From Dysgonomonas sp. PF1-14 (GTDB lineage Bacteria > Bacteroidota > Bacteroidia > Bacteroidales > Dysgonomonadaceae): a stretch of 64,000 nucleotides of DNA. A program made the translations under genes and the position numbers. Each line of letters opens with the position of its first letter. Position 1 is the stretch's first letter. The stretch spans positions 1 through 64,000 of the forward strand of contig NZ_JARXWN010000003.1 in assembly GCF_029892965.1 (NCBI RefSeq), in the 5' to 3' direction. The notes under the pieces are model-generated. The model was not told the DNA's origin and made no database searches. It saw only the letters and a program-made list of their open reading frames with translations. Below are positions 1 through 64,000 of this stretch, piece after piece.

Positions 1-95
1 TCTACAAAGGCACGAAGGAAGTTACCTTCTCCGAATTGAAGGATTTTTACTGGTAAGTTTTTCTTTTCTACTGTCGATTTATTCAGTTGTTTCAT
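1..95 (-). CDS. uxaB: Altronate oxidoreductase (tagaturonate reductase), N-terminal fragment
   Basis: The reverse strand from the ATG at 95 reads 31 complete codons off the left edge. Residues 19-30 read LQFGEGNFLRAF, the N-terminal nucleotide-binding signature of the mannitol dehydrogenase family as found in altronate oxidoreductases. The enzyme reduces tagaturonate to altronate with NADH, the step after UxaC in galacturonate breakdown. That fits the uxaC, kdg and exuT genes at 22-30 kb. The rest of the gene is outside the window. Fructuronate reductase or a mannitol dehydrogenase cannot be excluded from 31 residues, but the pectin context favours UxaB. Confidence 0.75.
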   Translation of the reverse strand, partial: MKQLNKSTVEKKNLPVKILQFGEGNFLRAFV

Positions 96-129
96 GTGTG
101 TAAATTTTATGGTATATATTTATTTTACT

Positions 130-1356
130 TTACTTTCTGATTTTGTATGTAACAGGGTTGTTCAGCCTGTTCATTACTTCGTCTATGCACTGCATAAGGT
201 CTTCTTTTGTCTTTACAGACTCTTTGTCCATCTCCCATGTCGGCATGAAGTAATATTCGGCATAGCCATTTTGGGGAGTAAGTACCAGTACATGGTTCAG
301 CTCGTCTTCAGTGATTTCTTTTATCTGCTTAGTCGGGGCAAATACCACCAGTCCCTGCATGTCGTTGTTGAGGCTTTGTTTGCCGAAAGTAGCAATGTAC
401 GACCATTTGCTGTTTTTGTCATTGCCCACGATCAGCTCTGTATCTTTGTTTTTTATGATTCCTGTTGCAATATTAGCTACCGAATTGCTGCTTACATGCA
501 GTTCCATGTGCGATGCCCTGCTTCCGGCGTCAATGGATATAAGAGCGGTCAGGTCGCATTTTATATAGTTTGCTTCCCATCCGTAGTAAATGGTTTTCAC
601 CTGTGATCGTATTTTGCCGTCTGCCGGAATATAACAGGTCATACTGTCCTTTTTTTCTACTCTTACTGCTTTTTGTCCGTCCCATATAGCTATAGAACCA
701 ATACCCAGCGCTTTGCCTACTTTCAGGTTGTCCATACCCCAGTCGGCCATTTTGTGGTAGTTGTCGAATCCATCTACACCTACGGCAGGAAGTACAATAT
801 CGGATGTCTTTTTGCCGAATACGTCTATCGCATTACGATTGTCCAGATAGAAGCGGAAGGCTACCTTGTCGCTTTCCCATCCCGGACCTTCATACTTAAT
901 GTAATACGAGTGATCGCGGAATGTACCGGGCAGTGTTATGTAATTGGGTTTTACCCACGAAAATCCCCCCTCGTATTTATGCCCTTCAAATTTTCCGCCT
1001 ATCTTGTGCGAAAGTTCTGCATAAGTACGTTTCGGGTATGCATCGGCTATTCCTTTTCTCACAGAAACAGTGATTTCTTTGCCTGCATCTATTTTGTCGA
1101 TGGGAAGTATTGCTTTTTGTTTACCATTGATGTCTGTTATAACTTCTATCGGCACAATATTGCCGTTTACAACAGCCTCGTAGTTTCCATAAGAAAGATG
1201 TAATTCCCCGACAGGTATTTCAAGTGTATAGTCCAGAATTGCCTGTTTCGAATTGTTCTTTACAAGAAGTGTTTGCGCACACACCGTTGTGTTTAAAAAA
1301 ACGAATGAGAGGACAAAAGTCAATAATAAAATCTTGTTTTTTACAATATTCTTCAT
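130..1356 (-). CDS. DUF4861 family secreted protein
   Basis: This 408-residue protein has an N-terminal signal peptide (about residues 1-28, ending VCAQ). The body resembles the DUF4861 family: a segment around the ESDKVAFRFYLDN motif matches the equivalent ENDRVAFRAYGP motif of a second DUF4861 protein encoded at 24297-25454. The family is common in Bacteroidetes pectin loci and its activity is not established. It sits 35 bp downstream of uxaB's start codon side, on the same strand, and may be cotranscribed ahead of uxaB. A possible -7 element (TATATTTG on the minus strand, 1423-1430) lies upstream, without a clear -33 box. It has no close motif of any known hydrolase that I can point to. 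Confidence 0.7.
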   Translation of the reverse strand: MKNIVKNKILLLTFVLSFVFLNTTVCAQTLLVKNNSKQAILDYTLEIPVGELHLSYGNYEAVVNGNIVPIEVITDINGKQKAILPIDKIDAGKEITVSVRKGIADAYPKRTYAELSHKIGGKFEGHKYEGGFSWVKPNYITLPGTFRDHSYYIKYEGPGWESDKVAFRFYLDNRNAIDVFGKKTSDIVLPAVGVDGFDNYHKMADWGMDNLKVGKALGIGSIAIWDGQKAVRVEKKDSMTCYIPADGKIRSQVKTIYYGWEANYIKCDLTALISIDAGSRASHMELHVSSNSVANIATGIIKNKDTELIVGNDKNSKWSYIATFGKQSLNNDMQGLVVFAPTKQIKEITEDELNHVLVLTPQNGYAEYYFMPTWEMDKESVKTKEDLMQCIDEVMNRLNNPVTYKIRK

Positions 1357-1422
1357 TGGTTCTTAAGGTTATTAAGAGTTTAAAAGCCAGAGGGGAAAAA
1401 GTTTATCTCCGCAATTTTGAAA

Positions 1423-1430
1423 CAAATATA
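1423..1430 (-). promoter_or_regulatory. Possible -7 promoter element for the DUF4861-uxaB unit
   Basis: On the minus strand this reads TATATTTG, matching the Bacteroidetes TAnnTTTG -7 consensus, 67 bp before the start codon at 1356. I see no convincing TTTG -33 box at the right distance, so the call is weak. Confidence 0.3.
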
Positions 1431-1496
1431 AGATATATAATTTATTATATAGGGGAGTTTTTGACTTAAACAGTTTAACCCCCCATTCTATTTATA

Positions 1497-4400
1497 TTAC
1501 TTTGTACTATTTTGCAGATTCTTATACTCGGTAGGAGTCATACCATACACATTTTTAAATAACTGCGTGAAGTATTTCGTGTCCGATATCCCTATCATAT
1601 AAGACACCTCTTTTATTGTGTATTGTTGTGTGGCTATCAGTGCTGCCGCATGTTTGATCTTAATATCCCTTATAAATTCGATAGGGGCAAAGCCGGTGAG
1701 GCTTTTCAACTTTTTGAAGAATACCGTACGGCTCATCGCTACCGAGGCGGCAAGGTCTTCGACAACGAAGTCGCTGTTGTCGATGTTCTTCTCTACTTCT
1801 TCCTTTATTTTTGTGATAAAGGCTTCATCCTGAGGGGTAAATTTTAATTCGGTTTCAGCTTCTTTTACCGTTTCGGTTTCAACAATTGGTTTGTCTTCAA
1901 CTTGCTTACCAGTAGAATAAGATTCGTACAGTCGTTTGCGCTGGCGGATTATGTTGTCGATACGTGCTTTCAGGTATTTTACACTGAATGGTTTTGTAAT
2001 ATAGTCGTCCGCTCCGTAATCGAGTCCATGCAACTTACTGTCCATGTCGGTTTTAGCAGTAAGCAGTATAAATGGAATATGGCTGGTCTCGGTGTTGGAT
2101 CTTATCTTTTGCAACAATTCCACCCCGTCTACTTCAGGCATCATAATGTCGCTGACAATGAAATCGGGTATATTCTTTGTCGCTACCTCGTATCCAACTT
2201 GTCCGTTCTCGGCATCCAGTACATTATAGTGTGGTTCGAGGATGGTGCTGATAAACCTTCTTAGGTCGGTATCATCTTCTACAACAAGGATGGTTTCTTT
2301 CGGGTTATGTTTTTCTTTATCGCTTTCCACTGGTTCTACAGCAAGGTTTTCATCCTGCAGGATGGTATCTTCCTGTACCTTTATAGGTTCAGTATCTTTT
2401 TCCGTATCGGCATAAGTGAAAGCCGCATTTTCGTCATTCTTAAAGTGGTCTATACCTGTAGGGAATAATACGGTGAATGACGAACCTTCGTTCACTTCAC
2501 TTTCTACCTGTAGCTTAGCATGATGCTTGTCTGCCACTTCTTTCACAATGGATAGCCCGATTCCGGTACTCGGCTTGCTTTTATCTTTATTGAAGGACGC
2601 AAAACGGGTAAAGAGCTTGTTTAGTACATCTTTGCTCATACCTCTTCCTTCGTCTTTTACCTGTATGGCTATATTTTTATCTTTTGGATTGCTGGTGACA
2701 AATACTTCGATCGTTTTCTCTACCGAAGTGTATTTAAAGGCATTGGATAACAGGTTGAATACCAGTTTTTCCACATTATCCCTGTCTACCCATATTTTTT
2801 CACCATCCGAATTGTCATGAAATTTCAGATTTATGTTCTGGTATTCAGCTGTTTTAGAGAAGTTGTTGCAAATGTCGGCTACATATTCACCTATAGCAGT
2901 CTCCTGTATATTGAGCTTTTGTTTCTGTATCTTTCTGAAATCCAGTATCTGATTCACCATCCGTTGCATTCTGTTGGTGTTTTTCAATACCAGTTGCAAC
3001 TGCGATTTTATATCTGTTGGTGTACTATCGTTCTCTATAATGTTTTCTACAGGGGAAACAATCATAGTAAGCGGTGTACGTATTTCGTGCGAAATGTCAG
3101 TAAAGAAGCGGGTTTTCATTTCCGTCTGTTCGTGTTCCAGTTTCACCTTGTCTCTTAGGCGATAGAAGACGAACAGGGTTCGCAGGATTGCATACAATAT
3201 GCCTGCAATAAGGACAACATACAGCAGGTATGCCCAGCCTGTTTGCCAGAACGACGGAGTGATTTCGATGCCCAGAGTATGCTCGTTATCCATCCAGATG
3301 CCATCACTATTGGTTGATTTCACCCTGAATGTGTATTTGCCCGGCAACAGATTGTTGTAGTTGGCAATGCGCTGTTCTTTGGTTATTATCCAGTCATCGT
3401 CGAATCCATCCAGCTTGTAAGCGTATAATATTCGCTTAGGCTCTACAAAATCCAGAGCGACAAATTCTATATTGATGAAGTTTTGCTTGTGATTCAGCTT
3501 TATATGGTCTACGTCATTGATATTCCGTTCCAGAGGAGAATCGCCGCCAATCGGCACATCTTTATTGGCTATCTGTAGCTTTGATAGTGCTACATACGGT
3601 TTGAAAATATTCCGGTTGATATTTTCGGGGTCGATGGAGAGCACACCTTTAGAGTATCCGAAATAAACGATTCCTGTTTTGGAAGTCAAGCGGGAGCCTT
3701 CCGAGAAGTTTTGTCCTTCTATCAGCCTGTTAATTTCACTATATGTCTCAAACGATTTTTTCTCCGGATCAAACTTCGTGAGATTTCCTTCCGATGCAAT
3801 CCACAGTTTGCCTTTATTGTCTTCTGTCAGCATCAGAATGACATCTGAAGGCAATCCGTCTCTGGTTGTGTACGAAGAGAACTTAGTAGGGAATCCGTTG
3901 TTGTCTACAGTCTCTATTTTGTTTATTCCTCCGCCGAAGGTTGCCAGATAAGTGTCGCCGCTTTTTGTAGTGCAAATATCATACACATCATTTTCGCTCA
4001 GGCTTTCATTATCGCCCGGGGTGCGGGTGTAAAATTTATAGTCTATTTGACCGGCATCAGTAAATTCTGACGAAAAAATAATGAGTCCGAGCGTGGTTCC
4101 AATACAAATGTTGCCATATTTGTCCGATTGCATTGTTCTTATTTGAGAGCCAAACTGGGTTGGATAATTCTTTAGATTATTACGATCGTTGAAAAACCTG
4201 TTCGTTTTTTCATCCAGTAGGTTTAGTCCTCCTCCGTATGTTCCTACCCATATTCTGTTTTTACTGTCTTCCAGAATAGCATATACGCTGTTACTGCTCA
4301 GGCTATACACATTATTGGGAGAATTTCTATAGTGCTCTGTACGGTATGAATTTCCGGAAGGTATCAGTTTGTAAACACCTTCACCTTTCGTTCCTAACCA

Positions 4401-5939
4401 GATGTTGCCTTTGCTGTCTTCTGTGATGCAATATGTTATGCCCTCTATCGGAGTTCCATACTCGATTTTCCCATTGCTACACAAATATCCTTTTTGTGCA
4501 AGATTCTGGTCATAAATAAATACCTTACCGCCTTTTGTCGATACCCATAGATTCCCTTTGCTGTCTTCGAATACACTGCGGATATCGTTATTTATCGTAG
4601 AATGGATATTCGGGTCGACAACAATGGATTTGAATACATCATTATTGAAAATCACTTTGTCTAAACCATGCGAACGGGTACTCAGCCATAGGTTTCCCTG
4701 TTTGTCGGAAAATGCGGTGTGCATAACATTTGAGAATCGCCAGTCGGGAGAAGACGGCTCGTTGAAAAATGGCATCAATACATCATTTTCGGGATTGTAC
4801 CAACCAAAACCACCCCCTCTTGGATGTACCCATAGACGATTAGCATTGTCCTCGAATATGAAAAAATTGGATGGGAATACGTTTGAAACGGAGCTTTCGG
4901 TCTTCATTGTAAAGTGTTTCAATTCCTCCGTTTCAGGATTGAATTTTGCTATACCCGGATAATCTACTTCGAACCATATATTTTTCGATTTATCGAGGTA
5001 GGTAGATAGTATGCGGTCGGAATGCATGGCGGACAAATTCTTTTTGTTGTATTTGTTCAAAACTTTCTCTCTCCGGTTGTAAATAAAGAACCCGTCTTCG
5101 CGGGTAGAGATGACAATCTGATTATTGTCTATGTTTCCTATAAATCTTATTTCAGATTTCGATTCAGTCTGCAATAAGTCTGTTTGTCCACTTTGTTTAT
5201 CGTAAATCCAAATACGGCCGTTTCCTGCTCCAAACCAGATTTTGTCGTCCAGTTCGAGAACGGAATAAAAATCCTGAACGGGGGAAGATTCTATATAAGC
5301 TTTTTCAGTAAAATAACTATTGAATTTTTTCCCGTCAACACTAACCGAATATAATCCGTTGTTGGTCAATATCCATGAATTTCCGTTCTGGTCTTCGTAT
5401 ATGTTATTTACCTTGTTGCCATTTATTTTTTTATTCTCAATATTGTATAGCTCTATATTGAAAGCCGAATCAGTGACACACACACATCCCATATTGTCAG
5501 ACAATAGCCATACCTTTCCTGAAGCGGTAGTGATGATTTTTGTAGAAATGAAAGTAAGATCTTCATGCCCTTTCAGAGATCTGATACCCATAAACTCTTC
5601 TGTACGGGGGTCAAATCGGTGTGGCTCCCTGTCGTAAGGAAGTGTCCATATAAAGCCGTATTTGTCTTCAGTAATAAGATCGATACGGTTACTTCTCATA
5701 TGATATTTATCCCCCTGTTGTATCCGGTAGGTATAAAAATTATATCCATCGAAACGACACAGCCCATTCCATGTCGAAAACCACATAAATCCACGTTTAT
5801 CCTGAAGAATACTCATGATAGTATGCTGTGGAAGACCATCATCCGGCCCATAATGCTCAAAGAAACATCGTTGCTGACCGAAAGAAAGTATTGTAATGGA
5901 AAATATGAAGAATAAACAAAAAATACGATTCGGATTCAT
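1497..5939 (-). CDS. Hybrid two-component system sensor/regulator (HTCS)
   Basis: This single 1480-residue protein combines sensor kinase and response regulator. In order it has a signal peptide (about 1-21), repeated two-component propeller motifs such as FMWFSTWNGLCRFDGYNFYT and IWLGTKGEGVYKL up to about residue 770, and a Y_Y_Y domain. A transmembrane helix lies near 895-915. HisKA follows (phospho-acceptor His in DISHEIRTP, about 948), then HATPase_c (DEGRGM, TGIGLSIV; about 1040-1150). A receiver domain is at about 1214-1335 with its Asp in VSDIMMPEVDG, and an AraC-type HTH at about 1385-1475. HTCS proteins sense oligosaccharides in the periplasm and activate the neighbouring polysaccharide locus. 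Divergent transcription from the SusC operon implies control of the pectin genes. Length and domain order are normal for the family. Confidence 0.95.
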   Translation of the reverse strand: MNPNRIFCLFFIFSITILSFGQQRCFFEHYGPDDGLPQHTIMSILQDKRGFMWFSTWNGLCRFDGYNFYTYRIQQGDKYHMRSNRIDLITEDKYGFIWTLPYDREPHRFDPRTEEFMGIRSLKGHEDLTFISTKIITTASGKVWLLSDNMGCVCVTDSAFNIELYNIENKKINGNKVNNIYEDQNGNSWILTNNGLYSVSVDGKKFNSYFTEKAYIESSPVQDFYSVLELDDKIWFGAGNGRIWIYDKQSGQTDLLQTESKSEIRFIGNIDNNQIVISTREDGFFIYNRREKVLNKYNKKNLSAMHSDRILSTYLDKSKNIWFEVDYPGIAKFNPETEELKHFTMKTESSVSNVFPSNFFIFEDNANRLWVHPRGGGFGWYNPENDVLMPFFNEPSSPDWRFSNVMHTAFSDKQGNLWLSTRSHGLDKVIFNNDVFKSIVVDPNIHSTINNDIRSVFEDSKGNLWVSTKGGKVFIYDQNLAQKGYLCSNGKIEYGTPIEGITYCITEDSKGNIWLGTKGEGVYKLIPSGNSYRTEHYRNSPNNVYSLSSNSVYAILEDSKNRIWVGTYGGGLNLLDEKTNRFFNDRNNLKNYPTQFGSQIRTMQSDKYGNICIGTTLGLIIFSSEFTDAGQIDYKFYTRTPGDNESLSENDVYDICTTKSGDTYLATFGGGINKIETVDNNGFPTKFSSYTTRDGLPSDVILMLTEDNKGKLWIASEGNLTKFDPEKKSFETYSEINRLIEGQNFSEGSRLTSKTGIVYFGYSKGVLSIDPENINRNIFKPYVALSKLQIANKDVPIGGDSPLERNINDVDHIKLNHKQNFINIEFVALDFVEPKRILYAYKLDGFDDDWIITKEQRIANYNNLLPGKYTFRVKSTNSDGIWMDNEHTLGIEITPSFWQTGWAYLLYVVLIAGILYAILRTLFVFYRLRDKVKLEHEQTEMKTRFFTDISHEIRTPLTMIVSPVENIIENDSTPTDIKSQLQLVLKNTNRMQRMVNQILDFRKIQKQKLNIQETAIGEYVADICNNFSKTAEYQNINLKFHDNSDGEKIWVDRDNVEKLVFNLLSNAFKYTSVEKTIEVFVTSNPKDKNIAIQVKDEGRGMSKDVLNKLFTRFASFNKDKSKPSTGIGLSIVKEVADKHHAKLQVESEVNEGSSFTVLFPTGIDHFKNDENAAFTYADTEKDTEPIKVQEDTILQDENLAVEPVESDKEKHNPKETILVVEDDTDLRRFISTILEPHYNVLDAENGQVGYEVATKNIPDFIVSDIMMPEVDGVELLQKIRSNTETSHIPFILLTAKTDMDSKLHGLDYGADDYITKPFSVKYLKARIDNIIRQRKRLYESYSTGKQVEDKPIVETETVKEAETELKFTPQDEAFITKIKEEVEKNIDNSDFVVEDLAASVAMSRTVFFKKLKSLTGFAPIEFIRDIKIKHAAALIATQQYTIKEVSYMIGISDTKYFTQLFKNVYGMTPTEYKNLQNSTK

Positions 5940-6294
5940 GGTGAAATTCGGGTTTGATACAAAGATAATGAGTTTTGCAGAAAAATTGCAAATATTGACA
6001 TAAAGTCAATTTATCCCCCCGTAAAAATCACTTTACCTACCTCCGGATTCGAAAATCATGCATACATTGCACTCAAATCTGACAGTATATAATACCATGA
6101 AAATAGAATTGTTATTTGACGATTATATAATGTCTCATTATGATAAAATAATACCAATGAAACGATCCTTGAGTTTAATCCGTAATGATTTTTTGTAAAC
6201 ACACGATCTTCGGATACCACTTCATTACTTTTTAGATAATTACTAAAACTATTAAATAAATTAAACTAACTGTAAATAATAAATCTAACGAACT
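5940..6294. other. Divergent intergenic region between HTCS and SusC genes
   Basis: No gene is seen in these 355 bp. The left part holds a good minus-strand promoter for the HTCS gene. Next to it is a 6-bp inverted repeat, ATTGAC-ATAAA-GTCAAT (5994-6010). The right part, which must drive susC, is very AT-rich and I found no good TAnnTTTG element there. That would be consistent with an activator-dependent promoter, but this is an inference from absence. Confidence 0.5.
5960..5992 (-). promoter_or_regulatory. Promoter of the HTCS regulator gene
   Basis: Read on the minus strand there is a -33 box TTTG (5989-5992), a 21-bp spacer, and a -7 box TATCTTTG (5960-5967). This matches the Bacteroidetes sigma-ABfr consensus TTTG/TAnnTTTG. 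The start codon at 5939 would follow a leader of only about 15 nt. Confidence 0.6.
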
Positions 6295-9200
6295 ATGCAA
6301 AAGGCAATTAAAAGAATTTTGTCTCTTATGTGTATCTCACTGTTCTTGTTGGGCGGGCAAGTGTACGCTCAGCAGAGAGATGTGACAGGTACAGTGACGG
6401 ACTCGCAGGGTGAGCCCCTGATAGGTGTTACGGTTTCGGTAAAAGGTACAACAAAAGGTACAATGACCGATATAGACGGTAAATACTCGCTATCGGTTCC
6501 TGCCGGTTCCCAAACTTTAGTAGCGTCATACGTAGGTATGAAGCAGAACGAAAAACAAGTAACAGCAAATGTTATCGACTTCGTAATGGAAGACCTTAGT
6601 TCCGAGCTGGAAGAAGTGGTCGTTATCGGTTACGGTACAGTAAAAAGAAAAGACCTGACAGGGTCTGTGTCATCAGTTAAAGGAGATGCCATCCAGGCAG
6701 TTCCTGTATCTAATGTCGCGGAAGCAATAACAGGTAAGCTTGCAGGGGTACAGGTAACTACTACAGAAGGTTCCCCGGATGCTGAAATGATGATTCGTGT
6801 ACGTGGAGGGGGATCCATTACTCAAAGTAATGCTCCTCTATATATTGTTGACGGTTTCCCTGTAGAATCAATTAATGACATTGCATCGACCGATATCGAG
6901 TCGATCGATGTATTGAAGGATGCCTCTTCTACTGCTATTTACGGATCACGTGGAGCAAATGGGGTAATCATTGTTACTACAAAAAGCGGGAAAGAAGGTA
7001 AGCTGAATGTTGCATATAACGCCTTTGTCAGTTGGAAAAAGATAGCAAAAAAGCTAGATACTCTTTCTCCTTATGATTATGCTACATGGCAATATGAGCG
7101 TGCAATGCTTGATGATGGTAAACCGGAGAAATACACTCAGTTTTTTGGTAATTACCAAGATATAGATATGTATAAAGAAATAGAAGGTAATGATTGGCAA
7201 GAGCAGATATTCGGACGTACAGGATTCACATTCAATCATAGCCTTAGCCTTACCGGAGGAGGAGATAAAATAAAATACTCTTTCAACTACAGCCACGTAA
7301 ATGATAAAGCGATTATGATGTTGTCCGGATTTAAACGTGACAACTTGACTTTGAAAGTAAATAGTAAACCATTTAAGAATCTGTCATTAGATTTCTCTGC
7401 ACGCTATTCCGAAACTGAAACCAGAGGAGGTGGAGCGAATGAGAAAAATGAAAAGTCATCGGCAGACTCTCGTTTGAAGAATGCGATGATTTATCCTCCA
7501 TTCCCTATTTCTGGTCTGACTGATGAAGGGAATACAGATGCTGAATTTAATTTGCAGAATCCTCGTTTGGCTGTTTATGATAATGACCGCTTTCAGGAAC
7601 GCAAAGTATATAATCTGAATGGTAGTGTTACATGGGAAGCAATTAGTAATCTCTATTTGAAAGCAGAAGTAGGTCTTGATGACTATCGTAACAATGATGA
7701 CCGCTTTTATGGAGCAAGTACTTATTATGCAAAAGATAAGGGAAGCGGTTATCCAGCACTTATATCACAAAGAACATCGCGTCAGACATTCCGTAGTACC
7801 AATACGGCTAATTACGATTTCAAAACATTGCTACCGGAAAGTCATAATCTGACCATGTTGCTGGGACAAGAGTATATCATAACAAAGCGCGAAATGTTAG
7901 AAAATATAAGTCATGGTTTCCCTGCCTCATTCTCTTTCACAGATGCACTAAAACTGACTTCTCAAGGGAATGCGATATCAATTAACAACAACCTGTATCC
8001 GGATGATATATTGCTGTCTGCTTTTACCCGAATAAACTATGACTATATGAGCAAATATTTAGTAGGTCTTACATTCCGTGCGGATGGATCTTCAAAATTT
8101 GCCGAAGGTAACAAATGGGGATATTTTCCTTCTGCAGCAGTTGCATGGCGTATGTCGTCAGAATCGTTTATGGAAAGTACAAAAACATGGCTTGACGATT
8201 TGAAACTACGCTTTAGTTATGGTACTGCAGGAAATAATAACATCCCATCAGGGCAAATGGCACAGGTTTATGGTGTTGAGAATACTCAATATATTAATGG
8301 ATTCCCTTCTTATTGGGCTCCGTTGAAAGACGAGGATGGTAAAGTAACAATGGCTAATCCTGATCTGAAATGGGAGACAACAATCACCCGTAATATGGGA
8401 TTGGACTTTACTCTTCTGGGAGGTAAACTGAATGGTAGTCTTGAACTTTACCTGAACACAACTAAGGATCTGTTACTTGCATACGAGACAGCTGGTACAG
8501 GATACGATTTCCAATATCGCAATATTGGAAAAACGCAAAATAAGGGACTTGAACTTTCTTTGAACTGGGTTGCAATCGATAAAAAAGACTTTGGCTTAAG
8601 CTTTGGTGGAAACATAGCTTTCAATAAAAATAAAGTAAAAGATATTGGAGGCATGAACTATATCTCAGGAACATCGGGATGGGCATCAACTGAAATAGGA
8701 ATGGACTACCGGATCGTTGCAGGTGGATCTATTGGCGAAATCTATGGATACCGCTCGGATGGTAGATATGAGGTTAGTGATTTTACAGGATATGATGGGA
8801 ATAACTGGGTTTTGGATGAAACGAAAGCTCCTAAAATGTCAGGTGATCTAATGGATCTGGTACGTCCGGGTACAATGAAACTGAAAGATCTTGATGGATC
8901 TGGCACGGTTGATGATCTGGACAGAGAAGTAATCGGGGATACAAATCCGTTGCATACAGGAGGTTTTAATATTAATGCTCGTGCTTATGGGTTCGACCTC
9001 TCTGCAAACTTCAACTGGAGCTATGGTAATGATGTTTATAATGCAAATAAGATTGAATATACATCTTCCAGTAAATACCACTCCCGTAACATGATTGCAG
9101 AAATGGCATCGGGTAAACGTTGGACTAATTTGCGTGCTGATGGTACGATCTCTAATGATCCTACAGAACTGGCAGCCATGAATGCAAATACAACAATGTG

Positions 9201-9495
9201 GTCGCCATACACAAAAAAATATGTCTTATCGGACTGGGCAATTGAAGATGGGTCTTTCCTTCGCTTGAGTACACTGACTTTAGGCTACACATTGCCACAA
9301 GTATTGACCAGAAAAGTGAAAATGCAAAATTGCCGCTTCTATGTTACCGGTTACAATGTATTCTGTCTGACAGGCTATAGCGGATTTGACCCTGAAGTGT
9401 CGACCCGTCGTAAAACAGCTCTTACTCCGGGTGTAGATTATTCGGCATATCCTAAAAGCCGTTCTATAGTATTTGGTGTAAACATAAATTTCTAA
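6295..9495 (+). CDS. SusC-like TonB-dependent outer-membrane transporter
   Basis: This 1066-residue SusC/RagA-type transporter imports oligosaccharides across the outer membrane with its SusD partner. The signal peptide ends near residue 26 (QVYAQ). A carboxypeptidase-regulatory-like domain follows (about 29-110: TGTVTDSQGEPLIGVTVSVK). Then come a TonB-box-like segment and the plug domain (VVIGYGTVKRKDLTGS; LYIVDGFPVESIND; GSRGANGVIIVTTKSG), and a barrel ending in an aromatic-rich strand (SIVFGVNINF). It lies next to SusD with almost no gap, as expected for a core pair. The enzymes downstream indicate a pectic oligosaccharide substrate; the exact polymer (homogalacturonan or rhamnogalacturonan) is not certain. 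Confidence 0.95.
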   Translation: MQKAIKRILSLMCISLFLLGGQVYAQQRDVTGTVTDSQGEPLIGVTVSVKGTTKGTMTDIDGKYSLSVPAGSQTLVASYVGMKQNEKQVTANVIDFVMEDLSSELEEVVVIGYGTVKRKDLTGSVSSVKGDAIQAVPVSNVAEAITGKLAGVQVTTTEGSPDAEMMIRVRGGGSITQSNAPLYIVDGFPVESINDIASTDIESIDVLKDASSTAIYGSRGANGVIIVTTKSGKEGKLNVAYNAFVSWKKIAKKLDTLSPYDYATWQYERAMLDDGKPEKYTQFFGNYQDIDMYKEIEGNDWQEQIFGRTGFTFNHSLSLTGGGDKIKYSFNYSHVNDKAIMMLSGFKRDNLTLKVNSKPFKNLSLDFSARYSETETRGGGANEKNEKSSADSRLKNAMIYPPFPISGLTDEGNTDAEFNLQNPRLAVYDNDRFQERKVYNLNGSVTWEAISNLYLKAEVGLDDYRNNDDRFYGASTYYAKDKGSGYPALISQRTSRQTFRSTNTANYDFKTLLPESHNLTMLLGQEYIITKREMLENISHGFPASFSFTDALKLTSQGNAISINNNLYPDDILLSAFTRINYDYMSKYLVGLTFRADGSSKFAEGNKWGYFPSAAVAWRMSSESFMESTKTWLDDLKLRFSYGTAGNNNIPSGQMAQVYGVENTQYINGFPSYWAPLKDEDGKVTMANPDLKWETTITRNMGLDFTLLGGKLNGSLELYLNTTKDLLLAYETAGTGYDFQYRNIGKTQNKGLELSLNWVAIDKKDFGLSFGGNIAFNKNKVKDIGGMNYISGTSGWASTEIGMDYRIVAGGSIGEIYGYRSDGRYEVSDFTGYDGNNWVLDETKAPKMSGDLMDLVRPGTMKLKDLDGSGTVDDLDREVIGDTNPLHTGGFNINARAYGFDLSANFNWSYGNDVYNANKIEYTSSSKYHSRNMIAEMASGKRWTNLRADGTISNDPTELAAMNANTTMWSPYTKKYVLSDWAIEDGSFLRLSTLTLGYTLPQVLTRKVKMQNCRFYVTGYNVFCLTGYSGFDPEVSTRRKTALTPGVDYSAYPKSRSIVFGVNINF

Positions 9496-9514
9496 TGTGA
9501 AAAAACAAAGTCAA

Positions 9515-11305
9515 ATGAAAAAAATTATATATAAATCATTAGTAGCATTAGCTCTTGTCGGAACAATGGCTTCATGCGATGATATTCTGGATGCACCGGC
9601 GAAATCGACAATAGACGAGTCCGTATTATTCTCGACTCCTGCTTTGGCTGAAGGGTCTATTGCCGGAATTATTCAATCATTCTGTGAAACGAACTCATAT
9701 CGTGGGCGTTATCTGGTTTATTATGGGGTGAATACTGATTGTGAAGTACACAATTCATTAATTAACACTACAGATGATAAATCACGTCTTTCTAACTATA
9801 ACACCAACGTCTCTAATGGGCAGATGAATACGTCAAATAATGCCTGGTCTTGCTTTTATCAAGGTATAGAGCGTGCAAATCTGGCTATACAGGGAATCCG
9901 TACTTACGGTAATGTGGAAAATAGTCCGGAGATGGCACAGATTTTGGGAGAAATTCTTACTCTCAGAGCTGTTGTTTATAGTGACCTGATTAAAGGTTGG
10001 GGTGATGTGCCTGCACGTTTCGAGCCTATTACATCAGCAACTGTAGATATGCCAAGAGATGATCGTGATATAATCTATAAGCAATTGTTAGCGGATCTGG
10101 AAGAGGCTGCCGAATTATTGGCCTGGCCAAATGAAACAACTGTGACTAAAAAAACAGAACGTGTAAATAAAGCTTTTGCAAAAGGTCTTCGTGCACGTCT
10201 GGCTCTTGCAGCAGGTGGATATTCTCAACGCGCAGATGGAACTGTACGCAGAAGTACAGATCCGGACCTGTCTCCGGAAAAAATGCACGCCATTGTTAAA
10301 AAAGAATGTATGGACATCATAAATAGTGGAACATGCCAATTATTAGGATTTGAAGAAGTTTTCACAACTTTGGCTAAAGAAACGAGTGCTGCCGGAAAAG
10401 AAATGTTATGGGAAATTCCTTTCTCAGATACAAGAGGACGTGTGATTTTCGATCTAGGAGTTAAACATACAACAACAGATAAGTACACAAATCAAGCTAA
10501 AGGTGGAACAAACGGGCCTAACCCGATCATGTATTACGAATACGATGTAGACGATGTACGTCGCGATGTTACATGTGTCCCTTATGAATGGACAAACGGA
10601 GTTCAGGTGCCAACTAATTTGAACAAATGGTATTTTGGTAAATACCGTTACGAATGGATGACTCGCACAGAATTTTCTCCAAACGATGATGGTCTGAACT
10701 GGCCATATATGCGCTATGCAGATGTTGTCCTTATGGCTGCTGAAGCTATCAATGAACTGGAAGGTCCGGCTGCTGCTGCTCCTTATCTGAAAATGATACG
10801 CGACCGTGCATTCCCTAATAATCCGGAGAAAGTAACAGCATTTATGAGTACAGCTACGGCCAGTAAGGATGCATTCCTTAATGCTATAGTTGATGAGCGT
10901 GCTCTTGAATTTACCGGCGAAATGTTGCGTAAAGGTGACCTTATTCGTTGGAATAAACTTTCTTCAAAGTTGGCTGAAACTAAAACTAAACTTGAGCAAC
11001 TAGAGAACCGTCAGGGTAAATACGCTGATCTTCCGTCTAAAATATATTATAAAACCGATACAGACGGTGAATCATTGGTAATATATGGTTTGAATCATGG
11101 TGATACAGATGCTGAAGGTGCTGCTTTGGGTTATACTTCCGAAAAATCATGGAAACTCGTTAGCAGTGGAGATAAAGTAAATTATTGGGATGCCCTTTAT
11201 ATGCGTAATCCTGATACTCAGCAATTCTGGCCTATTTGGCAAATATTCATTGACAGTAGCGATGGCATACTGACTAATGATGGGTACAACACTCCAAGTA
11301 ACTAA
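9515..11305 (+). CDS. SusD-like surface glycan-binding lipoprotein
   Basis: This RagB/SusD-family lipoprotein caps the SusC barrel and binds glycan at the cell surface. I chose the ATG at 9515 because it gives a compact lipoprotein signal, MKKIIYKSLVALALVGTMAS followed by Cys21. A GTG at 9497 in the same frame would add six residues directly after the susC stop. Family features include the N-terminal TPR-like helices (SCFYQGIERANLAIQGI, TLRAVVYSDLIKGWGDVP). Near the C-terminus there is LRKGDLIRWNKLSSKL. Length (596 residues) is usual. The substrate is inferred from the neighbouring pectinases. Confidence 0.93.
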   Translation: MKKIIYKSLVALALVGTMASCDDILDAPAKSTIDESVLFSTPALAEGSIAGIIQSFCETNSYRGRYLVYYGVNTDCEVHNSLINTTDDKSRLSNYNTNVSNGQMNTSNNAWSCFYQGIERANLAIQGIRTYGNVENSPEMAQILGEILTLRAVVYSDLIKGWGDVPARFEPITSATVDMPRDDRDIIYKQLLADLEEAAELLAWPNETTVTKKTERVNKAFAKGLRARLALAAGGYSQRADGTVRRSTDPDLSPEKMHAIVKKECMDIINSGTCQLLGFEEVFTTLAKETSAAGKEMLWEIPFSDTRGRVIFDLGVKHTTTDKYTNQAKGGTNGPNPIMYYEYDVDDVRRDVTCVPYEWTNGVQVPTNLNKWYFGKYRYEWMTRTEFSPNDDGLNWPYMRYADVVLMAAEAINELEGPAAAAPYLKMIRDRAFPNNPEKVTAFMSTATASKDAFLNAIVDERALEFTGEMLRKGDLIRWNKLSSKLAETKTKLEQLENRQGKYADLPSKIYYKTDTDGESLVIYGLNHGDTDAEGAALGYTSEKSWKLVSSGDKVNYWDALYMRNPDTQQFWPIWQIFIDSSDGILTNDGYNTPSN

Positions 11306-11324
11306 TCTAAAAAACTAGAAAGCG

Positions 11325-12872
11325 ATGAATAATATATTCAAAAAAATTACATATATACTAACCCTTTCCGTAGCATTATTTACTACGGGATGCGGTGACG
11401 ACATAGATGATGAAATAACCAGTCTCGATACCAGTCGCCTATTTTCACCAACTGAGGTAGAAGCACTCGTTATTAACAGAACTGAAGTTCAGGTTACATG
11501 GGATGCAGTTAGTAAAGCCGAATCTTATACTATTGAGGTGTATGACAACGCAAATGAGGACTACTCGGGTACACCTATGAGACAGATAAGTGGAATCAAT
11601 TTTAATGAACTGCCATATATTATCACTGGCTTTGATGGAGAAACGACATATTCTTTGCGTGTACAGGCAATCTCTGAAGACGTGCCAGAGTCTAAATGGA
11701 CTAGTACTACATTTAAGACAGCGACGGAGCAGATATTTAGTCCAGTTGATATAGCAAACGATTTGGCTGCAACATGGGTAACACTTCGTTGGATTGCTGG
11801 TGAAACTGCTACAGAAATTGTATTTACTCCTGGTGACATAATATATACTGTTACTGCAGCTGATATTGCTGCCGGAGCTGCGACTATTACAGGTCTTACT
11901 CCTGAAACTAAATATGAGGCTGTATTGAAAAATGGAACTAAAACACGCGGGACAGCATCATTTGAAACTCCGCTTGATTTAGATGGTGCGATACAAGTAT
12001 TCCCTGAAGATGATTTGGCTGCACTCATCGTTGCAGCAGCAGGTGGAGAAGTATTCGCTCTTATGCCGGGAACATATGCAATAGGCAAAATAGCTATAAC
12101 TAAAAATATATCTATAAAAGCAGCTAAACCAGCAGACAAACCGATTGTAAACGCATTGATTTCATTGGAGGATGGTATTTCGTTTGAATTGAAGGATGTC
12201 ATTCTGGATGGTACAGATGCAGTCGAAACAGGTAAAAAAGCAGATCAGGCTATCCAGTTTAATACAGCTGATGTAAGTTATGGTAATATAAATATAGAAG
12301 GTTGTGAGATTAGGAATTATCTGAAAGGACTTCTTTATTTTAATGTAAAAGGAATGGCAGAATCAATAACTATTAATAATTGTGTCATACATGATATTGA
12401 ATGTAATGGTGGTGACTTATTCGATTGTCGTCTAGGGACAGCTAAGCAGATAAACTTCACAAATAATACTGTATATAATAGTGCTGCGGCTCGTGACGTA
12501 TTCAGAATTGATAATGATAATTCTTCTGCATTTACCTCTGCTCCTAAATTATTGGTAGACCACAATACCTTTATAGGTGTTGCGAATGACAGTAAAAGAC
12601 GCATATTATATCTTCGTTGGGTTGGAAATGAAATTACATTTGCCAATAATATTATAGCAAATTCTCCAAACGGTACATTCAAGCATTCCTCTTCTAATAT
12701 CATAGGTTCAAGTAATAATAACTTCTATGATGCGGATACTATGGCTGGTGCAGATACAGGAAGTCCAACTTCTTTGGATCCGGGCTTTGCAAATCCTGCT
12801 GGAGCAGACTTTACAGTTTCTAATCCGACTCTGATTTCGAAAGGGCTAGGTGACCCTCGTTGGATCCCATGA
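11325..12872 (+). CDS. Surface lipoprotein with FN3, DUF4957 and DUF5123 domains
   Basis: This 515-residue lipoprotein has its lipidation Cys at residue 23 (LFTTGCGDD). Two fibronectin-III-like domains (about 45-130 and 135-220) are followed by a right-handed beta-helix-like region (DUF4957, about 230-390). A C-terminal DUF5123-type module (about 400-515) ends PTLISKGLGDPRWIP. Such proteins are encoded just after SusC/SusD in pectin loci and are thought to bind glycan at the cell surface. The beta-helix fold is shared with pectinases, so a lyase or hydrolase activity cannot be excluded, but I see no recognisable catalytic set. It is the last gene before a strong hairpin at 12894-12927. Confidence 0.75.
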   Translation: MNNIFKKITYILTLSVALFTTGCGDDIDDEITSLDTSRLFSPTEVEALVINRTEVQVTWDAVSKAESYTIEVYDNANEDYSGTPMRQISGINFNELPYIITGFDGETTYSLRVQAISEDVPESKWTSTTFKTATEQIFSPVDIANDLAATWVTLRWIAGETATEIVFTPGDIIYTVTAADIAAGAATITGLTPETKYEAVLKNGTKTRGTASFETPLDLDGAIQVFPEDDLAALIVAAAGGEVFALMPGTYAIGKIAITKNISIKAAKPADKPIVNALISLEDGISFELKDVILDGTDAVETGKKADQAIQFNTADVSYGNINIEGCEIRNYLKGLLYFNVKGMAESITINNCVIHDIECNGGDLFDCRLGTAKQINFTNNTVYNSAAARDVFRIDNDNSSAFTSAPKLLVDHNTFIGVANDSKRRILYLRWVGNEITFANNIIANSPNGTFKHSSSNIIGSSNNNFYDADTMAGADTGSPTSLDPGFANPAGADFTVSNPTLISKGLGDPRWIP

Positions 12873-12893
12873 TCGAATAAACTCTAAAATAAC

Positions 12894-12927
12894 ATACTGT
12901 TGCAGGAAATCAGTCCTGCAACAGTAT
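12894..12927 (+). terminator. Strong hairpin after the SusC/SusD/lipoprotein operon
   Basis: This is a perfect 14-bp stem (ATACTGTTGCAGGA with its complement) around a 6-nt loop, followed by an AT-rich stretch without a long T-run. It separates the binding/import genes from the enzyme genes. It could terminate transcription partially or stabilise the upstream mRNA. Confidence 0.65.
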
Positions 12928-13046
12928 TATAAAAATGCTCAGAACAATTAATTCATAGAAAATTGTAAACTTTCTGATTTTGCTGAAGATATCTATTGTC
13001 AGTAAATATAAATCATGTGAAAGTTAAAAAAGAAATACTCAAAATA

Positions 13047-14696
13047 ATGAGAAAACTCACAATAACCCTGTTTTTTATGCTGTCTCTGCTGATACTTTCG
13101 TTTCATACCGGATGTGCACAAAAGAGCGAGTATAAATACGATTATTTATATAAAGACTTACCATTCAAGATGGCTGTAGTTCAAAGACCCGTCTTCCCAA
13201 ACAACCAAGTGTCGATAATAGACTTTGGTGGGGTAGCTGATGGAACTACACTCAATACAGAAGCCTTTGCGAAAGCAATGGATGCCTTGTCCCAAAAAGG
13301 TGGGGGTACATTGGTCGTTCCCTCAGGTATATGGTATACAGGGCCGATTGTGTTCAAGTCAAATATCAATCTGCATCTGGAAAAAGGAGCATTAATACTG
13401 TTCTCAGCCAATTTCGATTTGTATCCTTTGGTGAATACAGTTTTCGAAGGCTTGGATACACGCCGGTGCCAGTCTCCTATATCAGGGCGTAACCTTGAAA
13501 ATGTAGCCATTACAGGAGAAGGCTCTATCAATGGCTCGGGTGAAGCATGGCGTCCGTTGAAGAAAGGAAAAGTAACAGACAACCATTGGAAGAAAGTAGT
13601 AAACTCCGGTGGAGTAGTAAAAGACAAGAATTACTGGTTCCCTTCGGCAGGTTCGCTGAAAGGACTCGAAATGAGCGACATGAACGTGCCGCCGAAAGGA
13701 CTGTCCGAAGCCGAGTGGATGGAAGTAAGAGACTTTCTGCGTCCGGTGATGATCAGCTTTATCGAGTGCAAGAATGTATTACTCGAAGGCGTCTTGTTCG
13801 AAAACTCACCAAGCTGGAATATTCATCCGCTAATGTGCGAGAATGTAATTATCGATAATATTTATGTGCGTAATCCAGGTTATGCACAAAACGGTGATGG
13901 AGTCGATCTCGAATCGTGTGTAAACTCTATTATTGTAAACAGTACATTCGATGTGGGAGACGATGCCATTTGTATCAAATCGGGTAAAGACGAAGATGGT
14001 CGCAATCGTAATCGTCCTACCGAAAATGTACTGATCGACAACTGTAAAGTCTTTCAGGGACATGGAGGCTTTGTTGTGGGTAGCGAAATGTCGGGAAGCG
14101 TAAGAAATGTATCAGTGTCTAACTGTCAGTTTTTAGGTACAGATGTAGGTCTGAGATTTAAAAGCCGTCGCGGACGCGGTGGTATTGTAGAAAATATCTA
14201 TATTCGGGATATCAATATGTTCGATATAGCTACCGAATCATTCCTGTTCGACTTATACTATGGCGGTAAGTCTGCTACCGAATCATTAGAAGACGGAGAT
14301 GTGACTCCGGTAGACGATACCGTTCCGGCAGTAGACGAAACCACTCCGGCATTCCGGAATATTTATGTGAAAAATCTGGTTTCGAGAAATGCGCGTAGGG
14401 CAATGTTTTTCAACGGATTACCCGAAATGAAGATTGAGAATATAAATGTAGAGAATGTGACGATCACTTCACATATAGGAGCCGAAGTCGCTGAATCGAA
14501 AAATATACACTTCAAGAATATAAAGATCACGCCACAAAACGGACCGGCACTGATATTGAAAAATGTAAGTGATTTTTCCCTTACTGAATTTGAATATCCG
14601 GCTTCACTGAAAGAAGTTATAAGTATGAGCGGAGATAATAAGAATATCCAATTACCGCAGACTTTGAGTAAAGAACTTGTACACGCTACAAAATAA
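13047..14696 (+). CDS. GH28 polygalacturonase-type glycoside hydrolase
   Basis: This lipoprotein (Cys23 in LSFHTGCAQ) has a GH28 right-handed beta-helix. The GH28 signature is complete: NGDGVD (about 281), GDDAICIKSG (about 304), GHGGFVVGSE (about 336) and LRFKSRRG (about 368). These supply the catalytic Asp residues and the substrate-binding His, Arg and Lys. It hydrolyses galacturonic acid linkages in pectin, either homogalacturonan or rhamnogalacturonan side positions. The ATG at 13047 is chosen because an in-frame TTG at 12996 would place 17 unrelated residues before a clear lipoprotein signal. It begins a six-gene enzyme run with short gaps (13047-20646). Confidence 0.93.
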   Translation: MRKLTITLFFMLSLLILSFHTGCAQKSEYKYDYLYKDLPFKMAVVQRPVFPNNQVSIIDFGGVADGTTLNTEAFAKAMDALSQKGGGTLVVPSGIWYTGPIVFKSNINLHLEKGALILFSANFDLYPLVNTVFEGLDTRRCQSPISGRNLENVAITGEGSINGSGEAWRPLKKGKVTDNHWKKVVNSGGVVKDKNYWFPSAGSLKGLEMSDMNVPPKGLSEAEWMEVRDFLRPVMISFIECKNVLLEGVLFENSPSWNIHPLMCENVIIDNIYVRNPGYAQNGDGVDLESCVNSIIVNSTFDVGDDAICIKSGKDEDGRNRNRPTENVLIDNCKVFQGHGGFVVGSEMSGSVRNVSVSNCQFLGTDVGLRFKSRRGRGGIVENIYIRDINMFDIATESFLFDLYYGGKSATESLEDGDVTPVDDTVPAVDETTPAFRNIYVKNLVSRNARRAMFFNGLPEMKIENINVENVTITSHIGAEVAESKNIHFKNIKITPQNGPALILKNVSDFSLTEFEYPASLKEVISMSGDNKNIQLPQTLSKELVHATK

Positions 14697-14714
14697 AAGA
14701 AACACAGAAAGGCT

Positions 14715-15881
14715 ATGAAGATTAAACTATTCATTGTATTATTATCTGTAGCTTCCATATTAGGTATGGAAGCTCAGGTGAAATATTATACACACTTGTC
14801 CGATTCGGAAATAAAACGTAATCCCGAACCGTGGATGCTCGATTTTTCAAAAGCACCCAAATGGAATTACTGTCACGGATTAGAATTGCAGGCTATATAT
14901 CAGGCATGGCAAATGACATTCGATCAGAAATACTACGATTATGTGTATAGCTTTGCCGACCTCATGGTAGAGCAGGATGGACAGGTGAAAACCTACAAGC
15001 CTTTAGAATATAACATAGACAGGGTAAATTCGGGTAAATTTCTGTTCCCCATGTATGCTTTAACGAAACAGGAGCGCTTCAGGAAAGCGATCGATCTGAT
15101 GCGCGACCAGATGCGTACACATCCCCGTACAAAGGATGGAAGTTTCTGGCATAAGAAGATATACCCGCATCAGGTATGGCTCGATGGCCTTTACATGGCA
15201 GGGCCTTTCCTTGCCGAATATGCAAAGACATTTAATGAGCCGGCCTTGTTTGACGATGTAGCTGTTCAGATTCTGGATGTACGCAAATACATGTATGATT
15301 CCAAGACTGGCTTATACTATCATGGGTGGGACGAAAGTCGTGAACAACGCTGGTCTGATCCGAAGACAGGACTTTCCCCTAATTTCTGGTCGAGAAGTAT
15401 AGGTTGGTATATGATGGCGATGGTAGATGTCCTAGACTTCATGCCAGTCAATCATCCGCAGAGAGATGAGATAATAAAATTATTTCAGAACCTTTGTTCT
15501 ACTGTAGAAAAATACAGGGATAAAAAAACAGGTATGTGGTATCAGGTGACTGATCAGGTCGGGCGCGAAGGCAATTATATAGAATCCAGCGCATCGGCAA
15601 TGTTTATCTACTCGTGGGTAAAAGGTGCGCAAAAAGGATATCTGGATAAAAGTTATCTGAAAAAAGGAGAAAAAGCATACAGCCAGTTTGTAAAACGCTT
15701 TATAAAAGATAATGGTGATGGCACAATCTCACTTACCGATGGTTGTGGAGTTGCCGGACTTGGAGGAGAAAAGAATTATCGTGATGGAAGTTACGAATAC
15801 TATATAAACGAACCGGTAAGGGACAATGACCCCAAAGCAGTAGGACCGTTTATTATGCTCAGCATAATGCTTAATAGATAA
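14715..15881 (+). CDS. GH105 unsaturated (rhamno)galacturonyl hydrolase
   Basis: This 388-residue protein has a signal peptide (about 1-21, ending MEAQ). It matches GH105 (YteR/RhiN-like), whose (alpha/alpha)6 barrel removes the unsaturated uronic acid left at the non-reducing end by pectin lyases. The segment HQVWLDGLYMAGPF (about 152-165) carries the catalytic Asp of the family. EQRWSDPKTGLSPNFWSRSI and NYIESSASAMFIYSW are further conserved segments. It is encoded next to a PL1 lyase whose products it would process. The signal peptide suggests a periplasmic location. Confidence 0.92.
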   Translation: MKIKLFIVLLSVASILGMEAQVKYYTHLSDSEIKRNPEPWMLDFSKAPKWNYCHGLELQAIYQAWQMTFDQKYYDYVYSFADLMVEQDGQVKTYKPLEYNIDRVNSGKFLFPMYALTKQERFRKAIDLMRDQMRTHPRTKDGSFWHKKIYPHQVWLDGLYMAGPFLAEYAKTFNEPALFDDVAVQILDVRKYMYDSKTGLYYHGWDESREQRWSDPKTGLSPNFWSRSIGWYMMAMVDVLDFMPVNHPQRDEIIKLFQNLCSTVEKYRDKKTGMWYQVTDQVGREGNYIESSASAMFIYSWVKGAQKGYLDKSYLKKGEKAYSQFVKRFIKDNGDGTISLTDGCGVAGLGGEKNYRDGSYEYYINEPVRDNDPKAVGPFIMLSIMLNR

Positions 15882-15884
15882 AAG

Positions 15885-17264
15885 ATGAAAAAAATTATAT
15901 TGTTTCTGACCGGAGCCATTTTTAGCATAGTCATATATGCACAGACTCCTGCATTTCCCGGAGCCGAAGGCGGAGGTATGTACACTACCGGAGGACGTGG
16001 AGGGAAAGTCTATTATGTAAATTCGTTGGAAGATACGATAATGGGCAACAAAAAAACGCAAGAAGGAACACTTCGCTGGTGTCTGAAAAGACCGGGACCT
16101 AAAACAATATTGTTTAAAGTTGCAGGAATAATACACCTGAAAGCGCGGCTGAATATTCCGGATAGTACGACAATTGCCGGACAGAGCGCACCGGGTGACG
16201 GTATTTGCATAACAAACTATCCTGTAAAAGTAGAAGGAAACAATGTCATTATCCGTTACATCCGTTTCAGAATGGGAGATTTGTCGAAAGTTACAGATGA
16301 TGCATTATCAGGTAATCGCAACAAAGATATAATTATAGACCACTGCTCTATGAGCTGGAGTACAGACGAATGTGCTTCGTTTTACGATAATGAAAATTTT
16401 ACCATGCAATGGTGCATTATCTCGGAAAGTCTGAGAGCATCAGTTCACAAAAAAGGCAATCATGGCTATGGAGCTATCTGGGGCGGAAAGAAAGCCTCGT
16501 ATCATCACAATCTGCTGGCTCACCACGACAGTCGCAACCCACGTATGTGTGGTAGCCGATATAGCAACCAGCCCGAATTGGAACTTGTCGATTTCAGAAA
16601 CAATGTAATATATAATTGGGGAAGTAATAGCGGATACGCAGGAGAAGGCGGCAGGTATAATTTTGTCAACAACTACTATAAGCCGACTCCTACTTCTGCC
16701 AATCCAAGCAGGATATTTTCGCCGAATGCCGATGATGGGAGCAATAAGCAGCCGAAAGGTGTTTGGGGAACTTTCTATGTGAATGGAAATCATGTACATG
16801 GTAATAAGAAAGTCACAAGAAATAATCTGTTAGGGCTTCAACCCAATAATCTTGGATCGAAAAATAAAGCGGATCTGATATCAGATAAGCCTTTCGATGT
16901 GCCATGTGTAACAACAGACGATGCTGAAACAGCTTATAAAAAAGTATTGGTAGACGCAGGAGCCAGCTACAGACGTGATAAGACTGACTTGCGCATTGTT
17001 GATGAGGTGGAAAAAGGACTTGCGCCAAAACGCGCTTCAGGCAGTGCAGGAACAAAGCCCGGTATGATAGATTCTCAGTACGATGTAGGAGGATGGGATA
17101 CATATAGCTACGATAGTGAAGATGTCCCTGCCGATTCCAATATTGACGGAATACCAGATGGTTGGTTGGAACAGCATTATTCGGGTAAGTCGGCAAACGA
17201 TCTGAACGAAGAAGGTTATACCTATCTCGAAGTTTATCTGAATAGCCTGATTGTAAAACAATAA
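15885..17264 (+). CDS. PL1 family pectate lyase
   Basis: This 459-residue secreted protein (signal about 1-20) has the PL1 N-terminal motif PAFPGAEGGGMYTTGGRGGK and the helix-strand segments IIRYIRFRMGD and IIDHCSMSWSTDE. YHHNLLAHHDSRNPRM supplies the Arg/His-rich active-site strand. It cleaves polygalacturonan by beta-elimination, giving 4,5-unsaturated oligomers for the adjacent GH105. The C-terminal part (DSNIDGIPDGWLEQHY) resembles the short Asp-rich tail often seen in Bacteroidetes PL1 enzymes. It starts 3 nt after the GH105 stop codon, which indicates cotranscription. Confidence 0.9.
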   Translation: MKKIILFLTGAIFSIVIYAQTPAFPGAEGGGMYTTGGRGGKVYYVNSLEDTIMGNKKTQEGTLRWCLKRPGPKTILFKVAGIIHLKARLNIPDSTTIAGQSAPGDGICITNYPVKVEGNNVIIRYIRFRMGDLSKVTDDALSGNRNKDIIIDHCSMSWSTDECASFYDNENFTMQWCIISESLRASVHKKGNHGYGAIWGGKKASYHHNLLAHHDSRNPRMCGSRYSNQPELELVDFRNNVIYNWGSNSGYAGEGGRYNFVNNYYKPTPTSANPSRIFSPNADDGSNKQPKGVWGTFYVNGNHVHGNKKVTRNNLLGLQPNNLGSKNKADLISDKPFDVPCVTTDDAETAYKKVLVDAGASYRRDKTDLRIVDEVEKGLAPKRASGSAGTKPGMIDSQYDVGGWDTYSYDSEDVPADSNIDGIPDGWLEQHYSGKSANDLNEEGYTYLEVYLNSLIVKQ

Positions 17265-17269
17265 TCAAT

Positions 17270-18223
17270 ATGAGAAAATATATATCCTTTTGTCTACTGT
17301 TGTTATCAGTAGGTCTTTTTGCACAGGATAAGACCGAATATATCGTCGACCGTAACGGAACAGGTGATTTCCGGACAATTCAGGAAGCTATAAACGCAGT
17401 GCGTACAGCCGATCCGCGTGGACGAATGACGATACGCATCAAAAATGGTGTTTATAAAGAAAAACTTATAATTCCTCCTCATGTGACCAATATAAGAATG
17501 GTAGGAGAGGACAGGGATAAGACCATTATCAACTACGATGACCATGCCAACATAAACAAGATGGGTACATTCAAAACCTATACCTTTCTGTTGAGTGGCA
17601 ACGATATTACGTTGGAAAATCTTACTATAGAAAATTCGGCTGCCCCGCTTGGGCAGGCCGTAGCCTTACATATAGAGGGTGACAGGGTTATTGTCCGTAA
17701 CTGCCGTTTGTTAGGTAATCAGGATACCCTGTATGCCGGACGCGACGGAGCCCGCCAATATTTCGAGAATTGCTATATTGAGGGTACTACCGATTTCATA
17801 TTCGGGCCTTCTACAGCGTGGTTTGAGAAATGTACAATTCATTGCAAACGAAACTCTTATATAACTGCAGCCAATACACCGCAGAATATTAAGTACGGCT
17901 ATATATTCAACAACTGTGAGGTTACTCTCGGTAAAGATGTAAACGCCATGTATCTGGGACGCCCTTGGAGAGCATATAGTATGACATTGTTTATGAATTC
18001 TACCCTGCCTGCGGGAATAAAACCCGAAGGCTGGCACAATTGGAATGATGAAAATAATGAAAAGACTGCCCGCTATATGGAGTATAATAACAAAGGTGCA
18101 GGAGCTAACACTGCTGGCAGAGTAAAATGGTCGAAAGTACTGACTGCTGACGAAGCAAAAGTATATACCATAGAAAATGCTTTAAACGGCTGTGATAACT
18201 GGAACCCTTTAACTATAAAATAA
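17270..18223 (+). CDS. CE8 pectin methylesterase
   Basis: This 317-residue secreted enzyme (signal 1-19) removes methyl groups from esterified homogalacturonan. The CE8 motifs are complete: GNQDTLYA (about 151-158; QD pair), GTTDFIFG (about 173-180; nucleophile Asp) and LGRPWRAYS (about 229-237; Arg/Trp). Its position immediately after the PL1 gene (5-nt gap) fits the order of action, demethylation before pectate lysis. Confidence 0.95.
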   Translation: MRKYISFCLLLLSVGLFAQDKTEYIVDRNGTGDFRTIQEAINAVRTADPRGRMTIRIKNGVYKEKLIIPPHVTNIRMVGEDRDKTIINYDDHANINKMGTFKTYTFLLSGNDITLENLTIENSAAPLGQAVALHIEGDRVIVRNCRLLGNQDTLYAGRDGARQYFENCYIEGTTDFIFGPSTAWFEKCTIHCKRNSYITAANTPQNIKYGYIFNNCEVTLGKDVNAMYLGRPWRAYSMTLFMNSTLPAGIKPEGWHNWNDENNEKTARYMEYNNKGAGANTAGRVKWSKVLTADEAKVYTIENALNGCDNWNPLTIK

Positions 18224-18232
18224 GCCATTACT

Positions 18233-19024
18233 ATGAGACGATTATTATTAACTATATTATTATGCCTGACGGTATCTAACCTTTCTTCTTTTGCTCAGAA
18301 GCGCATATTCATGATAGGAGATTCTACTATGGCGGACAAGGATTTGTTCAAAGATGTAACAGATAGTATTTCCGGTACAACAGAGTCCGTCTCTTTCCCC
18401 GAAAAAGGTTGGGGACAGTTATTACCCCTGTTTTTCAATGAAAATATTGTCATCGAAAATCATGCAAAGAATGGCAGAAGTTCAAAATCATTTATAAAAG
18501 AAGGGCGTTGGCAAAAAGTAATAGATAATATCGGGGCAGGCGATTATCTTATCATTCAGTTCGGGCACAATGATGCCTCAAAAGATAAAAAAGACCGTTA
18601 CACTACCCCTGAAGAATATGTTGAATATTTCACCATGTTCGTTCAAAAAGCAAAAGAGATAGGAGCAAAGCCGATTATCTGTACATCTGTAGCAAGACGT
18701 AAATTTAATAAAAACGGATTGTTTGAAGATTCTCATGGCGAATACCTCGATTTGGCACGTAATGTCGCTAAAAAGGAGGCAGTGCCGATGATCGATATGT
18801 ATGAAAAAAGTAAAAAGCTACTTCTCGAAATGGGAGAGGAGAATTCTAAAAGCCTGTTTCTACACTTAAAACCGGGCGATAACAAAAACTTTCCGAATGG
18901 GAAAATAGACAATACTCATTTCAACGTAAAAGGAGCTAATGCTATGGCAGAGCTATTTATCGAAGGATTGAAAGAAAAGAATTTAGAGGATTTAACGAAG
19001 GAATTTAAAACAATAAGGGAATGA
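18233..19024 (+). CDS. CE12-type rhamnogalacturonan acetylesterase (SGNH hydrolase)
   Basis: This 263-residue secreted SGNH hydrolase (signal about 1-22) has block I GDST (29-32) with the catalytic Ser. Block II is NHAKNGRSSKSF with Gly/Asn, block III is FGHNDAS (about 111-117), and block V is DNTHFNVKGA with the Asp/His pair (about 227-230). The closest described group is CE12, which deacetylates rhamnogalacturonan or homogalacturonan and so makes it accessible to lyases. Its stop codon overlaps the start of the next gene by 4 nt. Confidence 0.9.
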   Translation: MRRLLLTILLCLTVSNLSSFAQKRIFMIGDSTMADKDLFKDVTDSISGTTESVSFPEKGWGQLLPLFFNENIVIENHAKNGRSSKSFIKEGRWQKVIDNIGAGDYLIIQFGHNDASKDKKDRYTTPEEYVEYFTMFVQKAKEIGAKPIICTSVARRKFNKNGLFEDSHGEYLDLARNVAKKEAVPMIDMYEKSKKLLLEMGEENSKSLFLHLKPGDNKNFPNGKIDNTHFNVKGANAMAELFIEGLKEKNLEDLTKEFKTIRE

Positions 19025-20646
19025 CGAGAATATATATATTATTGTTCTTTTTAGCTGCTTTACCGGCTATTTATGCTCAAAACTATATTTCCAAAGTCTG
19101 GCAATCAGACTTAGGTAACGGCATGTATAAAAATCCTGTTCTTTATGCCGATTATTCCGATCCTGATGCTTGTCGCGTGGGAGACGATTATTATATGACA
19201 GCTTCCAGTTTCAATTGCATACCCGGACTACCTATACTTCACTCTAAAGACTTGGTTAACTGGACTATTGTGGGGCATGCTATAGCCGCCATGCCCGAAA
19301 ATGCCATGTTTGTGGCTGATGGAGTTAATCATGGAGGAAGTGTATGGGCTCCTGCTATCCGCTATCACAAAGGTGAATTTTATATCTATTACGGAGATCC
19401 CGATCTGGGAATCTTTATGACAAAGACGAAAGATCCTGCGGGCGAATGGGAACCTTTGATATTAGTCAAAGAAGGAAAAGGACTAATAGATGCCTGCCCT
19501 ATTTTCGATGAAGACGGGCAAGTATATCTGGCACATGGTTATGCAGGCAGCCGTGCAGGAATAAAAAGTCTGTTGGCTGTAACCCGCCTTACGCCTGATG
19601 GGAAAAAAGCTATTGGAGAATCGAAGATTATATATGATGGTCACGACATTGACCCTACAATAGAAGGCCCTAAGTTTTATAAAAGAAACGGCTATTATTA
19701 CATCTTTGCTCCGGCCGGAGGTGTTGCCACCGGATGGCAACTGGCTATGCGGGCGAAAGATATATTTGGTCCATACGAGCGCAAGATTGTTATGGCTCAG
19801 GGTAAAACTGCTGTTAATGGACCTCATCAGGGAGCATGGGTAGATACTAAAACAGGCGAAGATTGGTTCCTGCATTTTCAGGATGTAGGTGCATTCGGGC
19901 GTCTTGTACATCTTCAACCGATGGTTTGGAAAAATGACTGGCCTGTTATTGGAGATGATAAGGATGGTGACGGATGCGGCGATCCTGTATTGACATATAA
20001 AAAGCCTAATGTAGGGCAAACATATCCTATCGCTACTCCCGCCGAAAGTGATGAGTTTAATACAAATACACTCGGCCTACAGTGGCAGTGGCATGCCAAC
20101 CCGCAGTCGTGGTGGTATTTTACTGATCAGGTGAATGGCTTTCTGAGCCTTTATTCTGTACCTGTTACTGATAATTACAAAAGCCTTTGGGATGTGCCTA
20201 ATCTGCTGTTGCAAAAAACTCCCGCTCCGGATTTTACGGCGACAATGAAGCTGACATTCAAGCCTGATCCCCGTTTCAAGGGAGAACGTACCGGACTTGT
20301 AGTAATGGGGCTCGATTACGCATTGCTTTCTTTCGAGAACACCGAAAATGGGTTTACCCTATCTCAGGCAGAGTGCCTGAATGCAGAAAAAGGTGCAACC
20401 GAAAAAGTAAATGCTTCAGTACAGTTAAAAGATGCTACAGTATATTTACGTGTTAAAGTTAATCCGGATACTACATGTACATTCAGCTATAGCACCGATG
20501 ATAAAAAATATACAGTTCTGGGAAATGTATTCCGGGCTAAAGAAGGAAAATGGATCGGAGCCAAGATCGGCACATTCTGCTCACGTCCTTTGAAAGGGAA
20601 CGATGGCGGACGTGTAGATATAGACTGGTTCAGACTTACGAAATAA
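19021..20646 (+). CDS. GH43 family glycoside hydrolase
   Basis: This 541-residue secreted protein (signal about 1-20) has an N-terminal five-bladed GH43 propeller. The motif YSDPDACRVGDDYYM (about 44-58) contains the catalytic-base Asp, and IEGPKFYKRNGYYYIFAPAG carries the acid Glu. The C-terminal 200 residues resemble the beta-sandwich appended to GH43 enzymes (beta-xylosidase C-terminal type). Family members remove arabinose, xylose or galactose side chains. In a pectin locus an arabinan or galactan side-chain activity is most likely, but the subfamily cannot be fixed by eye. It is the last gene of the enzyme run, before a terminator. Confidence 0.88.
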   Translation: MTRIYILLFFLAALPAIYAQNYISKVWQSDLGNGMYKNPVLYADYSDPDACRVGDDYYMTASSFNCIPGLPILHSKDLVNWTIVGHAIAAMPENAMFVADGVNHGGSVWAPAIRYHKGEFYIYYGDPDLGIFMTKTKDPAGEWEPLILVKEGKGLIDACPIFDEDGQVYLAHGYAGSRAGIKSLLAVTRLTPDGKKAIGESKIIYDGHDIDPTIEGPKFYKRNGYYYIFAPAGGVATGWQLAMRAKDIFGPYERKIVMAQGKTAVNGPHQGAWVDTKTGEDWFLHFQDVGAFGRLVHLQPMVWKNDWPVIGDDKDGDGCGDPVLTYKKPNVGQTYPIATPAESDEFNTNTLGLQWQWHANPQSWWYFTDQVNGFLSLYSVPVTDNYKSLWDVPNLLLQKTPAPDFTATMKLTFKPDPRFKGERTGLVVMGLDYALLSFENTENGFTLSQAECLNAEKGATEKVNASVQLKDATVYLRVKVNPDTTCTFSYSTDDKKYTVLGNVFRAKEGKWIGAKIGTFCSRPLKGNDGGRVDIDWFRLTK

Positions 20647-20677
20647 GTTTTTTTAGATTAGATTGTTTTTAGATTTT

Positions 20678-20729
20678 GACTAAGGGTAGGGGTAAGAATT
20701 AAAAACTATCCCTGCTCTTAGTCTTTTTT
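20678..20729 (+). terminator. Rho-independent-type terminator after the GH43 gene
   Basis: GACTAAG...CTTAGTC arms (20678 onward and ending 20723), extended by GGG/CCC, are followed directly by six T residues. Confidence 0.65.
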
Positions 20730-20755
20730 AGGAGACACTTGAAACAACTGGCTTT

Positions 20756-21754
20756 ATGAGATATTTCAAAATATTTTTACTTTTGTTCTTTTTCAGCAGT
20801 GGTTTGTATGCTCAACTGGTGACAATAGACGGCATTCCGCGCGATACATCATTCACCCTGCATAGTGCTTATGTAAAAGCCCTGAAGCAATATCCGGATA
20901 TAAAGAAAGTATTGCCCGCACTACCTGCAAATGTGCAGGCTATTGAAGGAATAATATATTCTGTTCCAGTAGAAAACAGAAACCTCAAACTTAACCTGTA
21001 CCGCCCCCAAGATGATAATAAATATCCTGTTTTGCTTATGGTACATGGAGGAGGTTGGAGTTCAGGTGATCTGTCTATGCAGATACCAATGGCGCAGCAG
21101 ATTGCTTCACATGGATATGTAGCTATTCCTGTCGAATATCGTTTGTCTCCCGAAGCTCCCTATCCGGCAGCAGTACTCGATCTGAAAACGGCAATCAGAT
21201 GGATACGGGCAAATGCAGATGCTTACAAGATAGACACTACTCATATAGCGATATCGGGTTGCTCGGCTGGAGGACAGTTGGCAATGCTTGTGGGAATGAC
21301 GAATTTTCAACAGGAATATGAGACGTCCGGAGAATATCCTGAGTTTAGGAGTAATGTGCATGCCGTTGTCAATATCGACGGAATCTCGGATTTCTCTACA
21401 GATGAGTGGGAGGCGACAAAGGAGTCTTTAGCAAAGAAGAAAATACCTGCTTCTATAAAGTGGCTTGGGGGAACCTATGATGATAAGCGAGAAGCGTGGT
21501 TGTCAGCCTCACCTGTACATCACATTACCAAAGATTCGGCTCCTGTGTGTTTTATCAATAGTTCTATCCCACGTTTTCATGGCGGGCGCAACGAGGCAAT
21601 CGAAATCTTGTCAGGGTACGATATTTATACAGAGGTACATGTGGTCAATGATACTCCACATCCATTCTGGCTTTTCCACCCTTGGTTCGACAGTGCTGTT
21701 GCACACACAGTTTCATTTTTAGATAAGATGTTGAAAATGAAAAAAATGGAATGA
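20756..21754 (+). CDS. Secreted alpha/beta hydrolase (hormone-sensitive lipase-like esterase)
   Basis: This 332-residue protein has a signal peptide (about 1-20). It has the oxyanion motif HGGGWSSGD (about 96-104) and a nucleophile elbow GCSAGG (about 167-172; serine in G-x-S-x-G). The likely catalytic His is in DTPHPFW near residue 302. The family includes carboxylesterases and carbohydrate acetyl- or feruloyl-esterases. Its location between the pectin enzymes and the uronate operon suggests a pectin-decorating ester as substrate, but this is inference. It is separated from the GH43 gene by a terminator, so it has its own transcript or reads through. Confidence 0.75.
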   Translation: MRYFKIFLLLFFFSSGLYAQLVTIDGIPRDTSFTLHSAYVKALKQYPDIKKVLPALPANVQAIEGIIYSVPVENRNLKLNLYRPQDDNKYPVLLMVHGGGWSSGDLSMQIPMAQQIASHGYVAIPVEYRLSPEAPYPAAVLDLKTAIRWIRANADAYKIDTTHIAISGCSAGGQLAMLVGMTNFQQEYETSGEYPEFRSNVHAVVNIDGISDFSTDEWEATKESLAKKKIPASIKWLGGTYDDKREAWLSASPVHHITKDSAPVCFINSSIPRFHGGRNEAIEILSGYDIYTEVHVVNDTPHPFWLFHPWFDSAVAHTVSFLDKMLKMKKME

Positions 21755-21855
21755 ATTTCAGGTAATTTATTATCTTGTATGTTTTATAACATTTTTTCAA
21801 TTCTTAACAACGTGGTATTTTGCTGTTAATCAGGTTTTTGTGTATGTGTGTGAAA

Positions 21856-21877
21856 AATATGTGTGCGCACACATATT
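21856..21877. promoter_or_regulatory. Upstream palindromic operator of the uxaC operon
   Basis: This is a perfect 22-bp palindrome with half-site AATATGTGTGC, centred on a CG dinucleotide. Its right edge covers the putative -33 box. A related palindrome lies 56 bp downstream (centre to centre). A CG-centred palindrome with TGTG arms is typical of LacI-family operators, but the repressor is not encoded in this window. Confidence 0.7.
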
Positions 21878-21905
21878 GTCGGTTAATTAATTAATAATAT
21901 ATTTG
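21875..21905 (+). promoter_or_regulatory. Core promoter of the uxaC-exuT operon
   Basis: A -33 box ATTG (21875-21878), a 19-bp spacer and a perfect -7 box TATATTTG (21898-21905) match the Bacteroidetes promoter consensus. Transcription would start around 21912, so the downstream palindrome covers the start point. Confidence 0.65.
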
Positions 21906-21915
21906 CATAATATTT

Positions 21916-21929
21916 TGTGTGCGCACACA
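21916..21929. promoter_or_regulatory. Downstream palindromic operator of the uxaC operon
   Basis: A perfect 14-bp palindrome TGTGTGCGCACACA shares its central 14 bp with the upstream 22-bp palindrome. It lies at the expected transcription start, so a bound repressor would block the promoter. Confidence 0.7.
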
Positions 21930-21993
21930 CTTTTGCGGTTACAATATAAAAAAGGATAAATAACAATATTACTACAATATAAAATATACAACC

Positions 21994-23400
21994 ATGAAAC
22001 AGTTCTTAGACGATAACTTTGTATTACAGAATGAAACAGCTCAACAACTATATCACGAACACGCAAAAAAGCTGCCGATTATAGATTACCACTGTCACCT
22101 CGATCCGAAAATGATTGCAGAAGATTACCGTTTCGATAATCTTGGTGAAATCTGGTTGGGTGGCGATCACTACAAATGGCGCGCAATGCGTACCAATGGT
22201 GTAGATGAGCGTTTCTGTACAGGAAAAGATACAAGTGATTGGGAGAAATTTGAGAAATGGGCAGAGACTGTACCTTATACGATGCGTAACCCATTGTATC
22301 ACTGGACTCACCTCGAACTAAAAACTGCTTTCGGTGTAACTAAACTCTTGAAACCCGAAACGGCAAGAGAAATATATGACGAATGTACAGCAAAACTGCG
22401 TACTCCTGAGTTTTCGGCTCGCGGGCTGATGAAGCATTACAATGTAGAGGCTGTTTGTACGACAGACGATCCGGTAGATTCACTCGAGTATCACCTGGCT
22501 TTGAAGAATGAAGGTTTCTCTGTTAAAGTTCTTCCCACATGGCGTCCCGATAAGGCGATGGCAGTAGAGAATCCCGAAGTGTTCAGAGCTTATGTAGAAA
22601 GACTATCGGAAGTGTCAAACGTACCTGTAAGCAACTTCGCAGACCTGATTACAGCTTTGCGTAAGCGTCACGATTTCTTTGCCAGTGTAGGCTGTAAACT
22701 GTCCGATCATGGTATCGAAGAATTCTATGCAGAAGACTATACACAGAGCGAGATAGACGCTATATTCAATAAAGTATATGGCGGTAAGGCGCTGACAACA
22801 GAAGAAATACTTAAATTCAAGTCGGCAATGTTGGTTGAAGGAGCTATCATGGACTGGGAAAAAGGTTGGACACAGCAATTCCATTATGGAGCTATCCGTA
22901 ACAACAATACACGTCTGTTCAAGCAATTAGGGCCTGATACAGGTTTCGATTCTATCGGAGACTTTACAGTGGCTAAAGCAATGTCTAAATTCCTGAACAG
23001 TCTGGATACTGAAAATAAATTGGCAAAAACAATTATATACAACCTCAATCCACGCGACAATGACCTGATTGCAACAATGATAGGAAACTTCCAGGATGGT
23101 TCGGTTGCAGGAAAAATACAGTTCGGTTCGGGCTGGTGGTTCCTCGATCAGAAAACCGGTATGGAAGCACAGATGAACTCATTATCTAATCTTGGACTGT
23201 TGAGCCGTTTTGTAGGTATGTTGACCGACTCGCGCAGCTTCTTGTCTTATCCGCGTCACGAGTATTTCCGCCGCATTCTTTGTAACCTTATCGGTACAGA
23301 TGTTGAGCAAGGTTTGTTGCCTTCATCCGAACTGCCATTCTTAGGTAAGTTGGTAGAAAATGTATCATACTATAATGCAAAGAACTTTTTTAAATTTTAA
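21994..23400 (+). CDS. uxaC: Glucuronate/galacturonate isomerase
   Basis: This 468-residue protein matches uronate isomerase of the amidohydrolase superfamily over its full usual length. Visible signatures are IIDYHCHLDPKMIAED (metal-binding HxH near residues 33-35), FSARGLMKHYNVEAVCTTDD and TDSRSFLSYPRHEYFRR close to the C-terminus. It converts galacturonate to tagaturonate and glucuronate to fructuronate in the cytoplasm. The tagaturonate would go to UxaB, whose gene starts at the left edge of the window. It is first in the catabolic operon, behind the palindromic operators. Confidence 0.96.
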   Translation: MKQFLDDNFVLQNETAQQLYHEHAKKLPIIDYHCHLDPKMIAEDYRFDNLGEIWLGGDHYKWRAMRTNGVDERFCTGKDTSDWEKFEKWAETVPYTMRNPLYHWTHLELKTAFGVTKLLKPETAREIYDECTAKLRTPEFSARGLMKHYNVEAVCTTDDPVDSLEYHLALKNEGFSVKVLPTWRPDKAMAVENPEVFRAYVERLSEVSNVPVSNFADLITALRKRHDFFASVGCKLSDHGIEEFYAEDYTQSEIDAIFNKVYGGKALTTEEILKFKSAMLVEGAIMDWEKGWTQQFHYGAIRNNNTRLFKQLGPDTGFDSIGDFTVAKAMSKFLNSLDTENKLAKTIIYNLNPRDNDLIATMIGNFQDGSVAGKIQFGSGWWFLDQKTGMEAQMNSLSNLGLLSRFVGMLTDSRSFLSYPRHEYFRRILCNLIGTDVEQGLLPSSELPFLGKLVENVSYYNAKNFFKF

Positions 23401-23426
23401 AGATCAATATTTAATATAAAAAAACA

Positions 23427-24269
23427 ATGAAAACAGTAATCGAAGAACGCTGGGGTACGCACCCCGACGATGTAAAACGCTACGACACATCACAATTAAG
23501 AAAAGAGTTTCTGGTAGAAAAACTATTTGAAGCCGACAGTGTATTGATGACTTATACGCACAACGACCGCCTTATCATTGGCGGAGCACTGCCTGTAAAA
23601 GAAGCATTGAAACTGGAAACCGTAGACCTTATTCGCTCAGAATATTTCTGCGAACGCAGAGAGGTAGGTATTATCTGTATCGAAGGCGAAGGCGTTGTTA
23701 CAGTTGACGGAAAAGACTACAACATGGGCTTCAAAGATGCCATCTATGTTGGTCGCGGCAGCAAGGAAGTTGTATTTAAGAGCAATAACGCTTCTGCTCC
23801 TGCCAAATATTACTTTGCATCGTCACCGGCTCACAAAGAATATCCTACAGCGCAAATAACAAAAGATATGCGCCGTACGAGAGACTTGGGTACACCGGCT
23901 ACATCTAACGAACGTTTACTCAATCAACTTATACTTAGCGAGATCGTTCCTTGCTGCCAGTTGCAGATGGGAATGACCGAGTTAAAAGAAGGCAGTGTGT
24001 GGAATACTATGCCTCCGCATACACACTCACGCCGTATGGAAGCTTACTTCTATTTCAAAGTGCCTGCACAACAGGCGGTTTGTCACTTTATGGGACAACC
24101 ACAGGAAACCCGCCATATCTTTATGGGTAACGAGCAGGCGGTTATTTCCCCATCTTGGTCTATTCACTCTGCTGCCGGAACAAGTAACTATACTTTCATT
24201 TGGGCGATGTGCGGAGAAAATCTCGATTATGATGATATGGATACTTTTACAGCAGACAAATTGCGCTAA
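23427..24269 (+). CDS. kduI: 5-keto-4-deoxyuronate isomerase (KduI)
   Basis: This 280-residue cupin enzyme converts 5-keto-4-deoxyuronate (from unsaturated galacturonate released by GH105) to 2,5-diketo-3-deoxygluconate, the KduD substrate. The metal site is visible in MPPHTHSRRMEAYFYF (His and Glu ligands, about 196-211). A distal His lies in SWSIHSAAGTSNY. The length is typical. The gene follows uxaC by 26 nt. Confidence 0.96.
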   Translation: MKTVIEERWGTHPDDVKRYDTSQLRKEFLVEKLFEADSVLMTYTHNDRLIIGGALPVKEALKLETVDLIRSEYFCERREVGIICIEGEGVVTVDGKDYNMGFKDAIYVGRGSKEVVFKSNNASAPAKYYFASSPAHKEYPTAQITKDMRRTRDLGTPATSNERLLNQLILSEIVPCCQLQMGMTELKEGSVWNTMPPHTHSRRMEAYFYFKVPAQQAVCHFMGQPQETRHIFMGNEQAVISPSWSIHSAAGTSNYTFIWAMCGENLDYDDMDTFTADKLR

Positions 24270-24296
24270 TCGTAAACAATCTAAAAAGACGAGAAA

Positions 24297-25454
24297 ATGA
24301 AAAAAATATTTAGTTTGTTGTTTGCTGTTGCATTCTTGTTTTCCTGCTCATCAAATAATAATGAAGTAAAAATTACGGTCGAGAATCCAAGCGATTTTGA
24401 CCGTTTGGCTGAACTTGTTGAGATACCTATCGATACGATTAAAGGAAAAGTAGTACTCGCCGATAGTTTGGTTTATGTTGTTAAAACAGCTGAAGGCACT
24501 GTGATTCCGTCTCAGATTACATACGATAGAAAGATCATTTTTCAGCCCGAACTGAAAGCAGGTGAATCTAAATCTTTTGTGATAACAACAGGAGAACCAC
24601 AGGCATTTTCTGCCAAAACTTATGGACGTCATATTGCAGAACGTAAAGACGATTTCGCATGGGAAAACGATCGCGTAGCATTTCGTGCTTATGGTCCTGC
24701 GCTTATAGCAACAGACGGCCCTAGCAATGGATTCGATGTATGGTATAAAAGAACCAATAATCTTGTTATTGACAAATGGTATAAAGATGATCTGGCCGGA
24801 GTTCAGTCATACCATAACGATAATGGTGAAGGACTCGACGATTATAAAGTAGGGCGTAGTTTAGGAGCAGGGGCAATGGCTCCGTTTGTAAATGGTAAAC
24901 TGTGGCTGAACGAAAATTATGCTTCACAGGAAGTGCTTGAAAACGGACCTCTTCGTACTACATTCAAGCTTACTTACAAAGATCTTGATGTGGATGGAAA
25001 ACAAGTTGCAGAAAGCCGCACCGTTTCTCTTGATGCAGGATCACAACTATCTAAAGTCGTTCAGGCTTATACAATAAAAGAACCGATGGATGTTGCTGCC
25101 GGTCTTGTCAAAAGGGAAAATGGAGACTCTATCATATCGGTTGTCGACAAAGGTTATATTGTATATGCAGAACCGGCTTCTCCCAAAGCAGAGGGAGTAT
25201 ATCTGGCTATGATATTTCCGCAAGGACTGAAAGAAATGGTTGTAGATACATACGAAACAGTTAATCCAGTAAACAAACAAAAAGGCAAATATTCTCACGT
25301 ATTGGGAGTTACCTCCCAGCAACCTCGTGTTCCTGTAACTTACTATACAGGCTATGGATGGAAGGAATATGGCTTCCCTACTGTTGCCGATTTCGAAAAA
25401 TATATACAAAATTTCTCTACTGCTTTGACGCAGCCTTTAAAAGTTACCTATTGA
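24297..25454 (+). CDS. DUF4861 family lipoprotein in the uronate operon
   Basis: This 385-residue lipoprotein (MKKIFSLLFAVAFLFSCSS, Cys17) belongs to DUF4861 and is a paralogue of the protein at 130-1356. Shared elements include the Ig-like N-terminal strand region and ENDRVAFRAYGP. A YKVGRSLGAGAMAPFVNGKL segment in the middle corresponds to LKVGKALGIGSIAIWDGQKA in the paralogue. The biochemical function is not known to me. Being cotranscribed with kduI and kdgK, an extracytoplasmic role in handling (unsaturated) uronides is plausible. A hairpin follows at 25463-25493. Confidence 0.72.
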   Translation: MKKIFSLLFAVAFLFSCSSNNNEVKITVENPSDFDRLAELVEIPIDTIKGKVVLADSLVYVVKTAEGTVIPSQITYDRKIIFQPELKAGESKSFVITTGEPQAFSAKTYGRHIAERKDDFAWENDRVAFRAYGPALIATDGPSNGFDVWYKRTNNLVIDKWYKDDLAGVQSYHNDNGEGLDDYKVGRSLGAGAMAPFVNGKLWLNENYASQEVLENGPLRTTFKLTYKDLDVDGKQVAESRTVSLDAGSQLSKVVQAYTIKEPMDVAAGLVKRENGDSIISVVDKGYIVYAEPASPKAEGVYLAMIFPQGLKEMVVDTYETVNPVNKQKGKYSHVLGVTSQQPRVPVTYYTGYGWKEYGFPTVADFEKYIQNFSTALTQPLKVTY

Positions 25455-25462
25455 ATAAATAA

Positions 25463-25493
25463 CGGTCAGCAGGTCTGATCAGCCTGCTGACCG
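25463..25493 (+). terminator. Intra-operon hairpin between DUF4861 and kdgK
   Basis: An 11-bp perfect stem CGGTCAGCAGG/CCTGCTGACCG has a 9-nt loop. There is no T-run after it, so attenuation or mRNA stabilisation within the operon is as likely as termination. Confidence 0.5.
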
Positions 25494-25538
25494 GATACTA
25501 ATAAATACATATATTAAAAAAAAGCAATAACTGAAACT

Positions 25539-26576
25539 ATGAAAAAAGTAGTAACATTCGGTGAAGTAATGCTACGTCTTGCAACTCCCGGATATCAAAG
25601 ATTTATACAATCAAACACATTGAACGCAACTTTTGGCGGAGGAGAGGCGAATGTAGCCGTATCACTTTCAAACTATGGTATTCCTACAGATTTTGTAACT
25701 CGCCTTCCTCAAAATGATATCGCAGAATGGTGTATTTCCGATCTGAGAAAGTACAATGTAGGTGTAAGCAATATCGTTCGTGGCGGCGACCGCGTAGGTA
25801 TCTACTTCCTCGAAACAGGAGCTGTAGCGCGTGCCTCGAAAGTAGTTTACGATCGTGCTAATTCTGCAATTGCAGACATCAAGCCGGGAATGATCAACTG
25901 GCGTGAAATATTTAAAGATGCACAATGGTTTCACTGGACAGGAATTACTCCAGCAATATCGCAAGGAGCGGCAGACGCTTGTCTTGAGGCTATAAAGATA
26001 GCGAACGAAATGGGGGTGACTGTTTCTACCGACCTTAACTATCGCAAGAATCTGTGGAAATACGGAAAGACTGTATCGGAAGTTATGCCTGCGCTTGTAG
26101 AAGGTTGTGATGTTATACTTGGTAACGAAGAAGATGCAGAAAGAGTATTCGGAATTAAACCTGAGGGCTTCGATGTAGCCCACACAGGTGGCGATGTAAA
26201 TGCTGCTGAGTTTGAATCGGTATGCACACAAATGATGAAACGCTTTCCTCGTGCTAAGAAAATTATTATTACACTTCGTGGCTCTATCAATGCTAACCAC
26301 AATACTTGGGGTGGATGCTTGTATTCAGATAAGCTATACCAGTCTAAGCGTTACGATATTACACACATCGTTGACCGCGTAGGAGGTGGAGACTCTTTCA
26401 TGGGAGGTCTTGTTTACGGCTTGATCACATATCCTACCGATGATCAGAAAGCATTGGATTTTGCTGTGGCTGCATCATGTCTGAAACATACTGTATATGG
26501 AGACTTTAATCTTGTAACAGTGCCCGAGGTAGAAAACCTTATGAAAGGTGACGGTTCGGGGCGTGTATCAAGATAG
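25539..26576 (+). CDS. kdgK: 2-keto-3-deoxygluconate kinase (PfkB family)
   Basis: This 345-residue sugar kinase has the PfkB N-terminal motif (FGGGEANVAVSLSNYG, about 31-46) and the C-terminal signature DRVGGGDSFMGGLVYGL (about 277-293), with the catalytic Asp in GGGDSF. It phosphorylates KDG made by KduD to KDPG, the KdgA substrate. Pathway neighbours on both sides support KDG rather than fructose or ribose as substrate. Confidence 0.9.
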   Translation: MKKVVTFGEVMLRLATPGYQRFIQSNTLNATFGGGEANVAVSLSNYGIPTDFVTRLPQNDIAEWCISDLRKYNVGVSNIVRGGDRVGIYFLETGAVARASKVVYDRANSAIADIKPGMINWREIFKDAQWFHWTGITPAISQGAADACLEAIKIANEMGVTVSTDLNYRKNLWKYGKTVSEVMPALVEGCDVILGNEEDAERVFGIKPEGFDVAHTGGDVNAAEFESVCTQMMKRFPRAKKIIITLRGSINANHNTWGGCLYSDKLYQSKRYDITHIVDRVGGGDSFMGGLVYGLITYPTDDQKALDFAVAASCLKHTVYGDFNLVTVPEVENLMKGDGSGRVSR

Positions 26577-26579
26577 GAG

Positions 26580-26663
26580 CCCTCTAATCCCCCAGAGGGG
26601 GAATTTAAGTGATTATTAATATTTGTCTCTGCTATACCTCCCCTGTGGGGAGGCAAGGAGGGA
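26580..26663. repeat. REP/BIME-like pair of inverted palindromes
   Basis: Two hairpins face each other: TCCCCC-AGA... paired with GGGGGA (26588-26602), and CCTCCCC-TGT-GGGGAGG (26637-26653). Each is flanked outside by a CCCTC/GAGGG motif (26580 and 26663 ends), so the whole 84 bp is an imperfect inverted repeat of one unit. It sits between kdgK and kduD. Confidence 0.6.
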
Positions 26664-26679
26664 CCCGAAATAATAGAAT

Positions 26680-27459
26680 ATGAATCAATTTTCACTCGAA
26701 GGTAAGGTTGCACTGGTAACAGGTGGTACTTATGGTATAGGTATGGCAATGGCTAAGGCTTTAGGTAAAGCCGGTGCGACGATTGTTTTCAATGCCAGAA
26801 GTAAAGACCAGATCGAAAAAGCGCTGGAAGAATATAAAGCAGACGGCTTCAGAGTGTATGGCTATCAATGCGATGTAACCATAGAGCAGCAAGTACAGGA
26901 TATGGTTGCCGATATTTCGAAAAAGATAGGAGACGTGGATATTCTGGTAAACAATGCCGGAATAATCAAACGCATTCCTGCTCTGGAGATGTCGGTAGAA
27001 GAATTCAGTCAGGTGATAGACATCGACCTGATAGGGCCATTCATTGTATCTAAAGCTGTAGCTCCGGGCATGATCAAAAAAGGTGCAGGTAAGATTATCA
27101 ATATTTGCTCGATGATGAGCGAACTGGGACGCGAAACAGTTTCGGCTTATGCTGCGGCTAAAGGCGGACTGAAAATGCTGACCAAGAATCTTGCATGCGA
27201 ATGGGCAGAGCATAACATTCAGGTGAATGGTATCGGGCCGGGCTATATTGCTACGCCGCAAACAGCGCCGTTGCGTACACCGGGGCATCCGTTCAATGAA
27301 TTTATTATCTCTAAGACTCCGGCTGCACGTTGGGGTACACCGGAAGATCTTGAAGGACCAGTTGTATTCCTTGCTTCCGAAGCCTCTAATTTCATCAACG
27401 GACACATTCTATATGTAGACGGAGGTATTCTGGCATATATAGGAAAACAACCGAAGTAA
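26680..27459 (+). CDS. kduD: 2-deoxy-D-gluconate 3-dehydrogenase / DKI reductase (SDR family)
   Basis: This 259-residue short-chain dehydrogenase has TGGTYGIGMAMA (nucleotide binding, about 15-26), NNAG (about 91-94), and the catalytic Tyr/Lys in SAYAAAKGG (about 155-163). It reduces 2,5-diketo-3-deoxygluconate to KDG. The strongest functional evidence is its position next to kduI, kdgK and kdgA; the SDR family itself is broad. Confidence 0.9.
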   Translation: MNQFSLEGKVALVTGGTYGIGMAMAKALGKAGATIVFNARSKDQIEKALEEYKADGFRVYGYQCDVTIEQQVQDMVADISKKIGDVDILVNNAGIIKRIPALEMSVEEFSQVIDIDLIGPFIVSKAVAPGMIKKGAGKIINICSMMSELGRETVSAYAAAKGGLKMLTKNLACEWAEHNIQVNGIGPGYIATPQTAPLRTPGHPFNEFIISKTPAARWGTPEDLEGPVVFLASEASNFINGHILYVDGGILAYIGKQPK

Positions 27460-27593
27460 AATAATTTAAGTAACTAATTATTCAGCAGCAGGCAGGTATT
27501 AAATTCCATCCATTGTTTTTATTGATCTTTATAATATATACCTGCTTGTCTGTTTGATGTAATTAATAATGAAAAATTAAAGTTTTCTGTATA

Positions 27594-28265
27594 ATGAGAA
27601 TAATTATTGCTATAATCTTGCTCTTAGCAAGTATTTTTTCTTCTTGCCAAAATAAACAGTTAACTCGGGATGAATTATCAGAAAAATTCAGCAAAGATTG
27701 GTGTGGCTGTATGGAAGAGAAATCGGAGGGAAAAACGTCCGAAGAAATTATTTCTCAGGTTGTACCGGACTGTGTTCGAGGCGTGATGTCACAATATGTG
27801 CAAGATAAGCAATTGTATGACGGTATACGGGTTCTTATAGCAGCAAAAAACTACGATGAATCTCTTTCTGATTACGAGAAAGAACGGTTGTTTGGAAGAG
27901 AGCTAGGAAAAGAACTGGTAACAAATGCAGTAGATGAATGTGAAACGTACCGTAAAGCATTAATACAGTTCAAAAAAGATTATATAGAAAAGGCAAAACA
28001 AGATGCCAATACTCAAGATAAGGTTGAAGTAGGTGAGTTGATAAATAATATGCAGTCTCAATTAGACGAAATAGATATAAGTCAGGTAAAAGATCCGAAA
28101 AAGAAAAAGCAAATAAGTTCTTATTATCTCTTGTTAGGATTGATGTATGAATATGCAGAAAAGGATGCTCTCGCCGTTAAGCAATATGATAAAGCAATAG
28201 AGTTTGATTCTGAAAGCTCAACAGCAATCGGGTTGAAAAAGCTGCTTGTAAAGTATAAAGAATAA
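27594..28265 (+). CDS. Uncharacterised lipoprotein within the uronate operon
   Basis: This 223-residue protein begins MRIIIAIILLLASIFSSCQN, a lipoprotein signal with Cys18. The body is charged and helical and contains three further Cys pairs in the first half (DWCGCMEEK, VPDCVRG, DECETY). A TPR-like repeat near the C-terminus reads SSYYLLLGLMYEYAEKDALAVKQY (written here in part; residues about 179-202). I do not recognise the family. It lies between kduD and kdgA on the same strand with 134 and 18 nt gaps, so it may be cotranscribed, but nothing ties it to uronate metabolism. Confidence 0.6.
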   Translation: MRIIIAIILLLASIFSSCQNKQLTRDELSEKFSKDWCGCMEEKSEGKTSEEIISQVVPDCVRGVMSQYVQDKQLYDGIRVLIAAKNYDESLSDYEKERLFGRELGKELVTNAVDECETYRKALIQFKKDYIEKAKQDANTQDKVEVGELINNMQSQLDEIDISQVKDPKKKKQISSYYLLLGLMYEYAEKDALAVKQYDKAIEFDSESSTAIGLKKLLVKYKE

Positions 28266-28283
28266 TTTAAAAGTTAGATAAAT

Positions 28284-28952
28284 ATGCGTTTTTCAAGAAT
28301 AAAAGCCTGTCAGGTAATGGCAGAAACAGGAATGGTACCTGTATTTTACCATAGCGATCTCGAAACATCCAAACAGGTATTGAAAGCTTGTTATGAAGGA
28401 GGAGTAAGAGCATTTGAATTTACAAACCGTGGCGATTTCGCACACGAAATATTCGGAGAACTTAACAAATGGGCAGCAAAAGAATGCCCTGACATGATAC
28501 TTGGTATCGGCTCTATTGTCGATGCCGGAACAGCATCTTTGTTTTTACAACTTGGGGCCAATTTCGTAGTAGGACCCCTATTAAATCCCGACATCTTTAA
28601 AGTGTGTAACCGTAGGCAAGTAGCGTATATTCCCGGTTGCGGATCTGTATCCGAAGTCGGTTACGCACAGGAGTTGGGTGCCGAAGTAGTCAAAGTATTT
28701 CCGGGCGATGTGGTAGGCCCTGCCTTTGTAAAAGGTATAAAAGCGCCTATGCCTTGGTCTAACCTTATGGTTACAGGTGGTGTGACTCCTACCGAAGAAA
28801 ACCTGAGCAAATGGTTCAGCGCAGGAGTAATGTGTGTAGGTATGGGATCAAACCTGTTTCCTAAAGATGTAATTGCAGCTAAAGACTGGGGTAAAATTAC
28901 CCAACTGTGTAAAGATGCGTTGGCAATAATAGCAAAGACCAGAACTAAATAA
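28284..28952 (+). CDS. kdgA: KDPG aldolase (bifunctional KDPG/KHG aldolase)
   Basis: This 222-residue class I aldolase splits KDPG to pyruvate and glyceraldehyde 3-phosphate, the final step of this pathway. FEFTNRG holds the conserved Glu (about 46), and VVKVFPGD (about 135-142) holds the Schiff-base Lys. [12 protein letters not shown] and [13 protein letters not shown] are conserved phosphate-binding segments. Length and motifs are normal. Confidence 0.92.
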
Positions 28953-28962
28953 AACTGAATAT

Positions 28963-30546
28963 ATGAATAATACCGGAAACACTAAAATGACGAACTACAG
29001 GTGGATGATCTGTGCGATGCTTTTCTTTGCTACCACGATCAACTATCTGGACAGGCAGGTGCTGTCGCTGACTTGGAAAGATTTTATCTCTCCCGAATTT
29101 CATTGGACAAATGACCATTATGGTACTATAACCGCTCTATTCTCTATTTTCTATGCAGTCAGTATGCTTTTTGCAGGGAAATTTGTAGACTGGATGGATA
29201 CTAAAAAAGGTTTCCTCTGGGCTATCGGGGTATGGTCTTTTGGTGCCATTATCCATGCATTTTGTGGTATCGCTACATCAGGAATTGTAGCAGGAGAATG
29301 GTTTGTTGGCTTTGAAGGAGCACGTGAAGCTATAGCCACAGTAAGTAATGTGGGAAAAGTAGCAAGTGTTAGTGTAGTACTCTTTGTTTTTGCACGTTTA
29401 GTATTGGCAATCGGGGAAGCAGGAAACTTTCCGGCAGCAATTAAAGCAACGGCTGAATATTTCCCTAAGAAAGACAGAGCCTTTGCTACCAGTATATTCA
29501 ATGCCGGGGCTACAGTAGGTGCACTTGCAGCTCCTGTAACGATTCCCGTAATTGCAAAATTCTGGGGATGGGAAATGTCATTTATCATAATAGGAGCATT
29601 AGGCTTTGTGTGGATGGGATTCTGGGTATTTGTCTATAAAAAACCGGAGGTGCATCCTAAAGTAAATACAGCCGAGCTGGCTTATATTCAGTCTGATAAA
29701 GCTGATGAGACTCCGGCTGAGATTGCAGCAGAGGAAGACAAGGGAAAGAAGATAACATTTGCTCAGGCTTTCCGCTATCGTCAGACGTGGGCATTTGCCT
29801 TTGGTAAATTTATGACCGATGGTGTTTGGTGGTTCTTCCTATTCTGGGCACCAGCATACCTGAGTTCCGTATATGGTATCAAATCATCCGATACGGCAGG
29901 ACAGTTGGCGATCTTCGTATTATATGCGATTACTCTTCTTTCCATTATTGGAGGTTGGTTGCCATCATATTTTGTAGACAAAAAAGGAATGAATCCGTAT
30001 GCCGGACGTATGAAAGCGATGTTGATATTCGCATTCTTCCCACTTTTAGCTCTGTTGGCTCAACCGTTAGGAGGTTATTCATATTGGATTCCTGTAATCA
30101 TCATCGGTATTGCCGGAGCAGCCCATCAGGCATGGTCGGCTAACATATTCTCTACTATCGGTGACATGTTCCCTAAGAAGGCGATTGCAACCATTACAGG
30201 TATCGGTGGAATGGCCGGAGGTATCGGGTCTTTCCTTATTAATAAAGGATCGGGAGCATTATTCGATTTTACTCAAAAAAATTGGAGTACAATTAACGGA
30301 CAAGCTCTTCTGGAGAAATATCCGCAACTGCAAGATAGTGAGGCAACAAAAGCATTGCTCAAACAGCATAATGTAGGAAGTATTGAAGAGTTTTTGAAAA
30401 CATTGTCTGCCGCAGGTGATACAGTAGTAGATGGTATCAGTTCGGGTTATATGATTATCTTCTCTATCTGTGCAGTCGCTTATCTGATAGGATGGATAGT
30501 AATGAAAATTCTCGTACCTAAATACAAACCTATTACAGATTTATAA
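28963..30546 (+). CDS. exuT: Hexuronate transporter (MFS, ExuT-like)
   Basis: This 527-residue major facilitator has about 12 membrane helices. It matches the ACS/ExuT group: MICAMLFFATTINYLDRQVLS at the start (written in two parts of the helix 1 motif), GEAGNFPAAIKATAEYFP, and FNAGATVGALAAP. Insertions after helix 3 and near the C-terminus (EKYPQLQDSEATKALLKQHN) make it longer than E. coli ExuT; such insertions are common in Bacteroidetes homologues. It takes uronic acids from periplasm to cytoplasm and is the last gene of the operon, 10 nt after kdgA. Confidence 0.9.
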   Translation: MNNTGNTKMTNYRWMICAMLFFATTINYLDRQVLSLTWKDFISPEFHWTNDHYGTITALFSIFYAVSMLFAGKFVDWMDTKKGFLWAIGVWSFGAIIHAFCGIATSGIVAGEWFVGFEGAREAIATVSNVGKVASVSVVLFVFARLVLAIGEAGNFPAAIKATAEYFPKKDRAFATSIFNAGATVGALAAPVTIPVIAKFWGWEMSFIIIGALGFVWMGFWVFVYKKPEVHPKVNTAELAYIQSDKADETPAEIAAEEDKGKKITFAQAFRYRQTWAFAFGKFMTDGVWWFFLFWAPAYLSSVYGIKSSDTAGQLAIFVLYAITLLSIIGGWLPSYFVDKKGMNPYAGRMKAMLIFAFFPLLALLAQPLGGYSYWIPVIIIGIAGAAHQAWSANIFSTIGDMFPKKAIATITGIGGMAGGIGSFLINKGSGALFDFTQKNWSTINGQALLEKYPQLQDSEATKALLKQHNVGSIEEFLKTLSAAGDTVVDGISSGYMIIFSICAVAYLIGWIVMKILVPKYKPITDL

Positions 30547-30578
30547 TTCTGATTTAATATTATATTAGTTCTTAGGAG

Positions 30579-30627
30579 TATCCGGAGATCATCCCTTCAG
30601 AGGGTAGATTCTTCGGATATTCTGTTT
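30579..30627. terminator. Terminator after exuT, shared with the convergent gene
   Basis: The long imperfect stem TATCCGgAGAtC.ATCCCT pairs with AGGGTAGATTCTTCGGATA around a TCAG loop (30579-30619). TTCTGTTTTT follows on the plus strand. It lies between convergent genes and could work in both directions. Confidence 0.6.
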
Positions 30628-30635
30628 TTGAATTC

Positions 30636-33257
30636 TTAATAATTGACTTTTATAGTAAATATACAACTAATAGGACGTAGATAATAGTTTGTATTTATTT
30701 CGTCCAAGTCGTTGTAAATTATTCTCGTATATTTCCTAATATTAGTAATATTATAGGTTGCAAGTTCTAATTCTATTTTTTTACCTGATTGAACCCTAAT
30801 TCCACAATCCATAAAGAAACAATCTTCTCTTTTATTATTATATAAGGCATTATTAAAGTAATTTATATTATAATATACTTCCATTTTTGGCAGAGGCATA
30901 ACTGATGTTTCAAATGTAGCACCATAATTATTTATTACAGAATTTGGTGAATTATTCGACGTTTGTATTGTTTGAGAAGAAGAGTTCACTATACCATATC
31001 CTTTCACTGAAAGCCAATTAATATAGTTAAAACTGAATGAAGGTTTAACATATAAAATTCTATTAGAATAATTGACACGCCGATCTTGTCTTACCCTTTC
31101 ATTTTTAGAATAAGTTAAATTCGAGGTAAGTGATACCACCGTATTAATACTATGAAAATTCTTCGCAAAATAAAAATTCATTAAAAATTTTTGAGAATAA
31201 TTAGTCGTATGTCCTGCATAAGTTGAGGTCTCTCCTATTTCAGAAATAGTTGAACCTTTTAATACGTTCTTTTTAATCTTATTATATCCGATTGAAAGAG
31301 TAGAAAAAAGTCCATTCATTGTATTCCGATAATCATATCCGATATTAAATCTCCATCCTCTATTTTCTGATAAAACACCAGACTCTCCCATAGAAGTAAT
31401 GTTATAGGATTTTTGTATTGGGTTTTGCAAAAAGTTCATTATATCCCCTAGATTATGGCTTAAGCCACCAGATAAATTAATTGAAAATCCAGGAGTAAAT
31501 CTGTATTGGGTCCTCAGATGTGGAGTTAAAGTTAACTTATCAAGTTTGAATGTAGAGATTAGTATTTTATCTTTATATTTGATATTATATACCTGAAGTG
31601 GTAGGACAGCCTTAAAATTAAAACTATTTTTAATATAATTATATTCTAGAGATGCCGTTGAAATTATTTTATGACCTTGATTCTTATTTTTAATATTTTC
31701 ATTACTTTTTGCATACATAAGTTCTGTACTTATTTTGTCATGCTCAGATTCTACCATCACATCCACAGAAAGATTTGAATTAGCATTAAAACCTTTTATG
31801 AAAGAAGTAGAATGTTTGGTATAGAAAGAATACCCTGAAATGAGTTGATCAATAGGAATGTAATCATTTGAAAATGTTATACCCAATTTATTTTGTGGCG
31901 TATTTCCTCCTGCTATTAAAGATTTAATAGAATATGTATTATCGCCTTTTTTCCACATTAAATTTAAATCGTTACTCAGATTTATTTCTTGCATTTTATA
32001 GTTTTGAAAATAATCAGCTGAAGAAAATACATCCATAAAACTTTTTCCCCAATTAAGATTCGCATTCAAAGTATTATTTATATACAGCCTATCTGAATTC
32101 TTTTGATATTCCAATGATCCCATTAATTTGTTATCGGTGATATTACTATCAAAAAGTTCTTCTATAACGATTTCTTTCTCGCCTATATAGTATTTTGAAA
32201 CAACATCTTTTTTATTGCTTCTTTTCCCTCTTTGGTACACGATATTAGCTCTAAAAGTAGAAAAATTATCCAATTTGCGGATTGAGTTAACAGACGAAGA
32301 TAAATTAATCAGAGCCCCAGTACGTTTACCGATTTGGTCAGGAACATTTACAAGAGAATGCTGTATCAGTGTTTCTGCTTTTGAATTCTTTACTGACGAA
32401 CCATAATGACTTATATATTCATTGGTATTGTAATCCCCTAAATTATTCCCTTTGGCAGAGAAAAGTATCTGTTGCTTTTTACTCGCCATAAAACCAAATA
32501 TTTCTCCTCGGTAGAGCCACTCGTCTGAGTAACCACCACCGACAACCACATTTCCCATAGGGGCAGTCATGTCGTTGTTTTTCAGTTTGATATTGAGTGC
32601 CGCATTTTCCGACAATTCAATATCCTTAAGAAGCCTTATAGGTTGGTGATTTTCATAGACCTGAACTGTTGTAATCTGATCAGCTGCAATATTTTTAGTA
32701 ATAAGACTATATTTACCTCCTTGCATATCAAGTCCTTCTATATAAAATCTATTGATAGGTTTACCCTGATATTTAATTTTTCCTATCTCATCAACTGTTA
32801 TTCCTGGTAGCTTCCTTAATATATCTTCCACATTACGATCAGCACCAGACCGGAATGAAGATACATTATAATTGATAGTATCACCTCTAGTTGATATGCT
32901 TGGCACTTTGATGGTTACTTCATTTAATAAAAAAGCTGATTTTTTAAGTTCCTGATTTATAGTAGATGACCTATTTTTATATTGGGTATTCTTCTTTTCA
33001 TACCCCATAATTAGAAACTCTACATTTACATGATTTTTATGTGAACGGAATTCTATAGAATAATATCCCTGCTTGTCAGTTATAGTATAAGAATTTATCT
33101 GATTCGATGTCGAATCCGTTTCCATTATTTTTACAAATACGCCCACGACAGGCAAGCCGTCATCCTGATCGGTTACTCTTCCAGTAAAAACTGTCTGAGC
33201 ATGAGAGAAAGAGCATGTTAAAAAAAAGGCAAAGCATACACTAAATATCTTTTTCAC
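30636..33257 (-). CDS. TonB-dependent receptor-like outer-membrane barrel protein
   Basis: This 873-residue protein has a signal peptide (about 1-20, FSHAQ). A carboxypeptidase-regulatory-like domain follows (TGRVTDQDDGLPVVGVFVKI, about 25-100). A plug-like region (VEDILRKLPGITVDEIGKIKYQGKPINRFYIEGLDM; residues about 141-176, key part LPGITV) precedes a long beta-barrel. It lacks the SusC-type extended length and has no SusD next to it. It is encoded 14 nt downstream of a GLPGLI gene on the same strand, a pairing seen repeatedly in Bacteroidetes. The substrate is unknown. Confidence 0.75.
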   Translation of the reverse strand: MKKIFSVCFAFFLTCSFSHAQTVFTGRVTDQDDGLPVVGVFVKIMETDSTSNQINSYTITDKQGYYSIEFRSHKNHVNVEFLIMGYEKKNTQYKNRSSTINQELKKSAFLLNEVTIKVPSISTRGDTINYNVSSFRSGADRNVEDILRKLPGITVDEIGKIKYQGKPINRFYIEGLDMQGGKYSLITKNIAADQITTVQVYENHQPIRLLKDIELSENAALNIKLKNNDMTAPMGNVVVGGGYSDEWLYRGEIFGFMASKKQQILFSAKGNNLGDYNTNEYISHYGSSVKNSKAETLIQHSLVNVPDQIGKRTGALINLSSSVNSIRKLDNFSTFRANIVYQRGKRSNKKDVVSKYYIGEKEIVIEELFDSNITDNKLMGSLEYQKNSDRLYINNTLNANLNWGKSFMDVFSSADYFQNYKMQEINLSNDLNLMWKKGDNTYSIKSLIAGGNTPQNKLGITFSNDYIPIDQLISGYSFYTKHSTSFIKGFNANSNLSVDVMVESEHDKISTELMYAKSNENIKNKNQGHKIISTASLEYNYIKNSFNFKAVLPLQVYNIKYKDKILISTFKLDKLTLTPHLRTQYRFTPGFSINLSGGLSHNLGDIMNFLQNPIQKSYNITSMGESGVLSENRGWRFNIGYDYRNTMNGLFSTLSIGYNKIKKNVLKGSTISEIGETSTYAGHTTNYSQKFLMNFYFAKNFHSINTVVSLTSNLTYSKNERVRQDRRVNYSNRILYVKPSFSFNYINWLSVKGYGIVNSSSQTIQTSNNSPNSVINNYGATFETSVMPLPKMEVYYNINYFNNALYNNKREDCFFMDCGIRVQSGKKIELELATYNITNIRKYTRIIYNDLDEINTNYYLRPISCIFTIKVNY

Positions 33258-33271
33258 TATCTATCTTCTTT

Positions 33272-34117
33272 TTAATCAAGTTCTATCGGTTTGTAGAATA
33301 GCTTTCTGTTCTGGTGATTCTTTTCTTCACCAGAAAGTTTCTTTGGAGCCAACTGGCTTCCTGCAATAAAACTACTCGGATTTGATTTATACTTATTAAG
33401 ATTTTGATTAAACTGTTTTCTATTTGTTTTAAAATAGGATTTCTTTTCAATATAAATTTCATCAGCTGATTTCCGTAAGGTTATAGCATTGAATATATGT
33501 TCTTTATCAGAATCTTCTACCTTTAAGATCAAACCCGGAAGTCCTGAAAATTTCCATGGCCCGTCATTTATCGGGAGATCGGGAGCATAGTAAGCTGTCC
33601 AATACCGACCTCTGAAGTTTGTTTCAGCTATCTGACATAAATATCCACACACTATCTCACTCTTGTTTTTTAACGTCCATTTCATAATGTTAAGGGAATC
33701 AGCTATAACATAATAGTCTATAAAAATTCTATCATAATAGTCTATAATCTGAGAATCCTTATTTTTGATAATCGTATACGGAGATCCCATAGATATAGAG
33801 TTGCTCCTAATAATAGTTTCATATTCCTTTCTTGTAATTTTATTAATATCTTTCTTATAAACTATAGAATCAGTGCGATAAGATTTATAGCTAAAATATT
33901 TAGATTTTGTTTTGCCGACTTGCAATATATCATAATAAGTTCTCGATTGATTTAAATCCGAATCAGTCACTGAGTATTCATAAATACATTCGATCAGTGA
34001 TTGATCTATATTTTTTATTTCAGCTATTTTTGCATACTGATTCCTATTCTGAGCATTTACAACAGATGCTACAAAAACAAAGAACATAAGTATTATTGCC
34101 CTAACTCTGTATTTCAT
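33272..34117 (-). CDS. GLPGLI family protein
   Basis: This 281-residue exported protein (signal about 1-22, SVVNAQ) contains the family hallmark SGLPGLILKVED near residue 188. It is preceded by WTAYYAPDLPINDGPWKFSG, as is usual in the family (TIGR01200 type). Function is not established. The gene precedes, and is probably cotranscribed with, the outer-membrane barrel protein at 30636-33257. Upstream on the same strand lies the broken small secreted-protein gene at 34166-34348. Confidence 0.88.
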   Translation of the reverse strand: MKYRVRAIILMFFVFVASVVNAQNRNQYAKIAEIKNIDQSLIECIYEYSVTDSDLNQSRTYYDILQVGKTKSKYFSYKSYRTDSIVYKKDINKITRKEYETIIRSNSISMGSPYTIIKNKDSQIIDYYDRIFIDYYVIADSLNIMKWTLKNKSEIVCGYLCQIAETNFRGRYWTAYYAPDLPINDGPWKFSGLPGLILKVEDSDKEHIFNAITLRKSADEIYIEKKSYFKTNRKQFNQNLNKYKSNPSSFIAGSQLAPKKLSGEEKNHQNRKLFYKPIELD

Positions 34118-34165
34118 AATGTTTAAGGTTTAAATTAATATCACCCACATAGGCTTCATCCGGAG

Positions 34166-34348
34166 CTATAGTTGGATATACCAAATCACCACATTCAAAA
34201 TCTCATTAAGTTCAGCCAGATAGTCCCAATATTCGTCCTCAGTATTAAAATATAGATTTCTTACAGTATATCCTGTTGTATTACAAGTAGTCCTGTACTG
34301 TACTGTTGCAAAAGATAAAGAAGAGACAAATAATCCACAAATAAACAG
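34166..34348 (-). pseudogene. Truncated small secreted-protein gene
   Basis: An open frame on the minus strand reads from about 34348 without a start codon: LFICGLFVSSLSFATVQYRT (signal-like), then CNTTGYTVRNLYFNTEDEYW and YLAELNEIL, to a TAG at 34166-34168. Shifting frame by one base near 34200 continues into CGDLVYPTIAPDEAYVGDIN, also protein-like, up to the GLPGLI start. This suggests a roughly 75-residue secreted protein that has lost its start (next to the IS remnant) and acquired a frameshift. I do not recognise the family. Confidence 0.4.
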
Positions 34349-34360
34349 TTACTAAGTGTT

Positions 34361-35312
34361 TGTGAAGTTACGGATATTTTCTATCTATGTGATGAATTTA
34401 CCAAAGAATTTTCTTTATTTTAGTCCAGCCATATATTGCGGGAAGATAACAGCAAGAAATATCGAAACAAAGTCAATCGGCTATCCGATAGTGAAGTAAT
34501 GATAATATTAATAGCCTTTCATTTAAGTGGGATGAGAAATCTGAAAGCCTACTATCTGTTCTATGTCAGTAAGCATTTGACAAGAAAATTTCCCAAATTA
34601 GTATCTTACAATCGTTTTGTCGAACTCCAGCAGCGATCACTTTTGCCTTTGGTTTTATTTCTAAAAACTTGCCGTTTAGGTAAATGCACAGGCATTAGCT
34701 TTGTTGATTCCACCACATTGGATGTCTGCAATATAAAACGTGAATGGCAACACAAAGTCTTTGATGGCATAGCAGTCAAAGGAAAAAGTACAATGGGGAT
34801 TCAAACTTCATTTGATAATCAATGATAAAGGAGAAATCTTGAGTTTTGTTATTACTCAAGGCAATATTGATGATAGGAAACCTCTTGAAATGGAGAGTTT
34901 TGTCAAAAATATATTCGGTAAACTTTATGCAGACAGAGGTTATATCTCCCAATGATTAGCTGAAATACTCTTTGTCGATGGTATTCATCTAGTTTACAAA
35001 CTCAAAAATAACATGAAAGAAGAACTGCCCCTAAAAGACAGAATTATGCTCCGCAAAAGAACTATTATAGAATCTGTTAATGATGAATTGAAAAATATCT
35101 GTCAAATAGAGCATACAAGGCATCGCTCGTTTGCAAACTTCCTGACAAACCTGATTGCCGGATTATTGCTTACAGCTTTTTACCGAAGAAACCATCCATC
35201 AGAGTTGACATTGTTGAAGATAATCAACTGTCAATATATTAATTACTTATGTCGAACTCACGTTGTATTAAATAAGAAAAGGTTTATCTCTACATCAGTT
35301 AGAAATCAATAG
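34361..35312 (+). pseudogene. Broken IS982-family transposase
   Basis: The pieces line up with an IS982 transposase: VTDIFYLCDEFTKEF, a TAG (34421-34423), then RLSDSEVMIILIAFHLSGMR, YNRFVELQ, GISFVDSTTLDVCN and KVFDGIAVKGKSTMG. About 11 nt are missing near 34797, removing the WFYG stretch and shifting frame. The reading resumes with KLHLIINDKGEI and ADRGYISQ, has a TGA (34953-34955), then RTIIESVNDELKN and IEHTRHRSFANFL. At least three inactivating changes are present. The family's DDE residues (DST, DRG, IIE) remain visible. No start codon or clear terminal inverted repeats were found. Confidence 0.85.
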
Positions 35313-35404
35313 TGATCTTTGAAATGAATTAGGGCATAGCGGAAACCGGCGGAGCCAAAAATGAAGAGTAGGAAATACACAACAACTGTAAAACTTGTAA
35401 GGAA

Positions 35405-35745
35405 TGTAAGCTTTTAGTTAAAATGACCTTACCCCAACCCGATCCAAAGGGTAGGGCTGTTAAGTACTACGAGTTGCCATGCCTTTTAAGGTGTGGGTTG
35501 GGAGTAATACCTAAAAAGACTTTAGTCAAATCTGTTTTGGCTAAAGCCATTTCATAATGATCAGGCTTATTCCTCCACTTAAAGGTGGAGGCAACTGCTT
35601 AAAAAGAAATTAGAACTTAACAACCCTACTCTAAAGGGAGAGGGAGTTGTAAAGTCTCGAAGGGGCAAAGAGAAAGGCATGAGGCTAAAAGTCACTAGCT
35701 ATAAGCTTCTGATTTTTGTAATCTTTGTAAGCTTTTAGTTAAAAT
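35405..35745. repeat. MITE-like element with imperfect inverted arms and flanking direct repeats
   Basis: A 20-bp direct repeat TGTAAGCTTTTAGTTAAAAT occurs at 35405-35424 and 35726-35745. Immediately inside the left copy, 35425-35468 is an imperfect inverted match (about three-quarters of positions) to 35613-35656. Both arms share GA.CTTAC..., CC.A..., AGGG and GTTAAGT-type blocks. A CCTCCAC/GTGGAGG hairpin sits in the middle (about 35574-35593). No coding capacity is seen. Confidence 0.5.
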
Positions 35746-35753
35746 AAATACTG

Positions 35754-35778
35754 TAGGGACGAATTGCATTCGCCCGTA
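35754..35778. repeat. REP-like hairpin of the GTAGGG-CGAAT type
   Basis: GTAGGGACGAAT pairs with ATTCGCCC around a short TGC loop. Similar GGGCGAAT/ATTCGCCC palindromes recur in many genomes as dispersed extragenic repeats; only one copy is in this window. Confidence 0.4.
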
Positions 35779-35821
35779 GATTAGACAAATGCGATAACTG
35801 CACTGTTAACTGTAAAAGTGT

Positions 35822-35829
35822 TACCTTTG
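35822..35829 (+). promoter_or_regulatory. -7 promoter element of the ABC-F gene
   Basis: TACCTTTG fits TAnnTTTG and lies 15 nt before the start codon at 35844, giving a very short leader. The -33 region is not a good match. Confidence 0.45.
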
Positions 35830-35843
35830 CAAAAACTTTATCT

Positions 35844-37721
35844 ATGGCATCTATATTACAGGTAGAAGGACTTACCAAGAGTTTTGGCGATATGGTCTTA
35901 TTCAGGGAGATTGCTTTCGGTATAGCCGAAGGCGAGCGCATCGGGCTAATCGCCAAGAACGGAGCAGGAAAAACTACCTTACTGAATATCCTTGTGGGGA
36001 AAGAACCTCATGATAGTGGTTCGGTTGTTTATCGCCGCGACGTACGTGTGGCTTATCTGGAGCAAGACCCTGTATATTCCGAACATCTGACAGTTCTCGA
36101 AGCTTGCTTTCAGTCGGGGAACGAGATTACAGAGCTGATAGCCGAATATGAGCAGGTGATTAACTCCAAAGACCATTCCGGGTTAGATGCTATTCTGCAG
36201 AAGATGGATATTTTACAAGCTTGGGATTATGAGCATCGTGCAAAGCAAATACTGGGACAACTGAAAATAACCGATTTTGAGCAAAAAATATCCGAACTGT
36301 CGGGCGGACAACTAAAACGCGTGGCTTTGGCTAATGTGTTGATAACAGAGCCCGACCTGATCATACTGGATGAACCTACCAACCACCTCGACCTCGATAT
36401 GGTGGAATGGCTTGAAGAGTATTTGCAGCGTTCGCGTCTTAGCCTACTGATGGTGACGCACGACCGTTATTTCCTCGACAGGGTGTGTAACGAAATCATT
36501 GAGATAGATCAGCAACAACTGTATCAATATAAAGGCAATTATTCCTATTACCTCGAAAAACGTGATGAGCGTATCAGTACGCAGAATACCGAGATAGACA
36601 GGGCGAATAATCTGTTGCGTAAAGAGCTGGAGTGGATGCGTCGTCAACCTCAGGCGCGGGGAACAAAAGCCAAATCGCGTATAGATGCATTTTATGATCT
36701 GGAGAAAAAAGCACAGCAGGTACGCGATGCCGGAAATGTACAGTTGCAAATGAAAGGTTCGTATATTGGCAATAAGATATTTGAAGCACAACACGTCTAT
36801 AAGTCTTTTGGAGACATTAAAATACTCGAAGATTTCAATTATATATTTGCCCGTTACGAGAAACTGGGTGTTGTAGGAAACAACGGTACAGGCAAATCTA
36901 CCTTTATAAAAATGTTGATGGGTGAGGTACAACCCGATAAAGGAGGTTTTGATATAGGGGAGACTGTTAAGTTTGGCTATTACAGTCAGGATGGGTTGAA
37001 ATTTGACGAGCAGATGAAGGTACTTGACGTAATACAAAATATTGCAGAAGTAATTGATCTGGGTAACGGTAATCGTCTGACCGCATCACAATTCCTTCAG
37101 CATTTTCTGTTCCCGCCTGAGAAGCAGCATAACTTCGTTTACAAGTTGTCGGGAGGGGAGAAGCGCAGATTATACCTGTGTACGGTGTTGATAACAAATC
37201 CGAACTTCCTTGTATTAGACGAGCCTACCAATGACCTAGACATCGTTACACTGAATATATTGGAAGAATACTTGCAACAGTTCAAAGGCTGTGTGATAGT
37301 GGTTTCGCACGACCGCTATTTTATGGACAAGGTAGTCGACCATCTGCTGGCGTTTCAGGGACAGGCAAAAATTAAGGACTTCCCCGGCAATTATACCCAA
37401 TACAGGGAATGGAAAGAAATACAGGATGTACTGGAAAAAGAGAAAGAACAGCAGGCTAAACCGAAAGAAGAGAAGCCTCAGACTGTAGCACCTAAGCAGG
37501 GTGAAAAGAAGAAATTGTCTTTCAAGGAGAAGCGGGAATTTGAGGAACTCGATGCACTGATACCAAAACTGGAAGAAGAAAAGGCAGGTATAGAAGCCGA
37601 ACTTTCCAGCGGAACTTTATCTACTGATGAACTTATGGCAAAATCGAACCGTATCGGGGAATTGATTGATGAGATAGATGAAAAGACAATGCGCTGGATG
37701 GAACTCAGCGAATTTATATGA
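35844..37721 (+). CDS. ABC-F family ATPase (Uup-like)
   Basis: This 625-residue cytoplasmic protein has two ATP-binding cassettes and no membrane segment. Cassette 1 has Walker A AKNGAGKTT (about 39-47), signature LSGGQLKRVALANVL and LDEPTNHLD. Cassette 2 has GNNGTGKST (about 345-353), LSGGEKRRLYLCTVL and LDEPTNDLD. A linker (ELEWMRRQPQARGTKAKSRI) joins the cassettes. A C-terminal coiled coil (about 560-625) is typical of Uup, which acts on ribosomes or branched DNA. ABC-F antibiotic-resistance roles are not suggested by anything visible. Confidence 0.9.
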   Translation: MASILQVEGLTKSFGDMVLFREIAFGIAEGERIGLIAKNGAGKTTLLNILVGKEPHDSGSVVYRRDVRVAYLEQDPVYSEHLTVLEACFQSGNEITELIAEYEQVINSKDHSGLDAILQKMDILQAWDYEHRAKQILGQLKITDFEQKISELSGGQLKRVALANVLITEPDLIILDEPTNHLDLDMVEWLEEYLQRSRLSLLMVTHDRYFLDRVCNEIIEIDQQQLYQYKGNYSYYLEKRDERISTQNTEIDRANNLLRKELEWMRRQPQARGTKAKSRIDAFYDLEKKAQQVRDAGNVQLQMKGSYIGNKIFEAQHVYKSFGDIKILEDFNYIFARYEKLGVVGNNGTGKSTFIKMLMGEVQPDKGGFDIGETVKFGYYSQDGLKFDEQMKVLDVIQNIAEVIDLGNGNRLTASQFLQHFLFPPEKQHNFVYKLSGGEKRRLYLCTVLITNPNFLVLDEPTNDLDIVTLNILEEYLQQFKGCVIVVSHDRYFMDKVVDHLLAFQGQAKIKDFPGNYTQYREWKEIQDVLEKEKEQQAKPKEEKPQTVAPKQGEKKKLSFKEKREFEELDALIPKLEEEKAGIEAELSSGTLSTDELMAKSNRIGELIDEIDEKTMRWMELSEFI

Positions 37722-37816
37722 AAAGAATAAAATTGTTCATATTGATCTTTTGTGTAGCATCTGATTTTCTTACAAGCTACAGAGTGTACAGATCGGTTCA
37801 ATTACACGTATGGTAA
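37718..37816 (+). CDS. Possible 32-residue peptide or gene remnant
   Basis: An ATG overlapping the ABC-F stop codon opens MKRIKLFILIFCVASDFLTS followed by 12 more residues to a TAA. The first half resembles a signal peptide, but the frame ends before any mature domain. It may be a remnant of a secreted-protein gene or chance. Confidence 0.15.
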   Translation: MKRIKLFILIFCVASDFLTSYRVYRSVQLHVW

Positions 37817-37874
37817 AAACAATTGATCCGAATCTGAATTAACAAACTTTACCTATACTTTAAATAATAAGAAA

Positions 37875-38246
37875 ATGAAAAAACTTAAGGATGATTTACT
37901 ATATACTGATGAAAAGACAGGAGAACAGGTTGTTTTCAACCATTATTCATTTTGCGAACTGATAAAATGGATAATAGTGCGGTATGCTTCAAAGACATAT
38001 AAAGACGCAAATGAGTTGGTTAATAAATCGGTTCTCGTTAATGAACCTGAGTCTTATCTAAGTGTTACATTAATAACCCATGAACTGGAATATCATTGGG
38101 CTATGATAGTTGCGCATGGTGACATGTACTGGCAAAGAGGGATTCCGAGTGATTTCAAGAAATTTTCGGATGAATATTCGGAATGGGAAAAGGAGATAAT
38201 CAAAAGCTATAATTTAAAAGAACCATATATCTATCTGGATAATTAG
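37875..38246 (+). CDS. Hypothetical protein, 123 residues
   Basis: This is a soluble, mostly helical protein with no signal peptide, rich in aromatic residues (ELIKWIIVRYASKTYKDANE; LEYHWAMIVAHGDMYWQRG). The start ATG at 37875 is the first in the frame. It ends two nt before the MFS gene at 38249, so the two are probably cotranscribed. I do not recognise a family. Confidence 0.6.
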   Translation: MKKLKDDLLYTDEKTGEQVVFNHYSFCELIKWIIVRYASKTYKDANELVNKSVLVNEPESYLSVTLITHELEYHWAMIVAHGDMYWQRGIPSDFKKFSDEYSEWEKEIIKSYNLKEPYIYLDN

Positions 38247-38248
38247 TA

Positions 38249-39424
38249 ATGGAAACTCAAAAGGCGAAACTGTGGTCGCTTAATTATCTGAATGTTTGTT
38301 TTGCAAACTTTCTAATGGCATGTTCATTCAATTTGTTGATGCCATCCATACCACTGTATATTACCGAGCAAATGGGTGTAGCACAATCTAAAACGGGTAT
38401 TGTGCTGGCATCCTACGCTATTGCCCTGATGTTTGTGCGTCCGTTTTCAGGATACATAGTAGACCTTTATTCCCGTAAAAAAATACTGTTGATCGCATTT
38501 TCCTGTTATGTGTTGATTTTCTTCGGGTATTTCTGGGCTACTACGATCATGCTGTTTATTCTTGTACGTTTCCTGCATGGCATTACATGGGGATTGTCCA
38601 CAGTGTCATCCAGTACATTAGCAATAGACGTTGTACCATCGGAGCGTCGTGCCGAAGGCATAGGCTATTACGGTACTTTTATGAATGTGGCAATGGCTAT
38701 AGGCCCTTTTGTGGCAATACATATATACAACCATTGGGGATTTCAGGTATTACTCTGGTGCGCCATTGGTATGGGGGCGCTGGGTATTCTGGCTGTTGCT
38801 CTTATTAAAGCACCGGAACGACCTAAAGTGGAAGCCCCTCAGAAGTTATCTTTAGACCGCTTCTTCTTATTAAGAAGCTGGCCTATATTTCTTAATCAGC
38901 TTTTACCTTGTTTTGCATGGGGAACCATTGGGCCTTTTGTAGCACAATATGGTAAACAGATAGGCATTCCGAATGCAGGTGTCTTTTTCCTCTTTTGGGC
39001 AGGTGGTATCATGGGCTCACGCGTGTTTGCCGGTAAGTTGGTAGACAGAGGAAAGATACACGAAGTCAATATAGTGGCAATGGCTATCGTAGCAATAGCA
39101 TTCTTTGTGTTTGCAACTGTTCACAACCTGACGGCATTCTGTGCTTCCGGACTATTTATCGGTATCGGGTTCGGTATGATGTTTCCGGCATTACAAACTC
39201 TATATATAAACCTTGCTGAGAACAGCCAGCGCGGTACGGCCAATTCTACCTATCTTATTGGTTTCGATCTCGGATTGGCATTAGGTATGCTTGTCGGAGG
39301 ATACATCACCGGATATATGTCCTTCGAGTCCCTATACCTCATTGCTTCTGTATTATGCGTATTCAGCATTCTGGTATATTGGTTCTGCTCCAGAAGCGTG
39401 TTTGAGGCTAAGCGGTTACGCTAA
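38249..39424 (+). CDS. MFS transporter
   Basis: This 391-residue protein has 12 predicted membrane helices and the major-facilitator loop motif between helices 2 and 3 (GYIVDLYSRKKILL). VVPSERRAEGIGYYGTFMN follows helix 4, a pattern seen in drug/sugar exporters of the arabinose-efflux (AraJ/YfkF-like) group. The substrate is unknown. It follows the 123-residue gene directly and converges with the oxidoreductase at 39432 across an 8-nt gap. Confidence 0.82.
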   Translation: METQKAKLWSLNYLNVCFANFLMACSFNLLMPSIPLYITEQMGVAQSKTGIVLASYAIALMFVRPFSGYIVDLYSRKKILLIAFSCYVLIFFGYFWATTIMLFILVRFLHGITWGLSTVSSSTLAIDVVPSERRAEGIGYYGTFMNVAMAIGPFVAIHIYNHWGFQVLLWCAIGMGALGILAVALIKAPERPKVEAPQKLSLDRFFLLRSWPIFLNQLLPCFAWGTIGPFVAQYGKQIGIPNAGVFFLFWAGGIMGSRVFAGKLVDRGKIHEVNIVAMAIVAIAFFVFATVHNLTAFCASGLFIGIGFGMMFPALQTLYINLAENSQRGTANSTYLIGFDLGLALGMLVGGYITGYMSFESLYLIASVLCVFSILVYWFCSRSVFEAKRLR

Positions 39425-39431
39425 CTCTATT

Positions 39432-40412
39432 TTATTTCTTGTCTGTTATCAGATCCATTATACGTGAAGTTCTGGCACCGGATACGCCTGTCGATGGGCA
39501 TGTACCGATACCGCGAAGCTCATTCACTATTGTCCGGATTAATGGTTGCTGAATATGCTCAGGTTGCTCAGTTTCGTAGTATGTAATGTCATCACCTATA
39601 GTGATTGCAATAGGCTGGAATGAAAAAGTATTGAACTTAATACAACCATTCATCCCCGTTATGGTAATTGTATCCTGACGTGTTTTCTCGGGGCTGACAA
39701 AGTTCCATAAACCTGTACCCAAAACTCCCGATTTGAATTGCATTGTCGCGGCTATGGTATCAGATACTTCATAATAGCCTCCAAGATTTCGAGCATAACC
39801 ATTGGCGTCCTCTATCTCTCCCAGCAGGAAGTCGAGTATATCGAGTGTATGCGGAGCTAAGTCGAAGAAATAACCGTCTCCCGCGATATCTTTTTTTACA
39901 CGCCAAGCCTGTGTTTCAGGGCTTTTGTCGTCCTCACCTGCCGGACGGATATATTTGATATCAACAGTCAGTATCTTTCCTAAGACATTACTGTCTAAGA
40001 GTTCTTTGACTTTCAGAAAATAGGGTAGTGCCCTGCGGTAATAAGCGACAAAGAGCTTCTGTCCGGCTTTGTCCGATGCAGCAATCATATCGAGGCATTC
40101 GGCATAATCCATAGCCATCGGTTTCTCTACATATACGGGCTTTCCCGCTTGTAAAGCTTTTATTGCATATTCCTTGTGCGAAGACGGAGGAGTAGCAATA
40201 TATATCGCATCCACTTCCGGATCATTTATCAACGCATCGGCATCAGTATAATATTTCTTCACCTGATGGCGCGAAGCATAGTCTTTGACTTTGGACTCGT
40301 CGCGGCGCATTACCGCAACGAGTTCCGAGTGTTCTATCTTATAAAAGGCTGGTCCGCTTTTCTTTTCGCAGACGCTGCCGACACCGATAATACCCCATCT
40401 GACTGTTTCCAT
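39432..40412 (-). CDS. Gfo/Idh/MocA family oxidoreductase
   Basis: This 326-residue NAD(P)-dependent sugar dehydrogenase-like enzyme has an N-terminal Rossmann motif GIIGVGSVCEKKSGPAF (about 8-24). The family EKP motif is in YVEKPMAMDYAECL (about 92-105). A C-terminal alpha/beta dimerisation domain contains the catalytic region GDGYFFDLAPHTLDILDFL. The substrate is unknown. The gene follows the barrel protein at 40418 by 5 nt on the minus strand, so it is likely the last gene of that operon. Confidence 0.85.
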   Translation of the reverse strand: METVRWGIIGVGSVCEKKSGPAFYKIEHSELVAVMRRDESKVKDYASRHQVKKYYTDADALINDPEVDAIYIATPPSSHKEYAIKALQAGKPVYVEKPMAMDYAECLDMIAASDKAGQKLFVAYYRRALPYFLKVKELLDSNVLGKILTVDIKYIRPAGEDDKSPETQAWRVKKDIAGDGYFFDLAPHTLDILDFLLGEIEDANGYARNLGGYYEVSDTIAATMQFKSGVLGTGLWNFVSPEKTRQDTITITGMNGCIKFNTFSFQPIAITIGDDITYYETEQPEHIQQPLIRTIVNELRGIGTCPSTGVSGARTSRIMDLITDKK

Positions 40413-40417
40413 ATTCT

Positions 40418-42259
40418 TTAGAATTTGAAATTCAGACCACCCAAGAAGTTAAATCCTTGTAGCGGATAGCCATATTGCAGTTCATACTTCTGGAACAACA
40501 GATTATTGGCACAGGCATATATTGATACCCAGTCTAAAATCTGGAATTCAGCACGGGCATTCAGTTCATTGATATCTTTCATGCTCACTGAAGAATAACT
40601 TTCGGATGAATAATTATATCCCAATGCCTTGCGTCCTCCGCCATATAGATAGCTAAGCGTGAAAGTAAATTTGTCAATCGGTTTTACGTCGGCTCTCAGT
40701 TCTGCGGTAAACGATGGACGTCCCCAAGCTTTCTTCTCAGGATTGTAAGTAGCCTCTGTCGGTGAATAAAGATAAGTACCATTCGGATATTTTACACTGT
40801 AAAAATATGCCATAGCTTTCAGGGAAAGGTCAGTATAAGGGATCAGATTGGTTTTGAGTAAACCTCCCACATGGCCTGTACCCACATTGGCATTGAGTAC
40901 GGATGAAACATTCGACCAGTATGAATTTTCGGTAGAAGATCCATAATAACCACCATCATATCCATACGCGTTATAATAGCTACTTGATCCAAAAATATAC
41001 AAGTGGTCATCGTTCGTTTTCTTATACCCTGCAAATAAGTCAAATTCGAAGCCGCTTATAACTCCTGATTTGAAACCGACTTTTGCATCAAAAATAGTTT
41101 TAGAATACCAAATACGGTAACTTGGATCTGCATAGCGGTTTTCCTGTAATATATCGAGGAAAGTATTGTTGTTTGCACCACCGGTTACCTCACCATAGAA
41201 TGTATTCACATCATTGACATGTATCGAAGCTTTTACATTTGGTGTAAACAGCATCTTGGTTTTCACATCGAATAGTCCGCTTACATTCACACCTAAATCT
41301 ATATCCCAGTTAGCACCTTGAAATTTGATGTACGGGGTAGCAGTAATATTGGTGAATCCATGAAAAGCATCTTCAAAATATTCGGCTCTGTCTTTATCAC
41401 TAAAGTGTTGATTCATAACGAACCCTTTTATACCGATGGTCTTATCCGAACCGAATGCTGTGTAGAAATCAACATCCAGATCTAACTGACCTCCTTTTTC
41501 GCCATCTTCTGTCGGAGATGCTCCATACTTACTCTTGAAGTATTGGTAACGTACACTTCCCTTGTATTTCAGCAGTCCATCATTGTTGTCGCTCGAGCGA
41601 AGACCAGCGCCAACACTGATTACATCTACTTTCTGACGCGAGGTAATGTCGAATGGGAATGCCGAAGATCCGCTTGGGAGGAAAGAGTTTCCGTAATAGT
41701 TATACGAAGTATTATAATATGAAGCATCTAGTGATAGTATCGAAGGTTCGAAGATATGTTGGTATTTCAGATTTGCTTTGGTCGCAGAGTGTTTAGCCTT
41801 CACATCGTCTATGATATACTTTTTGCCATCTATATAATCCACTTCGCCACTTGTGGAACTGTGTGTGGCAAATATGTCGAGACGGTCTGTTGCCGAATTG
41901 AGTATTCGGTATCCTGCCGCCGCTTCTATGTTGGAATGGCTTCCGGCACCTAATACTACGTATCCACGTTTTTTATTGAAATCTACATTCGTTTTAATAT
42001 CTCCCGATTCGGCACTGCCCAGTTGGTTGTTTCCAAGCTTCAACTGTGGAGCTGTACTGATGTACTGAAAGTCTTTAGCTTTCACAGTAGGAGTGTAAAT
42101 AAACGGAGTAGTATTTATCTTTGAAGCATCCTGCAAAGTGGGATTGTAATCACGTTCGAGCAATACCTGACGTATCAGTGTCGAGTCTTTTTGGGCGGAA
42201 GCTGTGAGACTGATAATTCCCAGTCCTATGACAAAAATTGATTTATATAATGTTTTCAT
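40418..42259 (-). CDS. TonB-dependent receptor-like outer-membrane barrel without plug
   Basis: The ATG at 42259 gives a good signal peptide (MKTLYKSIFVIGLGIISLTA, cleavage after TASAQ). An in-frame start at 42286 would add nine charged residues. The remaining roughly 590 residues alternate in beta-barrel fashion (WDIDLGVNVSGLFDVKTKML; VSIYACANNLLFQKYELQYG) and end in F, LGGLNFKF, the outer-membrane insertion signal. No TonB box or plug domain is evident. The gene follows the large TPR gene by 37 nt and probably forms an operon with it. Confidence 0.7.
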   Translation of the reverse strand: MKTLYKSIFVIGLGIISLTASAQKDSTLIRQVLLERDYNPTLQDASKINTTPFIYTPTVKAKDFQYISTAPQLKLGNNQLGSAESGDIKTNVDFNKKRGYVVLGAGSHSNIEAAAGYRILNSATDRLDIFATHSSTSGEVDYIDGKKYIIDDVKAKHSATKANLKYQHIFEPSILSLDASYYNTSYNYYGNSFLPSGSSAFPFDITSRQKVDVISVGAGLRSSDNNDGLLKYKGSVRYQYFKSKYGASPTEDGEKGGQLDLDVDFYTAFGSDKTIGIKGFVMNQHFSDKDRAEYFEDAFHGFTNITATPYIKFQGANWDIDLGVNVSGLFDVKTKMLFTPNVKASIHVNDVNTFYGEVTGGANNNTFLDILQENRYADPSYRIWYSKTIFDAKVGFKSGVISGFEFDLFAGYKKTNDDHLYIFGSSSYYNAYGYDGGYYGSSTENSYWSNVSSVLNANVGTGHVGGLLKTNLIPYTDLSLKAMAYFYSVKYPNGTYLYSPTEATYNPEKKAWGRPSFTAELRADVKPIDKFTFTLSYLYGGGRKALGYNYSSESYSSVSMKDINELNARAEFQILDWVSIYACANNLLFQKYELQYGYPLQGFNFLGGLNFKF

Positions 42260-42296
42260 TCTCTTTTCTTTTACTGATTTGTACATAAGTTATTGG

Positions 42297-45293
42297 TTAT
42301 TTCAGTGCTGCCAGACGCTTAGTGATCATGTCTGCCAGATCGGCTTCAGAGCCTTTATAATTAGCCTGCAAGCTCTCCAGATATTGACGTGCCTGAAACT
42401 TATCTCCTTTGGCTGTATATACATCGGCCAGAACAACGATTGCTCGTGCCATCCAATATTCGTGAGGAGTGCCTTCTTTCATGAATGCCTGTACTTGTTT
42501 CTCAGCTTTATCATACGCCTTACTCTGATAGTAAATATCAGCAAGCAGGTATTGCGATTCGGCTCCAAAGGCTGTACGGGTATCTTTCGCCACTTCTTGT
42601 AGGTCGGCTATAGCTTTATCGGACTGTCCGGTATTTTTTAACGATTGTCCTCTGTAGAAACGGGCTTCGTTAGCTACTGTAGTCGAGAGTTTAGAACCTT
42701 CCAGTAATTTGTTCGCTGCTGTAACTACATTACTGTCTTTTTTCATCAGGTATGCACAACGCAGCATTCCTAACTGTGCCGTATTCTTATTATCACTGTT
42801 GGAAGCTACCTGATTAAGATGCTCGTATGCAGCATAAGCTGATTCATAGTTCTTACGGTCAAATTCTATACCCGAAGCAAATATCAGAGCATCGTCTATA
42901 TATTTAGGGTTATTAGAGTTGATAACCTCTTTGAAGTTGTTGAGAGCTGTGCTATAATCCTTTGCTTCAAAAGCCATGCTACCCAGATAGTAGTGTGCAT
43001 CGCTTGAGAATACACCGTTAGGGTAAGTTTGCAAGTATTTGTTGAATGAAGTCTTCGACTCATCTTTGCGGCCTTTCATGTAAACATTTTCAGCAGCCAG
43101 ATATGTCAACGAATCCTGACGGCTTGCCGAAAGGATAGTTCCTTTACCCAGTGAATTTACATAAGATGCATAAGAGCCTATATCGTTTATGTCTTTATAA
43201 ACACCCTCCATACTTTGTATAGCTGTGCGGGCTTCTTCCGAGTTAGGATAATTGCTTACGACCTGTTTGTATGCAGCGATTGATTTCTGAGGGTTATTCG
43301 TGTTGAAATACAACTGTCCGAGCTGTACCCCTGCTTTCTGAGCCAGATTTGATTTTGGATATTCGCTCAATAGTTTTTCCAATACAGGAATAGCGTCTTT
43401 TTCCTTATCGAGCATTACCAATGCCCTGCTCTTTTCGTACAAAGCATCATCGTAATATTGCGAGTTAGGATATTTAGCCATCATGCTGTTCAGAGCCGAT
43501 ACTTTACCATTATAGTTGCGTTGCATGCCTAAAACAAAAGCCTTCTGGAATTCCGAATAATCTGCGTTTGTAGGGTTTACTCTTGCTGCCTGTGAATAAT
43601 AGCTCTCAGCTTCGGAGAAGTTGCGGCTGAACAGATAACAGTCTCCGATACGGTTCAGGGCATCGGGATAATTAGGTGACTGGCGATTTACTTCTGCCGA
43701 AATATATTTTCTGAAGTTAGTCAGTGCTTTACTGTAATCTCTCTGTTGATAGTTGGTATATCCCAGATTGTAAAGAGCCAGCGGGTAATTCTTTTGAGTA
43801 GGCGAAACCTGTGCTATATATGTAGAATAGTCGCGGTTTGCCGCCTGATAATCTCCGTTGCGGTAAGCGATTTCGCCGCGCCAGAAGTATGCTTCGTTTC
43901 GCACTTCGGTATTGTAGTTACCCAGATTGATCGCAGCATTCAGGTTTTTGTCAGCAGTATCGTACTTGCCGTCTATGAATTCCTGCACACCCAGCTGGAA
44001 TAGGATGACCTGTTTTGCATCCAGTATTTGCTTACCCGGCGACTTTATACTGTTGATAGCCGAAAGTGCCGTATTGTAGTTTTTAGTAGACAGTAATGTG
44101 GTAGCCAAAGCCTCATTTACCTGATCGGTATATCTCGAATTAGGATATTCGGTAAGGAAACGCTGCGAAGCTGTGATAGCCTGTCCGAATGCCGAACCGC
44201 CATCGCGATTCATCAACATTACATAGTTGTACAATGCTTCCTCGCTTATTCCCGAGTCAAATTTCGAACGGGCGGCAGCATCAAAAGCCATTATGGCGTT
44301 CTGTGTATCATTTTCTTTCAGATATGATTGTCCGAGTAACATATATCCGGCTTGCCCAAGTAGATCGTCGGTAGAGGCAACATGTTTCAGTGCATTTACT
44401 GTTTTGCTGTATGCCCCTGTGCGGTAGTATGCTTCTGCCAGTTGGAACATATCGTCGCGGAATGGCGTTTCGGTTGCGTTCAGGTATTTCTCATAATTGC
44501 TGATAGACTGAGAAGAGTTTCCTGTGCGGTAGTAGCTGTTACCGAGTAAACGATACACTTCTGTTGCATTCTTTGTATTCGGATATGTGGCAAGGTATTC
44601 TTGTCCTTCCGATATGGTTCCGTTGAGGTCTCCCTGCAAATAAGCGCTCTGCATTAGGAAGAATGTCGATGTCTCTCTGTATTCACTCCTGTTTTTCAGC
44701 TTGCGGAATATTGCAGTTGCCTGATCGTATTCCCCATCTTGGAAGTTAGCGTATGCCAGATAATATGAAGCGGGCTCAGAGTACTTGTTACTATTTCGGC
44801 TCAATAGTCCGAAGAGGCGTTTTGCCTCAGTGCGACTTCCTTCTTGCAGGTTTGCGTATGCTGTACGATAGCTGTAATCTTCCTGTTCACTATCGGAAAG
44901 ATAATCCATGTCCGCCTGAGAGAGCCAGTAAAGAGCCTTTTTCCAGTCTTTTTCAGCAAAGTGTGTCGATCCTATGAAAAAGCATAATTGGTTGCGGTGA
45001 TAGGTTTCCGGATATTCTTCCAGATAATCTTTCAGCGTGTTAGCCATGTTTTCCGTTCCCATGTAGTACATAGAACTGATAATCATGTAGTCGGCTTCCT
45101 GTATTAATTTCGAGTCTTTCGATTTTGTCTTGAATTCTTCGAGCATATGGATTGTTCCTGCATAATTATCGTTCAAGAACATTTCTTTACCTTGCGAAAA
45201 AAGCCTTCCGGGCTGTTCCGTATATACGGATTTTTGCGCATAAGCCGATTGCAGGCTGACTACAATACCTATCGCTACAAGTAGTTTTTTCAT
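42297..45293 (-). CDS. Large tetratricopeptide-repeat periplasmic protein
   Basis: This 998-residue secreted protein (signal about 1-19, QSAYAQ) is built of some twenty or more TPR/YbgF-like repeats throughout, such as YPNSRYTDQVNEALATTLLS, YPNSQYYDDALYEKSRALV and YPKSNLAQKAGVQLGQLYFN. Such repeats mediate protein contacts, for example in envelope assembly. Its start overlaps the Nudix stop by 4 nt, and an outer-membrane barrel gene follows, so the TPR protein may act with that barrel. The exact role is unknown. Confidence 0.85.
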   Translation of the reverse strand: MKKLLVAIGIVVSLQSAYAQKSVYTEQPGRLFSQGKEMFLNDNYAGTIHMLEEFKTKSKDSKLIQEADYMIISSMYYMGTENMANTLKDYLEEYPETYHRNQLCFFIGSTHFAEKDWKKALYWLSQADMDYLSDSEQEDYSYRTAYANLQEGSRTEAKRLFGLLSRNSNKYSEPASYYLAYANFQDGEYDQATAIFRKLKNRSEYRETSTFFLMQSAYLQGDLNGTISEGQEYLATYPNTKNATEVYRLLGNSYYRTGNSSQSISNYEKYLNATETPFRDDMFQLAEAYYRTGAYSKTVNALKHVASTDDLLGQAGYMLLGQSYLKENDTQNAIMAFDAAARSKFDSGISEEALYNYVMLMNRDGGSAFGQAITASQRFLTEYPNSRYTDQVNEALATTLLSTKNYNTALSAINSIKSPGKQILDAKQVILFQLGVQEFIDGKYDTADKNLNAAINLGNYNTEVRNEAYFWRGEIAYRNGDYQAANRDYSTYIAQVSPTQKNYPLALYNLGYTNYQQRDYSKALTNFRKYISAEVNRQSPNYPDALNRIGDCYLFSRNFSEAESYYSQAARVNPTNADYSEFQKAFVLGMQRNYNGKVSALNSMMAKYPNSQYYDDALYEKSRALVMLDKEKDAIPVLEKLLSEYPKSNLAQKAGVQLGQLYFNTNNPQKSIAAYKQVVSNYPNSEEARTAIQSMEGVYKDINDIGSYASYVNSLGKGTILSASRQDSLTYLAAENVYMKGRKDESKTSFNKYLQTYPNGVFSSDAHYYLGSMAFEAKDYSTALNNFKEVINSNNPKYIDDALIFASGIEFDRKNYESAYAAYEHLNQVASNSDNKNTAQLGMLRCAYLMKKDSNVVTAANKLLEGSKLSTTVANEARFYRGQSLKNTGQSDKAIADLQEVAKDTRTAFGAESQYLLADIYYQSKAYDKAEKQVQAFMKEGTPHEYWMARAIVVLADVYTAKGDKFQARQYLESLQANYKGSEADLADMITKRLAALK

Positions 45294-45811
45294 ATTTTCA
45301 TTTTTTGTATTTTTCTTACTATTTCTTTTACCGACAGCAATCCGAACAGGTCGGGATTCAGCTCCGGTATTTTGATGAACTGAAGATTTGCTACATCGTC
45401 TTCAGCTTTAAGTGTGGCTGTGCTTTCCACTTTGCAGCGGTAAACCAGATCGAGTGTGTGTACTTCAAAGCCGGAATATACATATATATTAGGGATGGAG
45501 AACAGGTACTCTGTTTCCGTCACATTCAGATTGGTTTCCTCTTTTACTTCACGTATAACGGCTTCTTCCCCTGTCTCGTGCATATCTACAAAGCCGCCGG
45601 GCAAGTCCAGTGTGCCTTTTACCGGCTCGTGTGCTCTGGTAGCTACAAGCAGTTCATTGTTTTCATTTACAATGATGGCAACAGTGGAAGAGCATGAGTT
45701 GAAGTAGTAGACGAAGCCGCAGTTTTCACATCTTTTCGATTTGATGTTGTTTTCTACAAAGCGATTTGAACCGCATTTAGGACAGTATTTGAACTGTGAA
45801 AGTGGGTGCAT
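45290..45811 (-). CDS. Nudix hydrolase with N-terminal zinc ribbon
   Basis: This 173-residue protein has a four-Cys zinc ribbon (C10, C13, C28, C31: YCPKCGSNRF...RCENCGF). A complete Nudix box follows (GGFVDMHETGEEAV then REVKEETNL, about 72-95) in a beta/alpha fold. The zinc ribbon plus Nudix arrangement resembles NudC-like NADH pyrophosphatases and a broad group of unassigned Nudix proteins; the true NudC SQPWPFPxS motif is absent. It is the first gene of the minus-strand cluster. Confidence 0.88.
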   Translation of the reverse strand: MHPLSQFKYCPKCGSNRFVENNIKSKRCENCGFVYYFNSCSSTVAIIVNENNELLVATRAHEPVKGTLDLPGGFVDMHETGEEAVIREVKEETNLNVTETEYLFSIPNIYVYSGFEVHTLDLVYRCKVESTATLKAEDDVANLQFIKIPELNPDLFGLLSVKEIVRKIQKMKI

Positions 45812-45857
45812 TCTTATTTACAAATTCGTTATAATAATTGAATATAATATATTAATA

Positions 45858-46442
45858 TTACTTCGATTCCTTACTCTTAGCGTATTCTTCGGCTACAAGA
45901 GACAGCTCATTGTACCAGTCTTCACCGAAACGGCGTACCAGAGGTTCTTTCAGAAACTGGTATATTTTTAGTCCATTTTTGTTCCCTAACGCTACGGCAG
46001 CTTTACACACTCTCCATCTGTGATAGTTCACAGCGGTGAAGTCTTTATATTTCTGGAGGCGGATAGGGTACAGGTGACACGAAATCGGCTTATAGAAACC
46101 AACCCTTCCTTCGCGGTACGCTTTTTCTATAGCGCATTTACATATGCCTTTTTCATCGTAATATGTAAATACACAATCTTTACCGTTGACAATAGAAGTG
46201 ACCATTTCCCCGTCATCATCTTTGTAAGCTACACCTTGTTGTTTTATGATTGCCTGAGCGGCAGGAGATAAATCGTCCCAGACCTGTGGCAACAGGTCTT
46301 CTATTATTTTGACTTCCTCATCTTCGAGAGGCGCACCGGAATCTCCCTCTACACAACATTCTCCTTTACAAGCAGACAAGTCGCACAGAAAATTTTCCTC
46401 TATTATATCAGATGCGACTATCGTTTCGTTGATCTGAAACAT
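45858..46442 (-). CDS. DUF3109 family protein
   Basis: This 194-residue cytoplasmic protein matches DUF3109. The N-terminal cluster LSACKGECCVEGDSGAPLED and later Cys residues (GKDCVFTYYDEKGICKCAIE; ISCHLYPIR) suggest a metal or Fe-S site. The conserved block HLYPIRLQKY is typical of the family. Function is unknown. A promoter with -7 TATATTTG (46473-46480) and -33 ATTG (46501-46504) on the minus strand precedes it. Confidence 0.85.
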   Translation of the reverse strand: MFQINETIVASDIIEENFLCDLSACKGECCVEGDSGAPLEDEEVKIIEDLLPQVWDDLSPAAQAIIKQQGVAYKDDDGEMVTSIVNGKDCVFTYYDEKGICKCAIEKAYREGRVGFYKPISCHLYPIRLQKYKDFTAVNYHRWRVCKAAVALGNKNGLKIYQFLKEPLVRRFGEDWYNELSLVAEEYAKSKESK

Positions 46443-46472
46443 TCTGTTAATTGCAGTTTTTTAATTATTTAG

Positions 46473-46504
46473 CAAATATAATTGTTTTTAGCGCTTCTTA
46501 CAAT
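46473..46504 (-). promoter_or_regulatory. Promoter of the DUF3109 gene
   Basis: On the minus strand, -33 ATTG (46501-46504), a 20-bp spacer and -7 TATATTTG (46473-46480) stand 30 nt before the start codon. Confidence 0.5.
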
Positions 46505-46571
46505 CCATATAACATCTAATTAGCAAAAAGTGCTCTTCCATTTAACACTATTTGATTAAATATAAAATCTA

Positions 46572-46603
46572 TTTGCCATATCTCGGAAATTCTGTTATTT
46601 TTG
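46572..46603 (+). promoter_or_regulatory. Promoter of the tRNA-Arg locus
   Basis: TTTG (46572-46575), exactly 20 bp of spacer, then TATTTTTG (46596-46603) form a consensus Bacteroidetes promoter. Transcription would start near 46610, about 30 nt before the 5' half tRNA at 46641. Both the half and the whole tRNA would therefore be on the same transcript. Confidence 0.65.
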
Positions 46604-46640
46604 CATTGAATTTGCCGAAAGCCGAAAGGTAAATTAGTAT

Positions 46641-46686
46641 GGCGCAGTAGTTCAATGGATAGAATAGAAGTTTCCTAAACCTACGA
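46641..46686 (+). pseudogene. 5' half of a tRNA-Arg(CCT) gene
   Basis: GGCGCAG (5' acceptor strand), the D-arm GTTCAATGGATAGAAT and anticodon loop TTCCTAA can be read exactly as in a tRNA-Arg. After AAAC the 3' side of the anticodon stem is wrong (ACCTA opposite GAAGT), and no T-arm or 3' acceptor strand follows. The identity breaks right after the anticodon loop. The anticodon CCT is the same as in the complete tRNA 70 bp downstream. Confidence 0.7.
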
Positions 46687-46756
46687 TGGGTACAAAGCTA
46701 CAAAAGTGTAGTGGAATAAAAAAACGATCTTTGAATCAGATGTAAAAAGCAGATAA

Positions 46757-46828
46757 GCCCCTGTAGTTCAACGGATAGAACATCGGTTTCCTAAACCGAA
46801 AATATGAGTTCGATTCTCATCGGGGGTA
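46757..46828 (+). tRNA. tRNA-Arg (anticodon CCT)
   Basis: The cloverleaf is complete: acceptor GCCCCTG with CGGGGGT (G1-U72 wobble at the end, U6-G67 inside), discriminator A. The D-arm GTTC/GAAC closes AACGGATA, and anticodon stem TCGGT/ACCGA closes loop TTCCTAA. The T-stem ATGAG/CTCAT closes TTCGATT. CCA is not encoded. It lies 86 bp upstream of the integrase gene. Confidence 0.93.
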
Positions 46829-46870
46829 CTTTTTACTTTCTTAATCTCTCCAAAATCCGCAAATAATAGC

Positions 46871-46878
46871 TACTTTTG
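46871..46878 (+). promoter_or_regulatory. Possible -7 element for the integrase gene
   Basis: TACTTTTG matches TAnnTTTG, 37 nt upstream of the integrase start. A direct repeat GTTCTACAA (twice, about 46888-46908) sits between them and could be an integrase-binding arm site. The -33 box is weak. Confidence 0.35.
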
Positions 46879-46914
46879 CAGTGATTTGTTCTACAATAGT
46901 TCTACAAAAATCTT

Positions 46915-48279
46915 ATGGCTACATTCAAAGCGGAAATTTATGCTCATCATAAAAAGAAAGATGGTACCTACAACATCAAAATAAGAGTTACCCATAATCG
47001 GCAAAAAAGGTACCTTGATACTCCTTATTATATAACTAAGGATGATATTACCCAAAAGACATTCAAAATAAAGAATCAGTATTACATTGATAAGACTGAT
47101 GAAATAATTAAAACCTATCGGAGAAAGTGTGATGATCTTGGTGTGCTCATCAAAGAGATAGATATTGATCAGGTTATATCTCTCATAACAAAGGATGAGA
47201 AAGAGGATCGGTTTGATTTGGATATAGTCGCTTATGGCAGGGAGCTTGTTCGGCAACTAAAAGCAACTGGACACAAGGGAAGTGCTTTAGCATACCAAAA
47301 CGCTATAAACAACCTGGTGAAGTTTACAGAAAGAGAAATTATAAGCATCCACGAAATCACCTCTAAATTTGTTCAGGATTGGATCCTATGGATAATAGAA
47401 CAACCACCCAGGGCAAACAGAAAAAAGGGAGAGCGTGCACAGTCTTTATATCCCAGTAATTTGCGTGCGATACACAATAAAGCAAAAGAGGAGTTCAATA
47501 ATGAGGATCTTGGAATAATCAATATACCATTATCTCCTTTCAAAAAACTCCCTAAAATACCACAAGCTAAAAAGCGTGCTCTGGATGTTGATCAGCTCAG
47601 GAGGATGATGGATCTTGATTACACCCTTATACTACAGCCAGGGAATAACAAGTTCAACCTTGCAAAAGATGTGTTCTTGTTAAGTTTTGGGCTTGTTGGT
47701 ATGAATGCAGCAGATCTATATAATTGTGATTGTTATGAGGGTGGCAGAATAACATACCAGAGAACGAAAACAAGAAATAGAAGAGCTGATAAAGCAGAAA
47801 TATCTATAAAGGTAGAGCCAGAGGTAAAGCCTTTATTTGATAAATACAGAGATCCTACTGGGGAGCGTGTGTTTTGCTTCTATAAAATGTACTCATCCAT
47901 AGATTCATTTACCTATGCCATTAATGGATTTGATAGAACCGATGAAAAAGGGAATAGGCATATAGTGGGGTTAAAAAAAGTCGGTTATTCACTTGGTATT
48001 GAAGATCTACAATTTTATGCTGCCAGGCACACATGGGCTACCATTGCTGCTAATGATGTGGGGATAGATAAATTCACGGTGCATACTGCATTAAACCATG
48101 TGGATGAACAGATGAAAGTAACTGATATGTATATCAGGAAATCCTGGGATCCGATTGATAGAGCTAACCAAAAAGTTCTGAAATTTGTGAAGTTCAAACA
48201 GGATAATGTGGAGGAACCAAAGTCTGATAATTGTTTGCTTAGGCAAAAGGTCAAGCAAATACCTAAGCAAAAAGAATGA
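46915..48279 (+). CDS. int: Tyrosine recombinase / phage integrase
   Basis: This 454-residue integrase has an N-terminal Arm-binding/SAM-like region (ATFKAEIYAHHKKKDGTYNI) and a core-binding domain (about 100-200). The C-terminal catalytic domain contains ARHTWAT (about 367-373, box II R with H), LNHVDEQM and the nucleophile Tyr in VTDMYIRKSW (about 405). The position of the first conserved Arg (box I) holds Asn instead, in GLVGMNAADLYNCD; this substitution is seen in several Bacteroidetes integrases. The gene starts 86 bp after the tRNA. Its last 45 bp contain copies of the TTTGCTTAGG repeat. Confidence 0.93.
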   Translation: MATFKAEIYAHHKKKDGTYNIKIRVTHNRQKRYLDTPYYITKDDITQKTFKIKNQYYIDKTDEIIKTYRRKCDDLGVLIKEIDIDQVISLITKDEKEDRFDLDIVAYGRELVRQLKATGHKGSALAYQNAINNLVKFTEREIISIHEITSKFVQDWILWIIEQPPRANRKKGERAQSLYPSNLRAIHNKAKEEFNNEDLGIINIPLSPFKKLPKIPQAKKRALDVDQLRRMMDLDYTLILQPGNNKFNLAKDVFLLSFGLVGMNAADLYNCDCYEGGRITYQRTKTRNRRADKAEISIKVEPEVKPLFDKYRDPTGERVFCFYKMYSSIDSFTYAINGFDRTDEKGNRHIVGLKKVGYSLGIEDLQFYAARHTWATIAANDVGIDKFTVHTALNHVDEQMKVTDMYIRKSWDPIDRANQKVLKFVKFKQDNVEEPKSDNCLLRQKVKQIPKQKE

Positions 48280-48505
48280 TTTGCTTAACCACTTGCTTAG
48301 GCAAATGAGGTTATTTTGCTTAGGCAAAATTTAGAATTTGCTTAACCATTTGCTTGTATGTTTGCCTAAGCAAAGTTTTTTCAAGCATAATCAAAGATAT
48401 GAGTATTTATCACATTTATATAATAGCCAATAAGTTACATTAAAATTATAGTGCTGAGGATTTTGGTTTTGCTTAACCATTTGCTTAACCATTTGCCTAA
48501 GCAAA
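48234..48505. repeat. Array of TTTGCYTARGCAAA inverted-repeat units
   Basis: Complete 14-bp units occur at 48234-48247, 48292-48305 (first base C), 48315-48328, 48361-48374 and 48492-48505. Three have the centre TTAG; the last two have CTAA. Partial units TTTGCTTAACC or their complement are at 48261, 48280, 48337, 48468 and 48480, with shorter ones at 48252 and 48349. Each full unit pairs TTTGC with GCAAA around a 4-nt loop. The first copies lie inside the integrase coding end, the rest in the gap between convergent genes. Spacing is irregular, so it is not a CRISPR. Confidence 0.8.
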
Positions 48506-48589
48506 AGTAAAACGGTACTATATATATGTATATATTATAATAATACTATAATATTATATAAAGAGTATATAGGGGATTATTAAGGGGAA
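48280..48589. other. Gene-free region between convergent int and repressor cluster
   Basis: These 310 bp hold most of the inverted-repeat array and then an AT-rich tail (48510-48580) of TATATA runs. I see no coding sequence and no promoter consensus. Confidence 0.6.
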
Positions 48590-48856
48590 TCATTTAAACA
48601 TCTTACCAAAACCAGTAAGAAGCCACTCAGCATTTACATTATATTCTCTCACCATTGGTATCAACCATGAGAGTTGAAACCATCCACGTCCGAGATCTTT
48701 TCTTTGAGCTACAAAATTTCTCCTGTCGATATTGTATAGTCTGCAATATGTATTAACACCCCTGATCTCCTTTTTAGCTATTATGGCATCCAGGGCAGAA
48801 TAGAAACGCTCCATTATCTGTTTCGATTCATCTGTAATACTTCTTACCGTACCCAT
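48590..48856 (-). CDS. Small phage regulator-like protein
   Basis: This 88-residue, basic, helical protein has the C-terminal VREYNVNAEWLLTGFGKMFK, a phrase common at the end of HTH repressor domains in Bacteroidetes phages (NPEWLLTGxGxM). Its N-terminal half (MERFYSALDAIIAKKEIRGV) could form an HTH. It lies one nt downstream of the 78-residue gene, in the leftward cluster with the XRE repressor. DNA binding is inferred. Confidence 0.6.
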   Translation of the reverse strand: MGTVRSITDESKQIMERFYSALDAIIAKKEIRGVNTYCRLYNIDRRNFVAQRKDLGRGWFQLSWLIPMVREYNVNAEWLLTGFGKMFK

Positions 48857-48857
48857 C

Positions 48858-49094
48858 CTAAAGCAAGTTATATTTAAGGTGGTTTATATCTTCTTTTAGG
48901 GATTCAAGCTCATCAGTTGGCTCATTGTGTACCTTAGCCTTATCTATGGCAAAATTAAGCTCCTTTTGTGCCTCTGAGACTACATTCTCATCTATTTCCT
49001 TTCCATTTATGTGATCCGAAAAGCATTTTTTATAAAGCTCGATCACAATCCTGTTATATTTTTCCATACTAAAATAACGATTGTTTAATACCAA
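48858..49094 (-). CDS. Hypothetical phage protein, 78 residues
   Basis: This small charged helical protein (MEKYNRIVIELYKKCFSDHI) has a possible coiled-coil C-terminus (DELESLKEDINHLKYNLL). It is sandwiched in the leftward repressor operon (3 nt after the XRE gene, 1 nt before the next). Start could also be the ATG for MEKYNRI at 49070. No recognised family. Confidence 0.5.
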   Translation of the reverse strand: MVLNNRYFSMEKYNRIVIELYKKCFSDHINGKEIDENVVSEAQKELNFAIDKAKVHNEPTDELESLKEDINHLKYNLL

Positions 49095-49097
49095 AAA

Positions 49098-49535
49098 CTA
49101 CACGGCATCTGCATGATCTGCATTGCTTTCCTGGTGGGCATCCGTTTTTTTCCTTTCGTCCAGAAGTGCCTCCAGTCTGCCTATCTTTCTGTTAAGCCTC
49201 TCAATTTCTTTCTCTTTCTCCTCCAAAAGAGAATAGGGTGCAATGAGTTTATCATTCATCATTTTCACTATTTGCCTGGAGAAAACATCGGCTCCTACGT
49301 GCATTACTTCCTGGGGTGTAGCCTCAGGCACTGAAATTGGATCTATTTTATCCGTATAGTATTTGGATATATTTCCAAATTTGGACTGCAATATATCCAA
49401 CTTATCAGGTGGAATTTGCCTAATTCCTCGCTCAATTCGAGAAATAAAGTTCTGACCGCACGAAAATAACTCAGCTAACTCAGATTGAGTTAAATTATTG
49501 TCAGTTCTAAAGCGTTTCAAATCAAAGGATTGCAT
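49098..49535 (-). CDS. XRE-family (CI-like) phage repressor
   Basis: This 145-residue protein has an N-terminal helix-turn-helix (RFRTDNNLTQSELAELFSCG, then QNFISRIERG; about 8-37) and a C-terminal coiled coil (EEKEKEIERLNRKIGRLEAL, about 104-123). It is transcribed divergently from the early operon, the classic repressor position. Sequences matching its likely operator (GGATATATATCC) lie in the promoter region and inside the gene. It lacks the peptidase domain of RecA-sensitive LexA/CI repressors. Confidence 0.82.
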   Translation of the reverse strand: MQSFDLKRFRTDNNLTQSELAELFSCGQNFISRIERGIRQIPPDKLDILQSKFGNISKYYTDKIDPISVPEATPQEVMHVGADVFSRQIVKMMNDKLIAPYSLLEEKEKEIERLNRKIGRLEALLDERKKTDAHQESNADHADAV

Positions 49536-49574
49536 ATCTTAAACCATTTTAATCCGAAAATATATCCAAAATAT

Positions 49575-49606
49575 ATTGTATAATCTGGATATATATCCTA
49601 TATTTG
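49575..49606 (+). promoter_or_regulatory. Early rightward promoter of the element
   Basis: The promoter has -33 ATTG (49575-49578), a 20-bp spacer and -7 TATATTTG (49599-49606). The 12-bp palindrome GGATATATATCC (49587-49598) fills the spacer, so a bound repressor would occlude it. Confidence 0.6.
49587..49598. promoter_or_regulatory. Operator palindrome in the early promoter
   Basis: This is a perfect 12-bp palindrome GGATATATATCC. A related site with one mismatch, GGATATATTTCC, lies inside the repressor gene at 49365-49376. ATATATCC half-sites are at 49391-49398 and 49560-49567. Confidence 0.6.
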
Positions 49607-49672
49607 CATCGTGAATAATTTAATTACACTACAAACATACAAAAAAAGTGTGTTTGTGAAACAATTTAAAGC

Positions 49673-49927
49673 ATGAAAAAGGATAAAATGACAGAAACAG
49701 ACTATCAGTCTTTTGCTCAGATTTACAAAGGATTGCCTGAGCGAACAGAAGTGAAAGCTCCAAAAACGGCATTTGTTGAAAGGATTGCTGAGATCACCAA
49801 AAAATCTACTAAGACAGTTCGCTGCTGGATAGCTGGTGTACAGCGACCAGATGCGTTGTGCCAAAGTTTGATTGAAAAGGAGTTAGGTGTACCTGGTGAA
49901 TATTTATTTCCAAAAACAGATGATTAA
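49673..49927 (+). CDS. Small HTH-like early protein (Cro position)
   Basis: This 84-residue protein is the first gene rightward of the switch. The segment FVERIAEITKKSTKTVRCWI followed by AGVQRPDALCQSLIEKELGV reads like an HTH with a recognition helix (KTVRCWI). Start may be at 49673 or the ATG for MTETDY at 49688. Its position suggests a Cro-type or CII-type regulator; function is inferred. Confidence 0.65.
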   Translation: MKKDKMTETDYQSFAQIYKGLPERTEVKAPKTAFVERIAEITKKSTKTVRCWIAGVQRPDALCQSLIEKELGVPGEYLFPKTDD

Positions 49928-49928
49928 A

Positions 49929-50480
49929 ATGAAACCTGTTGAGTTTTACACCACACCAGAGGGAGAGGTTACTATGAAACCTCTTGGAGAGGCTGAGAGA
50001 CAGCTGAAAGAAACGGATAGGGAATTTATCCAGGCATTCCTGGAGATCCTAAGGGAGTTCTATCCTCATTCTTTTGAGGCTCTAATGGAGGTGTATTCTA
50101 AAAGCGATGGAAATAAAAATTACAGGGATTACTTGGCAGTAAGGCGGTTTATCAAGTGCAATTTTGGGCTATATGATAATATGATTGATTTAGATGATTC
50201 CTGGAACTTCAATTTTGAATTTGTAGGATGCCCACTGAGGGGTGAGTGTAAATATGACAAAATTATATGTGCTCCTAAATTCGATTCAAAGTTATCAGAT
50301 AGGGAGCTTGAAGTAATGAAAATGCTCTATAAGGGCGTTAGCGATTCCAATGTAGCCGATAGGCTATTTATCTCTCTTAATACCGTGAATAATCACAGGA
50401 AAAATAGCTTTAAAAAGCTGGGTGTACACTCAATGCCTGAGTTTATGCGGTATGCTATGACAAATAATTTATTCAAATAA
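49929..50480 (+). CDS. LuxR-type HTH regulator carried by the element
   Basis: This 183-residue protein has a C-terminal LuxR/GerE HTH (LSDRELEVMKMLYKGVSDSN, then VADRLFISLNTVNNHRKNSF; about 118-160). The middle has a short Cys motif CPLRGECKYDKIICAPKF (about 98-115). The N-terminal half is helical and no known sensor domain is evident. I chose the ATG at 49929 (MKPVEFYTT), just after the preceding stop codon. An upstream in-frame ATG at 49920 overlaps the preceding gene. It likely regulates element or host transcription. Confidence 0.75.
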   Translation: MKPVEFYTTPEGEVTMKPLGEAERQLKETDREFIQAFLEILREFYPHSFEALMEVYSKSDGNKNYRDYLAVRRFIKCNFGLYDNMIDLDDSWNFNFEFVGCPLRGECKYDKIICAPKFDSKLSDRELEVMKMLYKGVSDSNVADRLFISLNTVNNHRKNSFKKLGVHSMPEFMRYAMTNNLFK

Positions 50481-50496
50481 CTAATGCAACACAGTT

Positions 50497-50730
50497 ATGA
50501 CTTCGGAAACATTATCTAACCTAATTTTTGGCTCCATTTGGTGCGTGTTATGCACCTGTAGTCTTATCGGAGCAATTTTCTACAATGCACATCACCAGTT
50601 TGTTTTGGCTGGTTTATCGGGATCAATGGCTTATGTGAGCTATGTTGATGATTACCTATCTGAAAGTGTAAAACATTACTTCTGTAAAGTTCGGAGAGCA
50701 AAAAGAATACAGAAACTAAAACGTATGTGA
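50497..50730 (+). CDS. Small membrane protein of the element
   Basis: This 77-residue protein has two hydrophobic helices (LIFGSIWCVLCTCSLIGAIF, about 8-27; HQFVLAGLSGSMAYVSYV) and a basic C-terminus (VRRAKRIQKLKRM). Phage early genes often contain such proteins of unknown role. It is 16 nt after the LuxR gene and 3 nt before the next. Confidence 0.5.
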   Translation: MTSETLSNLIFGSIWCVLCTCSLIGAIFYNAHHQFVLAGLSGSMAYVSYVDDYLSESVKHYFCKVRRAKRIQKLKRM

Positions 50731-50733
50731 TTT

Positions 50734-51018
50734 ATGATCCAGTTAGAACTCTATGAGCTTAAAAATCTATGCAAGGATATGGCTGAGCTTGGAGCTGCTA
50801 ATTATGCTAAAATGCTCTACCCTGCAAAAGATATTATCTCACAAAGAGAGGCTTTTAGGCAGTTTGGGGAGGCTCGTGTAAAGGATTGGATTCGTAGGGG
50901 GTTAATATCTGGTACCAGGAATGGATCCAGCGAAAACTCAAAGATTCTATACTCCAGAGCAGATCTCCTGGCTGTTGAGAAATCAGAGAAATTAAATTTT
51001 ATAATCAAAAGTAAATGA
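50734..51018 (+). CDS. Excisionase/HTH_17-like DNA-binding protein
   Basis: This 94-residue protein contains a helix-turn-helix-17-like segment (SQREAFRQFGEARVKDWIRR, then GLISGTRNGSSENSKILYSR; about 36-75), as in excisionases and phage regulators. It could be the excisionase for the integrase or an early regulator. Its end overlaps the ATPase gene by 4 nt. Confidence 0.6.
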   Translation: MIQLELYELKNLCKDMAELGAANYAKMLYPAKDIISQREAFRQFGEARVKDWIRRGLISGTRNGSSENSKILYSRADLLAVEKSEKLNFIIKSK

Positions 51019-53024
51019 GGAAAATGAGACAGATTTATTTAAAAAAGTTGATACTTAGAAACTTCAAAGGTATCAAAGATCTTACCATTGATTTTACCGA
51101 ACAGGAGACTGTGATTAGCGGTGATAATGGAACAGGTAAGACTACAGTTTTTGATTCATTCCTTTGGTTGCTATTCGGAAAAGATAGCACAAACAGAGCA
51201 GATGGGAATGGTGGTTTTAACATCAAAACCTTGGATGATAACGGTAAGCCGATTTTGAATCTGGAGCACGTTGTAATAGCTACTCTGTTGGTTGATGGTA
51301 AAGAGGTAACTCTACAGCGTTCTTACTTGGAAAAATGGGGTACTGGTGTTAATGCTGGGCAGCTTAAAAATCATTACACTGAGTTCTATTTGAATGGTGT
51401 AAAGCTGGGAACTAAAAAGGAATATGATGCTGAGGTATCGGCAATTCTACCAGAGGATGTTTTCCGTATGGTTACAAATCCTTTCTATTTCCCTACCCTG
51501 CCAGCAGCTACTCAGAAAAATATGCTCATGGATATGGCTGGCAATGTAACGGATCAGGATGTGGCAGCCCTAAAGCCTGAATACCTGGAGCTGTTAAGTC
51601 AAATCACAGGTAGAACTTTGGAGCAATTTAAGAAAGAAACTGCTGCCAAAAAGAAAGCTATACAGGATGAGCTGAAAGAACTCCCTGCTCGTATCGACAC
51701 AGCTACTCAAATGATGCCAGAGGCTGAAAATTGGAGTGAGTTGGAAAAAGAACTCAAAGCAAAAAAAGAATCCCTACAAAGCATAGAGGAGCAAATCACC
51801 GACAAATCAAAACAGGTAGAGAGTGCCTATAAAGCCAAAAGTGATATTCAGGCTAAGATCGGACAAAAACGCTTAGAGAGATCTAAAAAAGAGAGTGAAA
51901 TCCGTGAGAAAGCAAATACAGCGAACAATGCTACACGCTCTGAAATAAAGGAGCTGGAGTATAAAATCAAATCAACAGAGGATGATATAAGCAGAAAGAG
52001 TAGCCGTGTATTTGCTATTGATTCAGAGATCTCAACTCTCAATACAGAGTTAGATACATTACGTGGTGAGTATCGTGCTATCAACTCTAAGCAGTTGGAG
52101 TATCCAGCTGGTGCTTTTGCTTGTCCTACTTGTAGCCGTCCGTTGGAGGCTGAGGATATTGAGACTAAACAGAATGAACTTTTATCTAACTTCAATCTGG
52201 AGAAATCGAAACAGCTACAGGATAACAAAAACAAGGGAGTAACGAGATCGGCTAAGGTGAAAGAACTGCAAAAAGAGCGTGAGGATGTTCTGGCTGAAAC
52301 TAAGCAACTGGAGGCTGATCTGGAAAACCTTAATGGTCAAAAGAAATACAAAGAGGAAAATCTACCAGATGCTCAGGATCCTCAAAAACTTATTGAGGTA
52401 GATGCTGACTGGATCCGTTTGGGAAATGAAATTACCGAACTTGAAAACCAGTTGAGTGTAGAGGCTCCAGCTGTGGACACATCCGAACTACAAGATGGCA
52501 AACGCCTATTATCCGATAATATAGCAAGCCTTAACAAACGCCTGGCTCAAAGAGACACTATAGAGCGTGCTCAAAAGCTAATCCAGGAGTATGAGGATAA
52601 AAAGCTATCCAATAACGATGCTCTGGCTCAACTTGAAAAAACAGAGCTTACCATACTTGAATTTCAGAAAGCTAAGGATAATGAGCTGATGAAACGAATA
52701 AATGGAATGTTTACTATGGTTTCTTTCTCTTTCGTGGATGAGCAGCTGAATGGCAATGAAAAAATAACCTGTGTATGTACCGTTGATGGTGTGCCTTTCC
52801 CCGATCTGAACAATGCCAGAAAAATAAACGCTGGGCTTGATATTATCAATGCTATATGCAACTCAAAGGGAATATCTGCACCTATTTTCATTGACAATAG
52901 AGAAAGCGTTAATGAGCTTATCCCTACTGTTTCTCAGGTTATCAATTTGACGGTTAGCAAGCATCCTAAGCTGATGATCAAGATGCCAGGTGATGAACCG
53001 ATGGAAATGTATCAGGAGTTATAA
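51015..53024 (+). CDS. Rad50/SbcC-like ATPase with zinc hook
   Basis: This 669-residue SMC-superfamily protein has Walker A GDNGTGKTT (36-44) with an N-terminal strand typical of RecF/SbcC. It has long coiled-coil segments (about 210-340 and 380-560) and a central zinc-hook pair CPTC in FACPTCSRPLEAEDIE (about 370-373). The C-terminal part (NARKINAGLDIINAICNSKG; SAPIFIDNRESVNEL) supplies the second ATPase half, with a degenerate Walker B. Similar ATPases occur in Bacteroides phages ahead of RecT. No SbcD gene is adjacent; the nuclease partner may be the MBL-fold protein at 53981. Confidence 0.83.
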   Translation: MRKMRQIYLKKLILRNFKGIKDLTIDFTEQETVISGDNGTGKTTVFDSFLWLLFGKDSTNRADGNGGFNIKTLDDNGKPILNLEHVVIATLLVDGKEVTLQRSYLEKWGTGVNAGQLKNHYTEFYLNGVKLGTKKEYDAEVSAILPEDVFRMVTNPFYFPTLPAATQKNMLMDMAGNVTDQDVAALKPEYLELLSQITGRTLEQFKKETAAKKKAIQDELKELPARIDTATQMMPEAENWSELEKELKAKKESLQSIEEQITDKSKQVESAYKAKSDIQAKIGQKRLERSKKESEIREKANTANNATRSEIKELEYKIKSTEDDISRKSSRVFAIDSEISTLNTELDTLRGEYRAINSKQLEYPAGAFACPTCSRPLEAEDIETKQNELLSNFNLEKSKQLQDNKNKGVTRSAKVKELQKEREDVLAETKQLEADLENLNGQKKYKEENLPDAQDPQKLIEVDADWIRLGNEITELENQLSVEAPAVDTSELQDGKRLLSDNIASLNKRLAQRDTIERAQKLIQEYEDKKLSNNDALAQLEKTELTILEFQKAKDNELMKRINGMFTMVSFSFVDEQLNGNEKITCVCTVDGVPFPDLNNARKINAGLDIINAICNSKGISAPIFIDNRESVNELIPTVSQVINLTVSKHPKLMIKMPGDEPMEMYQEL

Positions 53025-53042
53025 TCAACTAAAATAATTAAT

Positions 53043-53969
53043 ATGACACAACAAGCAGTTAAAGGCACAGGATCTAATGTGCCAGCACAAACTAAGAAAA
53101 TAGATGTGCTAAAGAATATGCTGAATGCTCCCTCTGTTATGGAGCAGTTTCAAAATGCTCTCTCTAAGAGTGCTCCAACATTTGTAGCCTCTGTGATTGA
53201 TCTGTATAATGGAGATTCCAATCTCCAGATGTGTGAGCCTAAGGCGGTGGTAATGGAAGCTCTGAAAGCAGCTGTACTGAAATTGCCGATCAATAAAGCT
53301 CTGGGATATGCTTTTATCATTCCTTTCAACAATAGTGTAAAGGATGAAAAAGGTAACTGGACTAAAAAGATGATGCCTACTTTCCAAATGGGTTACAAAG
53401 GCTACATCCAGCTGGCAATGCGAACAGGTCAATACAAAACGATCAATGCAGATGTGGTGTATGAGGGAGAGCTTAGAAAGGTAAACAAGCTCACTGGAGA
53501 GATCGCTTTTGATGGTGAGAAAACATCCGATAAAGTGGTAGGTTATTTCTGCTACTTCGAGCTTATGAACGGCTTTTCAAAAACACTCTACATGACAGTA
53601 GAGCAAATGGCTGATCATGCAAAAAGATACTCAAAAGGGCTTAAAAAAGAGACTACAGTAGAGAGCTTGATGAATCTGGCTAATCTGCCAGTGGCAACCG
53701 ATAGCAAAACTGTAGGATGGATGGGTAATTTTCATGGTATGGCTGTAAAAACCGTTATCCGAAATTTACTAAGTAAATACGGCTATCTCTCTGTAGAAAT
53801 GCAAGAGGCAATACAAAATGACACAGAGGGAGATACTGATGTGCGTGATTCTCTTGTAGAAAAGAATGGCAATATTCAGACTTTTGAGATCAGTGATACT
53901 CATTATGAGGATGTAACCGAGGCAGAAAATCAACCCAAATCACCAGAGGAGGTAGATCCAGGGTATTAA
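53043..53969 (+). CDS. recT: RecT-family single-strand annealing protein
   Basis: This 308-residue protein matches RecT. KALGYAFIIPFNNSVKDEKG, FQMGYKGYIQLAMRTGQYKT, YFELMNGFSKTLYMTVEQMA and a C-terminal acidic tail are typical. RecT anneals single strands during phage recombination, normally with a 5'-3' exonuclease. No RecE or lambda-exo homologue is adjacent. The ATPase upstream and the MBL hydrolase downstream fill that position. Confidence 0.93.
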   Translation: MTQQAVKGTGSNVPAQTKKIDVLKNMLNAPSVMEQFQNALSKSAPTFVASVIDLYNGDSNLQMCEPKAVVMEALKAAVLKLPINKALGYAFIIPFNNSVKDEKGNWTKKMMPTFQMGYKGYIQLAMRTGQYKTINADVVYEGELRKVNKLTGEIAFDGEKTSDKVVGYFCYFELMNGFSKTLYMTVEQMADHAKRYSKGLKKETTVESLMNLANLPVATDSKTVGWMGNFHGMAVKTVIRNLLSKYGYLSVEMQEAIQNDTEGDTDVRDSLVEKNGNIQTFEISDTHYEDVTEAENQPKSPEEVDPGY

Positions 53970-53980
53970 TACACGAAATT

Positions 53981-54709
53981 ATGGAATTGAAAGTATTAGG
54001 TAGCTCATCAAGCGGTAACTGCTACATTCTGGACAATGGGAATGAGGCTCTGATAATTGAGGCTGGGATCCGATTTATGGAGGTAAAAAAGGCTTTGGAT
54101 TTTCAGTTACGCAAAGTTGTGGGCTGCCTAATCACCCACCAGCACAACGATCATGCTAAGTATATCAAAAACATGGTAGATACAGGCTTTTATGTACTGG
54201 CTCTCCCAGAGGTTCTGACTGCAAAAGGTGTGAGTGGATCCAGGGTGAGATCGTTGGAACTTGGTAAGGGATACAAATTCGGCAATTTCAAAGTAGCTCC
54301 TTTTGCTGCGTGCCATGATGTTCCCTGCGTTGGTTATCTGATCGATCATCCTGCCAGTGGCAGAATATTATTCCTTACTGATAGCTGTATGTGTGAGTAC
54401 ACTTTCCCAGGGCTTAATCACATATTGATTGAGTGTAATTATTCTGACAGGAAACTTATTGAGAGTATTAATGCTGGCATTACTCTCCCGATTCAAAGAA
54501 CTCGCTTACTGACTTCACACATGGAGCTGGAGACTTGCAAGGGGATCCTTTCCGCAAATGATATTTCAAATGTGAGTAATGTAGTTCTGTTGCACCTCTC
54601 TAAAGATAATGGGGATGAACCACGATTTATATCTGAGGTACAAAGGGCTACTGGTAAGCTGGTATATATCGCAAAACCAGGTTTAACAATTCAATTAGAT
54701 AGATTATGA
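53981..54709 (+). CDS. MBL-fold metallo-hydrolase (YycJ/WalJ-like)
   Basis: This 242-residue protein has the metallo-beta-lactamase motif HQHNDH (about 52-57), a further His in AACHDVPCVGY, Asp in LTDSC and a late His in LLHLSKDNG, all usual zinc ligands. The start VLGSSSSGNCYIL resembles YycJ/WalJ, a predicted exonuclease group. In this context, 11 nt after recT, a nuclease for recombination is more likely than a beta-lactamase. Confidence 0.82.
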   Translation: MELKVLGSSSSGNCYILDNGNEALIIEAGIRFMEVKKALDFQLRKVVGCLITHQHNDHAKYIKNMVDTGFYVLALPEVLTAKGVSGSRVRSLELGKGYKFGNFKVAPFAACHDVPCVGYLIDHPASGRILFLTDSCMCEYTFPGLNHILIECNYSDRKLIESINAGITLPIQRTRLLTSHMELETCKGILSANDISNVSNVVLLHLSKDNGDEPRFISEVQRATGKLVYIAKPGLTIQLDRL

Positions 54710-55068
54710 TAGCAGGATTTACAGAGCAAACAAAACCACTATCATCTTATGAAAGTGATACGTTGCTCCCCTTGATCGTTCAGGGGCTTCACAGCAAAGT
54801 AGGAAAAGAGAAAGCTATTACAAACCAGCAGATCTGCACGGCTCTTAAAAAGCAAGGATATAAGCTGGATAATGCACGGCTGAGAAAAATAATAAACCAT
54901 ATCAGGACAAACAACCTGGTTATAGGTTTAATCGCTACCAGTGATGGCTATTACATAGCTGAGGACAAAAAAGAGCTGGAGGTTTATGTGGGTAGTTTGA
55001 TGGGTAGAGAAAATGCCATTCGTGTTGTAAGACAAAGTTTACAAAGCCAGATAGCACTGTATGAGTAA
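54706..55068 (+). CDS. Winged-helix-like phage protein
   Basis: This 120-residue protein overlaps the MBL gene by 4 nt. TNQQICTALKKQGYKLDNAR followed by LRKIINHIRTNNLVIGLI looks like a winged-helix with a beta-hairpin (SDGYYIAED). Function unknown; possibly DNA binding in the recombination module. Confidence 0.55.
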   Translation: MIAGFTEQTKPLSSYESDTLLPLIVQGLHSKVGKEKAITNQQICTALKKQGYKLDNARLRKIINHIRTNNLVIGLIATSDGYYIAEDKKELEVYVGSLMGRENAIRVVRQSLQSQIALYE

Positions 55069-55501
55069 GAAAGTTCACATAGAGAAAAAGAACGGTTTAT
55101 TTAACCTCAAACCCATATACGGATTAATGAACTCTGTTCTGGATGGGATTTATCGCTTTGAGATGAAAAAAGTAAGAAAGCCCAGATCGAATGATCAGAA
55201 TGGATGGTTATGGGGGTGTATTTATCCTATGCTATTGGATGCTTTGCTTAATGAGGGGTGGGAATTTACCTCCTGTGAGCAGGTACATGAGTTCTTTAAG
55301 TCTCAAATGACAGCGGATAAGGTAGTGAATAAACACACTGGGGAGATAATAACATTCCCAGGATCTACTGCAACGATGGATACACTAACTTTTTCTACCT
55401 ATTGTGAAAAGCTCAGAGAGTATGCACTGGAGTATCTTAATCTGGAAATACCAGATCCAGATCCAAACTGGAGGCAGTCCGATGAAAATAATACCGAATA
55501 A
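55061..55501 (+). CDS. NinB-like phage recombination-associated protein
   Basis: In this 146-residue protein KPRSNDQNGWLWGCIYPMLL (about 40-59) resembles the RSxxQNxxxWG signature of NinB/Orf-type recombination mediators and related phage proteins. The rest (FFKSQMTADKVVNKHTGEII; TFSTYCEKLREYALEYLNLE) resembles many Bacteroidetes phage proteins of the same class. It starts 8 nt before the preceding stop codon. Confidence 0.55.
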   Translation: MSKKVHIEKKNGLFNLKPIYGLMNSVLDGIYRFEMKKVRKPRSNDQNGWLWGCIYPMLLDALLNEGWEFTSCEQVHEFFKSQMTADKVVNKHTGEIITFPGSTATMDTLTFSTYCEKLREYALEYLNLEIPDPDPNWRQSDENNTE

Positions 55502-55643
55502 CATAGTGTAAGATCTCATTAGGCTGTTACCAGTGCTAATTGAAAACATCCCTCCAGGTAGAAGTACCAGGGTGGAAAATGCCATAAGACTAACAAAAAT
55601 AATTATCAAACGCTTAAAAAATTTGAAAGATGAGCAAAGTTGA
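55482..55643 (+). pseudogene. Small phage gene interrupted by an in-frame TAA
   Basis: From the ATG at 55482, overlapping the end of the preceding gene, nine codons (MKIIPNNIV) are followed by TAA (55509-55511). In the same frame the sequence then reads DLIRLLPVLIENIPPGRSTR and VENAIRLTKIIIKRLKNL to a TGA at 55641. The downstream part is uninterrupted and has an internal GTG (PVLIEN). It is either a nonsense-mutated 53-residue gene or it starts at that GTG. Confidence 0.4.
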
Positions 55644-56196
55644 AATTAAAAAAGAAAATGTAGATGCTGCCTATAAGGTAGCTGATGAGAATGTAAAGAA
55701 AGTTTTGAACGCTCTGTTCGGCAAAGAACGCAAAAAGCCTACACTGGATGATCATACAACCATTCAGAGTTATGAGGATGCCTGTGAAGCTCTGGGAGAG
55801 CCTCAGGAGGTATTTATGGAGGGAATCCCTCCTCACATTGTAGCTCTTATGAAGTTAGAGACTATCAGCCGTGCTTTATGGGGTAGAACCTTTCAGCCGA
55901 AACCAGATGCTGAGGGTAAAGAGATCTACTGGTGGGTATGGTGGGCTTTATACACCCAGTCAGAGATTGATAATATGGATGAGGATGATCGTGGTGCCCT
56001 GTTGTCTGCGTATGCGGCGACTGGGGCGAGTGCTGGGTTCGGTTTCCTGGGCACGGGTAATCGCTCCTCGCACTCGGCTGCGAACTTTGGGTTCCGCTTG
56101 TGCCAAGAAACGGCTGAAAAGGCACGGTATTTTGGACGGACATTCAACCGATTATGGGCTGAATATCTGGCTTTTAATTTCACCGTGGAAATATAA
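55630..56196 (+). CDS. Hypothetical phage protein, 188 residues
   Basis: The N-terminal region resembles short coiled-coil or helix segments (ADENVKKVLNALFGKERKKP), followed by a Trp-rich C-terminus (GKEIYWWVWWALYTQSEIDN). The tail sequence (FGFLGTGNRSSHSAANFGFR, FNRLWAEYLAF) resembles a type common in Bacteroides phages. I cannot name a function. Confidence 0.55.
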   Translation: MSKVEIKKENVDAAYKVADENVKKVLNALFGKERKKPTLDDHTTIQSYEDACEALGEPQEVFMEGIPPHIVALMKLETISRALWGRTFQPKPDAEGKEIYWWVWWALYTQSEIDNMDEDDRGALLSAYAATGASAGFGFLGTGNRSSHSAANFGFRLCQETAEKARYFGRTFNRLWAEYLAFNFTVEI

Positions 56197-56224
56197 TATC
56201 ACTAACAATTAATAATCATTCAAG

Positions 56225-56674
56225 ATGAAAAATGAAAAGAAAGGCATGAGCGACATAATGTTAGCTGATGTGCCTATTGAAAAACGTGCTCAAATTCTGA
56301 GAGATAGCTGTGATCAGATTGAGGAAAAGCATTACACCCGAAAGTTTGAACAGGCAGAAATCAATGAAAGGCGTGAGGAGCTTGCTGAGGTATCTATTCA
56401 GATCAACGGCTTGCATCAAGAATTGAAAGAGATAAATGCCGACTTCAAGGGCAGAATTAAGCCTAAAGAGGAACGTAGAGGTAGGATCCTGGATGAGTTG
56501 AAATCTGGAGGAGAGTATGTAAAATCGGAATGCTACAAGTTTATAGATGCTGATCTGGGCAAAGTAGCATGGTACACTCCTGATGGTTATAAGCTGGAGG
56601 AAAGAGACATTAACCAGGAGGAGAAACAACGGACGACATTCCAGGCGTTCAGACGAACTGGAACAGATAATTAA
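56225..56674 (+). CDS. Phage coiled-coil protein, 149 residues
   Basis: This charged helical protein has a likely coiled coil (INERREELAEVSIQINGLHQ, about 56-75). A C-terminal domain follows (CYKFIDADLGKVAWYTPDGY). It lies 28 nt after the previous gene and before the 252-residue gene, in the single-strand DNA handling block. No recognised family. Confidence 0.5.
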   Translation: MKNEKKGMSDIMLADVPIEKRAQILRDSCDQIEEKHYTRKFEQAEINERREELAEVSIQINGLHQELKEINADFKGRIKPKEERRGRILDELKSGGEYVKSECYKFIDADLGKVAWYTPDGYKLEERDINQEEKQRTTFQAFRRTGTDN

Positions 56675-56701
56675 GTTATTAACAATTAATTCATTTACAA
56701 G

Positions 56702-57460
56702 ATGGAAAAAGAAGAAAAAATCCAGATCCATATCCATGAGGGAGTGGATGTTTCAAAACCGATTGAGGTTATTATTAGAGAGGGTGCTGCTGCTAAAGCC
56801 ACTGAGGTGTTACCGACAAAAGCTCCTGAGAGTATCAGTTTGGATGGAGTAATCTCAACTCCTTTTGATTGGTTGGAGAAAAGAGTAGAAACAATCGAAC
56901 AAAAACAGGCTAATATCAAAGTGGATCGTGAGGCTATGACTATTGCCCTCACTATCAACGAAACCGATTCCTACAACAAAAATACTATTACTGGCAAAGT
57001 CCAGCTCTCAGAGGTATTTGAAAAGTTCGGTATCAACGATGAGAGAAAAGCCTGGGCACCTGGAAAATTAGGGCAGTTTTTACGCCTTAATCGTGGTGTG
57101 TTTGAGGATAAAGAGAAATGTATGGTTATGGTTTCTAACCTCAAAAACTTTACAGCAAACGCTAAATCAGAGATCCAAAAGCAACGAGATCCATCTGGCT
57201 CTATGGCTGAGGTGTACAAGTGCCAGGTTGAAAGCAATTTGCCAAAATCATTCTCTGTATGCCTTGCTGTGTTCAAAGGAACTCCAAAGGAGCGTATTGA
57301 GGTAGAGTTCGACCACTACCTGAGTGATGGTGAGGTTTTCTTACAGCTTGTTTCTCCTGGAGCAAATGAGATGGTAGAGGCTTACCGTGATTCCTGTATT
57401 GACCAGGTACTGGATAAAATCAAAGAGATTGCTCCTGATATTGCAATTCTGGAAGTGTAA
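56702..57460 (+). CDS. Phage protein, possibly DUF2303-like
   Basis: The N-terminal part of this 252-residue protein is disordered and acidic. The core has FDWLEKRVETIEQKQANIKV and KLGQFLRLNRGVFEDKEKCM, then FSVCLAVFKGTPKERIEVEF. The LGQFLRLNR segment resembles the DUF2303 group. Function unknown; the position between recombination and replication genes suggests single-strand DNA or replication support. Confidence 0.5.
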   Translation: MEKEEKIQIHIHEGVDVSKPIEVIIREGAAAKATEVLPTKAPESISLDGVISTPFDWLEKRVETIEQKQANIKVDREAMTIALTINETDSYNKNTITGKVQLSEVFEKFGINDERKAWAPGKLGQFLRLNRGVFEDKEKCMVMVSNLKNFTANAKSEIQKQRDPSGSMAEVYKCQVESNLPKSFSVCLAVFKGTPKERIEVEFDHYLSDGEVFLQLVSPGANEMVEAYRDSCIDQVLDKIKEIAPDIAILEV

Positions 57461-57509
57461 AACAATTTGGGAGAGGGTACTTAGTGCCCCTCCCTTAAAT
57501 CTCTAATAT

Positions 57510-58316
57510 ATGGCTAAAGATAAAAACCCGATGCCCTTTTTTACAAGAGACTGGCTGAGCTGTGCTGAGGTAAAGTTCCTATCTCCTGATATTCGTGGGC
57601 TATGGTTCGATTTGATCTGCTATATGTGGGAGTGTGTTGAGCGTGGTGTGATGGTAAAGCCTAACCACCAGCCGTACACCAAGGAGGAAATAACTGCAAT
57701 GATCGGAACAGATTGTTCTGGCTCCTATGGATGGCTGGATGTTTTACTTGAAAATGGTGTGTGCTCTATTAGAAGTGATGGAGCCATATATAGTAGGCGA
57801 ATGGTTAAAGATGAGGAAATCAGGGAAAAACGGAGGATCGCTGGTAAAAAAGGTGGAGATGTTACAAAGGCTAAAGTATTCACTAAGCAGGGCACCGAAA
57901 CTAATTTACCTGGTGATGATGCCACACCACCTCCACCACTAACACCAGAACAGCAGGAAAAGGCTGAAAAAGCCAAAAAATACAAATATGCTGAGTTTGT
58001 CTCTCTTACCAGGGATGAATACGCTAAACTATGTGCTGAATATTCTGAGGAATCAGCAAAAGCAATGATAGGCATTCTTAATAGCTACAAAGGCTCTAAA
58101 GGGAAAAGATATAAGTCAGACTATCATACTATACGAGGATGGGTAAAAGATAAATATTACGAAGATCAACAGAAAAATGGAATTGAACGGAAACAAGCTA
58201 ACGGAGGAAATGGCTTTGCGAATAATCAAGGAACACAGGGAGGCTCAATATTTAACCAGGGAGAAAGCCCAGAGGGAGGTTCTGAGCCACAGAAGGATTA
58301 TTCTAAAAGGTTCTAA
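57510..58316 (+). CDS. Phage replication initiator-like protein
   Basis: This 268-residue protein has an N-terminal domain with FFTRDWLSCAEVKFLSPDIR and LWFDLICYMWECVERGVMV. These read like the Lin1244/Lin1753-type N-terminus of phage replisome organisers, followed by a basic hinge (REKRRIAGKKGGDVTKAKVF). The central part has DEYAKLCAEYSEESAKAMIG and YHTIRGWVKDKYYEDQQKN, a typical C-terminal DnaD/helicase-loading tail. The last 140 nt overlap the DnaC-like gene in another frame. Confidence 0.72.
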   Translation: MAKDKNPMPFFTRDWLSCAEVKFLSPDIRGLWFDLICYMWECVERGVMVKPNHQPYTKEEITAMIGTDCSGSYGWLDVLLENGVCSIRSDGAIYSRRMVKDEEIREKRRIAGKKGGDVTKAKVFTKQGTETNLPGDDATPPPPLTPEQQEKAEKAKKYKYAEFVSLTRDEYAKLCAEYSEESAKAMIGILNSYKGSKGKRYKSDYHTIRGWVKDKYYEDQQKNGIERKQANGGNGFANNQGTQGGSIFNQGESPEGGSEPQKDYSKRF

Positions 58317-58971
58317 ATACGATTTAGAGGATCCTGGGCAGTTTTCTCTCCATGCCTCTATGATCAAGGAAATAGGCAATAACATTATGCTACGTGAATT
58401 TTCCTCCTTTGAGGTGGATGAGCATAATTCAAAGGTTCTCAGGTTCCTTACTTACTATTTCAATGATTGTAAGCTGGCTGAGGAGGTGTTTCCTGATGAA
58501 AATTACAAGATCCATAAAAACATTCTGCTGGTTGGAGAGCCTGGAACAGGTAAAACAATGCTAATGCAAGTGTTCTCTGAATATCTCAAAAGGATAGGCG
58601 GTGAAAACTTCTTTTGGAATCTATCGACTACCCAGATGATGAATTATTATAAAATTAACGGACACATAGACCGATACACTTATAACGAGTGTGCCTCTGA
58701 GGGTAAATTTGATGGAAACCCGATAAATGTATGCTTGAATGACGTGGGGCTGCTTACCGAAAATCAAAAGAATTATGGTACCGATCTCAGCTTAATCATG
58801 GATGAGTTCCTGTTTGCCAGATACGAAATCTACCAGAACTCATATAAGAAATATCATTTAACAAGCAATTTGAGCGTGGATGAGTTTGTAAAACGCTTTG
58901 AGGGTAGGCTTGTAGATCGGTTTAAGAGCTTCAATGTAATATCGTTAAACGGAAAAAGTAGAAGAAAATGA
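58177..58971 (+). CDS. DnaC-like AAA+ helicase loader
   Basis: This 264-residue ATPase has Walker A GEPGTGKT (about 119-126), Walker B VCLNDVG and a sensor-1-like YHLTSNLSVDEF. C-terminal RFEGRLVDRFKSFNVISL is a box VII/sensor-2-type ending. It is related to DnaC/IstB proteins that load the replicative helicase, consistent with the adjacent initiator gene. Start at 58177 implies a 140-nt overlap with the initiator. A later ATG at 58360 is possible but would remove a plausible helical N-terminus. Confidence 0.83.
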   Translation: MELNGNKLTEEMALRIIKEHREAQYLTREKAQREVLSHRRIILKGSKYDLEDPGQFSLHASMIKEIGNNIMLREFSSFEVDEHNSKVLRFLTYYFNDCKLAEEVFPDENYKIHKNILLVGEPGTGKTMLMQVFSEYLKRIGGENFFWNLSTTQMMNYYKINGHIDRYTYNECASEGKFDGNPINVCLNDVGLLTENQKNYGTDLSLIMDEFLFARYEIYQNSYKKYHLTSNLSVDEFVKRFEGRLVDRFKSFNVISLNGKSRRK

Positions 58972-59435
58972 AAGTATTAAAAAAAGCAATACTCCCTTTA
59001 TCCAAGGCTTTCCCAGCTACTCATAGCAGAGCTGGAGAGCTAACCGATTTTGAGGGTAAAATCGAAAGAAACGAAAAGATCCATACAATCAGATATGATG
59101 CCAAAAGTGTATGGGAAAAACGCTTTGCTAAAATCAAGGCAGGGCTTATGTATTTGGCAATGAAAGAGTGGACTGGCAGACCATACAACTCAGAAATGAG
59201 AGATCTGTTTCAGAGAACCAGAGAGGACGGGATTGGACTGCAAACAATAGAAATGGTGTATGGTACCGATGATGCCTATCCCAAAGTTTGGGTAGATGGT
59301 AAAGAGGTAGATATACAGGAGGTGGCAAAGAATGATGGTTTGAGTGTTCCTGATTTTATTGATTGGTTCTTTGGGAAAGGCAAAGAAAACACTTTTGAGG
59401 GTAAGATTATTCATTTTACAAAATTCAGATATTGA
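58968..59435 (+). CDS. Phage hypothetical protein (ASCH-like pattern)
   Basis: In this 155-residue protein FPATHSRAGELTDFEGKIER and KIHTIRYDAKSVWEKRF, then KAGLMYLAMKEWTGRPYNSE, form a motif series seen in many Bacteroides phages. The layout (HTIR, KIxxG, W-G-PY) resembles ASCH RNA-binding domains. Overlaps DnaC by 4 nt. Function not established. Confidence 0.55.
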   Translation: MKVLKKAILPLSKAFPATHSRAGELTDFEGKIERNEKIHTIRYDAKSVWEKRFAKIKAGLMYLAMKEWTGRPYNSEMRDLFQRTREDGIGLQTIEMVYGTDDAYPKVWVDGKEVDIQEVAKNDGLSVPDFIDWFFGKGKENTFEGKIIHFTKFRY

Positions 59436-59436
59436 T

Positions 59437-60252
59437 ATGAAAACTAATGCAACAAAGAGAACGGATATTTTTCTTATAGATCCTCGTAACATTGTCGTTA
59501 TGAGTGATTTTAATGTTCGTAGAGATTTTGATTTAGAGGAACTTAAAGAACAAATAAAGGCTAAGGGTGTGCTCAATCCCATCACCGTTAAACCTTTCAA
59601 AGATGAAAATGGGAATGAAAAGTATGAGCTGGTGGATGGTGAGAGGCGTTTACGTGCTACAATGCTGGCTATCTCAGAGGGTGCTGATATTCCCTGGATA
59701 AAAGCACTCAAAGCTCCTAAGGATGCAAGCTATGAGGATCTACTGATAGAGCAGATGATGCGAAATGAGGGCAAACGATTCTCTGAATATGAATGTGGGA
59801 TAATGTTCAAACGGTTCAAGGATGAGTTTGGATATACACAGGCTGAGATCGCTGAAAAGTTCAAAAAATCACCAGCTTATATTAGCAAATGCCTTGCTTT
59901 CATGGATCTGCCAAAAGAGATCCAGGAGAGGATTATTAGAAATGAAATTTCTGCTAAAGCTGCTAAAGATATAGTGGCTAATTATGATACAGAGGTGGAG
60001 CAGGTAGAAGCTACCAAACAAGCCGTAAAAATAGCCCAGGATCAAGGGAAAAAGACTGTTACCAATAAAGAGATCAACCTGGCTATGAAAGATGCTAAGG
60101 AGGCTAAAATAATAGCTGAATCACTAAGGAAAATATGGGCATATCTGGATGGAGAGGAGGAGGTGAATATCCTCCAGCTGGCAAAACTGCTGGATAAGAC
60201 TGAGAGCCTAAGATACGCAATTAAAGAACTAAAAAAAGGATCTAATGAATAA
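59437..60252 (+). CDS. ParB/Srx-fold DNA-binding protein
   Basis: This 271-residue protein has an N-terminal ParB/Srx domain: NVRRDFDLEELKEQIKAKGV (residues about 24-43), NPITVKPF and DGERRLRATM (about 67-76). An HTH domain follows: FGYTQAEIAEKFKKSPAYIS (about 129-148), then a helical C-terminus. The ATG at 59437 begins cleanly at the domain; a longer frame from 59344 would fuse 31 hydrophobic residues that belong to another reading frame. A phage-borne ParB-like protein could act as nuclease-like regulator or partition factor. Confidence 0.82.
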   Translation: MKTNATKRTDIFLIDPRNIVVMSDFNVRRDFDLEELKEQIKAKGVLNPITVKPFKDENGNEKYELVDGERRLRATMLAISEGADIPWIKALKAPKDASYEDLLIEQMMRNEGKRFSEYECGIMFKRFKDEFGYTQAEIAEKFKKSPAYISKCLAFMDLPKEIQERIIRNEISAKAAKDIVANYDTEVEQVEATKQAVKIAQDQGKKTVTNKEINLAMKDAKEAKIIAESLRKIWAYLDGEEEVNILQLAKLLDKTESLRYAIKELKKGSNE

Positions 60253-61291
60253 ACATAAATTCCCTTATGAATGGAAGTTAGGAGACACGGTATTTACAAA
60301 GGATAAGGGGAAAGTGTTTTCTTGTTTTTCTTGTGGAGGAGGTTCCACAATGGGGTATAAACTTGCTGGATTTGATGTTATAGGATGCAACGAGATAGAT
60401 CATCGTATGATGTCTATTTATCGCAAAAATCACAACCCTACATTTTCGTTTCTTGAACCAATACAGGATTTTAGACTAAGAGAGGATTTGCCTAATGATC
60501 TTTACAATCTTGATATATTAGATGGATCTCCTCCATGTTCAACTTTTTCAATGGCTGGGAGCCGTGAGGATGCCTGGGGAGTTGAAAAAAGGTTTAGAGA
60601 GGGGCAGGCAGAGCAAATACTTGATAGATTGTTTTTTGACTTTATCGACTTGACTAAGAAGCTACAGCCTAAAATAGCAATTAGCGAAAATGTTAAGGGT
60701 ATGTTACTCGGTAATGCTATTCGCTATGTTCGTGAAATATATGAGGCTTTTGATTCTGCTGGTTATTATTGCCAACATTTTCTACTTGATGCAGCAACTA
60801 TGGGTGTTCCACAACATAGGGAAAGAGTGTTTTTCATCTGCTTGCGGAAAGATATTGCAACTCCTTTTCTTAGGCAGAAAGATATGTTTGAATGTGCTCC
60901 ATATATAGATATGGAATTTAAAGAGAAAGAAATCCCATGTAATCAAATAGATCTCGAATTAGGAGAGAAAAAAATGCCTTGTTTGTCTGCTGATTGGGAA
61001 AGATTGAAAGCTGGGGAACCAGCCAAATATCTACAATCAGGGCTTATAAAACAAACAGATGTATATCCCACGATCACAGCTGGCTATGGTGGCAAAGCGT
61101 GCCCTATGCCTGATTGGGATAATAGCTTTCCGTCAGCAAAAGATGTATGTAAAATATCTACATTCCCGATAGATTATGATTTTATGGATCAGTCCGCAAA
61201 TTATGTGTGTGGAATGAGTGTGCCTCCTGTGATGATGGCACAAGTAGCATCACGAGTTTATGATTACTGGTTATCAAAAATTAAAAACTAA
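60245..61291 (+). CDS. DNA cytosine-5 methyltransferase
   Basis: This 348-residue enzyme of the Dcm type has motif I FSCFSCGGGSTMGYKLAGFD (about 22-41), motif IV DGSPPCSTFSMAG with the catalytic Cys (about 98) and motif VI ENVKG (about 149). Motif VIII QHRERVFFI lies near 193. A target-recognition region precedes the final motif YPTITAGYGGKACP. No restriction endonuclease is adjacent, so this is an orphan methylase that could protect the phage from host restriction or regulate its genes. Confidence 0.9.
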   Translation: MNKHKFPYEWKLGDTVFTKDKGKVFSCFSCGGGSTMGYKLAGFDVIGCNEIDHRMMSIYRKNHNPTFSFLEPIQDFRLREDLPNDLYNLDILDGSPPCSTFSMAGSREDAWGVEKRFREGQAEQILDRLFFDFIDLTKKLQPKIAISENVKGMLLGNAIRYVREIYEAFDSAGYYCQHFLLDAATMGVPQHRERVFFICLRKDIATPFLRQKDMFECAPYIDMEFKEKEIPCNQIDLELGEKKMPCLSADWERLKAGEPAKYLQSGLIKQTDVYPTITAGYGGKACPMPDWDNSFPSAKDVCKISTFPIDYDFMDQSANYVCGMSVPPVMMAQVASRVYDYWLSKIKN

Positions 61292-61296
61292 TTGAT

Positions 61297-61521
61297 ATGG
61301 CTAAGCTAACATATACAATAGCAACAAAAATATTTAGCGACACTAATTCCGAAAACTTGGAACAGTCAATAAACGGCTGGATAAAAGAAAATAATGTGAA
61401 AGTGTTGGATATTCAGGTAGGCGTTTATCCTATGTTCGATATGTATCAGGATCGCCAGCCCACAATTTGTAACCAGTGGGAGAAATATATAGCAACAATC
61501 ATTTATAACAAATTACCATGA
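61297..61521 (+). CDS. Hypothetical phage protein, 74 residues
   Basis: This small soluble protein (LTYTIATKIFSDTNSENLEQ at the start, then VKVLDIQVGVYPMFDMYQD) has likely beta-alpha topology. It overlaps the next gene by 4 nt. No recognised family. Confidence 0.45.
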   Translation: MAKLTYTIATKIFSDTNSENLEQSINGWIKENNVKVLDIQVGVYPMFDMYQDRQPTICNQWEKYIATIIYNKLP

Positions 61522-62207
61522 GTTTAAATATATCAAAAGGGAATATGTATGATTTTGTAACTCATACATGGAACACCGTTAAGGGATCCTGTCCACATGA
61601 TTGTGGATATTGCTACATGAAACGCTGGGGTAAACTTAAAGATCCACGCCTGGATGAAACCGAATTTAAAACCGATCTTGGTAGCGGAAATTTCATCTTT
61701 GTAGGGAGTAGTAATGATCTATTTGCTGAGGAGTACCCTGGCTTTTGGATAGATCGGACACTGGACTACTGCAAACACTTTGATAATCGCTACCTGTTTC
61801 AGTCTAAGAATCCAGATCGCTTTCTAAGAGAGACGGTGGATCCAGTTGATAAAAAACTGGTTCATCCTGTTTTGTTAAAGTCTGTTTTTTGTACGACTAT
61901 TGAAAGTAACAGGTATTATGTAGTAATGCGTAATGCTCCTGCTCCTGTTGATAGAGCAAAAGCCACTAAAGAGATAAGTGAACATATACCTACCTATGTT
62001 ACCATTGAGCCTATTATGGATTTCGATCTGCCAGAGCTTGTTTCCCTGGTGAAGATGTGCAACCCTACTCAGGTGAATATCGGTGCTGATTCGGGCAATA
62101 ATTCCCTGCCAGAGCCATGTAAGGAGAAAGTTCTGGAGCTAATAGCTGCTCTATCTGAGTTTACCACTGTGAAACAAAAGAAAAATTTAGGGAGGTTATT
62201 GAAATAA
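61518..62207 (+). CDS. DUF5131 family protein (phage Gp37/Gp68-like)
   Basis: This 229-residue protein has the motif SCPHDCGYCYM with Cys25, Cys29 and Cys32, an arrangement like the CxxxCxxC cluster of radical SAM enzymes. Conserved stretches FVGSSNDLFAEEYPGFWIDR and PTYVTIEPIMDFDLPELVSL are typical of DUF5131 proteins of phages. The family is predicted to bind an iron-sulfur cluster; its reaction is unknown. Confidence 0.78.
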   Translation: MSLNISKGNMYDFVTHTWNTVKGSCPHDCGYCYMKRWGKLKDPRLDETEFKTDLGSGNFIFVGSSNDLFAEEYPGFWIDRTLDYCKHFDNRYLFQSKNPDRFLRETVDPVDKKLVHPVLLKSVFCTTIESNRYYVVMRNAPAPVDRAKATKEISEHIPTYVTIEPIMDFDLPELVSLVKMCNPTQVNIGADSGNNSLPEPCKEKVLELIAALSEFTTVKQKKNLGRLLK

Positions 62208-62210
62208 GAT

Positions 62211-62396
62211 ATGGCTATCAATAAAGATTACGGATACTGTACTGGCATGGATTGCCCGATACGTGAGGAATGTAAGAGATATAGTTTAGAGGCTATAAAT
62301 TCACCAGAGCCTCTTTGGTGGACTGATGGCTATTATGATGAGGAAAAAAGAAATTGTGAATTTAAAGATGATAAAAATGAAACCAGTAAAATTTAA
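62211..62396 (+). CDS. Small Cys-rich phage protein
   Basis: The N-terminal stretch of this 61-residue protein, YCTGMDCPIREECKRYS, carries four Cys, and a fifth Cys follows in RNCEFKDD. The CPIREECKRY phrase resembles CPLRGECKYD in the LuxR-type regulator at 49929. A zinc knuckle is possible. It starts 3 nt after the DUF5131 stop codon. Confidence 0.5.
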   Translation: MAINKDYGYCTGMDCPIREECKRYSLEAINSPEPLWWTDGYYDEEKRNCEFKDDKNETSKI

Positions 62397-62628
62397 AGAA
62401 CAAAATGTAGTATTTGCAGAGGATCAGCCAGAATATACCCCTCTCCCTGCTTTAGTGTTAGATACTGATGATGGGCAGGTAGTTTCGTGCTGGAGATTGT
62501 CATTCAAAGAAAGAGTGAGGATTCTGTTTACAGGCAGGATATGGGTATCTCTACTTTCATTTGGAAAACCACTTACACCCAGTTTTCTATCGACAAAGAA
62601 AACAGATCATTTTACAATCAACAAATAA
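62377..62628 (+). CDS. Hypothetical phage protein, 83 residues
   Basis: This frame overlaps the preceding gene by 20 nt from the ATG at 62377. The sequence KPVKFKEQNVVFAEDQPEYT, SCWRLSFKERVRILFTGRIW and LLSFGKPLTPSFLSTKK is a pattern conserved in Bacteroides phages, with a two-strand layout. Function is unknown. Confidence 0.5.
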   Translation: MKPVKFKEQNVVFAEDQPEYTPLPALVLDTDDGQVVSCWRLSFKERVRILFTGRIWVSLLSFGKPLTPSFLSTKKTDHFTINK

Positions 62629-62635
62629 CAAATTT

Positions 62636-63205
62636 ATGAAAATCGTATTTTTTGACCTGGAAACTACAGGTACCTTAGTAAACAAACATGGGATCCACCA
62701 GCTGAGCGGTGAGATCGTGATAGATGGAGTAACAAAAGAAAGTTTTGATTTCCGAGTACAACCTAACCCGAAAGCGGAAATACTCCAGGAGGCTCTGGAT
62801 GTAGCTGGAGTAACTAAAGAGCAGGTTATGGCATATCCTCCTATGGGGGTGGTATATGGGCAGTTTTTGGATTTGCTTGGTAAATATGTAGATAAGTATA
62901 ACAAGCAAGATAAATTCTTTTTGGCTGGCTATAATAACGCCTCTTTTGATAACCAGTTTCTCAGAGCTTGGTTCCTACAGAATGGAGATAAATACTTTGG
63001 ATCCTGGTTCTGGAGTAATTCCATTGATGTTATGGTGATGGCTACTCCTTACCTTGCTGCTAAACGCTCTCAGATGGAGAATTTTAAGCAGGGTACTGTT
63101 GCTGCTGCTCTGGGGATAGCTGTTGATGAGAATAGACTGCATGATGCCATGTATGATATTCAAATCTGTAGAGAAATTTATCATATCGTTTCACATAAAT
63201 ACTAA
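62636..63205 (+). CDS. DnaQ-like 3'-5' exonuclease
   Basis: This 189-residue DEDD exonuclease has ExoI FFDLETTGT (Asp7, Glu9), ExoII AGYNNASFDNQFLRAW (Asp in FDN) and ExoIII HDAMYDIQICREIY (the late Asp in the DEDDh series). It resembles the epsilon/DnaQ family. It would act in phage DNA replication or repair. The ATG at 62636 begins directly at the ExoI strand. Confidence 0.85.
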   Translation: MKIVFFDLETTGTLVNKHGIHQLSGEIVIDGVTKESFDFRVQPNPKAEILQEALDVAGVTKEQVMAYPPMGVVYGQFLDLLGKYVDKYNKQDKFFLAGYNNASFDNQFLRAWFLQNGDKYFGSWFWSNSIDVMVMATPYLAAKRSQMENFKQGTVAAALGIAVDENRLHDAMYDIQICREIYHIVSHKY

Positions 63206-63210
63206 AAACA

Positions 63211-63636
63211 ATGCAAGAAAAAAAGAATGAGATCAGAGAGAAAAATCAGGTGTATTATCCTGAGTTCTGGAAAAAGAGAAAGATGAACCCTGAGTTCGTA
63301 AAGGATCTGGAGGAGAGTGCTAACAGCAAACCTATAGCAACAGATGAACATGGGGAATATAGAGCTGGGAAATTCCTCCATAGTTGTGCTATTGTGATTG
63401 TAGCCTATGCAAACAACCTCTGGAGTGTTGAGATACACAGCCAGCACCAGGTAAATTTGCCGATGATTAGAGAGATCAGGTATAAGTATCTACCCGATAA
63501 TTTGATGATGGCACAGCTATTCCTGCCACGTGATCAGCGTATAACTGATAAGGCGGTTGTTCTTTATCAGATCCCTGGAGAGCTGAGAGATAATGAAGTT
63601 CCAACCGAAGAAATAGCAGAAAATGAAAGTAATTGA
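63211..63636 (+). CDS. Hypothetical phage protein, 141 residues
   Basis: NNLWSVEIHSQHQVNLPMIR followed by EIRYKYLPDNLMMAQLFLPR suggests a small alpha/beta domain. The start MQEKKNEIREKNQVYYPEFW is strongly charged. The next gene overlaps its end by 14 nt. No family assigned. Confidence 0.45.
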   Translation: MQEKKNEIREKNQVYYPEFWKKRKMNPEFVKDLEESANSKPIATDEHGEYRAGKFLHSCAIVIVAYANNLWSVEIHSQHQVNLPMIREIRYKYLPDNLMMAQLFLPRDQRITDKAVVLYQIPGELRDNEVPTEEIAENESN

Positions 63637-63955
63637 GAATAGACTACTGCCTCCAAAAGGTTACAGGGCTATAATGCTATTTGGGGTGATATTTGTGCGT
63701 AAAGGGGTGGAGCTTCCACCCCGAACCCTAAGGCATGAGGAGATCCACAAAAAGCAAATGATGGAGATGCTTATCCTCTTTTTTTACCTCTGGTATGGTG
63801 TTGAGTTCCTGGTGAGGCTTTGCATTTATCGGGATCGCAAAAAAGCATATAGGAATATCAGTTTTGAGAGAGAGGCTTATGTAAATGATCATCTGATTTC
63901 TTACAAGCGTAAACATTTCATCTGGTTTAGATATATGAGGGAGGGCAAAGTATGA
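63623..63955 (+). CDS. HExxH-type putative metalloprotease-like phage protein
   Basis: This 110-residue protein has RTLRHEEIHKKQM, a zinc-protease-type HExxH motif (H38-E-E-I-H42). A downstream FEREAYVN could supply a third ligand. It also has a hydrophobic helix (MLILFFYLWYGVEFLVRLC, about 48-66), so it may be membrane-bound. Function unknown; the motif occurs in many Bacteroidetes phage/element proteins of this length. Confidence 0.6.
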   Translation: MKVIENRLLPPKGYRAIMLFGVIFVRKGVELPPRTLRHEEIHKKQMMEMLILFFYLWYGVEFLVRLCIYRDRKKAYRNISFEREAYVNDHLISYKRKHFIWFRYMREGKV

Positions 63956-64000
63956 TTTATGTGGGTATCGACACTGGAGTAAATACAGGCTTTGCTATTT
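63952..64000 (+). CDS. RuvC-like Holliday junction resolvase, N-terminal fragment
   Basis: Sixteen residues (MIYVGIDTGVNTGFAI) are readable before the window ends; the start overlaps the preceding stop codon. GIDTGVNTG is a RuvC/RNase-H-fold first-strand motif with the catalytic Asp7. A phage resolvase at this position is plausible; the fragment is too short for certainty. Confidence 0.55.
   Translation, partial: MIYVGIDTGVNTGFAI

Follow-up and report, generated by a model that had tools for sequence, protein, structure and literature searches.

A Dysgonomonas prophage that splits the host tRNA-Arg(CCT) gene and carries a proposed replacement

The window, a stretch of 64,000 nucleotides that represents bases 1-64000 of contig C3 (434,463 bases) of the 4.58 Mb draft genome of Dysgonomonas sp. 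PF1-14 (G000), contains half of a tRNA-Arg(CCT) gene, a complete tRNA-Arg(CCT) gene and an integrase gene, one after the other. This locus raises the question of whether the half gene is the remnant of a host gene cut by integration, and whether the complete gene is brought by the integrated element as its replacement.

Junctions of the split host gene

All of the features described below for the left junction are located on the + strand. The promoter of the host tRNA-Arg gene, TTTG-N20-TATTTTTG, is located at 46572-46603 and is assigned by comparison with TTTG, about 19-20 nt, TAnnTTTG, which we take to be the Bacteroidota-type promoter consensus. It is followed by the 5' half of the host tRNA-Arg(CCT) gene (46641-46680), which is broken in the anticodon loop and is identified by the ARAGORN reading of the joined halves and by comparison with empty sites. 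This half is unlikely to have arisen by chance, because it is identical over all 40 of its nucleotides in 18 of the 21 same-genus loci that bear the gene. Its last 23 bases (46658-46680) represent the attL core of element 1 and are common to C3:103817-103839, which is their only other site in the genome when up to three mismatches are allowed. A 13 bp part of this core, AAGTTTCCTAAAC, is also found at the outer right junction, at C3:162513. RNA folding of the half-tRNA region yields nothing remarkable.

The phage leader (46681-46756) extends from the core to the phage tRNA, ends with TAA, and contains no TANNTTTG, which we take to be the Bacteroidota -7 element. The complete phage-borne tRNA-Arg(CCT) gene, the proposed replacement, is located at 46757-46829; it is detected by ARAGORN, has a homologue in phage Versailles, and scores 68.6 bits with the Rfam tRNA model (cut-off 29). 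A direct repeat, GTTCTACAATAGTTCTACA, read from the sequence as a putative arm-type integrase site (46888-46906), precedes the gene for the 454 aa tyrosine integrase of element 1 (46915-48279; PF13102, PF17293 and phrog_1). The left part of prophage element 1 occupies 46681-64000; the element continues to C3:103830, where element 2 (C3:103830-162513) comes next. The preliminary description, made from the letters of the window, had placed the promoter, the half tRNA-Arg, the whole tRNA-Arg(CCT) and the integrase at these same positions, and sequence, ARAGORN and Rfam agree with it, but the spacing from the half to the whole tRNA is 76 bases, not seventy. Numerous short repeats akin to TTTGCTTAACCATTTGCTTAGGCAAA are present 3' of the integrase gene, in window 48260-48520.

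The 3' half of the host tRNA is located at C3:162523-162555, and the right junction (C3:162513-162555) reads AAGTTTCCTAAAC and then TTTAGATCGGGGTTCGATTCCCCGCTGTGCTAC. ARAGORN detects a 73-nt tRNA-Arg(CCT) when the left and right halves are joined, and detects no tRNA in the left half alone, in agreement with the earlier statement that the 3' flank joined to this half does not rebuild one. The proposal that integration interrupted the host tRNA-Arg(CCT) gene at the anticodon loop is thus borne out, since the far 3' half completes the left half. The right junction had been predicted to consist of TTTCCTAAAC and a tRNA 3' half capable of pairing with the left half in both the acceptor strand and the anticodon stem, and this is what is found. 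The acceptor strand itself was predicted as CTGCGCC but is CTGTGCT; it nevertheless pairs with GGCGCAG, via two G-U pairs.

The preliminary description had assumed that a single element is inserted in the tRNA gene. The insertion stands, but two elements are present. Following the core at C3:103817-103839 are 88 bases, a second complete tRNA-Arg(CCT) gene (C3:103928-104000; 57.8 bits with Rfam) and a second integrase gene (C3:104132-105484; PF13102 above and PF17293 just below the cut-off; phrog_1), with no host sequence. Because a second core, tRNA and integrase are found at C3:103830 and the host 3' half at C3:162513-162555, two prophages are arranged in tandem within one tRNA gene, element 1 of 57.2 kb and element 2 of 58.7 kb. 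Therefore, the first right junction (C3:103830) opens into element 2, and the host 3' half is located 115.8 kb downstream. The integrases of the two elements belong to different lineages, and the site has been occupied by two phages successively. The sequence is compatible with element 2 being the first to arrive, with element 1 then inserting at its left junction, and also with element 1 being the first, with element 2 then inserting at its right junction. The virus IMGVR_UViG_2940244548_000002 (L063, L092 and L032) is this tandem, entered in a public virus collection as one virus of 114,945 bp, and corresponds to two prophages.

Related phage, independent lysogens and empty sites

The suggestion that the intact tRNA belongs to the element is confirmed by Bacteroides phage Versailles (ON453897; 58,097 bp), whose own record has a tRNA-Arg(CCT) between core and integrase. 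This linear record begins just past the core, with the tRNA-Arg at 93-164 and the integrase at 272, and the order in it is core, tRNA-Arg(CCT), integrase. The integrases of Versailles and element 1 share 60.6% identity. Of the 97 annotated features of Versailles, 25 proteins were compared; element 1 has matches to 22 of them and element 2 to 14. The matches are collinear with the elements and include the portal, major head, tape measure, tail, reverse transcriptase and endolysin proteins; the large terminase has a match in element 1 only, none being found in element 2 at E<=1e-4. Versailles-like temperate phages therefore have head, tail, reverse transcriptase and lysis genes in common, and in the same order, with elements 1 and 2. 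These phages are presumably siphophages with a diversity-generating retroelement. Versailles is listed as an induced prophage from a mouse gut community (PMC10197239).

The split layout was also searched for as a pattern. In the order it matches 5 of 393 genomes, two of which (G000 and G160) are real on inspection; in the family to which G510 belongs it matches 7 of 399, four of which (G510, G780, G863 and G685) are real. The other three matches of each scan (3/5 and 3/7) were discarded on inspection as chance matches. A pattern with too narrow a gap gave 0 matches in one scan and 1/393 in another. Both junctions are found in G780 (on a 4.0 Mb contig), G685 and G863, at distances of 57.9, 57.5 and 51.0 kb respectively. 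The joined halves form a tRNA-Arg(CCT) in each of these three genomes, and ARAGORN detects none at attL or attR alone. With G000 included, attB lies within the host tRNA gene in four genomes, in which both halves are located and joined, and no tRNA is present at the junctions alone apart from one poor fold at attR of G000. The shared core is 23 bp for element 1, 13 bp for element 2, and 16, 11 and 16 bp for the other three lysogens, and every one of these cores (11 to 23 bp) contains GTTTCCTAAAC. At both junctions of G000, G780, G685 and G863, the block of identity stops at AAAC, 33 nt short of the tRNA end; identity of the att sites from the crossover to the tRNA 3' end, the mark of classical tRNA integration with 3'-end rebuilding, is found in none of the four. 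The pattern of an intact tRNA detects nine tRNA-Arg(CCT) copies in the eight lysogen genomes (G000, G780, G863, G685, G160, G473, G509 and G510), and all of them are phage-borne, in 8/8 genomes. No orphan 3' half is found in the MAG lysogens G160, G473, G509, G510 and G511, which are all on short or broken contigs.

The poor fold at the outer right junction of G000 bears on the possibility that a working tRNA is rebuilt there from the right end of the phage and the host 3' half. ARAGORN alone draws a 70-nt tRNA-like fold at this junction, the right end of element 2. However, its acceptor stem contains two mismatches, its D arm is poor, and it is absent from the list of the Rfam search of the genome, while the corresponding junctions of G780, G685 and G863 yield no ARAGORN tRNA. 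A working tRNA at this junction is therefore highly improbable.

The preliminary description had expected element-free relatives to have one intact tRNA-Arg(CCT) with the 5' half seen in the window, and the empty sites agree with this. Among 24 other genomes of the genus, 20 have a single intact tRNA-Arg(CCT) in the stretch compared. Of the 21 same-genus loci, 20 agree in the left flank and 6 in the right flank, within 1.5 kb. The four genomes without an intact host copy are G022, in which the contig ends, G016, which has a phage-type tRNA, and G012 and G014, which give no match and are 51% and 82% complete. In no element-free genome of the genus do the half and the intact tRNA occur together, an arrangement that would have spoken against the proposed cut; the nearest case is G016, whose element is decayed.

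These results bear on the alternative, also raised in the preliminary description, that ordinary integration occurred at the 3' end of the intact tRNA and that the half tRNA is an old relic. Relatives of the integrase do stand beside intact tRNAs in the classical manner, at L024 (Thr), L090 (Arg CCT), L097 and L099 (Gly) and L109 (His). However, the host 3' half stands precisely at the far junction, where it supplies what the left half lacks; the right junctions were inspected for a duplicate of the intact tRNA's 3' end and have none; the intact tRNA lies within the Versailles record; and the empty sites contain the host tRNA only. This alternative is contradicted by the far junction and the empty sites and is hardly credible.

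Across the family, the 5' pattern of tRNA-Arg(CCT) is found in 90 of 101 genomes. It occurs once in 88 of these, three times in G000 and twice in G473. With a strict pattern, 59 of the family's 62 good genomes retain tRNA-Arg(CCT), which suggests that this tRNA matters. Apart from CCT, the tRNA-Arg species of G000 are TCT, ACG and CCG (40 ARAGORN tRNAs at 41 other Rfam places), and no further tRNA-Arg(CCT) is detected by Rfam and ARAGORN beyond the host halves and the phage copies.

Two observations concern phage-type tRNAs at sites without a complete phage. At the locus in contig C222 of G016 (L220 and L051, same genus), the tRNA half is decayed, the phage-type tRNA-Arg(CCT) is intact, and the integrase frame is broken after ~20 codons. 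The phage-type tRNA is the sole match of the tRNA pattern in the genome, and it looks like a phage tRNA retained following loss of the phage. Nine genomes of a sister genus (G438, G441, G448, G451, G456, G459, G460, G468 and G474) have a tRNA-Arg(CCT) with a CGG stem, apparently in its native place. Phage-like arm repeats follow this tRNA in L205 and L213, which have no phage, and are absent from most others (neighbours L206-L212); no host half remains beside it. It may be either a phage relic or a native variant.

Layout of attP, integrase relatives and the proposed mechanism

A scan of viral contigs with the integrase alignment gives 64 loci, three of which were dropped (two are the genome of the window and one is a very short match). 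Among the 61 loci examined, in which near-identical contigs are counted, 46 have at least 60 nt of upstream sequence; the other 15 are shorter and uninformative. A tRNA-Arg(CCT) is located 84-112 bp upstream of the integrase at 22 of the 46 loci, and a tRNA-Arg(CCG) 121-183 bp upstream at five. Four loci have a classical tRNA (L090, Arg-CCT; L097 and L099, Gly; L109, His), L091 has an attP bearing the 3' half of tRNA-Arg(CCT), and 14 have no tRNA. When 16 of the 22 CCT loci and the five CCG loci are inspected singly, a second core is found further upstream in 20 of 21; it is decayed in L076. A split tRNA-Arg(CCG) half is located ahead of the whole one in L093 and L098. Phage tRNA and split gene always agree in isotype, both being CCT or both CCG, and the phage tRNA and host half have the same orientation throughout. 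No orphan right junction is found in viral contigs among the matches listed (199 stretches read with right-end patterns that are too loose). L126 and L127 have a tRNA-Arg(CCT) without this integrase layout.

The tree of 44 integrases (L027, 123 aa, is omitted; 16 of the 44 are unlabelled, mostly because they lack upstream sequence or an adjacent tRNA) places element 1 within the main CCT clade and element 2 with the CCG clade (support 91/93, not starred). The classical L090 and L091, which use the same tRNA and rebuild its 3' half, and L024 (Thr) are located just outside the main CCT clade. The replacing layout thus occurs at two separate positions in the tree, between which classical relatives branch; it may have a single origin followed by losses.

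The left arm, consisting of core, leader and tRNA 5' half, is present twice in succession in L075:1-513, as if a second copy were inserted in the tRNA of the first. In L066 and L076, phage-type arm repeats precede a complete-looking tRNA 5' half upstream of the core, and the right end of the phage may itself bear a tRNA 5' half. The anticodon stem of the phage tRNA reads CGG, versus AAG, in element 1 and others. Recoding as a protection against attack by the integrase was considered and rejected, because the insertion in L075 used a phage-type 5' half, and also because host genes with the stems GTGGT and TACGG were struck in G160 and G685.

Repeats of the form GTTCTACnATAGTTCTAC directly precede the integrase gene (46888-46906) and recur at the right end, ahead of the core (C3:103762-103779); they are also found in Versailles and L080. 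The integrase has an arm-DNA-binding domain, and these repeats therefore probably serve as its arm sites. The tRNA gene is thus flanked by the core on one side and by the putative arm on the other. The leader from core to tRNA is 68-101 bp long in 26 leaders, with groups near 68, 78, 89 and 101, and ends with TAA immediately before the tRNA in all 26. The lengths fit a period of 10-11 bp (p about 5e-5 against two simple nulls, for 17 hand-chosen, related leaders), as if helical phase were kept in the integration complex.

Of 12 left junctions, 9 have TANNTTTG in the 60 nt that precede the host half, whereas the 26 leaders all lack it (Fisher p 1.3e-6, for sequences that are related). L066, L075 and L076, in which phage-like or repeated sequence precedes the half, and L093 and L107, which have no upstream sequence, are excluded from the 12 host promoters. 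By eye, TANNTTTG is also present upstream of the host half in G780, G863 and G685. Its absence from 26 leaders is by itself no depletion, the expected number being 0.77 and the probability of zero 0.45. The natural reading is that the host promoter, which is still ahead of the broken half, would transcribe the phage tRNA. A segment conserved at the right end (C3:103660-103760, Versailles, L080, L112 and L479) contains TANNTTTG, ACCGAT-N-ATCGGTGTTGCATT and a hairpin, before the right arm sites. It is present in five of the six right ends compared, element 2 lacking it, and matches nothing in Rfam near the gathering score; it is possibly a small RNA with a terminator.

The split host gene, both junctions in four genomes, the empty sites, the phage-borne tRNA and the tandem are directly visible in the sequences. 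We propose, with a probability of about 0.87, that they represent an integration system of temperate phages that destroys the target tRNA gene and supplies its replacement. The integrase would recombine the short core GTTTCCTAAAC within the only tRNA-Arg(CCT) gene of the host, at the anticodon loop. Because the phage core is not accompanied by a matching 3' half, the gene is rebuilt at neither junction. A complete tRNA-Arg(CCT) gene would be brought inside attP, between the core and the putative arm sites, some 85-110 bp before the integrase gene. After integration, the phage tRNA would follow the broken half at a distance of 70-100 bp, in the same orientation and behind the host tRNA promoter. 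We infer that it substitutes for the lost tRNA in translation and that lysogeny depends on it. A further step is tentative: the phage tRNA may be promoterless and switched on by integration, and would then be silent in the free phage and expressed only in correctly integrated cells. If so, insertion and rescue are one reaction, and the lysogen is permanently tied to the phage tRNA.

The phage tRNA might instead serve lytic growth or act against tRNA-cutting defences, its link with integration being incidental. The split would then be tolerated because tRNA-Arg(TCT), which G000 possesses, might read AGG, so that the broken gene may be non-essential; phage tRNAs are treated as a counter-defence in PMC10865867. 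This explanation is unlikely, because the isotype always equals that of the split gene and the tRNA lies between core and integrase, because L090, L091 and L097, relatives that rebuild the gene, have no second tRNA in the upstream sequence examined, and because the retention of tRNA-Arg(CCT) in the family noted above suggests its importance. Replacement of the destroyed gene, which remains the preferred reading, accounts for exactly one tRNA per phage and for its isotype.

Comparison with known integration systems

Classical tRNA-integrating elements have integrases of the same family, and L090 and L091 have even the same target tRNA. The classical attP bears the tRNA 3' half, so that the host gene is rebuilt at attL, which is not so in the Dysgonomonas elements. 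Prophage finders that rely on a rebuilt tRNA at one end should therefore be used with caution, and the layout of core, tRNA, arm repeats and integrase can be searched for. The system also offers a possible route by which a host tRNA gene is displaced by a phage one.

tRNA-dependent lysogeny has been described and tested in the actinobacteriophages Fionnbharth, LeBron, Gaia and others (PMC10865867). Common to that system and the present one are a tyrosine integrase, a short core in a host tRNA gene, the lack of a functional tRNA at the junctions, a phage tRNA of the same isotype, and related integrases that rebuild the gene. The isotypes are Arg-CCT and Arg-CCG here and Lys-TTT, Ile2-CAT and Leu-CAA in the actinobacteriophage table; the phylum and the integrase lineages differ, and a tandem double lysogen is found here. 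The Fionnbharth tRNA overlaps another gene and has a strong promoter of its own, whereas here the tRNA is inside attP and has no recognisable promoter. The requirement for the tRNA was tested in the actinobacteriophages, whereas here it is proposed from sequence. The Lj965 prophage of Lactobacillus johnsonii and the Lo5R7ANS-like prophages of Sinorhizobium are reported, in papers that cite them, to leave the tRNA unrebuilt or to replace the host tRNA with that of the phage (PMC10865867, PMC12429752, PMC11476347); they concern other phyla and other tRNAs.

A mention of Bacteroides in PMC10865867 concerns CTnDOT and NBU1, and searches of open-access papers show no report of tRNA-dependent lysogeny in Bacteroidota. 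This 2024 paper, which names tRNA-dependent lysogeny, closes by asking how frequent it is outside the phages of Actinobacteria. The present results bear on this question with an integration system of a Bacteroidota phage family, including one member reported as induced in the mouse gut, and with four sequenced examples in which both junctions are found. The principle is already known; what is new is the phylum, the isotypes, the tandem, and a tRNA in attP that has no recognisable promoter and is placed behind the host tRNA promoter.
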